Positions 1 to 41,264 of a stretch of 41,264 nucleotides of DNA are shown piece by piece (position 1 is the first letter of the stretch; the number at the start of each line of letters is the position of its first letter). Below the pieces are notes generated by a model. That model saw only the letters and a list, made by a program, of their open reading frames with translations. It searched no databases and had not been told where the DNA came from. Origin of the DNA: a virus. Location: IMG/VR virus record IMGVR_UViG_3300042309_000692, positions 1-41,264 of that record; one strand, given 5' to 3'. A program made the translations under genes and the position numbers.

Positions 1-80
1 TCAAGGGTCTTGAGCGCGCTTGCGCTCATACGGTCGAGGCTGTGGTATTCAGCCTCCGGCATGTCCATCACAATCTTCAT
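1..80 (-). CDS. Duplicate 5' end of the RecE-like exonuclease (assembly overlap)
   Basis: Reading leftward from the ATG at 78-80, this is the first 26 codons of the same protein encoded at 40399-41217. It is truncated only because the window ends here. It is a copy made by the circular overlap, not a second gene or a pseudogene. Confidence 0.9.
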   Translation of the reverse strand, partial: MKIVMDMPEAEYHSLDRMSASALKTL

Positions 81-98
81 GGGTCAGTCTCCGGTTGT
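81..98 (-). promoter_or_regulatory. Ribosome-binding cassette of the RecE-like gene
   Basis: On the minus strand the bases before the ATG at 80 read CCGGAGACTGACCC. GGAG lies 8 bases from the start codon. The same wording precedes the ERF gene (40396-40408) and, as CCGGAGACCTGACC, most genes of the rightward block, so it looks like this phage's standard early translation-start cassette. Confidence 0.75.
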
Positions 99-99
99 G

Positions 100-116
100 G
101 CAAGCACCATGCTTGC
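100..116 (-). promoter_or_regulatory. Leader hairpin between promoter and RecE-like gene
   Basis: GCAAGCA (100-106) and TGCTTGC (110-116) form a perfect 7-bp stem with a 3-base loop. It sits in the short untranslated leader between the predicted transcription start (about 117) and the ribosome-binding site. It could tune mRNA stability or translation, or be a protein-binding palindrome. It is seen only as a sequence pattern. Confidence 0.45.
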
Positions 117-123
117 GAGTCGC

Positions 124-152
124 ACGATAGCGACCGTATCGACACACCGCAA
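124..152 (-). promoter_or_regulatory. Sigma-70-like promoter for the recombination genes
   Basis: On the minus strand a TTGCGG -35 element (plus 147-152) is followed, after exactly 17 bases, by a TATCGT -10 element (plus 124-129). Transcription would start near 117 and run into the RecE-like gene at 80 (= 41217). The element crosses the artificial contig junction at 127, so annotation tools treating the window as linear would see it only at this end. The rest of 81-287 holds no credible gene. Confidence 0.6.
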
Positions 153-287
153 CCGGGTCCGTAAGGAATTCGCAATCAAATATGCGTACGGCTATCGCAA
201 AACGCGTACGGGGTCGGGGTTCGACCGCAATTCGATGATGGATCGAATCGACGGTACTTGTTCAAATATGTAGTACTTTCGTACACC

Positions 288-557
288 TTATTCGGACTTG
301 TCGATCCGGTAGCCAAGTCGCCACAACACCCGGCTCATTTCCCGACTGGCTTGTGCAACTCGCTCTTCGCACCACGACGGTTCGATGCAATGCAACAGTT
401 CGTGGATAAGGGTGTCCAACAATTCCTCCTCGGACTGCCACGTGCCGATGCGGATTCGCCGTCCCTCCGCCTTGCCCGGATCGACCATGTCCCCGTAGTC
501 ACGCAGTTGCGGAACGAAGCGCAGCGTCCACCACTTGCCGTTCAGTTTGACGCGCAT
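288..557 (-). CDS. Small HExxH metallopeptidase-like protein
   Basis: This is an 89-residue protein with the zinc-peptidase signature HELLH (H52, E53, H56). It is followed by an acidic pair (E64/E65 in the EERV motif), a plausible third zinc ligand. It begins with a strand-rich stretch (KLNGKWWTLRFV) and ends LGYRID, a pattern common to small phage metallopeptidases related to the SprT/WLM zincin fold. It carries no signal peptide, so it presumably acts in the cytoplasm. The start codon is preceded by GAGGAGG. It lies 17 bases downstream of the phosphoesterase gene and probably shares its transcript. The substrate is unknown. The zinc motif is clear; peptidase activity is inferred. Confidence 0.75.
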   Translation of the reverse strand: MRVKLNGKWWTLRFVPQLRDYGDMVDPGKAEGRRIRIGTWQSEEELLDTLIHELLHCIEPSWCEERVAQASREMSRVLWRLGYRIDKSE

Positions 558-574
558 CTGTCCTCCTCAAACGG

Positions 575-1474
575 TCAGTTTGCGGGGAAGAACTCCGGCT
601 TCAGGCGATAGGCCATGCACCCGCTGGGAGCGGTGCCTTTGTGCAGCGACAAGCGCATCCAGACCGCGCCCTGAATTTCCGGCGTGCGCCCCTGCTCCAC
701 GTGGAAGCCCCCATTTCCGTCGGCGTACTCGTCCTTGTACGTTCCAACCCGCACGTGGTACTGGGTGTCGTGTTCGACGCGCATGCCGTTGCGGTCGTAG
801 ATCAGGCGCTCCCGGGCCAGCGGCATCACCCATTGCTTGTGGACGTGGCCCTGCACGATTACGTCCGCGTCTGGAATCACCGCAGCCTGACGGCGAACCT
901 TCAGGGTGTCGAAGGACATCAGTGCGGCCCCTCCGCTGCCGTGGAAATACTTCAGGTTCAGGGCGAAGCGGTGGCTGTTCACGCTGACCGTGAACTTCAC
1001 CCAGCCCCCGTACCCGCCAGCATGCACCCGATGCTTTGACATCATCGACATGCGCTCGCACAGCCGCTCGGTCAGGTCCGTCTCATTATTCTTGAGGACA
1101 CTAGACTCGTGGTTGCCGCGTCCGATCACGACGCAGTGCTGCGAGTACGGCGCATAGAACGTCGCGGCATGGTTGACGATCGAGTCGAAGTAGTCCGGGG
1201 CCAGAGCGTGCTCTTCTCGTACCCCTTTGCGACTTCGCCGTGGATCCGCTCTCCCCTCCATCGCACAAAAGAGGTCACCTACATCGATCCAACCACCCTT
1301 GCGCCGAACCATTTCAGCAAAGTGTTGCTTCTCTAAATCGTGATTTGCCAATGGGTTATCGTGATGTCTGTCCCCTGATAACAGAAACCACCAGTGGTCG
1401 GTCACGCTCTTCGCCACCAGTTCTACGTGGTGGATGTTGCGGGCGAGTGAGGTCACCGACCACGGTAGTTTCAC
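575..1474 (-). CDS. Calcineurin-like metallophosphoesterase
   Basis: This 299-residue protein has all the metal-binding blocks of the calcineurin-like phosphoesterase fold in order: GDRHHD (about residues 34-39), VGDLF (D68), GRGNHE (N121, H122), a further His at 178 and QGHVHK (H210, H212). Relatives include DNA-processing nucleases of the SbcD/Mre11 group, nucleotide phosphodiesterases and protein phosphatases. No partner SbcC-type ATPase is present, so phosphodiesterase or phosphatase activity is the safest statement. It is the first gene after the promoter at 1706-1734. The start used is a GTG (1472-1474) with only a weak ribosome-binding site; a slightly different start is possible. Confidence 0.85.
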   Translation of the reverse strand: MKLPWSVTSLARNIHHVELVAKSVTDHWWFLLSGDRHHDNPLANHDLEKQHFAEMVRRKGGWIDVGDLFCAMEGRADPRRSRKGVREEHALAPDYFDSIVNHAATFYAPYSQHCVVIGRGNHESSVLKNNETDLTERLCERMSMMSKHRVHAGGYGGWVKFTVSVNSHRFALNLKYFHGSGGAALMSFDTLKVRRQAAVIPDADVIVQGHVHKQWVMPLARERLIYDRNGMRVEHDTQYHVRVGTYKDEYADGNGGFHVEQGRTPEIQGAVWMRLSLHKGTAPSGCMAYRLKPEFFPAN

Positions 1475-1551
1475 AGGCTTACCGTAATTCAGGAGTGTTC
1501 AGGTCCATACACCCCCATCGGAAGTATTCATCGCAAGCCATGAATAAACAC

Positions 1552-1591
1552 GCCCCCGGCCTTGCGGCAACAGGGGCATGCTTCCGGGGGC
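1552..1591 (-). promoter_or_regulatory. Leader stem-loop upstream of the phosphoesterase
   Basis: GCCCCCGG (1552-1559) pairs with CCGGGGGC (1584-1591), an 8-bp G+C-only stem with a 24-base loop. It lies in the leader of about 225 bases between the promoter at 1706-1734 and the GTG start at 1474. No U-tract follows, so it is not a standard terminator. Confidence 0.45.
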
Positions 1592-1603
1592 TTGAATGGG
1601 GGT

Positions 1604-1633
1604 GGGGACGGGCACCTGACCGCGCCCGTCCCC
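1604..1633 (-). promoter_or_regulatory. Second, stronger leader stem-loop
   Basis: GGGGACGGGC (1604-1613) and GCCCGTCCCC (1624-1633) form a perfect 10-bp stem with a 10-base loop in the same leader. Together with the stem at 1552-1591 it makes a tandem hairpin pair before the first gene of the leftward early block. Possible roles are attenuation, RNA protection or a protein-binding or replication site. No U-tract is present. Confidence 0.5.
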
Positions 1634-1705
1634 CTGACCCTGCGTTTGACATGGGCGCGACCGGGACGCTACCATGCTGGCTGCTGAACAACCAAACGCG
1701 CTGGG

Positions 1706-1734
1706 AGCATAGCGCACTCTGGCCTGCGGGTCAA
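1706..1734 (-). promoter_or_regulatory. Sigma-70-like promoter of the leftward early block
   Basis: On the minus strand TTGACC (plus 1729-1734) is separated by 17 bases from TATGCT (plus 1706-1711). Both boxes match the consensus well and the spacing is ideal. Transcription would start near 1699 and produce a leader of about 225 bases before the phosphoesterase. The stretch 1735-2012 upstream holds no gene that I can support. Confidence 0.7.
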
Positions 1735-2012
1735 TGCTCCTGCAAGTATTGCCCGGCACGGTAGGGGCAAAGTGGTTCAAGACGCGGGACATGACCCTAG
1801 CCCGCGCCGTCGCCCTGACACGACGCGCTCATCCCACAGTGAGGCGGCTGGCTACCACCCAGCGAAATGGTGCAACATGTGGGCAATGGGAAACCTCGCA
1901 CGGCTCCGGCTGGGCTGATTCCCGTGACCTCTTGCCGGGGTCATGGTGTTCCTTCACTCACCAGTTGAACTGCAAACAGCCCAGCAGCCTGCGCTCGGGG
2001 CTGTGCAGGGGT

Positions 2013-2033
2013 GCGGGGGGCGCAGCCCCCTGC
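2013..2033. other. G+C-rich hairpin in the 1475-2101 gene-free region
   Basis: Bases 2013-2021 pair with 2025-2033 (one G-T wobble), a 9-bp stem with a 3-base loop. The gene-free stretch 1475-2101 holds this hairpin, the promoter at 1706-1734, the two leader stem-loops and the terminator at 2044-2094. Otherwise I see no coding or RNA gene in it. Read rightward the hairpin is followed by T-poor sequence, so it is probably not a terminator itself. Confidence 0.4.
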
Positions 2034-2043
2034 GAGACCTTTA

Positions 2044-2094
2044 TAAAAACAAACTACTACTCACTCCCGTAGCGAGCAGCGAGGCGAAGCCTCG
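2044..2094 (-). terminator. Terminator after the structural (late) block
   Basis: Just past the stop codon of the giant gene, the minus strand has two successive hairpins. CGAGGC-TTC-GCCTCG covers plus 2080-2094. CTCGCT-ACGGG-AGTGAG covers plus 2060-2076. The second is followed, after a 6-base TAGTAG step, by the T-rich run TTTGTTTTTA. This is a reasonable intrinsic terminator ending the transcript of about 30 kb. Confidence 0.6.
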
Positions 2095-2101
2095 ATGCGA
2101 A

Positions 2102-5100
2102 CTAGGGAATTCTTGGGACCGTCCGTCGTGCTGCCTGTTCGCGAATGCGCTTGCGAATTTCATCTGGCGAGTAGCGCATGCGCAGACGATCGACGGCTTC
2201 TTGCACGGTGCGCTCATTGGCCTTCTTCTCTTCTGGAATCTGCTGCGCAACGAACCGATACAACTGGTACACGGGCACGCCGCGCAACTGGCCCAGCGCC
2301 AGCAATGCAGGCACGGCGTTGTAGTACCAGTCACGATCAGCCTGCATCTCACGCGCTGCCTGTTCGATCGGACGTACAACGATCGCCTGTCCCATCGCAC
2401 GGCGATTGACGATCGATTGCAGGGCAGTCGAGAATCCGAGCCCAACGTATCCGAACGTGGAGCCGATCAATTCGGCTGCAACCGATGCCGGGACAGACTT
2501 CACGGCTTCAGCGAATGCCTTGTCTTCCTCGTCGTCAGGCTCGTCTGCTCCGCCGAACAAGGCCGCGATGGTCTTGGCCATGTATGCAACCGTCGCGACC
2601 GACGCCACGCCGATGATCGTGCTGCTTGCGGTGTTGCCTGAAATGGCGAGAGTCGTTCCAATCCTTCGCTCGCCGGACAACCATGCCCGGCGGATCTGGT
2701 TGCGCGCCTTGAGCGGATCGCTGCTGAACACGAACAGCATGCGCCACGTTGCGCCGGACCCACGCACTCGATTGACCGCAGCGAATGCAGTCTCATCGAA
2801 TTCATCGCTGGCATTCTGGGTCAGCCGGAAGTCGCGCTCGGCCCGCTTGACTGCCTGCTCAAATGCATCGGTGCCAGTCAGGCCCTCGTCCTTCGCTTCT
2901 GCAAGGCGAGCCTCGACGGCGACCGACATGATGTGCTCATCCATCAGCCGCAGCATGTCAATGAGCGCGGTGAGCGTGAGGTTTGCGTTGTCGGTCGCAT
3001 CACCCAGCGCATTCAAACTATCGGTGATGTTCTTCGCAATGGCCGCATGCCCAGCGGATGCGAACGCACGCGCCATTCCCTTGGCTGCGGTCATCACCTT
3101 GACTCGATCGCCTGCCGACAACGTGCCGGACACGATGCCTCGCATCTGCATCTGGTGCCGTCGGGTGAAGTAGCCACTGGCAGAATGAATCTCGTCAACG
3201 CGAGCAGCCCATGCGCTGGGCGAGCGCAAACGGATGGCAGCACGCGACAATCCCTCGACCCAGTAGTTCCCGGGGATCTCGCTGCCAAGACGAATCGTTC
3301 CACCGACCACGACCTTCGCTGCCGTGCGCGGTGACAACGACAGAACCGCGCCCGTGACGTTGTTGGTCATCCGGTCAATGGCGTTCGTGGATGCACGGGC
3401 GGTCGCGCCGACGCCGTTGCTGAAGATCGCGAGGATCGCCTCCGCCGTGTTGCGTCCCATCTGCCGATCGATTGCAGCCACGATGTCGGGATCGGTGAGC
3501 ACGGTCGATGCATCGCGATAGGGCTGCGCCATGTGAATCATGTCCAGCGCAACATGCAGGTGCCGCTCCCACGTCTGGAATGCATCGCGATAGATCAGCG
3601 GCTGGCGTCCACCTTCACGGGCATTGGTGAACCCAACGCTGGTCAGCGCACTGCGAACCAACGACCCATGCTGGTTCAGCACGGACTTTGACTCGCCTTG
3701 GAATTCGTCCATGTTCCGGACGCGAGGCCAGTAGTTCGTGATCACAGGGGGCTGGTCGCCCTCGACAAGGAACACGGCTTCCATTGCACGGTCACGGATC
3801 TGCACCTCAAGCACGTCCTTCATCGCATCGATCAGGCCGCGCTGTCCCGCAGTCAGCCCAGCACGAATCGCCCGGATCTCCGCGTCCGTCGGGAATACAG
3901 TGAGGGTTGTCTCGGCACCCGCAAACTGCAAGCCCTGCTTTGCAGCATCCGGTGCCGTCGGTGGAATGAACAACTCCAGCGTCTCGTCATCCATTGCCGC
4001 GATGGACATGGCCAAACCAACTGGAATTGTCCGCGTCCGACCTTCCAGCACCACGTCCATGGTCTCTGCGATCGACGTTCCGTTGAGACCGTTGCGAAGT
4101 GCGTAGTCTTCGATGCCAGCGTAGCCCGCCGCACGAAGTGCAGTGCCGAGCGAATTGAGGATGCGCGCATGCTCAAGCCCAGCCTCGCCCTTCGCATCCT
4201 GTGCGCCGACGAGCATCTCGTTGATGACTCCGCCCATCGTGCCCTCGACCTCAAGCATCAGGGTGTAGATGTCCGAGTTGGCAATGGAAATGCGGCGCGC
4301 CAGCGACTGGCGAGGCGGAAGGTCCGCACGATCCCGCATCGGCAGCGTCTGCCGACCAATCATGGCGGTTGCAAGGCGGGTCTTCAGGTCGTTGTATCTG
4401 GCGACGCGCTGCTGCTGCCCGGCCACGAACGACGCCCGGTCCTGTTCGTACAGCAGCAACGCAGCCTGCACGTCATTTGCCGAATCCAAGACCTGCGCGT
4501 AGATGTTTACAGCGTTGACCACTGCCGAACCCATGCCCGGCACGGTAGCCACCGTTGCATAGATGCGACGGCGATTGGCCTGCCGGAGATTGGCGTCCGC
4601 CTTCGTCAGCAAACGCTCGATCGCCTGCCGCACGTCCCACCGCATTCCCCGCTTGTTCATGCGCTTGCGCAGCGCAGAGATCACCCGCAGTTGCTGGCGA
4701 ACTTCCTCATTGACGGCCAGTTTGGTTGCCTCGACGGCAATTCGATTGGCCTTTGCAATCGTCGTTGCGTTGGCGATTCGCGTGGCAAGCGGGCCGCGAA
4801 GATTGCGCGGAAGCATCATGGCCGCGTCCATGGCAATCCGCCGCGCTGCACGCTGCACTGCCAGCACGTTGCGTGACTTCTGGAGCATGGTCTTGATCGC
4901 GAAAATCTGGCGCTGAAGCGTGTCCTCACGCTGCTGCATCTTCTTCAGGATCTGCTGCCGACCACGCATCATTCCCTGCACTTGCCCAGCACGAAGACCC
5001 ATCTGGTGCGCAAAGTCGATTGCCCGAGCAGACGCCTTGGCATCAACCTTGATCCTGTGGGTCGCGGCGCGCAACGCAGACTCGGCCTGCGCAACGCGTG

Positions 5101-8100
5101 CTTCAAGCACCGCGACGCGTTCACGGAAAGGCTTGGCCGCGTTGCGTTCCTTCTGCATTCCAAACACCTGCCCGGCAACCAAGCCCTCGTTTCGTCCGAT
5201 GGCATACGCCCAGTTGGCAATGCGATCGACACGATCCTCCGCTTCTGCCAGTGCCTCAATTGCTTCCCGCGTCTCGGACTTGCGCTCACGCATCTCCTCG
5301 CGCAGGCGAACTACGCGAGCACGCGCCTTCTCCAGTTTCTTCGCAGCCACGCTTGCGGTTTCCGCTGCTGCAATCTTCTCGGCATCATTGATTGCCTTGA
5401 CTCGCTCAAGGCGGGTCTTCAACCTCTGCGCCTGCCCTTCCTTACGCGCCGCAATCAATTCCGCGAACGACAACCTGCGCTGCAAGACCCGCACTTCGCG
5501 CATTGCGTTTGTACGCTGCGCAGCAGTCGTGTTCTCAAGATCCCGCATCGTGCGCTGCATGTCGGAAATCTGTGACCGCAATGCGTCTCGCTCGGCGTCT
5601 GAAGCGTCGGGATCTCGCGCCATGCTTTCTGTTGCGCTTGGCCCAGCACCAACCGGGGTGGCAGTTCCGAACACCTGTTCAACGACCGACGTGCCCGGGA
5701 TCTTCACTAGTTTGGCGTAGTTGCCATATGCGGACGAACTTGGGCGTTCTTCATTCCGCATTGAAGCAATGAAGCCATCGTGCGCATTGATGAGGTATCC
5801 AATCAATCGAGCATCCGTATCACCAAGCACCCTTGAAAGCAACGGGTCTGGATTGGTATTTCTAGACACACGCATATATGCATCAACAAACCGTGGCAAC
5901 AGCGCAACATTGACTTCGCCGGACTGTTCGCGCTCGATCATTGCGGTGCGCAGCGCAGCAACACCAGCAGCGTATGCGTCCTGATTGGTCCGAAAATCAA
6001 GTGCTTCGTCAGGGATCAATTCGCGAATGCTGGATGGTGCAACTCGTCCGTCGCTTACGAGGGCGCGAATGCTTTCAAACGTCATCCTCTGCCACGTCGC
6101 AAACGTGTTCGTGGAATTTCGGAGTGCATCGAGCCGCTTCCCGGCATGCTCATAGATGCGCTCAAGCGGAATTTCCATCTTCCGAAGTGGTCTAAACAGG
6201 ATGTTCGCCAGTTCATTGGTGCCAGTCAGTCCAGACACGCCAATAAGCCAAGCGGCAACCGCACGAATGTGTTCCCGAAGATCACCGGGAACGTTGACAC
6301 GCGTTTCTTCCGGCTTGTCATACTCATCCGCAATAGCCTTGAAGAACGTGAGAACATCAGAAATGATGTCCTCATTCGTAGGCATGCTGAAATAATCAGA
6401 GTTGTATTCAACGAGCGTTCGCAGTTGATCAAACCACCATGGTCCCGATATCGCTGGCTTGGCACCACCTTGTGCTCGGTAACTTCCAGTTCCGCCAAGA
6501 TCGACATACAGCACGTTTCCAGTGTCTGGGTCAACAAGCGTGTTGTCGCCATCCATGCCAATCACATCCCAATTGCGTGACAGGGCATGCAGCACAATGT
6601 GTTCCTGCAAGTCGGCATATGCCTGTGATGCCTCAAACTCGCGCTGCCGCATCGCGTTCCGGAACTGCCCGATCGTTTGATACCCCTCGGCGTACCGAGT
6701 GATCAAAACCCGGTTGAGATCCGGTGTTCCAACCCGGACATCCATTCCATAGTCAGGAACAGGCAGTCCCAAGAACCGATACGCGTTGAAGTATTGCAGT
6801 TCGTTCCGACCGAAGTTCGCGTTGCCAAGATCGCCCTTTACAACCCATCGTTCACCCGTAGGCGCAGTCTGAAGCGTTGCTCCAGTGGATCCACCAAGTG
6901 GCGAACTACCAGATAGGGCCGCGAGCGGAGGAACATTCCCTGCTCGCATCTCCGCGAAGTCCATTTGCTCCAGCGTTTCACCAGTGAACGGGCTAATAAG
7001 GTTGCGGCGTCCGCTCACCACGATTTCATTGTGAACCCCAGCCTCGTCCTGCACGCCAATAAACTCAACAACGTCATACCCATTGGCAAGCGCGACTTTC
7101 TGCACCTCGTCCGTTGAAATCAGGCCACGAACACGATCTCGCACATCTGGCGGCAACTCCGATTCCGGAAGGTTGTCCCACATTTGCCCCAAGCAATCGA
7201 TCCGCAACGGGTTGTATGCGATGACGTAATACGCGTGAATGTATTTTCCGAAGACCTTGAGGTCGTCGGTGCTCACCGTTGACAGCGACAATCCGCGCAG
7301 CAACTTGTCCGTTTCCGACCGATATGGGGAGAACTTCACTGCGTCGGTTGCGTGATACAGCAATACGGGATTGGTTGGATTCGACGTTCCGATGAATCGG
7401 GCGTTGCCGGATACCACCAGCGCCTTGAGTTCGTCAGACGGTTCGCGTGCGAACGACTCAAGCGTAAACCCGCTTTCAGCGGCCCACCGAAGTTCTGCTT
7501 CGATTGCGGCCTTGGTCTTGCGGACCTCCGCATCCTGCGCCTCTTCGCGGGCAAAGGACTCGGATTGCGGCTCGGCAACAACACCAGCATCTGCACCATC
7601 CGCCACCGTGGCGTCGAGATCATTTTCCGCCAATGCGCTGCGCAACTGCGCCTGCGCCGATGACGTGCCGAGATCCACCGACATCGCCTCGCGCATTGCC
7701 ACTCGGTAGTCCTGCCCGACAGGATCATCTGCCGCGCCGAACATGGCGTACAACTCCTTCTCCACATACCACAGCGCGGCCTGCGCGTCTGCAACCTCAT
7801 ACTGCAAGCCAGTCTCGTTCTTGACAACATCAATCGCTTGCGTCAGAATCGACCGCATCTGCGTCCGAATGTAATTCGACTCTGGAGCCGCAGCCGACGC
7901 CGAAAGCGCCTTGGCATACCGCACAAGCGCAGCCTCAAGCGGGGACTTCTTCCGCAACTTCAGCGAGGTGCCAACCACCACGCGGTTGCGGACATCCTTT
8001 GCGAATTCGACGTCGAAGTTCGTCGCAACCTGATCGAGCAGCGCCGGGTTCTCCAACACGTTTGGCGGGATTCGACGCAATACCTGCTCTGCTTCGGCAA

Positions 8101-11100
8101 ACCCGACGGCATCAGGATTCCCTGCGGCAACGATTGCCCGAGCCTTCGCCAGTTCCTGCGCGACATCCGCAATGGCTGACCGAATGGCTGTGTCGTCTTG
8201 TCTTCGCAGCATGCCAAGCGGACGCATAAAGGTCCGCGTGAACCAGACATCTGCGGTCAGCGTGTCGAATCGCTTGTAGAGATTGTTGAAGAACGAGCCA
8301 ATCTTCGGCCCAAGAACGGATGACATGTACACGATGTCGTCAGCGGCATCGTTGATCAACACCACCTTTCCGTTCTCGGACAACAGGTTCATCTCGCGCA
8401 AGGTCTTGTTGTGCTGGCGCACCTTCGCCTTGGTCAACATGAACTTCTCGACAGCCTTCCATGAGCCGAGCGTCTCACGAAGGACGTTCAACTTGTTCAG
8501 GTTGCCGATCATCGGCCCAACGTGACGGGCATCGAACGACGGAGGAATCACGATGCGATCACGCCCGGCGCTCACCCACGCCTCATACAAGGCCCGGGTC
8601 AGTAGTGCGTTGTTCGACACCCGTTCGCCCTGCGACGTGATAGCCAGCATCAACGCAAAGACACGCCGATCGTCGCTCGTCTTCTTTGCCAACTCCGGGT
8701 ATCGGCGCGACGCTTCCGACCACATCTGGTCAACGAGGCGTCCATACCATTCCAGCGCCGAGGCCGACCCAGCCTTGGTGGCCGCATACTTGAGGTCGTC
8801 AGCAATGGATCGCACCATGATCTGCTCGACCTGCTTCGGAATCGGATTGGCCTGCGTGTATTCGGTGAGCCAGCCCATGATGGACTGGCTGAAGGAATCA
8901 AGCAGCACCTGAAGTTCACCAACCGTGTACTTCCGCGACCCGGCCATCCGATAGGACATGATGCCCTTGTCGGCCAGAATGTCTCCAAACGTGTTTGCCT
9001 TGGCATCGGCAAGCGCGCTAGTTGACTCCGCGAGATCCTCCTGCGCTTGCATCAGCGCCTGCACCAGAGGATCACCAGAAACCCATGAGGACACCTGCTG
9101 GTCAATGTCGCGGATTCGTTCCGTCAATGCAGCGATGCGATCCTTCGCATCGGCGGCGTTGGCAAGGCGGACCAGCCGAGCCTCTGCCGACTGATCCACG
9201 TCATCCTTTGCGTATGCGCCCTTCAGTTTGGAATACTGCCGCAACGACTCGCGCTTCGCAACAATGCGCGCACGTTCATTCGTGATTGCGACAATGGTGC
9301 CGATCTCTGCCGTCATGTACGACGCGGTCTCGGCCAACGACGCGATGTCACGACCCTGATTGAGTCGGACGATCGACGCTTGCGTCTGCGCAAGTTCGGC
9401 AGGCGATGCGTCCTTGCGCCGCAGTTCCGCACGAAGACGCTTGCGCTCCGCTTCGATGGCCTCCTGTGCTTCCGCAACAGCACGCTCGGATGAACGCACG
9501 CGAGCCATCGCGTCGGCAATCACCGGAATTGCAGCCATGCGCTCGGCTTCGGCTGCTTCAGGATCGACCTGCACAGCGGCGGGAAGCCACTGGCTTGCAG
9601 ACAGCAGGCGTCCCTTGCTGTCTGGTGTCAGCGTGTCTAACTCGCGCTTGAGAGCGAGCGTGAGTTTTACGAGAGAGATGCGTCGAGCACTGCCGACGAA
9701 GATGTCAGAATCTGCCGACGGGTTTCTGCGATCCCCCTGATCGTCGCGAGCACCTCCTGCCGCGTCCACTTGCTCCACACGCGGGCTGGGTCTGCCTTCT
9801 CCATCGACTGATACACCAACGACAGCATCGCGTTCGCCTCGTCCTGCCGCAATCCTTTCCAGTCGGCTGGGGTCAGCGGTGAAGCCCGCAAGGCCAGTGC
9901 TACGAATCCGCTCTCGTTCGGATTCAGAGAGGTTGAGTTTTGCGAACCAGACTCCGGGGTAATTCGTGACTCGTCCATTTGCATCTGTCTCCGGTACCCA
10001 GCCTTCTGACTTCCAGTACTTGGAAAGCAGGTCGATGTATTCATCCAGCGTCATGCCGGATGGAGGGGTCAAATACTGCGGATCAAACTGCGCATACCCG
10101 TTGGGCATCGCCTGCTCGTCCGCCACGAATCCGAACATGCGATACGCAGTCGGCAACTTGCCGTTCTGCTCTGCCTGCCCGGGCCGACGCACATCGTAGC
10201 AATCGCACCTCATCTCGGTGTTCGGATACCGAGAGATTGCGTGCAACATCACTGGAGCAATCACGTCGGTGATATCGGTCTCATTGCTGTAAAGACCGAC
10301 AGCCTCGTCGTATCCGCCGATGCGCTTGCCTTCAGAATCCAAAGACTCCACGCGCTTGATCATGTACGCCACGTCAAGCCCGGGAATCCCATAAGGCTCG
10401 TAGGACGTGCGCGTCGTCCCCGTTTCGTTCGTTTCGATTGTCGGATTGGCAATCTGATCGAGCGTGTACTGGGTCAGCGTCTGCGTAGCCTTGTTTCGCT
10501 TGTGGCCTTGCAGGTATTCGCTCGGCGTGAGCGGACGGAAATTCAGCGTCGCCATCGACGCCGCTGCCGCCATGAAACGGCGGGCCATGTCAAGCCGTGC
10601 ACCCTCGCGCATGTTCGGCTGGCCAACCAACGCCTCGCGCAACTTTGCTACTGCTGTGGACTTCTGAATATCGCCCACCTGCGCCTTGCGCGCTGCCGCT
10701 TCGGCCTTCTCGCGCTTGGTCGCAATGACCTTCCCGACTCGTTCCGCCGCCTGCTTGGCAACGAACTTTCTTGCCGTCTCAATATCACGTGCGAAGTTCA
10801 CATCCATGTTGCCAGCCCACAGCAACGTGCGGGCAAGTGGCGACAGTGAGGGATCCTGCACCTTCGGGCCAACGACGTTGGACACCGCCGCCGCCCGGGC
10901 AACGGTTTCAAATACCGCCATCGCCGCCATGGCCTCGCGGCCTAGGAACCCCCGTGCGGCGGCAAATGCCACCGCCGGGCCGAAGATGCCGCCACGGGTA
11001 GCCGCCGCTGCCGCTGCAAAGGCGTTGGCTGCGCCCTCCTGCTCCAGACGGGCCGCGCCCGCCCGGGCGACCCCCGGGGCAAGCGGAGCCTGCTGGACGC

Positions 11101-13231
11101 CCTCCAGCGCCCCCAGAGCGGCCCCAGCCTGCTCCATGGCCGCGAGGTCCATCCGACCCGTAGCAGCCGATTCTGGAGCCCCACGCCCAGCGTATTCGAC
11201 CCCAGCCGCGTAGATCGGGGCAAGCCCCGCCCGCTCCATGAATACCTCGGCCAACTCCGGCTGGAACATCTGAATATCGTGGAAGACCTCCTCAAGCGCG
11301 GAAGCCATGATCCGATCAGGCTTTGCGTCTGCGTTCAGGTACACCACTCCACGGCTCCGCATCGAGTGAAACGCTGGGTTGAACTTGCCGGACGGGCGGA
11401 ACCACACCACCTTCCGCCCCAAAGCCTCGATCTGCTTTTGGACACGCTTGCCAGACTTCGGGGCCGTGGTTTCGGTCATGGTCATTCCAGCCCGGGTGCC
11501 CATGCCACTCAAGACGGTGGCCGGATCTGCCTGCTCCATGACCGCAGGCATCTCGCTGATCTTCTCCGCCACCGCATTGTGGATGGCCGAAGCCATCAGC
11601 CGATCGGTGACAGCCGAGCCGATCGAAGCATCAATGCGTGCGATGTCGTCCTTGATGTCCTGAATCGCCTGCGCGTCCATGGCGTCCATGGCACCAGCAA
11701 GACCAATGTCCAGCCGCTGGCGCTCGTCCAGCATCGACTCGACCTCGGTCTGGATATCAGCCTGCCGCTGCGCAAGATCAGCAAGGAACACGCCTCGCTG
11801 CTGCTGGTCCATCCCGTTCAGGCTGTCCAGCGCACTGGACACGCTGGCAATCTGCGTCTGGTCAAGACCGTCCTGCCAGTTTACCCGACGCTTCAGCGCC
11901 TCGCCATGAATGGTCCGCAATGCGCGTTCATGGTCCGTTTCGGGCCGCATGGCTTCGCGGCGATTCATCATCGCACGGTTGCCAGATACTGCAAGCACAG
12001 ATCCAGTTCCGCCGATTCCACCCGCGATGGTTCCGATGAACGCCCCGTACACACCGTCAGCCAAATCCTTTGACAGCGGTGCTGCCGTGAACGGAGCCAT
12101 CAGCGCAGCGGTGATTCCCTCTTCCGCGCCCTCCTCAAGTCCAGACACGCCAATGATTCCGGACGCACGGCCAAGCCACCCGTTCCTGAACGAGGCAGTC
12201 CCGTTGGAAATTCTGGCAAACGTATCAAGACCCTTCTGGCCAGCCTTGGACTGCAACGCCTTGTTGACAATCGGCGCGCCGCGCTCGATGAACGGACGCA
12301 ATGCCGCCTTGCCAACCTTGGTCTTGAGCCCAACACCCGCAATCTTCGCGAGCGCCTTGCCACCGATTGCAGCGCCACCAGCCTCCACTCCAGCCTCAAT
12401 GACGGCGCGTGCTTCGGCTCGCGTTCTGGATTCCTGAAGCGAGTACTCCGTCAGCGGACGCCCCTCGATTGCGTCATCCGCTCGCTGCTGGTCAACCTCG
12501 TCCATGGCTTCAATAAAGCCGGACGAATATGACGTGAATGGAATCATCGCCGTGCTGATAATGCCTGCCGCAACTGGGACATTTCCCGTGGCCAGCGCAC
12601 CAGCAACGCCAATCATCTGCGGGACATTCTGCCCAACCGCACGCGCTACGTCCGGAATCACGCCCTCCGGGGCACCGCGCATCATGCCTTCCTGCGCGCC
12701 ACGAATGGCAATCAATTCAGACCGCAGATCCTCAACAGTGAGCCCGGACTTCTCTGGCTCGACAGCCATGGACAGTTTGTCTGCAACTGCCTGATTGACA
12801 AGGTTTTGCGTTGCAGGATCTACATCGGAGAACCACGACGCGATGTACTCGATCGGTCGCATGACCGACCGAATGAACTGCCCTCGCATGCCCGGAGTGG
12901 CGATGGTCTGCGCAGCCTGTTCAGCGGTCATCCGCAGCCCACGCTCAATTTCGCGCAGTGGCAGAATCCCACCAGCCCCCGTCATTCCAATTCCACCCTC
13001 TGGCGTAACCAGCAGGTCTTCGTACTGCTTGGCAGCACCTTCCAACAGATCCGCCTCGCCGGGTGCCGTGCCCGGCGTGGCACCGGGCGCTTCCGACAAT
13101 TGCGTCTGAACGATCGAGTCGATCGCGTCCTGAAAGGACATTTGCGGTGCGGACTGCGGACGCATAGGTTCCGCGCCCGGCTGCACGGACATGCGCAGCG
13201 CCTCGTCGATCGCCTTCTGGAAATTGGACAT
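2102..13231 (-). CDS. Giant polyvalent virion/ejection protein (3709 residues)
   Basis: This single uninterrupted gene is 11.1 kb. Visible segments are: hydrophobic Gly-rich stretches (about 194-240 and 390-417); a metallopeptidase-like region (about 584-760) whose HExxH site reads EEVFH (647-651), lacking the first His; an acetyltransferase-like region (about 900-1105, with MRCDCYD and LPTAYRMFGF); coiled coil (about 1223-1420); a conserved helical region (about 1477-1672); an ADP-ribosyltransferase-like domain (about 1950-2085: YHAT with H1960, LSLST, NEIVV with E2069); a protein-kinase-like domain (about 2110-2310: K2132, NWD with D2222, N2230, DLGG with D2244); long coiled coil (about 2515-2890); a region with NYWPRV (about 3163); and a membrane segment (about 3530-3557). 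This layout matches injected polyvalent proteins of phages. It follows the nozzle and ejection genes and is last in its operon. It is probably packaged and ejected with the DNA. The ORF and size are certain; domain calls are by motif only. Confidence 0.8.
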   Translation of the reverse strand: MSNFQKAIDEALRMSVQPGAEPMRPQSAPQMSFQDAIDSIVQTQLSEAPGATPGTAPGEADLLEGAAKQYEDLLVTPEGGIGMTGAGGILPLREIERGLRMTAEQAAQTIATPGMRGQFIRSVMRPIEYIASWFSDVDPATQNLVNQAVADKLSMAVEPEKSGLTVEDLRSELIAIRGAQEGMMRGAPEGVIPDVARAVGQNVPQMIGVAGALATGNVPVAAGIISTAMIPFTSYSSGFIEAMDEVDQQRADDAIEGRPLTEYSLQESRTRAEARAVIEAGVEAGGAAIGGKALAKIAGVGLKTKVGKAALRPFIERGAPIVNKALQSKAGQKGLDTFARISNGTASFRNGWLGRASGIIGVSGLEEGAEEGITAALMAPFTAAPLSKDLADGVYGAFIGTIAGGIGGTGSVLAVSGNRAMMNRREAMRPETDHERALRTIHGEALKRRVNWQDGLDQTQIASVSSALDSLNGMDQQQRGVFLADLAQRQADIQTEVESMLDERQRLDIGLAGAMDAMDAQAIQDIKDDIARIDASIGSAVTDRLMASAIHNAVAEKISEMPAVMEQADPATVLSGMGTRAGMTMTETTAPKSGKRVQKQIEALGRKVVWFRPSGKFNPAFHSMRSRGVVYLNADAKPDRIMASALEEVFHDIQMFQPELAEVFMERAGLAPIYAAGVEYAGRGAPESAATGRMDLAAMEQAGAALGALEGVQQAPLAPGVARAGAARLEQEGAANAFAAAAAATRGGIFGPAVAFAAARGFLGREAMAAMAVFETVARAAAVSNVVGPKVQDPSLSPLARTLLWAGNMDVNFARDIETARKFVAKQAAERVGKVIATKREKAEAAARKAQVGDIQKSTAVAKLREALVGQPNMREGARLDMARRFMAAAASMATLNFRPLTPSEYLQGHKRNKATQTLTQYTLDQIANPTIETNETGTTRTSYEPYGIPGLDVAYMIKRVESLDSEGKRIGGYDEAVGLYSNETDITDVIAPVMLHAISRYPNTEMRCDCYDVRRPGQAEQNGKLPTAYRMFGFVADEQAMPNGYAQFDPQYLTPPSGMTLDEYIDLLSKYWKSEGWVPETDANGRVTNYPGVWFAKLNLSESERERIRSTGLAGFTADPSRLERIAAGRGERDAVVGVSVDGEGRPSPRVEQVDAAGGARDDQGDRRNPSADSDIFVGSARRISLVKLTLALKRELDTLTPDSKGRLLSASQWLPAAVQVDPEAAEAERMAAIPVIADAMARVRSSERAVAEAQEAIEAERKRLRAELRRKDASPAELAQTQASIVRLNQGRDIASLAETASYMTAEIGTIVAITNERARIVAKRESLRQYSKLKGAYAKDDVDQSAEARLVRLANAADAKDRIAALTERIRDIDQQVSSWVSGDPLVQALMQAQEDLAESTSALADAKANTFGDILADKGIMSYRMAGSRKYTVGELQVLLDSFSQSIMGWLTEYTQANPIPKQVEQIMVRSIADDLKYAATKAGSASALEWYGRLVDQMWSEASRRYPELAKKTSDDRRVFALMLAITSQGERVSNNALLTRALYEAWVSAGRDRIVIPPSFDARHVGPMIGNLNKLNVLRETLGSWKAVEKFMLTKAKVRQHNKTLREMNLLSENGKVVLINDAADDIVYMSSVLGPKIGSFFNNLYKRFDTLTADVWFTRTFMRPLGMLRRQDDTAIRSAIADVAQELAKARAIVAAGNPDAVGFAEAEQVLRRIPPNVLENPALLDQVATNFDVEFAKDVRNRVVVGTSLKLRKKSPLEAALVRYAKALSASAAAPESNYIRTQMRSILTQAIDVVKNETGLQYEVADAQAALWYVEKELYAMFGAADDPVGQDYRVAMREAMSVDLGTSSAQAQLRSALAENDLDATVADGADAGVVAEPQSESFAREEAQDAEVRKTKAAIEAELRWAAESGFTLESFAREPSDELKALVVSGNARFIGTSNPTNPVLLYHATDAVKFSPYRSETDKLLRGLSLSTVSTDDLKVFGKYIHAYYVIAYNPLRIDCLGQMWDNLPESELPPDVRDRVRGLISTDEVQKVALANGYDVVEFIGVQDEAGVHNEIVVSGRRNLISPFTGETLEQMDFAEMRAGNVPPLAALSGSSPLGGSTGATLQTAPTGERWVVKGDLGNANFGRNELQYFNAYRFLGLPVPDYGMDVRVGTPDLNRVLITRYAEGYQTIGQFRNAMRQREFEASQAYADLQEHIVLHALSRNWDVIGMDGDNTLVDPDTGNVLYVDLGGTGSYRAQGGAKPAISGPWWFDQLRTLVEYNSDYFSMPTNEDIISDVLTFFKAIADEYDKPEETRVNVPGDLREHIRAVAAWLIGVSGLTGTNELANILFRPLRKMEIPLERIYEHAGKRLDALRNSTNTFATWQRMTFESIRALVSDGRVAPSSIRELIPDEALDFRTNQDAYAAGVAALRTAMIEREQSGEVNVALLPRFVDAYMRVSRNTNPDPLLSRVLGDTDARLIGYLINAHDGFIASMRNEERPSSSAYGNYAKLVKIPGTSVVEQVFGTATPVGAGPSATESMARDPDASDAERDALRSQISDMQRTMRDLENTTAAQRTNAMREVRVLQRRLSFAELIAARKEGQAQRLKTRLERVKAINDAEKIAAAETASVAAKKLEKARARVVRLREEMRERKSETREAIEALAEAEDRVDRIANWAYAIGRNEGLVAGQVFGMQKERNAAKPFRERVAVLEARVAQAESALRAATHRIKVDAKASARAIDFAHQMGLRAGQVQGMMRGRQQILKKMQQREDTLQRQIFAIKTMLQKSRNVLAVQRAARRIAMDAAMMLPRNLRGPLATRIANATTIAKANRIAVEATKLAVNEEVRQQLRVISALRKRMNKRGMRWDVRQAIERLLTKADANLRQANRRRIYATVATVPGMGSAVVNAVNIYAQVLDSANDVQAALLLYEQDRASFVAGQQQRVARYNDLKTRLATAMIGRQTLPMRDRADLPPRQSLARRISIANSDIYTLMLEVEGTMGGVINEMLVGAQDAKGEAGLEHARILNSLGTALRAAGYAGIEDYALRNGLNGTSIAETMDVVLEGRTRTIPVGLAMSIAAMDDETLELFIPPTAPDAAKQGLQFAGAETTLTVFPTDAEIRAIRAGLTAGQRGLIDAMKDVLEVQIRDRAMEAVFLVEGDQPPVITNYWPRVRNMDEFQGESKSVLNQHGSLVRSALTSVGFTNAREGGRQPLIYRDAFQTWERHLHVALDMIHMAQPYRDASTVLTDPDIVAAIDRQMGRNTAEAILAIFSNGVGATARASTNAIDRMTNNVTGAVLSLSPRTAAKVVVGGTIRLGSEIPGNYWVEGLSRAAIRLRSPSAWAARVDEIHSASGYFTRRHQMQMRGIVSGTLSAGDRVKVMTAAKGMARAFASAGHAAIAKNITDSLNALGDATDNANLTLTALIDMLRLMDEHIMSVAVEARLAEAKDEGLTGTDAFEQAVKRAERDFRLTQNASDEFDETAFAAVNRVRGSGATWRMLFVFSSDPLKARNQIRRAWLSGERRIGTTLAISGNTASSTIIGVASVATVAYMAKTIAALFGGADEPDDEEDKAFAEAVKSVPASVAAELIGSTFGYVGLGFSTALQSIVNRRAMGQAIVVRPIEQAAREMQADRDWYYNAVPALLALGQLRGVPVYQLYRFVAQQIPEEKKANERTVQEAVDRLRMRYSPDEIRKRIREQAARRTVPRIP

Positions 13232-13239
13232 TTATCTTC

Positions 13240-14778
13240 CTACTTACGGTACTTGACGAGCAAGGCCACGAACTTCGCGTAGCGCGCACGACCCTCACGT
13301 GAGGTGTCTGCCGCCAGTTGCTTCGATGCCTCGATGATGTCGCTGACCGGATCACCTGAATCCGGCATGTCGTACCCGAGAGCCGACACTTCATCGCGAA
13401 GTTCGGCATACTGCTTCCTATCCTCTTCGGTAATGATCCCGGTAATGGCTTCGGTCTGTTGAGCAGAAGCCTCGCTGCGACGAGCGCCAGCCAGAGCACC
13501 CGCCGCACGGGCACGCTCCGACGCCAACTTCGCCTGCTGCATTTCCGTAGCCTGTGCCTGCTCTTCGCGGCCAGCCTGAATACGAGCCATGCCACCAAGC
13601 GTCCGCTGCCGCGTCGGATCCGTGGCTGGTGAAGCCTCAAGCGCCGGGGCATTGGCATACTGCATGCCCATTTCCTGCGTGGGGCCATAAATGGGACGCA
13701 TTGCCCCACCACCAGCCGATGCCATCACAGCAGGTCCAAGACGCTGGGCAATGTACTTGGCCGCAATGTCGCGGTCTGCCGGATTCCATGGCCGACCCCA
13801 TCCGACCTGCCGCGTCATCTCCTCCGCCCGCTGTGCCAGCGTGGGAATACGGAGTTCCGGCGGCATGGCCTCGATTGCATCGCGACCAAGGTCCGAGATG
13901 GCCATATCAGCCATGCTGATCAACGCGTTGCTGTTTCCGGTCGTCATGTAGTACGACGGGAATGCAGCCGCACCCACCACCGAACCGTCCGGGGGTGCAT
14001 ACACGCCAAACTGCTGAAGGTTCAGCAACTTGATCCGCAAGTGCTGGTCCATCTGCGCCTTGTAGTAGTCGGGGATGGAGTCATCGGCCATGACGCCTTC
14101 CAACTGACTGGTGTACTGGTCAGTCTTGTACTTGACGAACGACTCCGCCTGCATGCGCGCTACCTCAAGATTGGTGGCATTCACACGCTGGGTCATGGCT
14201 TGGATGACCGAATCATCCTTGGCCTGCACACGTGCATACATCTCCTGAACTGCCGTGTACGCGCCCTGCGGATCACGCTCAAGTGCGCTCTCCGCAAACA
14301 TGTTGAAGCCCGGGGCATAGGCTTCCAGTTCCTGCGCCATCTGGCGGATGGGCGCGCGCAGCCTGTCGGCGTCGCGCTTCTTCCGCATCTGCATGGCCAT
14401 GCCGATACGAGCCTGCGAACGCTGCTGGAGTGCCGCAAGCCACTGCTGTTCCGAGAGACGGATCGCCTGCCGCTGTCCGGCCTTGTCGGTGAACAGCACC
14501 GCAGGCGTGCCATCTGGCATCGTGCCAAAGTCAAGAGCCTCAAGACCCGTGTAGTACCCGTTCTCCAGACCCTGCTCAACAGCACCAAAAGTACCGTATG
14601 GAGCAATCTCACGCGAACCACGCGGGTCGAGTGCTGACTGCTTCAGCAGTTCGTCGTCCATCAGCGGATCCGGCTGCTCGGCCTGTTGTGGAGCCGCAGC
14701 AAAGCCCTCGTTCGGACGAAGCGTCAGCGGAGGCTGGTTGGCGAAGTTCGTAGGCTGTGGATTGGGGAACGCGCTCAT
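13240..14778 (-). CDS. Putative internal virion (ejection) protein, 512 residues
   Basis: No family is recognised. The protein has a Pro/Gln-rich N-terminus, a mostly helical Ala/Gln/Met-rich body (for example residues 120-260) and a strongly helical C-terminus rich in Ala, Glu and Arg. There is no signal peptide and no catalytic motif. It sits immediately upstream of the giant gene (8-base gap) and overlaps the preceding gene by one base (TAATG), so the genes are translationally coupled. Position between the nozzle and the giant ejected protein, plus composition, suggest an internal core or ejection protein of the kind carried by T7-like and P22-like phages. Function is inferred from context only. 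Confidence 0.6.
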   Translation of the reverse strand: MSAFPNPQPTNFANQPPLTLRPNEGFAAAPQQAEQPDPLMDDELLKQSALDPRGSREIAPYGTFGAVEQGLENGYYTGLEALDFGTMPDGTPAVLFTDKAGQRQAIRLSEQQWLAALQQRSQARIGMAMQMRKKRDADRLRAPIRQMAQELEAYAPGFNMFAESALERDPQGAYTAVQEMYARVQAKDDSVIQAMTQRVNATNLEVARMQAESFVKYKTDQYTSQLEGVMADDSIPDYYKAQMDQHLRIKLLNLQQFGVYAPPDGSVVGAAAFPSYYMTTGNSNALISMADMAISDLGRDAIEAMPPELRIPTLAQRAEEMTRQVGWGRPWNPADRDIAAKYIAQRLGPAVMASAGGGAMRPIYGPTQEMGMQYANAPALEASPATDPTRQRTLGGMARIQAGREEQAQATEMQQAKLASERARAAGALAGARRSEASAQQTEAITGIITEEDRKQYAELRDEVSALGYDMPDSGDPVSDIIEASKQLAADTSREGRARYAKFVALLVKYRK

Positions 14779-15260
14779 TACTTCACCAGTCCAAGAGTGC
14801 GAGCGGCTGCGGTCTGCCCGTAACCGATCTTGATTCCGAACGGCTCCTCTGCCTGCTTCGCCGTGGCCCGTGGCGCAATGCCAGCAACCATGCCCCCGAT
14901 GTCGGGCATGACCGATGCGCGCTCCGCCTGCGAACGGTAGATATCTTCCTCTGCCTGCGACTTGGCCATCATGTCCGCGACGCTTCGCTGGGTGGCCTGT
15001 TCGGCCCGGAACGCCATGACAGGAGCATCGAGTTTGGCCTGAAGACCCTGCGTCGATCCAAGAATGGCCCCAGCAAACGAACTGTATTCGTTGCCGGGCT
15101 GATATGCGGCGAGACCAGTTGCCAGCCCACGCAAGTAGTTGCCAGCAAACTGCGCTGTTCCAGACAGGAACGAATCCCAGCCAGACTTCGACTTGGCTTC
15201 AACCTGTGGAAGCGTCTGAAATGCCGCACGGGCTCCAAGACCCGCCTGAAACATGCTCAT
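14778..15260 (-). CDS. Putative small virion/ejection protein, 160 residues
   Basis: The family is not recognised. The N-terminal half is Gly/Ala/Phe-rich and weakly hydrophobic (SGTAQFAGNYLRGLATG). The middle is a helical Gln/Glu/Arg stretch (about 80-115) and the C-terminus is compact. It overlaps the genes on either side by 4 bases (upstream, ATGA) and 1 base (downstream, TAATG). Together with its neighbours it forms a set of three small genes between the nozzle and the giant protein, where short-tailed phages keep the proteins that build the DNA-ejection conduit. Role inferred from context. Confidence 0.6.
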   Translation of the reverse strand: MSMFQAGLGARAAFQTLPQVEAKSKSGWDSFLSGTAQFAGNYLRGLATGLAAYQPGNEYSSFAGAILGSTQGLQAKLDAPVMAFRAEQATQRSVADMMAKSQAEEDIYRSQAERASVMPDIGGMVAGIAPRATAKQAEEPFGIKIGYGQTAAARTLGLVK

Positions 15261-16069
15261 TGCTGACCTCCTCCAAAGGCTCGGCTAAACGGCGAAAGCG
15301 CCTGTCCAAATCCACCACCGATTCCTTCAGCAAGCGCACCAATTCCTGCCCCGAGCAGCGCACCGCCAAAGGCATTGCCAGCAGCCATGTCCTGTTGCGC
15401 CTTGTTGATTTCCGCCGCATATCGCGCATCGACAGGGCGCGTCATAAAGCCAAGGCTTGCTTGAAGTTGCGCTGCTCGCGCAGCCTGTGCAGCCGTAGTG
15501 TATTGCTGGTACTGGCCGCTCTGATACTGCGCCGATCCAAGGCCAGCGGCAAACAGACTCTGTGCACCCTGCTGCTCCATCTGTGCAAGCGCAGATGCCT
15601 GTGCCATCTGGGCCGATGCAAGTGTCTGTGCGTACTGCTCCTGCACGGCTCCCGCCTGAAGCGCGCCCTGCGCCGCCACGGCATTGACCGCCCCCTGCCC
15701 AAACGTGGTGTTGCTCAAGCCCGTAAGCATGCCGCTGACCTGCTGCCGCGCCACCGCCAAGTCCGTCTGCTGCTTGAGCAGCGCCAACGTAGCGTCGCGC
15801 CCGCTTGCCAGTGTCTGATATGCCTCTTGACCAGCAGCACGAAATGCCTCACGCGACTGGGCCATCAGGTCGCTGTACTTGCTGACAGCCTCGTTGTATG
15901 CCTGTGAGTACACCTGTGCGTTGTTGGAACGCTCAACTAGAAACTGATCAATGATCTTGCCGTATTCACGATCCGAATAGGTTCGTGCAGCGGCATATCC
16001 CTTTTCCATTTTTCGGATGGCCGCGCCGTAATCGGACGCGCCGCCGAATAGATTGCTGAAAAGGCCCAT
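15257..16069 (-). CDS. Putative internal virion protein, 270 residues
   Basis: The protein starts MGLFSNLFGGASDYG, typical of short phage internal proteins. It continues as a long helical Ala/Gln/Tyr-rich region (about 20-230) and ends in a Gly-rich hydrophobic tail (GALLGAGIGALAEGIGGGFG, about 236-255) that could insert in a membrane. Size, composition and position resemble T7 gp14-like ejection proteins, which form the outer-membrane part of the ejection channel. That equivalence is an inference, since no sequence motif proves it. It overlaps its neighbours by 4 bases downstream and 1 base upstream. Confidence 0.6.
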   Translation of the reverse strand: MGLFSNLFGGASDYGAAIRKMEKGYAAARTYSDREYGKIIDQFLVERSNNAQVYSQAYNEAVSKYSDLMAQSREAFRAAGQEAYQTLASGRDATLALLKQQTDLAVARQQVSGMLTGLSNTTFGQGAVNAVAAQGALQAGAVQEQYAQTLASAQMAQASALAQMEQQGAQSLFAAGLGSAQYQSGQYQQYTTAAQAARAAQLQASLGFMTRPVDARYAAEINKAQQDMAAGNAFGGALLGAGIGALAEGIGGGFGQALSPFSRAFGGGQQ

Positions 16070-18258
16070 TAGTACGTTCCCTTCACGTTCTTCGTGTGCG
16101 GCATGGCGTCAAGCAACACGGACATCCGCTCAAGCGCCCACGGTACACCGTTGCTTTCCAGACGCACATAGGCCGCTTGCTCACGGATTCTGCACCTCAA
16201 GGCATCATTCCGGCCCGGGACAAGCGCCCCCAGTTGCGTCTGTGTTGCGCTGTCATACACAGCAGCCCCGACAAGAAACCGTGGGGCCACAATGTCCGAC
16301 GGGAGCAAGAACCCCGAAATTCGTTGTTCCGAGCGATAAAGATAGGTACCAGCCGGAGTGGTCGCTCCAGTGTTGGAGAAAGTTTCGTCCCGCTGGAACA
16401 TCCGACTTGTAGATCCGACTGTTGGCAAGTGCTCCAAGTACCAGTTGGTACCCGGGGGCGCAGTGCCTGTATTTCGCACCCTGTTTCGACCACGCGTATA
16501 GATCCGCGCCGTGGGGTCCGTGATCAACGAATCCGCTGTCGTATATGTGCCCGGGATGGCAGTTTCAAACAACAGATCCAAGGCGCGGTCGGTCCCCGTG
16601 TTCCATGCGGTGTTTGGAGCGCCGCCGTCATACGTCGCCGTCGGGCTAAACGCGGTTTCGTTTCCGGCATCGACCACATACTGCGGATACAGCGGGTCAA
16701 ACTGCACGGTTACCGATGCGACATTCGATCCAATTGCCTCTTCCGCAGTCTGGCCAGAAAGCACCGTTGCAAATGGACCAGTCAACTGGTCAATCGGCGT
16801 GCTGAATGCCGCATCCTCGATGGGTGCATCCATGGACAATTCGATGCGAACATCGCGCATCATCACTTGCCCAAGGCTTGGCTCAACAACTGGTCCGAGC
16901 GTGATTGAACTTGCAATTCGGCGCGTGGCGGCAAGCGCGTTGTCTACAACAAATTCCGCAGCCGCACCCTTGAATCCGACAGCAGCCTGACCATCCACGC
17001 CAGATACAAGATCCCTATCGAACCACGCCAGATACCCATTGGTGCTTCCAAATGCAACCAGCGGCGATCTTGCGTCACCGAACGGAAACTCGCCGCATAC
17101 GCTCGGAGCGGCAAATGAGGTCCATCCAGTTTTCCACGGCCAGAACGAATCGGTCGTCTGGTTGTAGACCAAGTGAGTGCTTGAGGTCGGCTGATCGGTG
17201 CGGGAAAGCACGACATACACATTCTGCGCCTCTGCATCGAATCCCAAGGAACAGCGGATGTTGTCGAATGCTTGCTGCTGGAAGAACGTGTCAAGTCGGC
17301 CACTCGTCACTCTTGCAGACTGCGTGATCTGAAAGTCGTTGGGGCGGACCCGATACATCCCATCCTGTGCAAGCAGGTACATCGTCTGCGAATCGCTCGG
17401 GCACCATGCCGTCGGGCTGACAATGCCAACCGATCGAGACAACTCGATGATTCTGGCGTCCGGAAGCACAGGATCGCTGGTGAGATACGTGATCGAGTGC
17501 CGTCCAGCAAACATCAAGCCAGACTCACCGACAGGAATCAGTGCAACGATTGGTTCTCCCGGAATACCAAACCGCTCGCTTTGCGTTCCAGCAACCGCGT
17601 GCTCTGGATTGTTCCCGAATGCTGAGGGATCCCAGTCGTCTGGGTCATTCAGTTTGGAAAGAAACCACGTATTCGGAGCATCCACCAATCCAGACAGAGC
17701 CAGACGACCGCCAAACCTCACAAGCAATGACGCATACTTGAAGTTGGGATTGGAACCTGTTCTGACATGCGCATATGGCGTATGCGTGCCACTCCAGTTC
17801 ACGACATTCGGGGTCGCCTGCGTGATGTCAACCTTGTAGTAGTGCGTACCATCCGCGAAATAACAGAACTGCCCGAAGACAGCAGCCCCAATATGGCCTG
17901 TCGTCCGAAGCGGGTTGGTCGTGCCTGCGCCAGAGCGCGGGCAGTGCACCTTTGCACCCGCATTGTCGATGAGGTACACCTCACCGCCAGCAACAACGAT
18001 GCATCGCTGCGTCAATGTGCCAGCCACATACGCGTCGGCGCGCAAGACCACCTGCACCTCGCGTGTCGCAGCCGTTGGGACATCGTTGAACGTGTACGCA
18101 CCAAGCAGCGGCCTGCGCTTTCCAATACGCAACTTTCCCTTGAATGCGTCGTATGGAACTACGTTCAGGCTCTCGGCAGTAAAGCCACTCGGCAGTGCCG
18201 AGTATGCGGCATCGACGCTGATTCCGCGATAAGGAATTGCGACCGATGCGTATGGCAT
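16069..18258 (-). CDS. Tail nozzle / stabilisation protein (beta-propeller-like)
   Basis: This 729-residue protein is rich in beta strands. Repeated blade-like blocks include ESGLMFAGRHSITYLT, MYLLAQDGMYRV and VYVVLSRTD, and the sentence-like segment GIVSPTAWCPSD lies between blades. This layout is typical of podovirus nozzle proteins (T7 gp12-like) and P22 gp10-like stabilisation proteins, which attach below the connector and carry the receptor-binding fibres. The fibre gene lies directly upstream with a TAATG junction and a connector candidate is encoded at 23078. Its exact family is uncertain, but a virion tail component is well supported. Confidence 0.65.
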   Translation of the reverse strand: MPYASVAIPYRGISVDAAYSALPSGFTAESLNVVPYDAFKGKLRIGKRRPLLGAYTFNDVPTAATREVQVVLRADAYVAGTLTQRCIVVAGGEVYLIDNAGAKVHCPRSGAGTTNPLRTTGHIGAAVFGQFCYFADGTHYYKVDITQATPNVVNWSGTHTPYAHVRTGSNPNFKYASLLVRFGGRLALSGLVDAPNTWFLSKLNDPDDWDPSAFGNNPEHAVAGTQSERFGIPGEPIVALIPVGESGLMFAGRHSITYLTSDPVLPDARIIELSRSVGIVSPTAWCPSDSQTMYLLAQDGMYRVRPNDFQITQSARVTSGRLDTFFQQQAFDNIRCSLGFDAEAQNVYVVLSRTDQPTSSTHLVYNQTTDSFWPWKTGWTSFAAPSVCGEFPFGDARSPLVAFGSTNGYLAWFDRDLVSGVDGQAAVGFKGAAAEFVVDNALAATRRIASSITLGPVVEPSLGQVMMRDVRIELSMDAPIEDAAFSTPIDQLTGPFATVLSGQTAEEAIGSNVASVTVQFDPLYPQYVVDAGNETAFSPTATYDGGAPNTAWNTGTDRALDLLFETAIPGTYTTADSLITDPTARIYTRGRNRVRNTGTAPPGTNWYLEHLPTVGSTSRMFQRDETFSNTGATTPAGTYLYRSEQRISGFLLPSDIVAPRFLVGAAVYDSATQTQLGALVPGRNDALRCRIREQAAYVRLESNGVPWALERMSVLLDAMPHTKNVKGTY

Positions 18259-19553
18259 TATTCAAGAGTCCAATACTGAATTACCACCGCTCCACCGACG
18301 CCGCCCGAGGCAGAACCGGGGCCTTCGGGTGCCCCGGCTTGTCCGGCTTTCAATGATCCCGTTGCACTCCACGGAACCGCCGGAAGACTTTGATTTGCAT
18401 TCCATCCCTCTCTGTCTACGGGAGGCTCAAGAAGATGCGAACCCCAAATATTTGCAAATTGTCGAGTGCTCCCAGCAGGAGCAGAACCAACAGTAGACCC
18501 TGCACGGTTAGGAACAGTGCCGCCTACCGTTGCTCCACCATTTGCCGTTAGTCCAAATGCACTACTAGCCGTAGCAGCAGCCGGATTGGTTGTATTACTT
18601 CCCGCACTACCAGCACCTACGGTGATTGTGAATGTTGTTCCCGGAACTACAGTGAAGTGCCCCGTAATGCAACCGCCGGGCTGTCCGTAAACAGTGACAG
18701 GCGGATTTACAATTAGGCTAGTATAACCACCACCCTGACCACCCCCAACAACCGTTACGATCACTCCAAGACACCGTGCAGGAGCCGTCCACGTTCCTGA
18801 CGCTGCAAATGCCACAATGTTTGTTTTTACTCCGATGCCTGTCGCAAGCCGATCGAGAGCAACAGTATTGTTAGCAATCTTGGCATTGACAATTGCGCCG
18901 TCGCGAATGTGATTCGTTGTGACCGCCCGATTGGCGTCCGTTGATGGGTCGTCCCGCAATTTGCCTGCGGTCACTGCGTCATCAGCGATCTTTGCAGTCG
19001 TGACCGCGACATCGCGAATGTGATCCGTCGTGACCGCACGATTTCCATCAGTCACTGCGTCATCGCGCAATTTGTCTGCGGTTACCGCGTCGTCAGCAAG
19101 TTGTGATGTCCCAATAGATCCATCATGCTGCGACAACGCAACCCATGTCGTATAGGCTGTCCCATCCCATCCGCGTGAGAACACGCGCTGGGTCTTGGTC
19201 GAAAACAACACTTGGGCCACGCTGCCAGTGGCAATGCGGGTCACCAGCAGGATCCCCGGGGCGTCGGACGCAGGAGTCCAGCCAGATGGGACATTCGTCA
19301 CTACCGACGCAGCAATCTCAAATCGCCCCTGCTGCACGTATGCAGCGGCATTCAAGTCATTGCCAGCGCCGGAAATCTGCGCGTATGCAGCGCGTGCATA
19401 TGGAAGCGAATTCCACGCCAGCGTCCCGTCGCCAATCTTGAAGTTGCCAGTATCGGTTTCAAGCCCGATCTCACCAGCCAGCAACACTGGGTTGTTGGAT
19501 GGGTTTGCCCAGTCAGCGGCAAGGCCACGGCGGATCTGCAACTTGATTGCCAT
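18258..19553 (-). CDS. Tail fibre / receptor-binding protein
   Basis: This 431-residue protein has three parts. Residues 1-55 (LQIRRG...AGEIGLETDTGNFKIGDG) match the virion-attachment domain seen at the start of many phage fibres and of the Mtd tropism determinant. Residues about 145-225 are tandem fibre repeats of the D-A-V-T-x-x-K-L/I type, present as two 37-residue units. Residues about 255-431 are a glycine-rich tip ending GGAVVIQYWTLE, like Gly-rich adhesin tips with polyglycine loops. It should bind the host surface from the nozzle. The tip is likely the host-range determinant. No chaperone or cleavage domain is visible. Confidence 0.85.
   Translation of the reverse strand: MAIKLQIRRGLAADWANPSNNPVLLAGEIGLETDTGNFKIGDGTLAWNSLPYARAAYAQISGAGNDLNAAAYVQQGRFEIAASVVTNVPSGWTPASDAPGILLVTRIATGSVAQVLFSTKTQRVFSRGWDGTAYTTWVALSQHDGSIGTSQLADDAVTADKLRDDAVTDGNRAVTTDHIRDVAVTTAKIADDAVTAGKLRDDPSTDANRAVTTNHIRDGAIVNAKIANNTVALDRLATGIGVKTNIVAFAASGTWTAPARCLGVIVTVVGGGQGGGYTSLIVNPPVTVYGQPGGCITGHFTVVPGTTFTITVGAGSAGSNTTNPAAATASSAFGLTANGGATVGGTVPNRAGSTVGSAPAGSTRQFANIWGSHLLEPPVDREGWNANQSLPAVPWSATGSLKAGQAGAPEGPGSASGGVGGAVVIQYWTLE
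18902..19123 (-). repeat. Tandem 111-bp repeat in the fibre shaft
   Basis: Two imperfect 111-bp units (18902-19012 and from 19013) are aligned by the shared string CGCGAATGTGAT. They encode the 37-residue fibre-shaft unit (DHIRD...AKIADDAVTAGKLRDD). Unit number in such genes changes by recombination and alters shaft length. Confidence 0.7.
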
Positions 19554-19569
19554 GATGGGGTCCTGTCAA

Positions 19570-19683
19570 TCAGAACTTCTTGCCGTACTTGCGCGACACC
19601 AGAATGCCTGCGCCAAAGCCAACCACGCCGAGCAGCAGGGCGAAGAACACCGAACCAAGAAACGAAGAGGCGTCAGCGAGCAT
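19570..19683 (-). CDS. 37-residue single-pass membrane protein (lysis-region candidate)
   Basis: The product is a tiny protein, M-L-A-D-A-S-S then a hydrophobic span of about 20 residues (FLGSVFFALLLGVVGFGAGI) and a basic tail (SRKYGKKF). The ATG at 19683 was chosen because AAGAAGG lies 8-9 bases upstream; the earlier ATG at 19692 abuts that motif. It overlaps the end of the previous gene. It is the last of three small membrane proteins between the SGNH fusion and the tail fibre, so a holin or antiholin-like role is possible. No family was recognised. It is too short for most gene callers. Confidence 0.6.
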   Translation of the reverse strand: MLADASSFLGSVFFALLLGVVGFGAGILVSRKYGKKF

Positions 19684-20170
19684 GTCTTGCATCCTTCTTT
19701 CGTGCCGCCCGAGCCTTCGTAAAGGCCGAGTTGAATTCGGGGTCTGATGCGCGGCGGGCGGCGATGTACTCCCGCGCATTCTCCTTGTGGTGCGGATCCA
19801 GCATGTCGGCAGCAAGTTCGGCGTCCTGTCGCTTGGCCCGTGGGATCCACCCTAGAGCCATGCGAATGGCCTGACCAATTCCTGTCTGCCACAGAATCAC
19901 GACGGCAGCAACCGCAACGACCGCGATGATGGCCCACTCCAGCGTGATCAACCACTGCGGAACCTTGTCCTCGATGGACGGGATCTCCTTGTGGATGGCC
20001 TGCGCCAAGGTGTAGATGCGTTCGGATCCATCAATCACGGTCTGGTCTCCAGTCTCGTTCCCGTGCTCCGCGAGCGCACGCGCCTCCGATTGGATGGCAG
20101 ATGCGTTCGTGCCAATCCGCTTGCTCGCGGAGCACCCACACAAGACGAGGCTAGTTGCGAGATACCTCAA
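19673..20170 (-). CDS. Putative lipoprotein with central membrane segment (lysis-region candidate)
   Basis: The product is 165 residues from the TTG at 20168-20170, chosen because GAGG lies 6 bases upstream. A longer reading from the TTG at 20191 has a poor ribosome-binding site. It begins with a short basic region, a hydrophobic stretch and a lipobox-like VLCGC, so it may be lipid-modified at C13. A helical region follows, then one strong membrane segment (about residues 78-98, ITLEWAIIAVVAVAAVVIL) and a long basic helical C-terminus. It overlaps both neighbours. The combination suggests a lysis or envelope protein (spanin- or holin-like), but no named family matches. A frame-overlapping gene arrangement is typical of lysis cassettes. 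Confidence 0.6.
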   Translation of the reverse strand: MRYLATSLVLCGCSASKRIGTNASAIQSEARALAEHGNETGDQTVIDGSERIYTLAQAIHKEIPSIEDKVPQWLITLEWAIIAVVAVAAVVILWQTGIGQAIRMALGWIPRAKRQDAELAADMLDPHHKENAREYIAARRASDPEFNSAFTKARAARKKDARHAR

Positions 20171-20354
20171 TCTTCGCCTCGATCTTGGCAAGCCTGTCCG
20201 ACAACGACTCCTGTTGCGTCACAACCCGCATGAGCAGACGGTCATGGTGAATGAATGCTGCCAAGACCCCACTGCTGACGGCCACAACAATGCCGACAAT
20301 TGCAATCCAGTCGCGGGCAGACAGCCGCACGATGTTGTCGCGCTCGATGGTCAT
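20151..20354 (-). CDS. 67-residue membrane protein with coiled coil (holin-like)
   Basis: The ATG (20352-20354) overlaps the stop of the upstream gene (TAATG), which fixes the start. It has a charged N-terminus (MTIERDNIVRLSARD), one membrane segment (about residues 17-37, WIAIVGIVVAVSSGVLAAF), then a heptad-patterned helix (QQESLSDRLAKIEAKIEV). One membrane span followed by a coiled coil is common in small phage holin or hemolysin XhlA-like proteins. With the next two genes it forms a three-gene membrane cluster, the only visible candidate for a lysis region. The longer ORF starting at 20477 lies inside the upstream gene and is not needed. Confidence 0.65.
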   Translation of the reverse strand: MTIERDNIVRLSARDWIAIVGIVVAVSSGVLAAFIHHDRLLMRVVTQQESLSDRLAKIEAKIEVSRN

Positions 20355-23065
20355 TACGACTCCGCAATCAAGGAGGTCAGGATCACGTGGCTGACGGCGG
20401 TATAACCATCCGACGGAGCCTTGCGCGTAAGGGTGTAGTTGACGGAATTGCCGTTCGCTGGCTGGTTGCCGGGCCACTGCGCAACCGTCGCCACACCCGT
20501 CGTGCCGTTGTACTGTGTGATGTAAGTGTCCTGATACGCAGAAGGCCCGAGGTACGAAAAGGTCAGACCCGTGGACGTACCCGCCGTCGTGGTAATGGCT
20601 GGTCCTCCTTGCGTCGCAGACAACGTGAACGATGTATTCGTTGGAGTTCCGATGATGAAATACGTCTTCGGGTTGGTATAGCCAGTGATACTGCCAGTAC
20701 CCGTCAGCGTTCCGCTGATCGTGATTTGCTGATTAACAGCCAAATTTCCGTTCTGGTTCGTCGTCGTCGTAAAGACGCCACTCGCTCCAATAGACACATT
20801 GGTGATTCCAACGGTTCCAACACCGAGGCGTGCTCCGACCCAGTAACCATCCGAAGCGACGGCAGACGATCCCGCAAGCGTGATGCTGGTCGAGGTCGTG
20901 GTGGTAGCCGCTCCACTCGTCGTCGCAGTCACCGCAGGAACAAATCCGCCGGACAGGTGCACCGTGGTGTCCGCCGCACCATGAACCGGGTTGTTTTCGT
21001 AGTTCTGGTAATACGAACCGTTGCCATCGCCATACAGCATGGCCGCAAACGGAATAGACTGCTTGATATCCACGACAGTCATGTCGGGATTCGACTTGAC
21101 CATCTCATTCGCAGCAGCACGAACCGCCACAAGATCGGCACCATTGCCACTGGTATCAATGGAATTTCGCTGGACACCAACGATCGACACAATGGCAAGA
21201 TCATTCAGGCTATAGCCAAGTTCCGTCCATGCCTGCTTGTATCGGTTCCACGTGTTGATGTGCGCGGTCGTCCATGTTGCTGGAGTGTCCGCGCCGTTGA
21301 TTCCAGAGTGCATGAACAACAGCACGCGCCCGGTTCCAGTCGTAGCAATTTGACGTTCGCGCATTTCCTGAAGCCATGGCTTGAGCGCGGAAGTCGGGGC
21401 ACCAGTGATGACCCCAGCAATTTCCGTGCTGGTTTCACCAGACTGATATGCGTGAGTGTGTACCGCAAAGCCCTTGCTCTTTCGATACAACGACTGGCAT
21501 AGCATTGCAGCGGGACCAGAACTGAATTGGGTTCCGTTGCTGTTGTATCCAATGGCAGTTGCGCCATGGCCCTTGCCGTTCGCAGTAAACTGCACTTCGG
21601 CCATCAGGAAGTTTGGAACACTCTGCCCGGGGCTGACCTGCGTAGAAATTCCCCCAGAAGTTCCGGATCCGGCGTCATAAATACGAGTAATTGCATTCAC
21701 GGAACCAGCCGGAAGGACATTTGGGTAAAACACTCCGCCCGCTGCATTCACCTGTCCATAGCGGATACGCAGGAACTGCACCACGCCATTTGCTGCCAAC
21801 GGGTGGCGCATGTCAACGCCAACACCATAGTTCTGGTACAGCGATGTGGCTCCGCTTGCAATGAACATCCAGTCATCGTAATCCGCGCCAGTCTTGATAG
21901 TCACACCGCTGATAGTTCCCGCAGTCGTCACGACCGGGGGACCACCCCGGGTGCTAGACAACTGGAACGTGGTCGTTCCATTGGTCGCAATGATGTAATA
22001 GAACTGCGGATTTCCAGCACCCGGATTCGTGTATCCGGTGATGGTCGCACCAGCCAAGGTGCCCGAAATGGTCACTGCCTGACCAACCTGAAAGATTGTT
22101 GCAGTAGTGGTCGAAAACTGACCAGCCGTTCCAGTGATGGAAATGGTTCCAGCAACCGTTTGGTAATCGGTACTTGAACCGTAACTGGTCTTCGGGGTGT
22201 CGAAGTTCCAAATGCTGTACGGAGCAGCCAAGGCATCGATGGTGTGGATCGAAGACAGCAATCCAGAACGGTAATTTGTATCCTTTGCGATGGACACAAA
22301 GGTGCCGTTCCACGTGCCATAGAACCGCGCTGCCCCGGTCCGGCTACGGTCAAGGAATGGCACCAAGGCAGTTCCGTAACACGGAACACCAAGCGTAGAC
22401 AACGCCTGCGCCATTCCAGAGTGATAGCCGTAAGATCCAAGAGTCGAAGATCCGCTGTTGCTGTCTCCAATTACGACGACATCAAGCGAATCAGCCCCGC
22501 TCTGCGCATCGCGAATGAATCGACCCGCTCGCGTCGAACCATAAACAAGCGGACCATCACCAAACCCACGTCCGCGTTCGGTCATTCCGAACGAACCATC
22601 GAACATCACTTCGACGTTCGTGATGTTGGTGCCCGGAGTCAGCACGGTTCCAAGACCAATCACAGGAGCAGAATTGGAAACCTGCGCAGTTGCAACAGCC
22701 GACGGAACACCAACCGTCTGTCCAGCCAAGTAGTTTCCGGCCACGCAGTTCACCCGCGTGACGCCGACAACCATGATCTTTCCGGTCTTCCCGGGAAGAA
22801 TCTGCTGCTGCGCAACACCGTAGATTCCAAAGGATTCGCCAAGCACAAGGATGTTGCGCTTGACGTTCGCAAACTTGGAGTTGGACGGAGAGTTGTTGTC
22901 GGCGGTGCCCTGCCCGGGAATTGACGATGCCTGCGCGGTATCAAACCGGACAAGATCACCAACATTGATGATGTCAACGGTTTCCGAGTTGCGGGCCGTG
23001 ACCTCAACCGAGGCGGGATGCACGCCGAGCGTGCCCTGATTCGACGCAGAGACGATGTGCGACAT
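20354..23065 (-). CDS. Decoration-domain / SGNH hydrolase-like fusion protein
   Basis: In this 903-residue protein, residues 1-162 are a paralogue of the whole 158-residue putative decoration protein at 23842-24318, sharing VGDLVRFD, QASSIPGQG, SKFANV and IYGVAQ in order. Residues about 193-720 look like an SGNH/GDSL hydrolase: VIGDSN (S202), HSGIN (N590) and DTTVH (D699, H703). A beta-rich module (about 315-395, with ITGYTNP) is inserted between the first and later blocks. A second copy (about 765-840) follows the last block. SGNH enzymes remove acyl groups from polysaccharides or lipids. The protein is likely displayed on the virion and deacetylates or de-esterifies surface glycans. The Asp-His spacing is unusual (DxxxH), so activity is inferred. 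Confidence 0.7.
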   Translation of the reverse strand: MSHIVSASNQGTLGVHPASVEVTARNSETVDIINVGDLVRFDTAQASSIPGQGTADNNSPSNSKFANVKRNILVLGESFGIYGVAQQQILPGKTGKIMVVGVTRVNCVAGNYLAGQTVGVPSAVATAQVSNSAPVIGLGTVLTPGTNITNVEVMFDGSFGMTERGRGFGDGPLVYGSTRAGRFIRDAQSGADSLDVVVIGDSNSGSSTLGSYGYHSGMAQALSTLGVPCYGTALVPFLDRSRTGAARFYGTWNGTFVSIAKDTNYRSGLLSSIHTIDALAAPYSIWNFDTPKTSYGSSTDYQTVAGTISITGTAGQFSTTTATIFQVGQAVTISGTLAGATITGYTNPGAGNPQFYYIIATNGTTTFQLSSTRGGPPVVTTAGTISGVTIKTGADYDDWMFIASGATSLYQNYGVGVDMRHPLAANGVVQFLRIRYGQVNAAGGVFYPNVLPAGSVNAITRIYDAGSGTSGGISTQVSPGQSVPNFLMAEVQFTANGKGHGATAIGYNSNGTQFSSGPAAMLCQSLYRKSKGFAVHTHAYQSGETSTEIAGVITGAPTSALKPWLQEMRERQIATTGTGRVLLFMHSGINGADTPATWTTAHINTWNRYKQAWTELGYSLNDLAIVSIVGVQRNSIDTSGNGADLVAVRAAANEMVKSNPDMTVVDIKQSIPFAAMLYGDGNGSYYQNYENNPVHGAADTTVHLSGGFVPAVTATTSGAATTTTSTSITLAGSSAVASDGYWVGARLGVGTVGITNVSIGASGVFTTTTNQNGNLAVNQQITISGTLTGTGSITGYTNPKTYFIIGTPTNTSFTLSATQGGPAITTTAGTSTGLTFSYLGPSAYQDTYITQYNGTTGVATVAQWPGNQPANGNSVNYTLTRKAPSDGYTAVSHVILTSLIAES

Positions 23066-23077
23066 TGACGTTCCTTG

Positions 23078-23797
23078 TTACGATGGTCCTTGGACCGGGT
23101 TGAAGATCGTGAATCCGGGTCCACTGCGTGAGTTTCCACGCCACGTGTTCGGCTGGACCGGGCCGAAATTGCTCTGAATCATTCCGTCTTTTTGCTTGGC
23201 TGCGCCGAAGATAGGACCCGCCTCGATTTCCGCAAATCGCTGGCTCTGGCTTCCGTCTTCGTAGCCTTCTGCGACGGCACGAACATAGGCTATCAGCGTT
23301 GCCTCAACATGCTGCGGGATGGACACCACGTAATCGTTTGCCGTGTCGTGTGCAACAAAAACCCACCCTGCTCGGAAGAGCACCTTGAGGTTTTCGGCAG
23401 CAATCGGGGTCGGATACAGTTCCAGCCGATGCGTTTGGGTTGGCGCTGCGTTCGTCGGAACGACGACCCTGACATAGGCCATCAAGGTTCGGTCGTTGAA
23501 ATTTGACGCCCGGGCGGTTTCGACCTGTTCGGGAGATAGGACAACAACCTGCTGGTTCTGCCGCCAGACCTGCGTCAGTTCGGAGAACGCCGCCGGAAGC
23601 GCCACCCATGACTGGGCGGGAACCGTGGCAACAACGTCTGTCCGCTCCCTGAATCGCCACGGGTGCGTAAACAGGTGTTCCCCAGAAATGTTGATGATCT
23701 CCGCCTGCCGCTGTGCCACCGTCTGCCCAGCAGCCGTCGATGGACGGCCACCGATAGCCAGAAGCACGTGGTTCTTGAGATCACCGTACGTAAGCAT
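23078..23797 (-). CDS. Head-tail connector (adaptor / tail tubular A-like)
   Basis: This 239-residue soluble protein begins with a helical segment ending in GEHLFTHPWRFRER, followed by a beta-rich middle (VATVPAQSWVALPAAF, then HRLELYPTP, VLFRAGWVFV) and a helical stretch before a Pro/Gly-rich tail. The HPWRF/W context followed by a strand-rich domain and a YPTP motif is characteristic of T7 gp11-like adaptors, which form a ring between portal and nozzle. Position after capsid and decoration genes and before the tail genes fits. No catalytic motif. Confidence 0.65.
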   Translation of the reverse strand: MLTYGDLKNHVLLAIGGRPSTAAGQTVAQRQAEIINISGEHLFTHPWRFRERTDVVATVPAQSWVALPAAFSELTQVWRQNQQVVVLSPEQVETARASNFNDRTLMAYVRVVVPTNAAPTQTHRLELYPTPIAAENLKVLFRAGWVFVAHDTANDYVVSIPQHVEATLIAYVRAVAEGYEDGSQSQRFAEIEAGPIFGAAKQKDGMIQSNFGPVQPNTWRGNSRSGPGFTIFNPVQGPS

Positions 23798-23806
23798 GGA
23801 AATGAA

Positions 23807-23830
23807 CCCCGTCCGGTTTCCCGGGCGGGG
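23807..23830 (-). promoter_or_regulatory. Intercistronic hairpin with GAAA loop after the decoration gene
   Basis: In the leftward RNA the bases read CCCCG-C-CCGG-GAAA-CCGG-A-CGGGG: a stem of 5 plus 4 bp with one mismatch, capped by a GNRA tetraloop. It lies just after the decoration stop (23842) and before the connector start (23797). No U-tract follows. It is likely an RNA-stability or partial-termination element. Confidence 0.55.
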
Positions 23831-23841
23831 CCATAAATCAA

Positions 23842-24318
23842 TCAGGCGAGCGCGAGGCTTCCATCAAGCAGAATCTGGACGGACGTGACCGCACCACCGC
23901 TGCTGGTGAGCACGACGCCGATCTTTGCCGCCGGGCTTGAGTTGGTGGCCGTGGCGGCGGTGCCGCTCGGACCAACCGCCTGACCAGCGGTGTACGTCGC
24001 GGACGCACACTTGACGTTCGTCACGCCGCAGACCATGATGTCCGCCTGCTGCCCAGCAGCAGCAGCCGTCTGCGCCACTCCATAGATGCCTCCGGCACTG
24101 TCACCAGTGAACGGACCAATGGCAACATTGGCAAACTTGGAGTTGGTCGTCGCGTTGAACGCAGCATCGCCCTGACCGGGAATGGACGATGCCTGCGACA
24201 GATCGAACCGAACGAGATCACCGACCGAGACGCTGCTGACGCACCGTGCCTTGACGATGACCGGGCGCGGCTGGATGCCGATGGTGCCCTGCGAAAGAGC
24301 CGAAAGAAGAACTGACAT
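23842..24318 (-). CDS. Putative capsid decoration / stabilisation protein
   Basis: This 158-residue beta-rich protein, Ala/Gly/Thr/Ser-rich, has no enzyme motif and is encoded directly after the major capsid gene, as decoration or head-stabilising proteins usually are. VGDLVRFDLSQASSIPGQG (about 32-50) and VTSVQILLDGSLALA (C-terminus) are distinctive. The same full-length domain is fused to the N-terminus of the SGNH-like protein at 20354-23065. It is flanked on both sides by strong RNA hairpins, which fits a product needed in large amounts. The decoration role is inferred from position and composition. Confidence 0.65.
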   Translation of the reverse strand: MSVLLSALSQGTIGIQPRPVIVKARCVSSVSVGDLVRFDLSQASSIPGQGDAAFNATTNSKFANVAIGPFTGDSAGGIYGVAQTAAAAGQQADIMVCGVTNVKCASATYTAGQAVGPSGTAATATNSSPAAKIGVVLTSSGGAVTSVQILLDGSLALA

Positions 24319-24337
24319 GGTGTTTCCTTCTGTTGTG

Positions 24338-24368
24338 GTCGGTGGCCGGGGGTTGCCCGGCCACCGAC
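24338..24368 (-). promoter_or_regulatory. 13-bp perfect hairpin between capsid and decoration genes
   Basis: GTCGGTGGCCGGG (24338-24350) pairs perfectly with CCCGGCCACCGAC (24356-24368) around a 5-base loop, in the 57-base gap between the capsid stop and the decoration start. There is no U-run, so read-through is expected. It probably protects the capsid mRNA 3' end or adjusts the capsid:downstream ratio. Confidence 0.65.
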
Positions 24369-24375
24369 ACTTGAA

Positions 24376-25662
24376 TCAGGCGGTGCGAAGCGGGGCGATG
24401 ATGCCGTGACGCTGGCGGCTGTTGCAGAACAGGTTCCACCAGCAGTCAACGGGCTGCACCCACGTGAACGGCTGATTGGGGTGACGCATCACGTCGTGCT
24501 TCTTCATGTACCGAGTCGTGTGGTACACGGGCGTGAGGTACGTGCCGTTCACGAAGTAGAAGCGGGGACCCTTGTCGATGGTCGTACCGCCGAACTCCGT
24601 GCCAGCAGCAGTGGTGACGAGCGTCGCACCGTCGCGACCAGCCTCGTCATCAGCCACCGAAGCGTTACCGATCGGGTAGATCGCAGCGTTATCAAGATTC
24701 GCGCAGTACTCGACCGGGATGCCCGAGAACGTCGGGGTGTTGTATGCGCTGTCCTGCGCGCTGACCAGCATGTCGTTCGATGCACGCAGAGCACGCTTAT
24801 AGAGGTTGACGCCCGACTTGGACGACAGAATCATCTGCCGCTGGTAGTTCGTCTCCTCAAAGTACTGACGCTGCGTCAGCGGGGCGCTGAACTTGCACTT
24901 GAAGAACATGTCGTCGAACGCGCCGAAGAAACTGTACACCTCGCGGGCGATCGAGTTGGCATTGTGGTTGGTGTATGCACCAGCCGCCTTGACAACCGAA
25001 GCGCCGTTGTAGGTCGGAGTAGCCGCATACGTCGCGGTCGTGTTGTAGAACGCGATCTGGTTGGACCACCGCTCATCGACCGTCGGGTCGATTCCGAGCA
25101 CGGAAGTCCAGCCAGTGGGACGGCCACCGCGCTCTCCGAGCGTGGTGACGGAGTTCACGTTTTCGGTGATGAACACGGGGAGCGAGAACGGCTCCTTGCC
25201 GTTCGTGCCTTCCATGTTGGCCGAATTCGCAACAGGGCTCTGCCACAGGTCGTCTTCCATGCCGTTCAGCATGGAGGTCCACATGCGCATTTCCTTGATG
25301 CGCTTGAGGCGCTTGTACACCACCTTGGCATCGCCGTCGTTCAGTTCGACTTCCTGATCGGTCCACGACATGTAATCCATGCTGAAGCGCCACGGGGCGG
25401 TCAGCGTGTCGGTGACCTGCGGATTCGACCACGTGAACGTGTCGTTCGGCTGGTACTTCTGGTAGGTGCTGCTATCGGTGAAGACGATCACGTCCTTGAT
25501 GGACGTGCCGCCCTGAACCAGCGTCTCGCTGGCCTTCTCCTTGAGCATGCGGGAAAGGACGTAGTTGTTCTTGACCGCCTCGTTGATGACGGCCTCTGCG
25601 GACTTCAGGTATGCAGGGCCAGTGCTCTGCATGAAGTCATTGAACTGGGTAATCGAAGGCAT
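24376..25662 (-). CDS. Major capsid protein
   Basis: This 428-residue protein lies directly downstream of the scaffold gene. Its start (FNDFMQSTGPAYLKSAEAVINEAVKNN), a long helical segment after about residue 105 (VYKRLKRIKEMRMWTSMLNGMEDDLW is split by the spine helix), a beta-rich domain and an aromatic-rich C-terminus (KHDVMRHPNQPFTW) are like HK97-fold capsid proteins of podovirus-type phages. It forms the icosahedral shell. No protease gene is seen nearby, and no obvious N-terminal delta domain, so maturation is probably scaffold-driven. Confidence 0.85.
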   Translation of the reverse strand: MPSITQFNDFMQSTGPAYLKSAEAVINEAVKNNYVLSRMLKEKASETLVQGGTSIKDVIVFTDSSTYQKYQPNDTFTWSNPQVTDTLTAPWRFSMDYMSWTDQEVELNDGDAKVVYKRLKRIKEMRMWTSMLNGMEDDLWQSPVANSANMEGTNGKEPFSLPVFITENVNSVTTLGERGGRPTGWTSVLGIDPTVDERWSNQIAFYNTTATYAATPTYNGASVVKAAGAYTNHNANSIAREVYSFFGAFDDMFFKCKFSAPLTQRQYFEETNYQRQMILSSKSGVNLYKRALRASNDMLVSAQDSAYNTPTFSGIPVEYCANLDNAAIYPIGNASVADDEAGRDGATLVTTAAGTEFGGTTIDKGPRFYFVNGTYLTPVYHTTRYMKKHDVMRHPNQPFTWVQPVDCWWNLFCNSRQRHGIIAPLRTA

Positions 25663-25672
25663 GGTGCCTCAC

Positions 25673-26569
25673 TCACTTTCTGTTGCCGGAAAACCGGATG
25701 ACTCCGGAACCGGATAGGATCTGATCAAGGATCGTGTCGTCTTCGTCGCGTTCTGCGGGCTTGACCGGAGCCGGGTTCCCCTTGGTGGGAGCCGATGGCT
25801 GGGCAGCACGGATGTTGGCGACGATTGACTGCTTCGATCCAACAATGGCCTCGTAGGCAGCGGACGCGAGTGCATCGACGTTCGCATAGCCACCGGGCTT
25901 GGCAGAACCAAGTTCCGACATCTTCGCCAGCACCATGTCCCATGCCGGGGACTTTGCCCCGTATTGGACGCGGAGTGACGCGTCGGCTGCTCGGGCCTGC
26001 GCCAGCAGCAACTGCTCCTGCATTTGCTGCTGCTGTGACACAAAGGCGGCACGCACTGGCGCGACGAGGTCTTCGCCGTACACCTGTGCCATCTGCGCAA
26101 ACGGATCCGCAGTAGGGGTTTCTGCCTTCGCTGGCGTGTTGTCCGGCGTTGGCGCTCCTTGCTTTCCGGCTGCAATGACCGCTTCCATGTCCTTCAATCG
26201 ACCTCCGTACGAGTCAACGTCCTTCTGGCGCTTCGCCGCCGCATCCGCCCATCGCTGGAGCGTTTCGGGAGAAGTGCTGGCAATGACCTCGTCGGGTACG
26301 CCGTCCCTCTTCAGGACCTTGGCGACCGCTTCATGGTCGAAGGCGGGAACCTCCGGCTTGGTTTCCGCAGCGACCGGGGCCGAAGCCTCGACAGGCTGGG
26401 GATCTTCTGCCGCAAGTTCATCGAGCAGTTTCTGCAAGACAATGTCGTCCTCATCCAGTGGTTCAGCCGCAACGGCCTCATTGGATGGCGAAGTGCCCTG
26501 CTTGACCTGCTCCTCCGCCCCGCTGGACGGAGTCTCGGCCTGCACGATGGGTTCAGCGGTGCTGTCCAT
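25673..26569 (-). CDS. Capsid scaffolding protein
   Basis: This 298-residue protein is acidic and highly helical, with a Glu/Ala/Pro/Gln-rich disordered N-terminus (1-70), a central region and a predicted helix with a run of glutamines (FVSQQQQMQEQLLLAQARA, about 176-194). It ends in a short basic tail (SGNRK). Composition, length and its place immediately before the major capsid gene (10-base gap) are diagnostic of scaffolding proteins, which guide procapsid assembly and leave before DNA packaging. No protease motif was found. Confidence 0.8.
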   Translation of the reverse strand: MDSTAEPIVQAETPSSGAEEQVKQGTSPSNEAVAAEPLDEDDIVLQKLLDELAAEDPQPVEASAPVAAETKPEVPAFDHEAVAKVLKRDGVPDEVIASTSPETLQRWADAAAKRQKDVDSYGGRLKDMEAVIAAGKQGAPTPDNTPAKAETPTADPFAQMAQVYGEDLVAPVRAAFVSQQQQMQEQLLLAQARAADASLRVQYGAKSPAWDMVLAKMSELGSAKPGGYANVDALASAAYEAIVGSKQSIVANIRAAQPSAPTKGNPAPVKPAERDEDDTILDQILSGSGVIRFSGNRK

Positions 26570-26571
26570 GT

Positions 26572-26874
26572 TCAGTCCTCTGCTCGGATGTAGCCATGAC
26601 GAGCCGCAACATTGCGCTCTTCACGGCGACTTGAAATGATCGGGTTGCCAGCAGCATCGCACGTCACGCCCGGAAGATTCTTCGGAAGTGCATGGCTGAC
26701 ATAGGGATACGTGCTGGTGGTGAAGTTCGGGCTGACCTGCGTGGCGCTTGCGATTCGCGTCACAGGCCCGAACATCGGGTGTTCGTAGATGGCACCAATC
26801 GTCGGTGCTTCGCTCATGGCGAACACGCACTCGATGATCTGGCCTTCTGCTGTCTGAAATTCGTATGCTGGCAT
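26572..26874 (-). CDS. Small FmdB-like protein lacking zinc cysteines
   Basis: In this 100-residue protein the start MPAYEFQTAEGQIIE parallels FmdB-type zinc-ribbon proteins (MPxYEYxCxxCG), but the cysteines are replaced. Later segments (VTRIASATQVSPNF) are strand-like and the C-terminus is basic (SSRREERNVAARHGY). Similar small genes sit between portal and scaffold in other phages. The start overlaps the portal stop (TAATG). Possibly a minor head protein or regulator; function unknown. Confidence 0.6.
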   Translation of the reverse strand: MPAYEFQTAEGQIIECVFAMSEAPTIGAIYEHPMFGPVTRIASATQVSPNFTTSTYPYVSHALPKNLPGVTCDAAGNPIISSRREERNVAARHGYIRAED

Positions 26875-28643
26875 TACATTCGCTCACGCGCTCCAGCAAT
26901 CGCCGCCTGCGCTGCGGGCGGAACTGCGGGTGCTTCACCAGTAGGAGAAGGGGCCGCGCCAGTTTGCGCAACACCCCCCTGCGCCGGATTTTGCGGAGCC
27001 TGCATGGCCTGCCGCATCTGGCGCAACTGCCCCTCATCAATGAACTCGGCCATCTGGGGCACGTTCTGGGCGTCGCCAAGGAACCCAAGCAGGTCCTTCC
27101 ACTTGACCCACGGCATCATCGGCATGGCCTGCGCCGCCTGCGTCACGACTTGGAACGTCTCCACCGCCCGGCGCGACGCCAGCATCTCGCTGGTCCGCTC
27201 CATGCTGTAGGCATCCACGTCGATCTGCATGTCCTCCCATGCCCCAACTTTCAGTCCGCCTTGAAACACGGGGTCCGTGATCCCCATGGCGGCAGTGTCT
27301 TCCCCGCCGACCGGGAGGACGATTCGGTTGTCATGGAACATGTACCACGCCACGTTGCGCAGCATGAGGTCCATGGAATCCTGAAATGCCCGTTTCAGGT
27401 GGGCAATACGCATGGTGCTGGCGGATTCAGCCACCGCCACCTCCGTCGCACTTGCCGATCCGGCGATGTTGCCGCGCATGGCGTCCGACATGCCAAGCGC
27501 ACGGTCGAGCCGCTCCTTGGCGGTCTCCACCGACTGGATGTGCTGGTTCGTGCTTCCGCCGATCTCGACGGGCTGAAGGCTACGAGCGTCAAGTCCAGCC
27601 TCCGCAAAGACATACATGTCCGGCGCGTTGACCACATCCTGTAGGAACTTCGGGTTCTTGGCATCCCCGACCAGCATGCGCTTGTACCGCTTCTGGTTCT
27701 CCTGCTGGCTCTTGGCCATGTCGTTGCAGTACTCGATCTGGTTCCGACAGGCCACGATCGGGGACAGCGGATAGGGATCGTTCGGGACCGTGAACGCACC
27801 AAAGATCGTGTACGGGCCCGTCGGTGGGCCATAATACGGGAGCGGCTTGCGAATCATCTCGCACTGGCAGTCGTTGGAACTGCTCTGGTACTTCGCGACC
27901 GTGTAGATCGTGCCGTTCACAAGCGCCTGATCTGTCACCTCGTCCAGCAGTTCAGCCGCCATCGGGTCCAGTTCTGGCACCCAAATCTCATAGATGGCGA
28001 GTTCGTACCGCTCTGGGATGTCGCGATTGTCGCGCAGTTCGTCCACCCCGTTGTTCGTGGCCAGCATCTCGATGACTTCCTTGTTCCACGTCTCGTCCGA
28101 TTCGGCGCGACGCAGCAGGTCATCCTTGTCACCGATCCAGACATGGCCCATGAAGCGGGCCTCTTCCCAGTGCATGGCCGCAGGATCGAGGATAAACCTC
28201 GCAGGATCAATGCGATAGATGCGCGGAAGGTAGGGTCCGTCGGCATCCCACTTTCGTTCCGAGCCCTTGGGCTCGTTCACAACCAGCCCGATCCCCCAGC
28301 CAAGCAGCATGTCCGTCCCGATGCGCTCGATGGTGGAACGCAGGCGCGTCATCTTGGACCACCGATTCAGCGCCGCCTTCATCGCAACGCACGCCGTGCG
28401 CTGGACTTCCGGGCGGGCGCTCGTCACGCGGACCTTGGGGTTGTCATGCACGATGCGTGGAAGCACCATGCTCACATAGGCATGCACCGCGTTCTCGGGG
28501 TGATCCGTGCCATATCCATCGCGGTACCCCTGCCCAGTGAACCACTCACGCAGTTCCTTTGGGGTGGCAAGGTGCTGATCGCGGAACCACTCGGCGCGAT
28601 CGATCTCGTCGCGAATTCGGGAGATGCTGGAAAAGTCAAGCAC
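26874..28643 (-). CDS. Portal protein
   Basis: This 589-residue protein forms the dodecameric ring at the packaging vertex. Recognisable portal features are the helical N-terminus (REWFTGQGY...), wing strands with RIYRIDPARFILDPAA and FMGHVWIGD, the stem-adjacent stretch PLSPIVACRNQIEYCNDMAKSQ, the pattern SVETAKERLDRALGMSD, and a Gln/Ala/Pro-rich C-terminus (about 550-589). Gene order terL, small genes, portal, scaffold, capsid agrees. Start is a GTG at 28641-28643, overlapping the previous stop by 8 bases. Confidence 0.88.
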   Translation of the reverse strand: MLDFSSISRIRDEIDRAEWFRDQHLATPKELREWFTGQGYRDGYGTDHPENAVHAYVSMVLPRIVHDNPKVRVTSARPEVQRTACVAMKAALNRWSKMTRLRSTIERIGTDMLLGWGIGLVVNEPKGSERKWDADGPYLPRIYRIDPARFILDPAAMHWEEARFMGHVWIGDKDDLLRRAESDETWNKEVIEMLATNNGVDELRDNRDIPERYELAIYEIWVPELDPMAAELLDEVTDQALVNGTIYTVAKYQSSSNDCQCEMIRKPLPYYGPPTGPYTIFGAFTVPNDPYPLSPIVACRNQIEYCNDMAKSQQENQKRYKRMLVGDAKNPKFLQDVVNAPDMYVFAEAGLDARSLQPVEIGGSTNQHIQSVETAKERLDRALGMSDAMRGNIAGSASATEVAVAESASTMRIAHLKRAFQDSMDLMLRNVAWYMFHDNRIVLPVGGEDTAAMGITDPVFQGGLKVGAWEDMQIDVDAYSMERTSEMLASRRAVETFQVVTQAAQAMPMMPWVKWKDLLGFLGDAQNVPQMAEFIDEGQLRQMRQAMQAPQNPAQGGVAQTGAAPSPTGEAPAVPPAAQAAIAGARERM

Positions 28644-28932
28644 TGGTCTTCACCGCCTTGTTCTTCCGGATGAGATCACTGGTGGCGGTCAGCGCCATGA
28701 CGCGGGCTTCAAGCGCCGCAACGCGTGCCATCAACGGCAACGTGGCCTGCGGTTCGGTCGCGGGCTCCGACTTCCCCTGCAACTGGCGCATGACCTTCTC
28801 GCCCTCGACAGGATCGAGTTCGATCTTGACATTCCCGTGCAGCGTGACCCGGACACGACCACCCAGATCATCGATCTGGTCAATCGAATCGACGGGATAC
28901 CACGACGACCGAATCCGCAGGAACCCGTTCAC
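28636..28932 (-). CDS. Small unknown protein, 98 residues
   Basis: The GTG start (28930-28932) lies within the GTGA overlap with the previous stop. The N-terminal half is strand-rich and looks like a small beta domain (LGGRVRVTLHGNVKIELDP). The C-terminal half is a helix with heptad spacing (LMARVAALEARVMAL). The family is not recognised. It is one of five mini-genes between terL and portal, all with overlapping or abutting starts. An ORF extending further upstream in this frame (to 29565) covers the neighbouring mini-genes and is not the true start. Confidence 0.65.
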   Translation of the reverse strand: MNGFLRIRSSWYPVDSIDQIDDLGGRVRVTLHGNVKIELDPVEGEKVMRQLQGKSEPATEPQATLPLMARVAALEARVMALTATSDLIRKNKAVKTSA

Positions 28933-29039
28933 TTGCCCCGCGCCTTCTTCATGGGCATTCCCATCTTCTTGGCGGCTACCTTGGCATCCATCTTGCCCTT
29001 GGCGGTGTACGGGAACTTCTTCTTTCCGACCTTCGGCAT
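28929..29039 (-). CDS. 36-residue basic mini-protein
   Basis: The start MPKVGKKKFPYTAKGK and the Lys-rich remainder (VAAKKMGMPMKKARGK) match the very short basic proteins often found beside terminase or portal genes of podoviruses. It overlaps both neighbours (TGATG upstream, GTGA downstream), so it is translated by coupling. Probably binds nucleic acid or a virion surface; function unknown. It is too short for automatic gene calls, but start/stop coupling and composition support it. Confidence 0.65.
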   Translation of the reverse strand: MPKVGKKKFPYTAKGKMDAKVAAKKMGMPMKKARGK

Positions 29040-29170
29040 CACTTGCTCTTCTTCCAGCCGCGCTGCATGGCGGCATATGACTTCGCGCTGACAGTGCTGG
29101 CAGACTTGGGGCGCGAGATCCCAAGTTTGCGACGCTTGTTGATGTTTCCGACCAGCGAGTTCTTGGCCAT
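29039..29170 (-). CDS. 43-residue basic mini-protein
   Basis: The sequence MAKNSLVGNINKRRKLGISR is followed by a Ser/Ala/Lys-rich stretch and ends WKKSK. A protein of this kind, with a basic N-terminal block and a short helix, recurs near terminase genes in phages. Its stop shares a base with the next ATG (TGATG). ATG at 29170 was chosen over the longer reading because only this one fits the tight coupling. Function unknown. Confidence 0.65.
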   Translation of the reverse strand: MAKNSLVGNINKRRKLGISRPKSASTVSAKSYAAMQRGWKKSK

Positions 29171-29171
29171 G

Positions 29172-29405
29172 TCAGCACCCCCACCTGCGGCGCGCAGCCT
29201 TGCCACGCTCGCCAGTCCATGATCGGCTGCGGGCGCAGAACGACTTGTGGCGCGGGTTGTCCTTGTCCGTCGTGGGAGCCTGCAACTTGCTCCCAGTCGC
29301 ACGGTTGTAACGCGCACGGCCCTTGGCCGTCAGGCCAGCGCCCTTGGACACAGGCAACTTCTCGCCACGGCCAACCGACAGGTTCGGGCCACGCTTCTTC
29401 GCCAT
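29172..29405 (-). CDS. DUF6321-like small basic protein, 77 residues
   Basis: The motif KGAGLTAKGRARYNRATGSKL followed by KSFCARS is the hallmark of the phage DUF6321-type proteins, which have an LTAKGRxxYNRxTGSxL core and a KSFCAR end. It starts at the ATG at 29403-29405, overlapping the previous stop by one base. Its molecular role is unknown; the family is usually encoded in structural or packaging modules. Confidence 0.7.
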   Translation of the reverse strand: MAKKRGPNLSVGRGEKLPVSKGAGLTAKGRARYNRATGSKLQAPTTDKDNPRHKSFCARSRSWTGERGKAARRRWGC

Positions 29406-29692
29406 CAGTCTGCTTCCTCGATGATCGGCAGGAACGACCAAATGGGGGTTCCCTCGCCCACATATGCACACACGATGTTGTGCTCCAAGTGCTCGACTGC
29501 GTCGTCGTGGTCCATGCCCTTGTCGTTGACCAAGACCTGAACCACCCGGTGCGTGTCGTAGACAACCCGCCACGCGCCCGTCTTCATGTCCCGCGTCAGG
29601 CCAATGACGGCATCGTCGAGACCGTCCGCAAAGACGATCTCCTCCTCGTTCTCGTCGGCCCAATGCCTGACCCTGTCAGCGTTTGCAATCAT
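29405..29692 (-). CDS. Conserved acidic phage protein of unknown function, 95 residues
   Basis: This acidic, compact protein has FADGLDDAVIGLTRDMKTG, VVYDTHRVVQVLV and the C-terminal VCAYVGEGTPIWSFLP. This arrangement (GxDDAxIG, then VYDxxxxxxxL, then VGExTPI) is familiar from many phages and some bacteria, where it is annotated only as hypothetical. It overlaps terL by 4 bases (ATGA). No enzymatic motif is evident. Confidence 0.75.
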   Translation of the reverse strand: MIANADRVRHWADENEEEIVFADGLDDAVIGLTRDMKTGAWRVVYDTHRVVQVLVNDKGMDHDDAVEHLEHNIVCAYVGEGTPIWSFLPIIEEAD

Positions 29693-31797
29693 CGAAATAC
29701 CTCCCAGTGTCGGAAGAGGTCGCCAGCCGTGCCCGGAGCGTACGACTCCTGCTCCCCGCCCGGAACAGGTGCATCATCCATGGCCATCCACGCCAAGGCA
29801 AGCGCAATCACCCTATCGCCATGGTTCTCACGCGCACCCGTGCTCTCGTCCCGAAGCCTGCCCGGGATCACCCGCCCATTCCCATCCAACACATACGCCA
29901 ACATCTCGTCCAACGTCCCCGTGCATGGGATCACCATCTCACCCTGCTGGACCGACCTCGACAGGTTTCCAAGCAACAGGCGCTTGCTCTGCTCGCTCGA
30001 CACCCAGCCAACCCGGTCAATGATCCCGTGCGTGGTCTTGCCCTCCTTGCGAGGCTTCCACACACGATGGAACCGCTGGGCCTCAAAGTCACGCTGCAAA
30101 CTCTGGCCGGGCCCGTTCACCTCCCACGCCACCACCGCCTCCCGATACCACCCACGACACACCTCCGCCACCTCCGCAGCCAAGTCCGCAGGCGTGATGT
30201 TGGCATCCACCATCATCGCCACCAACCGCTTGTCCGTCACGTCCAACACCGCCACCGCACTCGCGTGGTTCCCCGTCCCGTAGGCAGGGTCAATCCCCAC
30301 CGCATACGACGACACCACCGGGTCCTCGTCACCCCACAACCGCCACCGACCAGTCGGGCTGTCCACCCACTTCCCACGAATCCAGTTCGCCCGGCGTGGC
30401 TCCCGGCCAAACTCCCGCCGATGACTCGTAATCGTCACGCTCGGAAAGAACGCCGCGCCAGCACCCATCGCCTCCGCAAACACGTTCTGCGCCAAGTCCA
30501 CCTTGTCACGCTTGCGCAACTGGTCGGCAAGCCACGGCGTCCAGATGTAAGTGCTTCCAACAACCCCACTTATGCTGCCGTCAAAGTCAACCCGGGTCTC
30601 CGCCCCATGCGCCTTCTCCGGATGCTGGTAGTACAGCATCTCAACCAACTCCGGGTTCCCCGTCCCACGCGCCTCGCCAACCAACCTGTCATACCGCGTC
30701 CCATACCCAATCGGAGTGGAAACCGCGATGCGACAAGAGGTTGTGTCAGATGCCGACCGCCACGCAGCGTCGTCGTCCTCAAGCGCCGCGAACTCGTCAA
30801 ACAACACAAACGTGCGCCGACCACCACGGCCAATGTGCGCGCCACTCGCCTGACCCGCAATCGTCGCCCCACTCTGCGGATGACGCAACACCATGTGCTG
30901 CCGATACTGACCACCCTTGCGTAACTCCGGAACAGGACAGGGAAGCAACCACCCGGGCTGACTTGCCAATAAGTAATCCACCTTCCAGAACAGGCTGTCC
31001 GGGTCGCCCGTCCGGTCCACGTTGTCCTCCACGCGACTCACCAACAGACTCTGCCACCCATGGAACATCCACCCCCAGACCGCCAACCCCAACACCACCC
31101 ATGACGCACCCATGTCACGGCTCTTCCGAACCACCACGTCACGACCATCGCCCACGCACGTCCGCAACCGACGGATCGCCCCAATCTGCACAGGCCAAGG
31201 AATGAACGGTACGTCAGGAACCGCGACAGGCTTCTCGCGACCGTCAAGACCAACCTCCTTGACCCGGTACGTCCACGCCGTAAGTGCAAGCCACGCCGCA
31301 GGATCCGACTTGAACAAGGCGTGCAAATCCGCCCGCTCCGCTGGCGATGCGCCCGTCACCACAAACTCCCGTAGCCGCATCACATCAGCCAAGTCCGCAG
31401 GCCACGAAGGGAGGCATAGGGGATCCGTACTGGGGGAATAGGGGGCTCCGTGACGCAGACGGGGGTGGGACTCCGGCGGCGCGGCAGGCCCGGGGGATCC
31501 GGACGCAGGACCCCCCCGGGGGGAGGGGTCGGCCCCGGCGGGGGGGTGGGCGGGGGCTGGGGCTGGGCTGGCCTTGGCGGGTCGTGCCTTGGCGCGGGCG
31601 TAGCCCCGGTTCTGCATTCGCTTGCGCTTGACGGCGGCGCGGGTGGCGGCTGCTCGCTCTGCGGTGGTGGGTACCCCGCCGGGGTGGGCGGCTTGCCACG
31701 CTGCCCACGCCTCGCCGCCTGCGAGCCGTGCGGCCTTGCGCTTGGCCAGCCAACCTTTCGATGCGCCTCTCGGGCGTCCCCGCCCATCGTCAGCCAT
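29689..31797 (-). CDS. terL: Terminase large subunit (packaging ATPase/nuclease)
   Basis: The protein is 702 residues. Its variant Walker A is RKSRDMGASW (224-233), Walker B is VLFDEF (331-336) and motif III is STP (360-362). The RNase H-like nuclease has D503 (GIDPAYG), E559 (AWEVNGPG) and D661 (HGDRVIALAL). It powers DNA translocation into the procapsid and cuts the concatemer. The start ATG (31795-31797) has GGAG 7 bases upstream and overlaps terS by 8 bases. Residues 1-130 are unusual: an AT-hook-like GRGRPRG, a basic helix, then a Pro/Ala/Gly linker (about 72-120) encoded by long G/C runs. Confidence 0.92.
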   Translation of the reverse strand: MADDGRGRPRGASKGWLAKRKAARLAGGEAWAAWQAAHPGGVPTTAERAAATRAAVKRKRMQNRGYARAKARPAKASPAPAPAHPPAGADPSPRGGPASGSPGPAAPPESHPRLRHGAPYSPSTDPLCLPSWPADLADVMRLREFVVTGASPAERADLHALFKSDPAAWLALTAWTYRVKEVGLDGREKPVAVPDVPFIPWPVQIGAIRRLRTCVGDGRDVVVRKSRDMGASWVVLGLAVWGWMFHGWQSLLVSRVEDNVDRTGDPDSLFWKVDYLLASQPGWLLPCPVPELRKGGQYRQHMVLRHPQSGATIAGQASGAHIGRGGRRTFVLFDEFAALEDDDAAWRSASDTTSCRIAVSTPIGYGTRYDRLVGEARGTGNPELVEMLYYQHPEKAHGAETRVDFDGSISGVVGSTYIWTPWLADQLRKRDKVDLAQNVFAEAMGAGAAFFPSVTITSHRREFGREPRRANWIRGKWVDSPTGRWRLWGDEDPVVSSYAVGIDPAYGTGNHASAVAVLDVTDKRLVAMMVDANITPADLAAEVAEVCRGWYREAVVAWEVNGPGQSLQRDFEAQRFHRVWKPRKEGKTTHGIIDRVGWVSSEQSKRLLLGNLSRSVQQGEMVIPCTGTLDEMLAYVLDGNGRVIPGRLRDESTGARENHGDRVIALALAWMAMDDAPVPGGEQESYAPGTAGDLFRHWEVFR
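31540..31567 (+). other. Potential G-quadruplex in the terL N-terminal linker
   Basis: The plus (template) strand has consecutive G-runs of 7, 3, 5, 4 and 3 separated by one or two bases. This satisfies the G3+N1-7 rule with several alternatives. It codes, on the other strand, for the Pro/Ala linker of terL. A nearby C7G6 palindrome lies at 31511-31523. Confidence 0.5.
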
Positions 31798-32272
31798 CGC
31801 TCGGCTCCGGCAGGGCTGGCGGACTTTGCTGCTCGGCGCGAAGTCTCGCAGCCGCAGCGAACCTCTCCAGCATCTCCAGCGCCCTGCTGGCGTTGCCGTC
31901 CTCGACGCGCAGCCCGCCGGACACCTCGACCTTCTGCACACCGTCCCGGTACCGCCCGGGCTTCAAGCCCCGCAGCCGGAGCGCCAGCGCGTTCAACTGC
32001 ACCTGCGAGCCCGGCGAAGCGCCGGACGCAATGCCGTCCAGCGTCTCCTCATGCCGCTCGGCCACCACGCGCTCGGCGGTCGCTCGCGCCTGCGCGAAGG
32101 CCGGGTCCGCCTTCTCCCAGCCCACGGGAGTGCTTTCCGCCACGCCAGCAGCAGCGCAAGCGCCCCGCCAGCCTGCGCCATCAGCCCACGCTCGCAGCCA
32201 CGCTGCCTTGCGATCTCCAGACTTCGTGAAATTCTTCACGAACTCTTCCAGCCAGTCCGGTTCCTCGCTCAT
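31790..32272 (-). CDS. terS: Terminase small subunit
   Basis: This 160-residue protein sits directly upstream of, and overlaps, terL. The helix-turn-helix-like N-terminus (AWLRAWADGAGWRGACAAAG, then ESTPVGW) is followed by a long oligomerisation helix (FAQARATAERVVAERHEETL) and the segment NALALRLRGLKPGRYRD, a pattern common in small terminases (AL..RLRGLKP..YRD). It recognises the packaging site and recruits TerL. The start region contains the inverted repeat at 32223-32242. Confidence 0.8.
   Translation of the reverse strand: MSEEPDWLEEFVKNFTKSGDRKAAWLRAWADGAGWRGACAAAGVAESTPVGWEKADPAFAQARATAERVVAERHEETLDGIASGASPGSQVQLNALALRLRGLKPGRYRDGVQKVEVSGGLRVEDGNASRALEMLERFAAAARLRAEQQSPPALPEPSDG
32223..32242. 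promoter_or_regulatory. Inverted repeat at the terS start (operator-like)
   Basis: TTCGTGAA (32223-32230) and TTCACGAA (32235-32242) are perfect arms separated by 4 bases, within codons 11-17 of terS. A dyad of this size just inside the first gene of a block is a typical regulator site. It may pair functionally with the CGAAATTTCG palindrome at 32348-32357. Confidence 0.4.
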
Positions 32273-32347
32273 TCCCGCGCATTGTGCCGGGTCCTGCGCT
32301 CGCAGTCTCGCGCAACCCGTGTTTCCATAGGGCTTTCTGACAATCTG

Positions 32348-32357
32348 CGAAATTTCG
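32348..32357. promoter_or_regulatory. CGAAATTTCG palindrome in the divergent intergenic region
   Basis: This perfect 10-bp palindrome lies between the divergent terS gene and the rightward promoter (starts 22 bases upstream of its -35). Position suggests an operator controlling either direction. No convincing sigma-70 promoter for terS could be picked out on the minus strand of 32273-32571. Confidence 0.35.
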
Positions 32358-32378
32358 TGGATTTCGCTCCTTACCCTG

Positions 32379-32406
32379 TTGACTTCCTGTGGCCAGTCTG
32401 TACATT
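32379..32406 (+). promoter_or_regulatory. Rightward promoter 1 (TTGACT-16-TACATT)
   Basis: TTGACT (32379-32384), a 16-base spacer and TACATT (32401-32406). The whole stretch from CTG before the -35 through the -10 is nearly identical to rightward promoter 2 (34602-34629), including the string TCTG before the -10. Recurrence of this composite element before two separate rightward genes strongly supports it. The RNA leader to the first ATG (32572) is about 160 bases. Confidence 0.75.
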
Positions 32407-32438
32407 GTGTGTGTCGGTGATCTTTGGCAAGTGAAGAC

Positions 32439-32521
32439 GCGCTCCCCAGCAGGCCGAACGCCTGCGGACACAGGGAGTGCGAACCAACCAGCCGCCAGCC
32501 GGGGAAACCCGACTGCGCGGC
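32439..32521 (+). ncRNA. Structured 5' leader RNA (two nested stem-loops)
   Basis: Two composite hairpins lie between promoter 1 and the first gene. Helix A: 32439-32446 with 32473-32480 (8 bp, one G-U), enclosing GCAGGC-CGAAC-GCCTGC (32449-32465). Helix B: GCCGC (32491-32495) with GCGGC (32517-32521), enclosing CGGG-GAAA-CCCG (32500-32511), a GNRA tetraloop. No known riboswitch is recognised. It could be a regulatory leader, a protein-binding element or an RNA-stability structure. Folding is inferred from base pairing only. Confidence 0.45.
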
Positions 32522-32553
32522 ATTCGCCTGCGACGCGTGTTGCAGGCTCGCCT

Positions 32554-32571
32554 CTGACCGGAGACCTGACC
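32554..32571 (+). promoter_or_regulatory. Ribosome-binding cassette, first rightward gene
   Basis: CTGACCGGAGACCTGACC directly precedes the ATG at 32572. The same string stands before the genes at 32953 (exact, 32935-32952) and 34686 (exact, 34668-34685), with small variants at 33957 (one extra C), 35787, 36647, and the leftward recE-like and ERF genes. GGAG is the Shine-Dalgarno core. Confidence 0.8.
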
Positions 32572-32862
32572 ATGACCGACCGCTTCACCCGTACCCGCGC
32601 CGGATCGACCTACGTCTGCGAGTCCTGCGGCAAGCGCACCCGCGAGACCGGGCACGAGGAATCGTCCGTGTCCCTGTGCGCCGCGTGTTACCTCTACGCG
32701 CAGATCAAAATCCTGTTCGCGGACTACGGCCATGCGTTCACCAAGGAACAGGAACAGGCGTTCCACGCCCGCCTGAACGCCGCGAAGCCCTGCACACCGG
32801 ACGCCGACACGAAGGCGCTGAAAGTCCTGTACGCCGAGATGGAAGCCATCGCCCACGCATGA
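32572..32862 (+). CDS. Zinc-ribbon protein, 96 residues
   Basis: The ATG at 32572, right after the ribosome-binding cassette, fixes the start. The longer ORF from 32389 begins inside the promoter and leader. The N-terminal half contains a four-cysteine site, CESCGKRTRETG then LCAACY (C-x2-C ... C-x2-C), typical of a zinc ribbon. The C-terminal half is helical (FTKEQEQAFHARLNAAKP). It is the first gene of the rightward block, so likely expressed early, perhaps as a small regulator of host or phage functions. Family not recognised. Confidence 0.7.
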   Translation: MTDRFTRTRAGSTYVCESCGKRTRETGHEESSVSLCAACYLYAQIKILFADYGHAFTKEQEQAFHARLNAAKPCTPDADTKALKVLYAEMEAIAHA

Positions 32863-32879
32863 CGCTGTGCCCTGCGCTC

Positions 32880-32922
32880 GCCACCCTTCGCGGGGTGGCC
32901 TGCGCTCGTCACCGTGACGAGC
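32880..32922 (+). promoter_or_regulatory. Tandem hairpins between first and second rightward genes
   Basis: GCCACCC (32880-32886) pairs with GGGTGGC (32893-32899) around TTCGCG. GCTCGTCA (32904-32911) pairs with TGACGAGC (32915-32922) around CCG. No U-tract follows. These may be mRNA-processing or stabilising elements rather than terminators. Confidence 0.5.
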
Positions 32923-32952
32923 ATGACCTGACCCCTGACCGGAGACCTGACC

Positions 32953-33339
32953 ATGAAGACCACTCGCAAGCCCGCCCCGCCTCGGACCCCCGCGTGGGCG
33001 AAGCAGTTCATTTCCTTGTGTGGCCTGCTCGCAGATTCCTGTTCCACCACCGACGATGCCCTGCATGCGGCCCGCGCCTCCCTTGGGTGCATGGCTGAAC
33101 TGGGCAACGTGCGCGGAGACCTGTACACAGAGGTCGTAGCCGCAACGAGCGCCTACGTCAGGGCGTCGGCGTGGTACACGCGCACGCTCCGCGCCTACAG
33201 CGCAGCGCCTTGGCGCGACGATGACTTCCCTGAATTCATGCGTGTGGCGCTGGACGGAGCGAGCAGACACCGCTCCGCAACGCATGCCGCCCTTGAAGCG
33301 GCCCTATGCGAAGTCCGCCCATCCCTGCCCATGACCTGA
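32953..33339 (+). CDS. Unknown protein, 128 residues
   Basis: The start at 32953 is fixed by the ribosome-binding cassette ending at 32952. N-terminus is basic (MKTTRKPAPPRTPAWAKQF); the rest is mainly helical with Ala/Leu/Arg-rich stretches (LHAARASLGCMAELG; VALDGASRHRSATHAALEAAL). No domain, signal peptide or membrane segment was recognised. It belongs to the rightward set of small early-type genes. Function unknown. Confidence 0.65.
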   Translation: MKTTRKPAPPRTPAWAKQFISLCGLLADSCSTTDDALHAARASLGCMAELGNVRGDLYTEVVAATSAYVRASAWYTRTLRAYSAAPWRDDDFPEFMRVALDGASRHRSATHAALEAALCEVRPSLPMT

Positions 33340-33350
33340 CCGCGCACCGT

Positions 33351-33393
33351 GCGCACCTCTTGGGGTGCGCCGGATGCGACGGCCATGTTGGCC
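33351..33393 (+). promoter_or_regulatory. Hairpins between second and third rightward genes
   Basis: GCGCACC (33351-33357) pairs with GGTGCGC (33364-33370) around a 6-base loop. A second small element, GGCCA-TGT-TGGCC, lies at 33381-33393. Elements resembling this second one (GCCAYGTTGGC) recur before the genes at 33957 and 35787. Confidence 0.5.
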
Positions 33394-33424
33394 CCGCACA
33401 TTCACCCATTCGGAGCATCTGACC

Positions 33425-33859
33425 ATGCCACAACCGACCAAACTCGACCGCCTGCGCGATGAACGCACCGCCGCATTCCACGCCCTGACCTTGGCCTCGC
33501 AGGCCCAGCGGGAGGCCATTGCGGCGCTTCCCGAAACCGCCGCCCTGACCGCTGCACGGGATGCGCTGGAACGGGCGCAGGCGGCGTTCCTGCGGGAGCA
33601 TGAGGCCAGCAACCGCCGGAAGTTCCGCTCCAACCGCGCCGAGGTGCGGTACGAGGTGCGCGAGATCGACTCCTACGGCGACGCCTTCAACTGCTGGGCA
33701 TTTCCCACCAAGCGCGAGGCCATGGCATGCGCTCGCGCCATGGTCAAGCGCCTGTGCGAGGGCCACGCGACTGCGGTCGAGCGCGTGTGCGACGGCGACT
33801 ACGTGACTGTGTGGTGGGGCGGTAGCCCTGATGCGATTTCAAAGTGGTGCGGAGACTGA
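33425..33859 (+). CDS. Unknown alpha/beta protein, 144 residues
   Basis: The ATG (33425) follows a variant of the cassette (CGGAGCATCTGACC). Residues 1-60 form a coiled-coil-like helix (LDRLRDERTAAFHALTLASQ; AALTAARDALERAQAAF). Residues 65-144 look like a compact alpha/beta domain (VRYEVREIDSYGDAFNCW, REAMACARAMVKRLCEG, DYVTVWWGG). No family was recognised, and there are no catalytic motifs. It ends with GGAGACTGA, a copy of the ribosome-binding core at its stop. Confidence 0.65.
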   Translation: MPQPTKLDRLRDERTAAFHALTLASQAQREAIAALPETAALTAARDALERAQAAFLREHEASNRRKFRSNRAEVRYEVREIDSYGDAFNCWAFPTKREAMACARAMVKRLCEGHATAVERVCDGDYVTVWWGGSPDAISKWCGD

Positions 33860-33884
33860 TCCCACGACGGCGTGACTCGCGCTC

Positions 33885-33904
33885 GGGCCATCGTAAGGTG
33901 GCCC
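33885..33904 (+). promoter_or_regulatory. Hairpin between third and fourth rightward genes
   Basis: GGGCCA (33885-33890) pairs with TGGCCC (33899-33904) around an 8-base loop. It is followed by the recurrent GCCATGTTGGC and the ribosome-binding cassette of the next gene. Confidence 0.45.
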
Positions 33905-33956
33905 CTGCGCTTGCCATGTTGGCTAGCACCTGAACCCCTGACCGGAGACCCTGACC

Positions 33957-34325
33957 ATGTCAAATATCGACTTTCCACTTCAGTTCGCCACCGACACCGG
34001 AATCCGCGTGTCCGCCCTGTTCGCCGGGACGCGCAGCCAGCCCAAGGTCACCGTATTCATCACGACGGGCAACGGCAACCCGTTCACCGTCGAGGTCAAC
34101 GACCGCACCCTGTCCCTGTCCGACACCCCGTGCGAGCGCAGCACCGCGCTGGCGGTGATCAACGCGGCGCGAATGGCGACGATCTGCGATGACTCCCACG
34201 ACATCGCTTGCGAAATCGTGCGCGACTGTTTCGCAGCGATCTTGGAGTCGTGGCATTTCAACGAGGTCGCGACGGCCCTGCGTGGCAGCATCATCTGCGA
34301 CATGGGCTATTTACCCCCAAATTGA
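33957..34325 (+). CDS. Unknown protein, 122 residues
   Basis: The start is fixed by the cassette ending at 33956. The N-terminal half is strand-rich (GIRVSALFAG, KVTVFITTGNGNPFTVEV, RTLSLSD). The C-terminal half is helical with several Cys/Asp residues (ATICDDSHDIACEIVRDCF). No family, membrane or signal sequence was recognised. It is the last gene before the terminator-like hairpin at 34356-34379. Confidence 0.65.
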   Translation: MSNIDFPLQFATDTGIRVSALFAGTRSQPKVTVFITTGNGNPFTVEVNDRTLSLSDTPCERSTALAVINAARMATICDDSHDIACEIVRDCFAAILESWHFNEVATALRGSIICDMGYLPPN

Positions 34326-34355
34326 ACGTGTGAGGCTGGCCACGTTGCTTCGGGC

Positions 34356-34379
34356 GAGGGGGGCGGTTCCGCCCCCCTC
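34356..34379 (+). terminator. Strong hairpin (probable terminator/attenuator) after the fourth rightward gene
   Basis: GAGGGGGGCG (34356-34365) pairs perfectly with CGCCCCCCTC (34370-34379) around GTTC. It is 30 bases beyond the stop of the 33957 gene and upstream of promoter 2. Only a weak T-run (CCCTTTG) follows, so termination may be partial. The gap 34326-34685 also holds a looser G+C stem (34424-34458), the inverted repeat at 34542-34574 and promoter 2, but no gene. Confidence 0.5.
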
Positions 34380-34541
34380 TGCCCTTTGACTGCGGCATGT
34401 TCACTTGCACCAACGGTTGGCCTGCCGGGGGGCGTGCCTGACGGCCTTCTGCCCCGGCCCGTGTGGGAATCAGGTGCGCACCCTTGACCCACATCGCCGC
34501 ACCCCAAGTCTACTTGCCCTGCCCAAACTTCCGAAGACCCT

Positions 34542-34574
34542 GTCGCAAGTCGCGCACCAGCAGTCGCTTGCGAC
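34542..34574. promoter_or_regulatory. Inverted repeat upstream of rightward promoter 2
   Basis: GTCGCAAG (34542-34549) and CTTGCGAC (34567-34574) are perfect 8-bp arms, 17 bases apart, ending 27 bases before the -35 of promoter 2. This is a possible operator or activator site. Confidence 0.4.
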
Positions 34575-34601
34575 CATCTTGCAAATTTACTGGATTGTCT
34601 G

Positions 34602-34629
34602 TTGACTTCCAGTCGATACTCTGTACATT
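34602..34629 (+). promoter_or_regulatory. Rightward promoter 2 (TTGACT-16-TACATT)
   Basis: TTGACT (34602-34607), 16 bases, TACATT (34624-34629). It matches promoter 1 (32379-32406) through CTGTTGACTTCC, GT and TCTGTACATT; only the middle of the spacer differs. It drives the DUF932 gene with a leader of about 50 bases and the ribosome-binding cassette. Confidence 0.75.
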
Positions 34630-34685
34630 CACCCATGTTCCAGTCGTGTGACTGGGACGCCTGACCCCTGACCGGAGACCTGACC

Positions 34686-35699
34686 ATGCACGAGATTCAG
34701 CAGAATGACGGCCTCGTCCTCGCCCGCAACGCCGCTTGGCACGGGCTCGGCACCGTCGTGGAGTCCGCCCCCAACCCCTTCGCCGCCCTCCGCCTCGCCC
34801 GGCTGGAGTGGACCGTCGAGGAGTCCGCCAGCCTGACCGGGATCTTCAACCCCGGCGAGCAGTCGGAGTACCGCGTCTCGACCGACACCGCCAAGGTGCT
34901 GGTCCGTTCCGATGACCACACCGTGCTGGGCGTGGTCGGCCCCGAATACACCCCGGTGCAGAATCAGACGCTGGCCGAACTGGCCTACGCCCTGCGCGAC
35001 GCCTCGTCGGATCAGGGTGTGAAGATCGAGTCCGCCGGGTCCATCCGGGGCGGCAAGCGCGTGTGGTTCCTGATTCAGGCACCCAGCGTGGAGATCGGCG
35101 GCAAGGGCGACGTGACAACCCCCTACCTCATGCTCGCCAACGGGCACGACGGTGGCGAATCGCTCAAGGCGTTCGGCACCAACGTGCGCGTCGTGTGCGC
35201 CAACACCTACCGGGCTGCGCTGGGGCAGGCCCGCGACGTGATCTCGTTCCGCCACACCAGCGGCATCAACCACCGCGTCGAACACCTGAAGACCACCATC
35301 AACACGTGGTTCGCGTCGATCTCCAAGGGCCGCGAGTTCGCTTCGGCGCTCGCCGCCCGCAAGATGACGCGCACGCAGGTGCAGGACCTGTGGGTCGAGG
35401 TGATCCAGCGCCTCGACGGCGAGATCCCGGCCAAGCCCACCAACGGGTGGGAGGAGCGCAGCCGCGAGCAGGCGATCGCTGGCCTCGCGCACATGGCGCA
35501 GGTGTTCGACCGCGAGTCGCAGCAGTTCGGTGCGACGGCATGGGTCGCGGCCAACGCCGCCACCAACTGGATCCAGCACGTCCGCTCGGACTACAGCGTC
35601 CGGGTCAAGGACCCCACCGTCCGCCGCTTCGCCAACTGGGGCGGCACCGTGGCGGATGACACCGCCGAGGTGTGGAAGGCGGCTGCTGCGCTCGCCTGA
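34686..35699 (+). CDS. DUF932 / TIGR03299 phage-plasmid protein
   Basis: This 337-residue protein of the DUF932 (phage/plasmid-like TIGR03299) family has RNAAWHGLGTVVE near the start, LVRSDDHTVLGVVGPEYTPVQN (about 72-93), a GGKRVWFLIQ motif and NVRVVCANTYRAAL. Family length is about 300-400, so this copy is intact. Members occur in phages, plasmids and defence-associated loci and are thought to act in DNA transactions, but no activity is firmly established. It has its own promoter and precise ribosome-binding cassette, implying high early expression. Confidence 0.85.
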   Translation: MHEIQQNDGLVLARNAAWHGLGTVVESAPNPFAALRLARLEWTVEESASLTGIFNPGEQSEYRVSTDTAKVLVRSDDHTVLGVVGPEYTPVQNQTLAELAYALRDASSDQGVKIESAGSIRGGKRVWFLIQAPSVEIGGKGDVTTPYLMLANGHDGGESLKAFGTNVRVVCANTYRAALGQARDVISFRHTSGINHRVEHLKTTINTWFASISKGREFASALAARKMTRTQVQDLWVEVIQRLDGEIPAKPTNGWEERSREQAIAGLAHMAQVFDRESQQFGATAWVAANAATNWIQHVRSDYSVRVKDPTVRRFANWGGTVADDTAEVWKAAAALA

Positions 35700-35714
35700 T
35701 GGTGACTCGCCCTC

Positions 35715-35738
35715 GCCCCCCGGTTCGCGCCGGGGGGC
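35715..35738 (+). promoter_or_regulatory. Hairpin after the DUF932 gene
   Basis: GCCCCCCGG (35715-35723) pairs perfectly with CCGGGGGGC (35730-35738) around TTCGCG: 9 G+C-only base pairs. No U-tract follows, so downstream read-through is likely. The next ATG is at 35787. Confidence 0.55.
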
Positions 35739-35786
35739 TTGGGCTTGCCACGTTGGCCAGCACCTGACCCCTTACGGAGACCTGAC

Positions 35787-36203
35787 ATGTACGAATGCAC
35801 CGTGATTTCCCTGAAGGCGAACGCGAATGTCCACATTGTCGCCTACATCATGGCCGACGGGACCGTGGCGATCCACGACCAGCGGCGCAAGCGCAACACC
35901 CTGCTGATGCAGGCCGACTGGAACAGCCACGACCTCGGGTTCGTCGGAGCCGTGGTCGCTCGCAGCCTCGCTCGCACCGCCATCGTGTGGCGTGACATGG
36001 TGGCGAACGAAGCAGACGAGTACGACACCGACCTGCTGGCGGAGTCCATCTGCGAGGGCCTGTACCTGCTGGTGCATGACGGCATCCGCACTAGCGACAG
36101 GTGCCGCGACGTGGCCAAGGCGCTGCGCGACAGCGATGGCGGGTCCATCTGCGTCGAGCGCATGACCGACATGGCGCGGGTGATGACGGGGGTGGCCAAG
36201 TGA
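35787..36203 (+). CDS. Unknown protein, 138 residues
   Basis: The start at 35787 follows a slightly altered cassette (TACGGAGACCTGAC). The N-terminus is strand-rich (YECTVISLKANANVHIVAYIMADGTVAIHD) and contains a basic turn (QRRKRN). The C-terminal half is helical (LAESICEGLYLLVHDGI; RCRDVAKALRDSD; MTDMARVMTGVAK). It overlaps the next gene by four bases (GTGA). No family or motif was recognised. Confidence 0.65.
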   Translation: MYECTVISLKANANVHIVAYIMADGTVAIHDQRRKRNTLLMQADWNSHDLGFVGAVVARSLARTAIVWRDMVANEADEYDTDLLAESICEGLYLLVHDGIRTSDRCRDVAKALRDSDGGSICVERMTDMARVMTGVAK

Positions 36204-36442
36204 TTCCTCGCCACCTCCGCACCGTCTCGTACTGGATGCGCATCGATCGCTCGCTCACGCCCGTGGTACTGGCCAAGCGAATTGGAGACCAAGTTTCCGA
36301 TGCGCTTGTGCGAGCCGCCGAAGACCTTCGCATGGCCGACCCGGATGACGAGGCCGGGTGGGCAACCGCAGCCGATGCGTTCGACGCTGCGGAGTCAGAC
36401 TTCCTCGCCGTCCACCACAACACAGAGGTTTCGTTCCGATGA
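36200..36442 (+). CDS. Unknown small protein, 80 residues
   Basis: GTG start (36200-36202) within the GTGA overlap with the preceding stop, preceded by a G-rich stretch. The body is helical and acidic (DQVSDALVRAAEDLRMADPDDEAGW; ADAFDAAESDFLAVHHN). Stop overlaps the next start (ATGA). It is therefore part of a tightly coupled set, 35787-36663. Function unknown. Confidence 0.6.
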   Translation: MIPRHLRTVSYWMRIDRSLTPVVLAKRIGDQVSDALVRAAEDLRMADPDDEAGWATAADAFDAAESDFLAVHHNTEVSFR

Positions 36443-36663
36443 CAACCCCAGCCACGAATCCCCACAGCACGTGGAAGAATCGCAAGACGATTCCGGTGCC
36501 GCCGATCACGTTCGATCTGTTGGACGCATACCGCGCCAACCTTCAGGCCGAAATGCCCCCGGGCGTGACGGTGTCTCTTCACTCCGCCTTGCATCACGCC
36601 GTTTCGATTGCCACCAACATGCGGGCACTGCCCGGAGACCCAGCCCATGCGAATCTTCGCTAA
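36439..36663 (+). CDS. Unknown small protein, 74 residues (possible ribbon-helix-helix)
   Basis: The ATG overlaps the previous stop (ATGA). A basic Pro-rich start (WKNRKTIPVPPITFDLLDAY) leads into a strand-helix-helix-like region (TFDLLDAYRANLQAEM; VSLHSALHHAVSIATNM). The spacing resembles small ribbon-helix-helix DNA-binding proteins, but the match is weak. The next gene's ribosome-binding core (CCCGGAGACC) lies inside its last codons. Confidence 0.55.
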   Translation: MTTPATNPHSTWKNRKTIPVPPITFDLLDAYRANLQAEMPPGVTVSLHSALHHAVSIATNMRALPGDPAHANLR

Positions 36664-37000
36664 CCTTCTCGCACTTTGTTTGACCCCGACCGTCGCCGCC
36701 GATGTCTTCCTCCAGTTCGGTGAAGGCATGGTGATGTGGCGGGGTGGCTACGCGGTCAGCCTTGGCAACGGGTCATGGGCTGGCTCCGGATGGTCGCAGT
36801 TCCCCGGGGTCAACCCGCCATGGAATCCGATTGCCGGACCAGCGCCAGCGTTCACGCTGGAGCGGCTCCCGCTGAACGGTTCCGCCATGTGCGCGCAACC
36901 CGAGGTACTCGTGCCGCCACCGACGCCGCAGGTACCCGTGCTTCGCACGCACCGGATGTTCGTGGCTGGTGAGACGGTGACGTTCACGCTGGCGGAATGA
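36647..37000 (+). CDS. Secreted or periplasmic protein, 117 residues
   Basis: The ATG at 36647 has GGAG 9 bases upstream. The N-terminus is a clear signal peptide (MRIFANLLALCLTPTVAADV, with an AxA-like cleavage site near residue 16-18). The mature part is Gly/Trp/Pro-rich (WRGGYAVSLGNGSWAGSGW) with two cysteines at most, and ends in strands (HRMFVAGETVTFTLAE). No family was recognised. Export to the periplasm or envelope could indicate a host-surface modification, exclusion or lysis role. Last gene before the terminator. Confidence 0.65.
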   Translation: MRIFANLLALCLTPTVAADVFLQFGEGMVMWRGGYAVSLGNGSWAGSGWSQFPGVNPPWNPIAGPAPAFTLERLPLNGSAMCAQPEVLVPPPTPQVPVLRTHRMFVAGETVTFTLAE

Positions 37001-37005
37001 TTCAG

Positions 37006-37043
37006 GCCCCGCGTCCTATTGGGCGCGGGGCTGTTTCTTTTTC
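37006..37043 (+). terminator. Intrinsic terminator of the rightward block
   Basis: GCCCCGCG (37006-37013) pairs perfectly with CGCGGGGC (37024-37031) around a 10-base loop, followed by TGTTTCTTTTTCTT. It lies 6 bases past the stop of the 36647 gene. The T-tract is the complement of the Lys-rich codons at the end of the convergent gene 37016-37300, so two opposing units share these bases. Confidence 0.85.
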
Positions 37044-37300
37044 TTGGTAGTCCATCGCTGGCACCGGACGCGGTTCGCTGCCATGCAGCGTCCGCACCTG
37101 CACCCGTACTGGTACCCGGTGCATGGCGAGAGATCGGGGAAATTGCAGAACGGTCCATCGGTCACCAAGGCACGCGTCCGGCGAAGCAGGCGGGCTTGCT
37201 TCTTCGTGTTCCAGTTGTTGCAGCGAACACACCGACACCCCAGCCTGTGTGCATAACTCGCAGAATAGTCGGGGAACTCGCACATATTACACACCTTCAA
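37016..37300 (-). CDS. Cys-rich duplicated zinc-module protein, 94 residues
   Basis: The protein has nine cysteines. Two related modules are visible: YAHRLGCRCVRCNNWNTKKQ (about 16-35) and GYQYGCRCGRCMAANRVRC (about 62-80), each with C-x-C-x2-C preceded by an aromatic/Gly turn, and each followed by a basic helix. This looks like an internal duplication of a small zinc-binding unit of a kind common in phage proteins. The C-terminus (KKKKQPRAQ) overlaps the terminator of the opposite block. It may bind DNA or RNA. It is the last gene of the leftward recombination block. Confidence 0.65.
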   Translation of the reverse strand: MKVCNMCEFPDYSASYAHRLGCRCVRCNNWNTKKQARLLRRTRALVTDGPFCNFPDLSPCTGYQYGCRCGRCMAANRVRCQRWTTKKKKQPRAQ

Positions 37301-37706
37301 TGTTCAGCACGACTCGCGGCTGGTCTGGTTTCCGGATTCGCTCCACGGTGAAGCGGATACTGACGATGGCGGCATCGTCGGCCCACACCTTGGCATCGGT
37401 GAGCCCATCGATGTACCCCTTGGTCTTGCCTCCGATGTTGTCTACGTCCGGCAGGCGACCGCGCCCGTGCCATACGACGGACACGACCGCCTGCCGGAGC
37501 GGGTTCCACGATGCGCATTTGCGCATCTCCACCAGCGCAAGCGTTGCCGCCACGTAGCGGTCGTGTCGCGCAGCCTTGTGCCGTACCCGCCAGTGCGTGC
37601 GTGCGTTGGCACCGGGCATCTTTGGTGGCGGAAGCGTAATGGTCAGGCTTCTAGGAGTTCCGTCGTCTCGGCTCCGGTCAGCCAGTCCATCACTTGATTC
37701 GCGCAC
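37287..37706 (-). CDS. RusA-like Holliday junction resolvase
   Basis: The protein is 139 residues. It has the RusA pattern LTITLPPPKMPGANARTHW near the start, then VVSVVWHGRGRLPDVDN (D87, D89, N90), KTKGYIDGLTD (D100) and WADDAAI (D110, D111). RusA-type enzymes cleave four-way junctions at symmetrical sites using Asp residues. The GTG at 37706 was chosen (GAGG 7 bases upstream); the ORF extends to 37808 but has no better start. It overlaps the upstream gene by about 64 bases. It completes a recombination cassette with exonuclease and ERF annealing protein, useful for concatemer resolution. Confidence 0.85.
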   Translation of the reverse strand: MRESSDGLADRSRDDGTPRSLTITLPPPKMPGANARTHWRVRHKAARHDRYVAATLALVEMRKCASWNPLRQAVVSVVWHGRGRLPDVDNIGGKTKGYIDGLTDAKVWADDAAIVSIRFTVERIRKPDQPRVVLNIEGV

Positions 37707-37987
37707 TTGTTGGCCTCGCGTTCTTGCATTCCATGTGTCTGTTCGATTGTGATCGAGCGGCGCTTGGACCCAACTACCAGCATGATGCTGGTCGCACGTC
37801 GATCCCACGCGACATTGTCTTTGCGCAGCACGTCATGCCCCAACTCACACATGGCAGACAGGCCCGACGTGAGTAGCAGCACCGAGTCCAGTGCCTTCTC
37901 GCCGTCCATGACTTCGGTTGAGGTCACGGCAGACAAAATCTTTTTCCCGTCATCGAACCAGTCGATCGAAAGATTCCAGTGCTTCAT
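37643..37987 (-). CDS. Unknown protein, 114 residues
   Basis: The ATG at 37987 has GGAG 7 bases upstream; the longer ORF to 38047 lacks this. N-terminal strands (KHWNLSIDWFDDGKKI), a central helix (ALDSVLLLTSGLSAMCELG) and a strand-rich stretch (TSIMLVVGSKRRSITIEQ) suggest a compact alpha/beta fold. No family was recognised. It overlaps both neighbours. Context: recombination block. Confidence 0.65.
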   Translation of the reverse strand: MKHWNLSIDWFDDGKKILSAVTSTEVMDGEKALDSVLLLTSGLSAMCELGHDVLRKDNVAWDRRATSIMLVVGSKRRSITIEQTHGMQEREANKCANQVMDWLTGAETTELLEA

Positions 37988-38279
37988 GCAAGTTCTCCAG
38001 TGTTGATTCTGCGCGCTTGCTGCACGGCGAATGCCCATCAAGGGCACGGTCGCGCAGCGTACGAAACTTGTTCAGCAATCGGTTGGCACGTCGCGCCTGC
38101 ATCCCTCTCGGCGTCGCCGCTGCCTGTGTCAAGGCAAGCATCAGCAGGGTCAGGCATTCGTCAAGCGACGCGGCGATGGCGTGCGCTCGTGCTTCTCGCT
38201 CCTCCGCCTTCAATCTCAAGCGGTGTTGCAGCAGTGGGTCGTGGTCCGGCACCGACATGACGGACGTTTTGCGTGGCAT
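37950..38279 (-). CDS. Unknown helical protein, 109 residues
   Basis: The protein starts MPRKTSVMSVPDHDPLLQ and is then almost wholly helical and Arg/Ala/Leu-rich, with coiled-coil-like spacing (RLKAEEREARAHAIAASLDECL; KFRTLRDRAL; LENLHEALESFDRLV). No family was recognised. It overlaps the downstream gene by 38 bases. Confidence 0.65.
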   Translation of the reverse strand: MPRKTSVMSVPDHDPLLQHRLRLKAEEREARAHAIAASLDECLTLLMLALTQAAATPRGMQARRANRLLNKFRTLRDRALDGHSPCSKRAESTLENLHEALESFDRLVR

Positions 38280-38282
38280 GGA

Positions 38283-38552
38283 TCATCCTTCACCTTCGTA
38301 AAGGGCTCTCCGAAGAGCCGATTCGATGTTGGATTTCACGCGCACGGTTTCGTGCGAAGCGCGTTCATATTGCAATACCAGTATTGCATTTCTGCACGCC
38401 AACTTTGTGCACTCGTCATTGATCTTGGTGATCTCGTTTCGTGCTTCGTCTCTGTCGGCGCACGCCAAGCGATGCTCTTCGGTCATTACTTTCAATTCAT
38501 ACGTGAGGCGCTCGATCTCTTGGTGCGCTCGCGCTAGTGGATCATCACTCAT
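38283..38552 (-). CDS. Coiled-coil protein 1 of 3, 89 residues
   Basis: The ATG at 38552 overlaps the stop of the upstream gene (ATGA) and has GGAGG a few bases before it. Long helical body with IERLTYELKVMTEEHRLACADRDEARNE. The motif (A/C)xRDEAR recurs in the next two genes upstream (as ERDEARR), so this is one member of a three-gene paralogous group. Likely a small oligomeric regulator or scaffold of unknown function. Confidence 0.65.
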   Translation of the reverse strand: MSDDPLARAHQEIERLTYELKVMTEEHRLACADRDEARNEITKINDECTKLACRNAILVLQYERASHETVRVKSNIESALRRALYEGEG

Positions 38553-38914
38553 TTCCCATCCTCCTTGAACAAGTACTCCCATCCGCGCACCGTTGCGGTG
38601 TCGCGTGGCGTATTGCCCGTGTCCAATCCCTGCCACACACACACCTCCCGCCTCGCCTCGTCGCGCTCGGCGCGGAGCGTGTCCCGCTCCTGCCGAAAGT
38701 GAATCAGCGTTTGAAGCGAATCGCCGATTTCCCGCCGTGCCTCGCCATACTCCTGCCGCAGCCGTTCGATCTCCTTGATCGCACAATTGATGTAGTGCGC
38801 TGCGGTGGCGGGGGAGTCGAAGTGTCCTCCGTCCTCAATGGTTGCGACAATCTGCTGAAGCCGTGGGATGGGGTCGAAGTTGCTCATGTGTGCCGTTGTG
38901 GGTGCTGGTGTCAT
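38549..38914 (-). CDS. Coiled-coil protein 2 of 3, 121 residues
   Basis: The start ATG at 38914 has GGAGG 7 bases upstream. Residues about 50-95 form a coiled coil (EIERLRQEYGEARREIGDSL; RQERDTLRAERDEARREV). The C-terminus ends in a short acidic tail (GWEYLFKEDGK). It shares the AERDEARR block and an exact 25-bp DNA segment with the next gene upstream. Function unknown. Confidence 0.65.
   Translation of the reverse strand: MTPAPTTAHMSNFDPIPRLQQIVATIEDGGHFDSPATAAHYINCAIKEIERLRQEYGEARREIGDSLQTLIHFRQERDTLRAERDEARREVCVWQGLDTGNTPRDTATVRGWEYLFKEDGK
38648..38672. repeat. 25-bp direct repeat, copy 1 (coiled-coil genes)
   Basis: This is identical to 39094-39118, 446 bp away. It encodes the AERDEARR motif in the same frame of two tandem genes. 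It could be a remnant of gene duplication or a substrate for recombination. Confidence 0.7.
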
Positions 38915-39279
38915 GGCTTGTCCTCCTCGTCTTGAAAATCATCGGGGTAGCACATCACCATTGCATCCGTCCAATTCTCGCACACCTTGCACATGGCGAT
39001 GTCGGGACGGTGGACGAAGTCGCACGGGTGCTTCGGGTGCGTGGCATCGGGAGCCATGTTGTCGAGCGTGATGTCCACGACAGCCTTCAGGAGCCGCCTC
39101 GCCTCGTCGCGCTCGGCGGTGAGGCGTTCGATGGCATTGGCGGCGGCCGCGAGCATCATCCATGGCGACGGCTGGTGTGCGGCAGCATCGGCCTCAAGCC
39201 GCAGCCACGGCACAATGTCCGCGTCCTCGACCGCAGGCGTGATCGCATACGGCTCGTGCTCGTCTCGTGAGTCGGTCAT
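38911..39279 (-). CDS. Coiled-coil protein 3 of 3 with Cys-rich tail, 122 residues
   Basis: The ATG at 39279 overlaps the upstream stop (ATGA). The N-terminus is acidic (TDSRDEHEPYAI). A helix with ERLTAERDEARRLLKAVVD (about 63-81) is followed by a Cys/His-rich tail (HPKHPCDFVHRPDIAMCKVCENW), which looks like a metal-binding knuckle (C-x-n-C-x2-C). It appears to be a paralogue of the downstream coiled-coil gene with an added metal site. Function unknown. Confidence 0.65.
   Translation of the reverse strand: MTDSRDEHEPYAITPAVEDADIVPWLRLEADAAAHQPSPWMMLAAAANAIERLTAERDEARRLLKAVVDITLDNMAPDATHPKHPCDFVHRPDIAMCKVCENWTDAMVMCYPDDFQDEEDKP
39094..39118. repeat. 25-bp direct repeat, copy 2 (coiled-coil genes)
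   Basis: This is identical to 38648-38672. Sharing extends over 25 bases while the surrounding DNA has diverged, consistent with an ancient duplication kept by selection or gene conversion. Confidence 0.7.
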
Positions 39280-39617
39280 GCTGCCCCCACTGGAAACAGG
39301 AATTCCGAGTCGGCGCACTTCCATACCCGGGCGGATCTTCCGGAGCGCGTCGGGCGATAGCCGCTTGCCACGATCAATCCCTTGTTCATCAGGTTGTTGA
39401 CGGCTGCGCTGCATGTTTGATGTGTGAGGGCGAGTGCCTGCTCCAACTCGTCACAGGTGCTCGGGCATTCGCGGATGGCCTCCAGCACCTTGTGCTGAAT
39501 GGTTGCTAGCCGTGGCTGCACCGCATCCCATGCTGCATCCTGTGTGTCCCAGCGGGTTGCCTGCCCCGGCGTGCGCCGGGGAGGCAATCCATTTGCTGCG
39601 AGGTCAGTCCTGCTCAT
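39276..39617 (-). CDS. Winged-helix (MarR-like) DNA-binding protein
   Basis: The ATG at 39617 gives 113 residues, with G-rich sequence about 8 bases upstream; a longer TTG-started form reaches 39635. Residues about 40-105 form a winged helix: helix (ATIQHKVLEAIRECPS), turn, recognition helix (HQTCSAAVNNLMNKGLI) and a basic wing (GYRPTRSGRSARVWK). Small proteins of this kind regulate phage gene expression or bind replication or recombination DNA. It overlaps the ERF gene. It is the only clear DNA-binding regulator candidate in the leftward block. Confidence 0.7.
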   Translation of the reverse strand: MSRTDLAANGLPPRRTPGQATRWDTQDAAWDAVQPRLATIQHKVLEAIRECPSTCDELEQALALTHQTCSAAVNNLMNKGLIVASGYRPTRSGRSARVWKCADSEFLFPVGAA

Positions 39618-40395
39618 CGAAGATGTCCCCCGCAATCGAGGCGGGCTCCGGCGGCTTCATGCGGATCTGCGTGACGCGCGGCGGGGCATCGGGCTTCTTC
39701 GACGCTTCGGTGATGATCCACACAGTCTGACCCTGCACAGCCTTGGCAACCCCGTGCAACTGTTCGTCCCACACGAAGTAGGCATTTCCGTTGGAGTCCT
39801 TCAACTTCACATACGGAGTCTGGTTCTTGCCCGCAACGCCCTCGTCCGCGTACTTGACGGTGATGGCAATCCAGTCACCGATAGGTTCGGTCTGCGCTGG
39901 CTGCGCTGGCGTCGCCGCAGGCGCAGGCTTCTTTGCGGGAACCTCCGCCGCACCACGCGCCTGCGTGGGCTTGAACGCATCGCGGACCGGGGTCAACCGT
40001 GTGGCGCGGTCGTTCTCCCCGTCATCGTCCTCGTCACCGACGATCCCGACGATGGCTGCGAGCGCGTACCTGCGGAGGTACGTGATGCAGGATCCCATCT
40101 GCTGCACGGTGGCGTTGTTGGGCAGCGGGAACATGGCCACGTCCTCGATCGCCTGACCCGACGCGTGGATCAGCGAGGTAGTGACGGTGACCATCCCGTT
40201 GGCCATGCTCACGGTCTGAACAGGGGCGATTCCATTCTTGGCAAGCGGAATGCGGATCGCGTTGAGGATGCTCCCGAGCGTGGCGTAGCGGTTCTTGAAG
40301 TGCGGGTTGACGCGGTCGAGTTCCGCATTGCGGATTTCCAAATTGCTCTTGGCGAGCGCAGCCGCCAGTTCTCCGATGAAGTCTGTGCGATTCAT
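39604..40395 (-). CDS. erf: ERF-family single-strand annealing protein
   Basis: This 263-residue protein has the ERF signature: NPHFKNRYATLGSILNAIRIPLA (about 30-52), then TTSLIHASGQAIEDVAMFPLP and NNATVQQMGSCITYLRRYALAAIVGI (about 93-118), followed by an acidic loop (GDEDDDGEND). Residues about 135-170 are a Pro/Ala linker, and the C-terminus is a small strand-rich domain. ERF proteins anneal complementary strands for phage recombination and circularisation. The stop of the upstream exonuclease lies within its ribosome-binding cassette (GGAGACTGACCCATG), ensuring coupled translation. Confidence 0.92.
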   Translation of the reverse strand: MNRTDFIGELAAALAKSNLEIRNAELDRVNPHFKNRYATLGSILNAIRIPLAKNGIAPVQTVSMANGMVTVTTSLIHASGQAIEDVAMFPLPNNATVQQMGSCITYLRRYALAAIVGIVGDEDDDGENDRATRLTPVRDAFKPTQARGAAEVPAKKPAPAATPAQPAQTEPIGDWIAITVKYADEGVAGKNQTPYVKLKDSNGNAYFVWDEQLHGVAKAVQGQTVWIITEASKKPDAPPRVTQIRMKPPEPASIAGDIFDEQD

Positions 40396-40398
40396 GGG

Positions 40399-41217
40399 TC
40401 AGTCTCCGATAGGTGCGAGTAGGTCAGTGGTCGCCCAGTTGGGCATGCGGATTTCGGTCACGGTATCCGGCCAGCCTTGGCCGGGCTCGTCCATGTACTT
40501 GCGGTAGAGGTCGAGCAGTTCAGGCAGGCGGGCCGTCGCGAGGTCGAGATGGTCGGGGTGCATCGCGGCGCACAGGCAGGCATGCGGCGCATTCTTCTCT
40601 ACGACAATCAGGATCACGCTAGTGACCTCCTTGCCAGCGCGGCGCAGCATCTCGCGATAGAACGCGAACTGCGTCCAGTATCCGAAATTGTGCGCAGCCT
40701 TGGCGAACTCCTGCGGCGACGCCAGCCCGCCATGCGTTTTGATGTCGATGATGGTGCCGTGTTCCTCGATGAATCCATCGATGCGGGCCTTGCACGGGAT
40801 GCCATCCCATTCCCCAATCAGCGTCATCTCGGTGCAGGTCCCACATGCAGCGAGCAGTTGCCGTGCCGTTTCGCACGACATCACGCCGCCACGCATCTCT
40901 TCGACAAGGTTTGACTCGTCCTTGGTCAGGACCGTCCGACCATCAGCGATCGTAAGAAATTTCTCCCACTCTTCCTTACCAGCCTTCGTGCGGCGGTCAA
41001 TGTCTGGCGCAGTCACGAAGTCCAGTTCGTACTTGGCGGGCGTCAGCAGCAGGCTGTGCAGCGCACGCCCAACACGGAATGCAGACGAGTCGGTCTGGTT
41101 CTCCCGCTCGGCCAACAGGTGCAGCGGCGTGGAACGGTCAAGGGTCTTGAGCGCGCTTGCGCTCATACGGTCGAGGCTGTGGTATTCAGCCTCCGGCATG
41201 TCCATCACAATCTTCAT
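40399..41217 (-). CDS. RecE-like PD-(D/E)xK exonuclease
   Basis: This 272-residue protein is of the RecE/DUF3799 exonuclease type: SLDRMSASALKTL with S-x-S/A-L-K near the start, FRVGRALHSLLL (H54), EWDGIPCKARIDGFI (D147), TIIDIKTH (D158, K160) and YWTQFAFYREM (Q183). Such enzymes degrade one strand from DNA ends so that an annealing protein (here ERF, the next gene) can pair them. The pair forms a recombination module. Its 5' end is repeated at window position 1-80. Expression is likely from the promoter at 124-152. Confidence 0.9.
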   Translation of the reverse strand: MKIVMDMPEAEYHSLDRMSASALKTLDRSTPLHLLAERENQTDSSAFRVGRALHSLLLTPAKYELDFVTAPDIDRRTKAGKEEWEKFLTIADGRTVLTKDESNLVEEMRGGVMSCETARQLLAACGTCTEMTLIGEWDGIPCKARIDGFIEEHGTIIDIKTHGGLASPQEFAKAAHNFGYWTQFAFYREMLRRAGKEVTSVILIVVEKNAPHACLCAAMHPDHLDLATARLPELLDLYRKYMDEPGQGWPDTVTEIRMPNWATTDLLAPIGD

Positions 41218-41264
41218 GGGTCAGTCTCCGGTTGTGGCAAGCACCATGCTTGCGAGTCGCACGA
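41138..41264. repeat. Right copy of 127-bp exact terminal repeat (circular contig overlap)
   Basis: This is the second copy of bases 1-127. It holds the start codon and first 26 codons of the RecE-like exonuclease, its ribosome-binding site, a leader hairpin and the first four bases of the -10 element. The remainder of that promoter lies at 128-152 at the other end of the window. Confidence 0.93.

What the first reader, a model, noticed from the sequence alone, without database searches (positions are those of the whole stretch)
2102..13231. 3709-residue polyvalent virion protein filling 27% of the genome
One gene carries, in order, an inactivated peptidase-like region, an acetyltransferase-like region, ART-like and kinase-like domains, long coiled coils and membrane segments. 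Such chains in small phages are candidates for multi-effector payloads injected with the DNA to shut down host functions before phage transcription. The combination in a 41-kb genome looks unusual and may be novel.
Basis: partly seen in the sequence, partly recalled or inferred. Interest (0 to 1): 0.85.

Follow-up and report, generated by a model that had tools for sequence, protein, structure and literature searches.

The report
Giant phage protein with swappable effector slot
A quarter of this small virus of bacteria is one giant gene whose two ends are constant while its middle, carrying enzyme-like parts probably injected into the host cell, is exchanged between related viruses; the protein class is known, but this family and its fixed-ends, changing-middle build appear undescribed.

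Summary
The 3709-residue gene is real (minus strand, 2102-13231, 27% of a genome with a 127-bp terminal repeat) and is the last virion-side gene in a strictly conserved order. The proposed domains largely hold up: a zincin-like region with EExxH (three relatives keep HExxH), a GNAT-like fold, an ART-PolyVal-like region, and a HipA/CtkA-type kinase with its catalytic residues in place. It belongs with the 'polyvalent proteins' of Iyer et al. 2017, which are predicted to be injected with DNA, so the idea is not new; 39-kb GenBank podoviruses carry 2800-3200-residue analogues. What stands out is the architecture. All relatives share an N part (1-823) and a C part (2541-3709), neither matched in Pfam, PDB or GenBank phages, around one slot holding 220 to about 1900 residues of differing cargo. 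Between two phages 97-100% identical over most of the protein, only the ART-to-2540 stretch is replaced (ART dS 0.95 versus 0.17 or less elsewhere). Best reading: a virion-packaged carrier with an exchangeable effector slot, whose zincin and probably ART have lost canonical catalytic residues but remain under purifying selection. Packaging and injection are inferred, not shown.

The parts
2102..13231 (-). giant polyvalent protein gene, 3709 aa
10763..13231 (-). constant N part, residues 1-823, shared by all relatives that cover it (39-65% identity)
11012..11434 (-). zincin-like region, residues ~600-740
   Evidence: helix/strand order with pLDDT ~80 over residues ~570-650; intact HExxH in L023, L024, L026
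11276..11293 (-). EEVFHD (647-652), the HExxH site with its first His replaced by Glu
5612..10762 (-). variable cargo slot, residues 824-2540; other relatives hold 220 to ~1900 residues of differing cargo here
9941..10552 (-). GNAT-like domain, residues ~894-1097
   Evidence: the 50 best VIA rows are GNAT-fold or related acyl/aminoacyl-transferases, Z 6.2-8.4, ~100 aligned; model pLDDT only ~50-75
9368..9535 (-). coiled-coil-like stretch, residues 1233-1288
   Evidence: heptad score above 300 shuffles
7652..8944 (-). DUF7178-related all-helical domain, residues 1430-1860; invariant K1643 and D1661
   Evidence: 553 related stretches in viral contigs
6947..7426 (-). ART-PolyVal-like domain, residues 1936-2095; His1960 kept, Tyr and Asp positions not conserved
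6362..6946 (-). HipA/CtkA-type kinase domain, residues 2096-2290; K2132, D2222, D2229, N2230, D2244
5612..7414 (-). ART-to-2540 stretch replaced between this phage and near-identical L002/L003
2105..5611 (-). constant C part, residues 2541-3709 (46-72% identity)
5168..5335 (-). coiled-coil-like stretch, residues 2633-2688
12557..12613 (-). marginal membrane-like segment, residues 207-225
2561..2617 (-). marginal membrane-like segment, residues 3539-3557
13240..14778 (-). 512-aa gene, always directly upstream in relatives; possible companion internal protein
14778..15260 (-). 160-aa gene in the conserved block
15257..16069 (-). 270-aa gene in the conserved block
2056..2080 (-). terminator-like hairpin just after the gene (count of such sites in the region is not above chance)

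Best explanation
The gene encodes a phage polyvalent protein that is packaged in the particle of a small podovirus-like phage and enters the host with the DNA. Its constant ends (1-823, including a zincin-like module without the canonical HExxH, and 2541-3709) form the carrier that docks, packages and threads the chain. The slot between them (824-2540) carries exchangeable host-directed modules: here a GNAT-like domain, a DUF7178-related domain, an ART-like domain and a kinase. The kinase is the module most likely to be catalytically active and would phosphorylate host proteins early in infection; zincin and ART keep their fold under purifying selection but may now act as docking or binding modules. 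Shown here: domains, constant ends, slot exchange, synteny, lost residues. Inferred: packaging, injection, targets, roles of the ends.
For: Constant ends and slot: over a dozen distinct relatives, breaks near residues 823 and 2540. Slot contents in relatives: ART-PolyVal up to E 1.3e-30, DUF7178 1.6e-13, weak GNAT. Window ART region versus relatives' ART-PolyVal set: hhalign P 9.5e-6, 83%. Kinase: relatives hit HipA_2/APH/HipA_C to 1.5e-5; model best match CtkA Z 11.2 over 210 residues, all 50 rows kinases. The model of 1420-2340 best matches BFVD proteins named 'ART-PolyVal-like' and 'large polyvalent protein associated', E to 1.7e-15. GNAT. Order fibre-729-270-160-512-giant-ExoVIII-ERF kept wherever the contig reaches. 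Local replacement between near-identical phages. Phage polyvalent proteins typically lie near virion genes (PMC5512222).
Against: No virion proteomics for any relative. Constant ends have no recognised fold, so the carrier role is by position only. The window's own protein passes no Pfam or PHROG threshold; ART and GNAT rest on relatives, profile comparison or low-confidence models. Losses of zincin and ART catalytic residues fit a structural role for parts of the chain as well as an effector role.
Confidence: 0.7

Rival explanations
1. It is mainly a structural ejection or internal-core protein (like podovirus internal virion proteins) that builds a conduit; the enzyme-like domains are decayed leftovers without effector function.
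For: Zincin lacks a zinc ligand in 11 of 14 aligned N parts and ART lacks two triad residues; it sits directly after other probable internal-protein genes; Arg/Lys-rich C part.
Against: Kinase residues kept; slot content swapped while the ends stay; several relatives carry ART-PolyVal with its motifs.
Confidence: 0.2
2. An N4-like virion RNA polymerase: a giant injected chain that starts phage transcription.
For: Similar length (the N4-like phage DEV polymerase is 3398 aa, PMC10925440) and shared presence of a zincin-like domain in such chains (PMC5512222).
Against: No RNA polymerase family among Pfam or PHROG matches for the protein or its relatives; the modelled stretches gave GNAT, DUF7178-like, ART and kinase.
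Confidence: 0.03
3. Made late and not packaged: an intracellular polyprotein acting in assembly or superinfection exclusion.
For: Late-gene position alone does not prove packaging; no proteomics is available.
Against: Phage polyvalent proteins near virion genes are held to be virion-borne (P1 DdrB and N4 vRNAP cited in PMC5512222); tight coupling to the 160/270/512-aa genes.
Confidence: 0.07

Closest known systems
Polyvalent proteins of phages and conjugative elements (Iyer et al. 2017, PMC5512222)
   Same: One chain with disparate enzyme-like domains (zincin-like, GNAT, ART, kinase) encoded by the virion genes.
   Different: Constant N and C parts match no Pfam or PDB entry and nothing in the GenBank phage set; a single central slot; zincin and ART without canonical catalytic residues.
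Giant proteins of 39-kb podoviruses: Limnohabitans phage DC33 (3125 aa), ctEw122 (2792 aa), ctQRb9 (3209 aa)
   Same: Similar genome size, virion-gene neighbourhood, ART-PolyVal, and the 1463-1841 domain at 26-28% identity.
   Different: Ends unrelated by BLAST; LPD22 at the N end; no kinase match found.
PTXU04 gp25, 2198-aa putative polyvalent protein (PMC11879866)
   Same: Large putative polyvalent protein of a phage; knock-down sharply reduced plaquing.
   Different: Not compared by sequence here.
N4-like virion RNA polymerase
   Same: Giant injected chain of a short-tailed phage with a zincin-like region said to be needed for encapsidation (PMC5512222).
   Different: No polymerase match here.
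CtkA (Helicobacter pylori) and HipA-like kinases
   Same: Kinase fold, Z 11.2 to CtkA.
   Different: Here one module of a giant chain; sequence identity about 15%.

Membership tests
Polyvalent proteins (Iyer et al. 2017) | two or more domains of disparate activity in one chain | tested here: met
   GNAT-like, ART-like and kinase folds plus zincin-like region
Polyvalent proteins (Iyer et al. 2017) | phage versions lie next to virion genes | tested here: met
Polyvalent proteins (Iyer et al. 2017) | packaged in the virion and injected | not testable with these tools
   needs virion proteomics and a translocation assay
ART-PolyVal (PF18760) | profile similarity | tested here: inconclusive
ART-PolyVal (PF18760) | His-Tyr-Asp active-site triad (PMC5512222) | tested here: not met
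   His1960 aligned; Tyr and Asp positions hold Ser and Gly in the window (alignment is distant)
MPTase-PolyVal / zincin | HExxH zinc motif | tested here: not met
   EEVFH in the window and EExxH in 10 relatives; HELFH/HEVFH in L023, L024, L026
MPTase-PolyVal / zincin | match to PF18818 | tested here: inconclusive
   no Pfam match for the window or in the records holding L025 and L029
HipA/APH-like kinase | kinase fold with Lys, Glu, catalytic Asp/Asn and metal-binding Asp | tested here: met
GNAT | GNAT fold | tested here: met
   the 50 best VIA rows are GNAT-fold or related acyl/aminoacyl-transferases, Z to 8.4, on a low-confidence model
GNAT | R/Q-x-x-G-x-G/A acetyl-CoA loop | tested here: not met
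   by eye, no such motif in the conserved EAVGLYSNExDITD stretch
HhH-GPD DNA glycosylase (idea for 1430-1860) | profile similarity to EndoIII/MutY | tested here: inconclusive
   hhalign no better than shuffled columns; a K-x17-D pair like the Nth K120/D138 pair (numbers from memory) is the only hint
N4-like virion RNA polymerase | single-subunit RNA polymerase domain | tested here: inconclusive
   no Pfam or PHROG match; C part not modelled

The most novel reading that the evidence does not exclude
A virion-borne carrier system resembling polymorphic toxins: two conserved ends, with a decayed protease kept as a packaging or docking module, deliver whatever effector module is recombined into the central slot, so that related phages exchange host-takeover payloads much as they exchange tail fibres.
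Probability: 0.35. Interest if true: 0.7.

Novelty: new variant of a known kind. Interest (0 to 1): 0.5.

Why it matters
If right, the constant ends would mark the delivery part of a large injected phage protein, so that 'what carries it' and 'what it carries' can be tested separately, and comparing slots across relatives would give a list of phage effectors under exchange. It also flags a very common, uncharacterised phage domain (DUF7178-related) as part of these chains, and shows catalytic residues lost in domains that stay under purifying selection.

Tried and rejected
DNA glycosylase (HhH-GPD) identity for 1430-1860: profile comparison with 35 EndoIII/MutY proteins scored like shuffled columns; not claimed. 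Foldseek and VIA lists for model 2 were filled by kinases, so they do not test the other domains of that model. Deep mixed alignments A11 and A13 misplaced fragments and were not used for folding. Profiles of both constant ends found nothing convincing in PDB. The C part found no relative in genome contigs or GenBank phages, and the DUF7178-related domain none in 299 bacterial genomes of one phylum (no positive control). tblastn of residues 1-2744 in GenBank phages found only the 1463-1841 and kinase-adjacent pieces. PF18818 rang in one of 37 relative records only.

Full report
OBSERVATION. The frame at 2102-13231 lies on the minus strand: 3709 aa, ATG start, 8 bases after the 512-aa gene upstream. 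It covers 27.0% of the record; the longest stop-free run in 50 shuffles is 378 codons. The record is an IMG/VR virus contig with a 127-bp direct terminal repeat, so probably a complete genome.

SETTING. On the same strand, in order: terminase large subunit, portal-like, major capsid, cement, SU10-type adaptor, 903-aa protein, tail fibre, then 729, 270, 160 and 512-aa genes, then the giant gene. Across the ends of the terminally repeated record come ExoVIII-type exonuclease and ERF. In relatives the order fibre-729-270-160-512-giant-(299-aa exonuclease)-ExoVIII-ERF holds in every contig as far as it reaches. This is a podovirus-like layout; the 160/270/512-aa proteins and the giant are where short-tailed phages keep internal or ejection proteins (inference from established knowledge).

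CONSTANT ENDS, VARIABLE MIDDLE. The window protein has no Pfam or PHROG match at E up to 1. Scans of viral contigs gave relatives. In all that span it, residues 1 to ~823 and ~2540 to 3709 align at roughly 39-72% identity, while the stretch between is shared as a whole only with L005/L006/L007/L019/L025. Other relatives carry about 220-1300 residues of other sequence there, apart from the DUF7178-related domain in L012, L029 and L031; the L005/L019 and L025 relatives carry extra insertions before the C part. Pfam on these middles: ART-PolyVal in L014 (6.7e-18), L021 (1.3e-30), L027 (1.1e-14), L029 (4.4e-13), weaker in L009, L024, L026, L031; DUF7178 in L031 (1.6e-13); weak GNAT in L025; nothing convincing in L013, L023, L028. 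Trees of the N and C parts recover the same main groups.

EXCHANGE BETWEEN CLOSE RELATIVES. L002/L003 are 97-100% identical in protein to the window over most of the chain, with dS 0.17 or less. The ART region is 78% identical with dS 0.95, the kinase 88% (dS 0.37), residues 2291-2540 87% (dS 0.27); a 233-nt identical run ends at about residue 1939. dN/dS stays at 0.34 or below in all parts, so replacement by recombination, with purifying selection, fits better than fast change in place. The tail region is the other diverged part between these phages.

DOMAINS. (1) Zincin-like, ~600-740: the model of 570-1185 is poor overall (mean pLDDT 49), but the stretch ~570-650 reaches about 80 with a helix-strand-helix-three-strand-helix order. 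The motif reads EEVFHD; L023 reads HELFHD and L024/L026 HEVFHD, so this is a zincin motif whose first ligand is Glu in most relatives. On the N-part tree HExxH is one group; on the C-part tree it needs two changes, so the direction is not settled. dN/dS here is 0.025: still constrained. (2) GNAT-like, ~896-1097: the 50 best VIA rows are GNAT-fold or related acyl/aminoacyl-transferases, Z 6.2-8.4; Foldseek alone was not significant. The usual acetyl-CoA loop motif is not seen in the conserved stretch. (3) DUF7178-related, 1430-1860: 553 related viral stretches, many inside 2300-3700-residue frames; 8 of 39 aligned members match DUF7178; modelled with pLDDT mostly 75-98 as almost all-helical. 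A DNA glycosylase idea failed the profile test. (4) ART-like, 1936-2095: hhalign P 9.5e-6, 83% to relatives' ART-PolyVal set; His1960 aligns, Tyr and Asp do not. (5) Kinase, 2096-2290: 131 related viral stretches; relatives match HipA_2, APH and HipA_C; best fold match CtkA, Z 11.2 over 210 residues, with all rows kinases; K2132, D2222, D2229, N2230 and D2244 lie at positions conserved across the family.

WHAT IT IS. The features match polyvalent proteins (PMC5512222): disparate protein-modifying domains in one chain by the virion genes. That paper already describes ART, kinase, GNAT and zincin domains, and notes that kinase-containing loci of Verrucomicrobium resemble polymorphic-toxin cassettes. 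The best BFVD matches to the 1420-2340 model are proteins named ART-PolyVal-like and large-polyvalent-protein-associated. Three 39-kb podoviruses in GenBank have 2792-3209-residue proteins with ART-PolyVal and the DUF7178-related domain, two of them annotated as crystallin-motif proteins. A giant multi-effector chain in a small phage is therefore not exceptional. A 2198-aa putative polyvalent protein of phage PTXU04 is needed for plaquing (PMC11879866).

MECHANISM. Most likely: made late, packaged through its constant ends, ejected with or before the DNA; in the cell the slot modules act on host proteins, the kinase being the likeliest active enzyme; the zincin-like module, no longer canonical, serves packaging, docking or binding. 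For N4 the zincin-containing region is said to be needed for encapsidation without the chain being cleaved (PMC5512222), a precedent for that role. Packaging, ejection, targets and timing are inferred.

NOVELTY. New variant of a known kind. Not seen in Pfam, PDB or GenBank phages: the two constant ends. Notable: the single slot with documented exchange.

Noticed in passing
window 22863-22963 and 24125-24225: A 101-bp repeat (76% identity) shared by the start of the 903-aa gene and the cement-protein gene, suggesting a domain duplicated between a head-decoration and a tail protein; also seen as a cement match within the 903-aa-gene region of L009.
   Followed up: no
window 18873-19094: Tandem 111-bp repeat (75% identity) inside the tail-fibre gene that also carries an Mtd_N domain.
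   Followed up: no
L005 10198-17892, minus strand: A 2565-codon frame open on the strand opposite the giant gene; probably a codon-usage effect, but unusually long.
   Followed up: no
window 29689-31941: The terminase large subunit frame starts about 200 residues before the profile match, in a region of high G+C (to 0.70) and strong GC skew.
   Followed up: no
window 20354-23065: The 903-aa gene is largely replaced between this phage and L002, like the ART-kinase stretch.
   Followed up: partly
PQ492659.1 (Limnohabitans phage DC33), locus L015: The GenBank record is filed under Inoviridae although it is a 39-kb tailed phage with capsid and tail genes.
   Followed up: no

What the first reader, a model, noticed from the sequence alone, without database searches (positions are those of the whole stretch)
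6270..7385. Adjacent ADP-ribosyltransferase-like and protein-kinase-like domains in the giant protein
Residues about 1950-2085 show YHAT (H1960), LSLST and NEIVV (E2069), spaced like the H-S-E/Y-E core of ARTs of the polyvalent type. Only about 60 residues later, K2132, NWD with D2222, N2230 and DLGG (D2244) match the Lys / catalytic Asp / Asn / Asp-Gly positions of HipA- and effector-type kinases, including a D-x7-N-x13-D spacing. Two different nucleotide-using modifiers in tandem suggest a dual covalent attack on host targets.
Basis: partly seen in the sequence, partly recalled or inferred. Interest (0 to 1): 0.85.

Follow-up and report, generated by a model that had tools for sequence, protein, structure and literature searches.

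The report
Paired ART and kinase phage effector module
A giant protein, probably carried in the virus particle, of an uncultivated bacterial virus contains, side by side, a likely ADP-ribosyltransferase and a well-supported kinase from a widespread but unnamed family, suggesting that the virus injects two different protein-modifying enzymes into its host.

Summary
The window is an end-closed (127-bp terminal repeat) 41-kb phage genome. All named motifs lie in a 3709-aa ORF (2102-13231, minus). The kinase-like part (aa 2105-2335) is a real protein-kinase-fold domain. K2132, D2222, D2229, N2230 and D2244 are invariant and E2144 at least 90% conserved in 62 homologues. AlphaFold is confident over the core, and all 50 listed PDB matches (67 at E<=1e-3) are kinase-fold enzymes. 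It belongs to a large phage family absent from Pfam, PHROGs, NCBIfam and PADLOC. That family is distinct from Kinase-PolyVal and related to HipA in the N-lobe. Relatives are fused to MuF or portal domains, and at least 13 of 38 also carry an ART. The ART part (aa 1950-2088) fails plain HMM tests. However, profile-profile comparison singles it out from 238 segments (P about 1e-4 to 4e-5) as a divergent ART-PolyVal domain with H and E kept and Tyr replaced by Ser. Its fold could not be predicted. Against a close relative the module is a divergence hotspot (dS 0.9 versus 0.11) with catalytic residues intact, which suggests allele exchange. Most likely this is an ejected dual-modifier effector. 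Catalysis, targets and ejection are inferred.

The parts
2102..13231 (-). ORF of the giant protein, 3709 aa, probable internal/ejected virion protein
   Evidence: last gene of the structural block (terminase, portal-like, head, tail fibre); podoviral relatives share aa 1463-1841 and gene order
6968..7384 (-). ART-PolyVal-like domain, aa 1950-2088
   Evidence: hhalign scan of 238 segments, P 1.1e-4 local and 3.6e-5 global, collinear over profile 4-135; alignment A7
7352..7354 (-). H1960 (YHAT), equivalent to YHGT His of ART-PolyVal
7286..7288 (-). S1982 (GLSLST), in the place of the Tyr of GVYLT
   Evidence: residue position inferred from that alignment; conserved in L002
7025..7027 (-). E2069 (NEIVV), equivalent to catalytic Glu of (R)EIVVF
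6227..6919 (-). Kinase domain, about aa 2105-2335 (extends about 40 bases beyond the finding's coordinates)
   Evidence: AlphaFold2 pLDDT >90 over most of the core; all 50 listed PDB Foldseek hits are kinase-fold enzymes
6836..6838 (-). K2132, beta-3 lysine
   Evidence: Invariant in 62 sequences
6800..6802 (-). E2144, helix-C glutamate
   Evidence: >=90% conserved; lies in predicted helix 2138-2153
6566..6574 (-). NWD 2220-2222, catalytic loop with catalytic Asp D2222
   Evidence: D2222 invariant
6542..6547 (-). D2229-N2230, metal-binding Asn of catalytic loop
   Evidence: Invariant
6491..6502 (-). DLGG 2244-2247, DFG-equivalent
   Evidence: D2244, G2246, G2247 invariant
5972..7474 (-). Divergence hotspot aa 1920-2420, covering the ART and kinase
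   Evidence: 77% aa identity (ART) and 68% (after kinase core) to L002 versus 98-99% in the rest of the protein; dS 0.90 (ART) versus 0.11-0.15

Best explanation
The region is a two-enzyme effector module inside a giant podovirus-type virion protein: a divergent ART-PolyVal ADP-ribosyltransferase (aa 1950-2088) followed about 20 residues later by a compact, HipA-related kinase of an unnamed phage family (aa 2105-2335). Inferred mechanism: the giant protein is packaged in the particle and ejected with the DNA. In the cytoplasm the ART uses NAD and the kinase uses ATP to modify host proteins early in infection (host takeover or blocking of defence). The module sits in a conserved carrier and is exchanged between related phages as a variable cassette. 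Shown here: the motifs, kinase fold prediction and conservation, profile-level ART similarity, recurrent ART-kinase fusion to head proteins, and the local divergence. Inferred: catalysis, substrates, ejection, exchange and cooperation of the two domains.
For: Kinase: invariant K/D/D/N/D and nearly invariant helix-C E in 62 homologues; AlphaFold2 pLDDT >90 with the strand/helix order of a kinase; 67 PDB matches at E<=1e-3, the 50 listed all kinase-fold enzymes, best 6dfl WaaP 9.8e-5; best viral matches include a portal fusion (9.5e-13), GodonK and a protein named ADP ribosyltransferase (1.4e-8). ART: top 12 of 238 segments all overlap it; H and E aligned to YHGT and EIVVF; giant proteins of related 39-kb podoviruses carry PF18760. 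Tandem recurs: PF03496 in 13 of 38 kinase relatives, Phage_Mu_F in 13, portal in 3; L036 has MuF, ART-PolyVal-like, then kinase in the same order, L091 has kinase then ART-PolyVal; Mecenats66 and Touem01 proteins have the kinase plus PF03496. Delivery: the Yersinia phage fHe-Yen8-01 relative with this kinase domain is annotated 'ADP-ribosyltransferase toxin', 'phage particle associated protein'; a LIMEstone1 ART-PolyVal relative is a 'confirmed structural protein'. Catalytic residues are kept in the divergent L002 allele.
Against: The ART does not reach Pfam, and a family HMM scores it no better than shuffled sequence. Its structure model is poor (pLDDT 51.5) and matches nothing. The ART-PolyVal Tyr is Ser here. 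No activity, target or virion proteomics for this phage. Podoviral relatives DC33, ctEw122 and ctQRb9 have the ART but no kinase, so the pairing is not required by the carrier. ART and kinase could act independently.
Confidence: 0.62

Rival explanations
1. Only the kinase is a functional enzyme; the ART-like segment is a degenerate relic or a different small fold that happens to keep YHAT and NEIVV.
For: Plain HMM tests fail; no confident model; Tyr of the H-Y-E triad is Ser; ART segment is highly divergent from L002.
Against: Full-length collinear profile match found only at this segment; H and E kept in a 77%-identical allele with dN/dS 0.19, i.e. under purifying selection; ART-PolyVal present in sister giant proteins.
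Confidence: 0.25
2. The kinase-fold domain is not a protein kinase acting on host proteins but does other chemistry or phosphorylates a small molecule, or acts on the ART or virion protein itself as a regulator or timer.
For: Top Foldseek hits spread over protein, lipid and sugar kinases (WaaP, PAK, PI3K, PI4KII, mTOR), so the fold does not tell the substrate; NUDIX domains also occur in 5 of 38 relatives; the catalytic loop is unusual (D-x7-N).
Against: All canonical phosphotransfer residues are invariant or nearly so; the N-lobe resembles HipA, a protein kinase (no other kinase profile was compared this way); the kinase also occurs without the ART (most of the 38 relatives lack a detectable ART).
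Confidence: 0.3
3. The domains are structural spacers of the ejection protein with no role as effectors.
For: The carrier is a giant virion-type protein encoded with head and tail genes.
Against: Catalytic residues are invariant across hosts and carriers (MuF, portal, podoviral giant protein); the module diverges while the carrier does not.
Confidence: 0.07

Closest known systems
Polyvalent proteins of phages and conjugative elements (Iyer et al. 2017, PMC5512222), ART-PolyVal PF18760
   Same: Giant multidomain protein with ART-like and kinase domains in the virion gene block; related 39-kb podoviruses carry PF18760 in the same kind of protein
   Different: ART too divergent for Pfam; kinase is not the Kinase-PolyVal family described there
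Kinase-PolyVal (PF18762)
   Same: Kinase domain in polyvalent phage proteins
   Different: No match in the 10 kinase cores at E<=10 or 38 full-length relatives at E<=1e-3; described as having a His-Asp insert and no C-terminal subdomain, whereas this family has NWD, no conserved His, and about 70-90 helical residues after the DxGG motif
HipA kinases (PF07804)
   Same: N-lobe profile match (Lys, helix-C Glu, G-V-x-V-P), P 5.8e-5, reversed profile 0.47; 2 of 38 relatives match HipA_C (best 1.5e-4)
   Different: Catalytic loop NWD-x7-N versus N-x-DDH-x2-N; window itself not matched
T4 Alt and MuF-fused ARTs (phage head toxins)
   Same: Head-delivered ART idea; relatives match Alt-like PHROGs and MuF
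   Different: Those C-terminal ARTs are the exoenzyme (PF03496) type; here ART-PolyVal type and a kinase in one module

Membership tests
Protein-kinase-like fold | Beta-3 Lys, helix-C Glu, catalytic Asp/Asn, DFG-type Asp | tested here: met
   K2132, D2222, N2230, D2244 invariant, E2144 >=90% in 62 sequences
Protein-kinase-like fold | Bilobal kinase fold | tested here: met
   Predicted structure pLDDT >90 and PDB matches to kinases at E about 1e-4, though TM-scores are modest (0.2-0.26 by query, 0.06-0.46 by target)
HipA (PF07804) | HipA_C profile match | tested here: not met
   Window no match; 2 of 38 relatives weakly
HipA (PF07804) | HipA N-lobe pattern | tested here: met
   hhalign P 5.8e-5; best of 30 column shuffles 0.07
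Kinase-PolyVal (PF18762) | Profile match | tested here: not met
   No match; none in the L002 record
ART-PolyVal (PF18760) | Pfam cut-off score | tested here: not met
ART-PolyVal (PF18760) | Collinear profile-profile similarity | tested here: met
   P 1.1e-4 / 3.6e-5, unique among 238 segments
ART-PolyVal (PF18760) | His and Glu of the H-Y-E triad | tested here: met
   H1960 and E2069 aligned
ART-PolyVal (PF18760) | Tyr of the H-Y-E triad | tested here: not met
   Ser at this position in window and L002; L091 has Phe
ART-PolyVal (PF18760) | ART split beta-sandwich fold | tested here: inconclusive
   Model pLDDT 51.5, no Foldseek match
Polyvalent protein | Large multidomain protein encoded with virion genes | tested here: met
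   Gene context and relatives
Polyvalent protein | Packaged and injected into host | not testable with these tools
   Only by analogy: relatives annotated as particle-associated or structural

The most novel reading that the evidence does not exclude
The kinase is the window's member of an uncatalogued, HipA-related family of phage head-delivered kinases that is repeatedly and independently paired with ADP-ribosyltransferases (exoenzyme type or PolyVal type, either order), so that phages deliver paired phosphorylation and ADP-ribosylation as one host-takeover strategy, with the pair exchanged as an allelic cassette.
Probability: 0.4. Interest if true: 0.75.

Novelty: new variant of a known kind. 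Interest (0 to 1): 0.56.

Why it matters
Phage-delivered ARTs are known, but a broad family of head-fused kinases with no name in Pfam, PHROGs, NCBIfam or PADLOC, often joined to an ART, points to a common and untested layer of early host takeover. The module is small, separable and has clear catalytic residues, so its targets can be found by standard phosphoproteomics and ADP-ribose labelling.

Tried and rejected
Pfam, PHROGs, NCBIfam and PADLOC scans gave no name for the kinase family, and Pfam and PHROGs none for either window domain. HMM of 29 ART-PolyVal domains against the window: E 1.5, inside shuffles, replaced by the more sensitive profile-profile scan. First pairwise hhalign of the ART with L091 and L036 was weak (P 0.012-0.015). 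PDB sequence searches found nothing meaningful for either domain. ART structure with 8 aligned rows was poor. ART relatives by single-query scans were only the three near-identical contigs or the query itself. PF18760 in 398 genomes: none, with an uninformative control. A regex for exoenzyme-type ARTs was too strict to count fusions, so Pfam counts are used. Literature searches found no description of this kinase family, within an open-access library only.

Full report
What was checked. The window is an IMG/VR virus record whose ends share a 127-bp direct repeat, consistent with an assembly closed into a circle of about 41.1 kb. The finding lies in a 3709-aa ORF on the minus strand, 2102-13231. 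The same strand also encodes a terminase large subunit (29689-31941), a portal-like protein (26874-28643), a head decoration protein (23842-24318), a major head protein (24376-25662) and a tail-fibre protein (18258-19553). So the giant protein belongs to the virion gene block.

The kinase. A tblastn search of phage records matched mainly the second half of the region. A 10-sequence core alignment then found at least 404 relatives in viral contigs, the list being cut at its limit. In 62 aligned sequences K2132, D2222, D2229, N2230, D2244, two glycines of DLGG and R2252 are invariant and E2144 is at least 90% conserved. AlphaFold2 models most of aa 2100-2330 with pLDDT above 90, in the order beta1-beta2-beta3(Lys)-alphaC(Glu)-beta4-beta5-helix-catalytic loop-beta7-beta8-DxGG-helical C-lobe. 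Foldseek against the PDB gives 67 matches at E<=1e-3; the 50 listed are all kinase-fold enzymes (WaaP, PAK1, PI3K, mTOR, PI4KII), with modest TM-scores because the query also holds the poorly modelled ART. The closest viral models include a portal fusion, Gordonia phage GodonK, and a Caudovirales protein named ADP ribosyltransferase. The family has no Pfam, PHROGs, NCBIfam or PADLOC model that names it. It is not Kinase-PolyVal. Its N-lobe is HipA-like by profile comparison (P 5.8e-5; reversed profile 0.47, best of 30 column shuffles 0.07), but the catalytic loop NWD-x7-DN differs from HipA NxDDHxxN. Relatives occur in genomes of Pseudomonas, Endozoicomonas, actinobacteria, Nostoc, Verrucomicrobiota and others.

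The ART. Neither Pfam nor a custom HMM of 29 ART-PolyVal domains recognises aa 1950-2088. Related giant proteins of Limnohabitans phage DC33 and two 39-kb podoviruses share aa 1463-1841 and carry clear PF18760 ART-PolyVal domains (E 1e-19 to 1e-22), though no kinase. With a profile of such ARTs, hhalign was run over 238 overlapping segments of the giant protein. The 12 best segments all overlap this region, with P 1.1e-4 (local) and 3.6e-5 (global) and collinear coverage of nearly the whole profile. H1960 falls on the His of YHGT and E2069 on the Glu of EIVVF; the Tyr of GVYLT is Ser here. A dedicated AlphaFold run gave pLDDT 51.5 and no fold match. I therefore call it a probable, divergent ART-PolyVal domain.

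Is the tandem meaningful? Among 38 diverse full-length relatives of the kinase, 13 carry the exoenzyme-type ART PF03496, 13 a Phage_Mu_F domain, 3 a portal domain, 5 a NUDIX domain; SPP1 gp7-type minor capsid matches occur in 16. L036 has MuF, an ART-PolyVal-like stretch and the kinase in the window's order about 30 residues apart, although its PF18760 score is below cut-off and its His is not kept; L091 has kinase then ART-PolyVal. Named phages Mecenats66 and Touem01 have the kinase plus PF03496, and the Jeremy and ST4 relatives are annotated ADP-ribosyltransferase. The Yersinia fHe-Yen8-01 protein is annotated as an ADP-ribosyltransferase toxin and 'phage particle associated'. So ART and kinase are combined repeatedly, in different carriers and orders. 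No background rate of ARTs in other head proteins was measured.

Divergence. Compared with the near-identical protein L002, aa 1-1925 are 98.8% and aa 2380-3709 98.1% identical, but the ART is 77% and aa 2261-2370 68%. dS is 0.90 in the ART and 0.61 in the C-lobe against 0.11-0.15 elsewhere; dN/dS is 0.19-0.37 against 0.05-0.07. High dS points to replacement by a divergent allele. All key residues are identical in both alleles. Over the parts of the genome that could be compared with the L004 contig (about 13.2-23 kb of the window was not covered), a stronger drop covers the major head protein and upstream (24.4-26.4 kb, 68-83%). This rests on one pair of lineages and no recombination test was run.

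Interpretation. The best reading is a packaged and ejected effector module using NAD and ATP to modify host proteins, within the polyvalent-protein theme described in PMC5512222 and the virion-packaged ART theme of PMC9503650. New here are the unnamed kinase family, its repeated pairing with ARTs, and the local allele divergence in one lineage. Catalysis, targets, packaging and cooperation of the two domains remain inferred.

Noticed in passing
window 1-127 and 41138-41264: Exact 127-bp direct terminal repeat; L002 and L004 run through the junction, so the record is a closed circular assembly of about 41,137 bp.
   Followed up: yes
window 24401-26500: Second divergence hotspot against the L004 contig (68-83% nt identity) over the major head protein and the upstream gene, in an otherwise about 95% identical genome.
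   Followed up: partly
window aa 930-1120 of the giant ORF (about nt 9872-10444, minus): Stretch 'NTEMRCDCYDVRRPG...AYRMFGFVADEQAMPNGYAQFD' looks like the GNAT-type domain of polyvalent proteins; no Pfam match, unverified.
   Followed up: no
window about aa 600-690 of the giant ORF: 'ALEEVFHDIQ' resembles a metallopeptidase HExxH site that has lost its first His; unverified.
   Followed up: no
window aa 1463-1841 of the giant ORF: Domain shared at 27% identity with giant proteins of Limnohabitans phage DC33 and podoviruses ctEw122 and ctQRb9; no Pfam name. DC33 is filed under Inoviridae in its record although its size and genes are podovirus-like.
   Followed up: partly
A4, the 38 full-length kinase relatives (e.g. 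L014, L017): NUDIX domains occur in 5 of 38 kinase-bearing phage proteins, beside ARTs in 13, hinting at a wider NAD/ADP-ribose link.
   Followed up: no
L108, L109, L132, L134 (Pseudomonas syringae group chromosomes): 560-773-aa ORFs in bacterial chromosomes with the same kinase domain; whether prophage or cellular was not examined.
   Followed up: no
L144 3904-6624: A 907-aa protein with two kinase copies in tandem, the second with degenerate catalytic residues (NWN, GNHGS).
   Followed up: no
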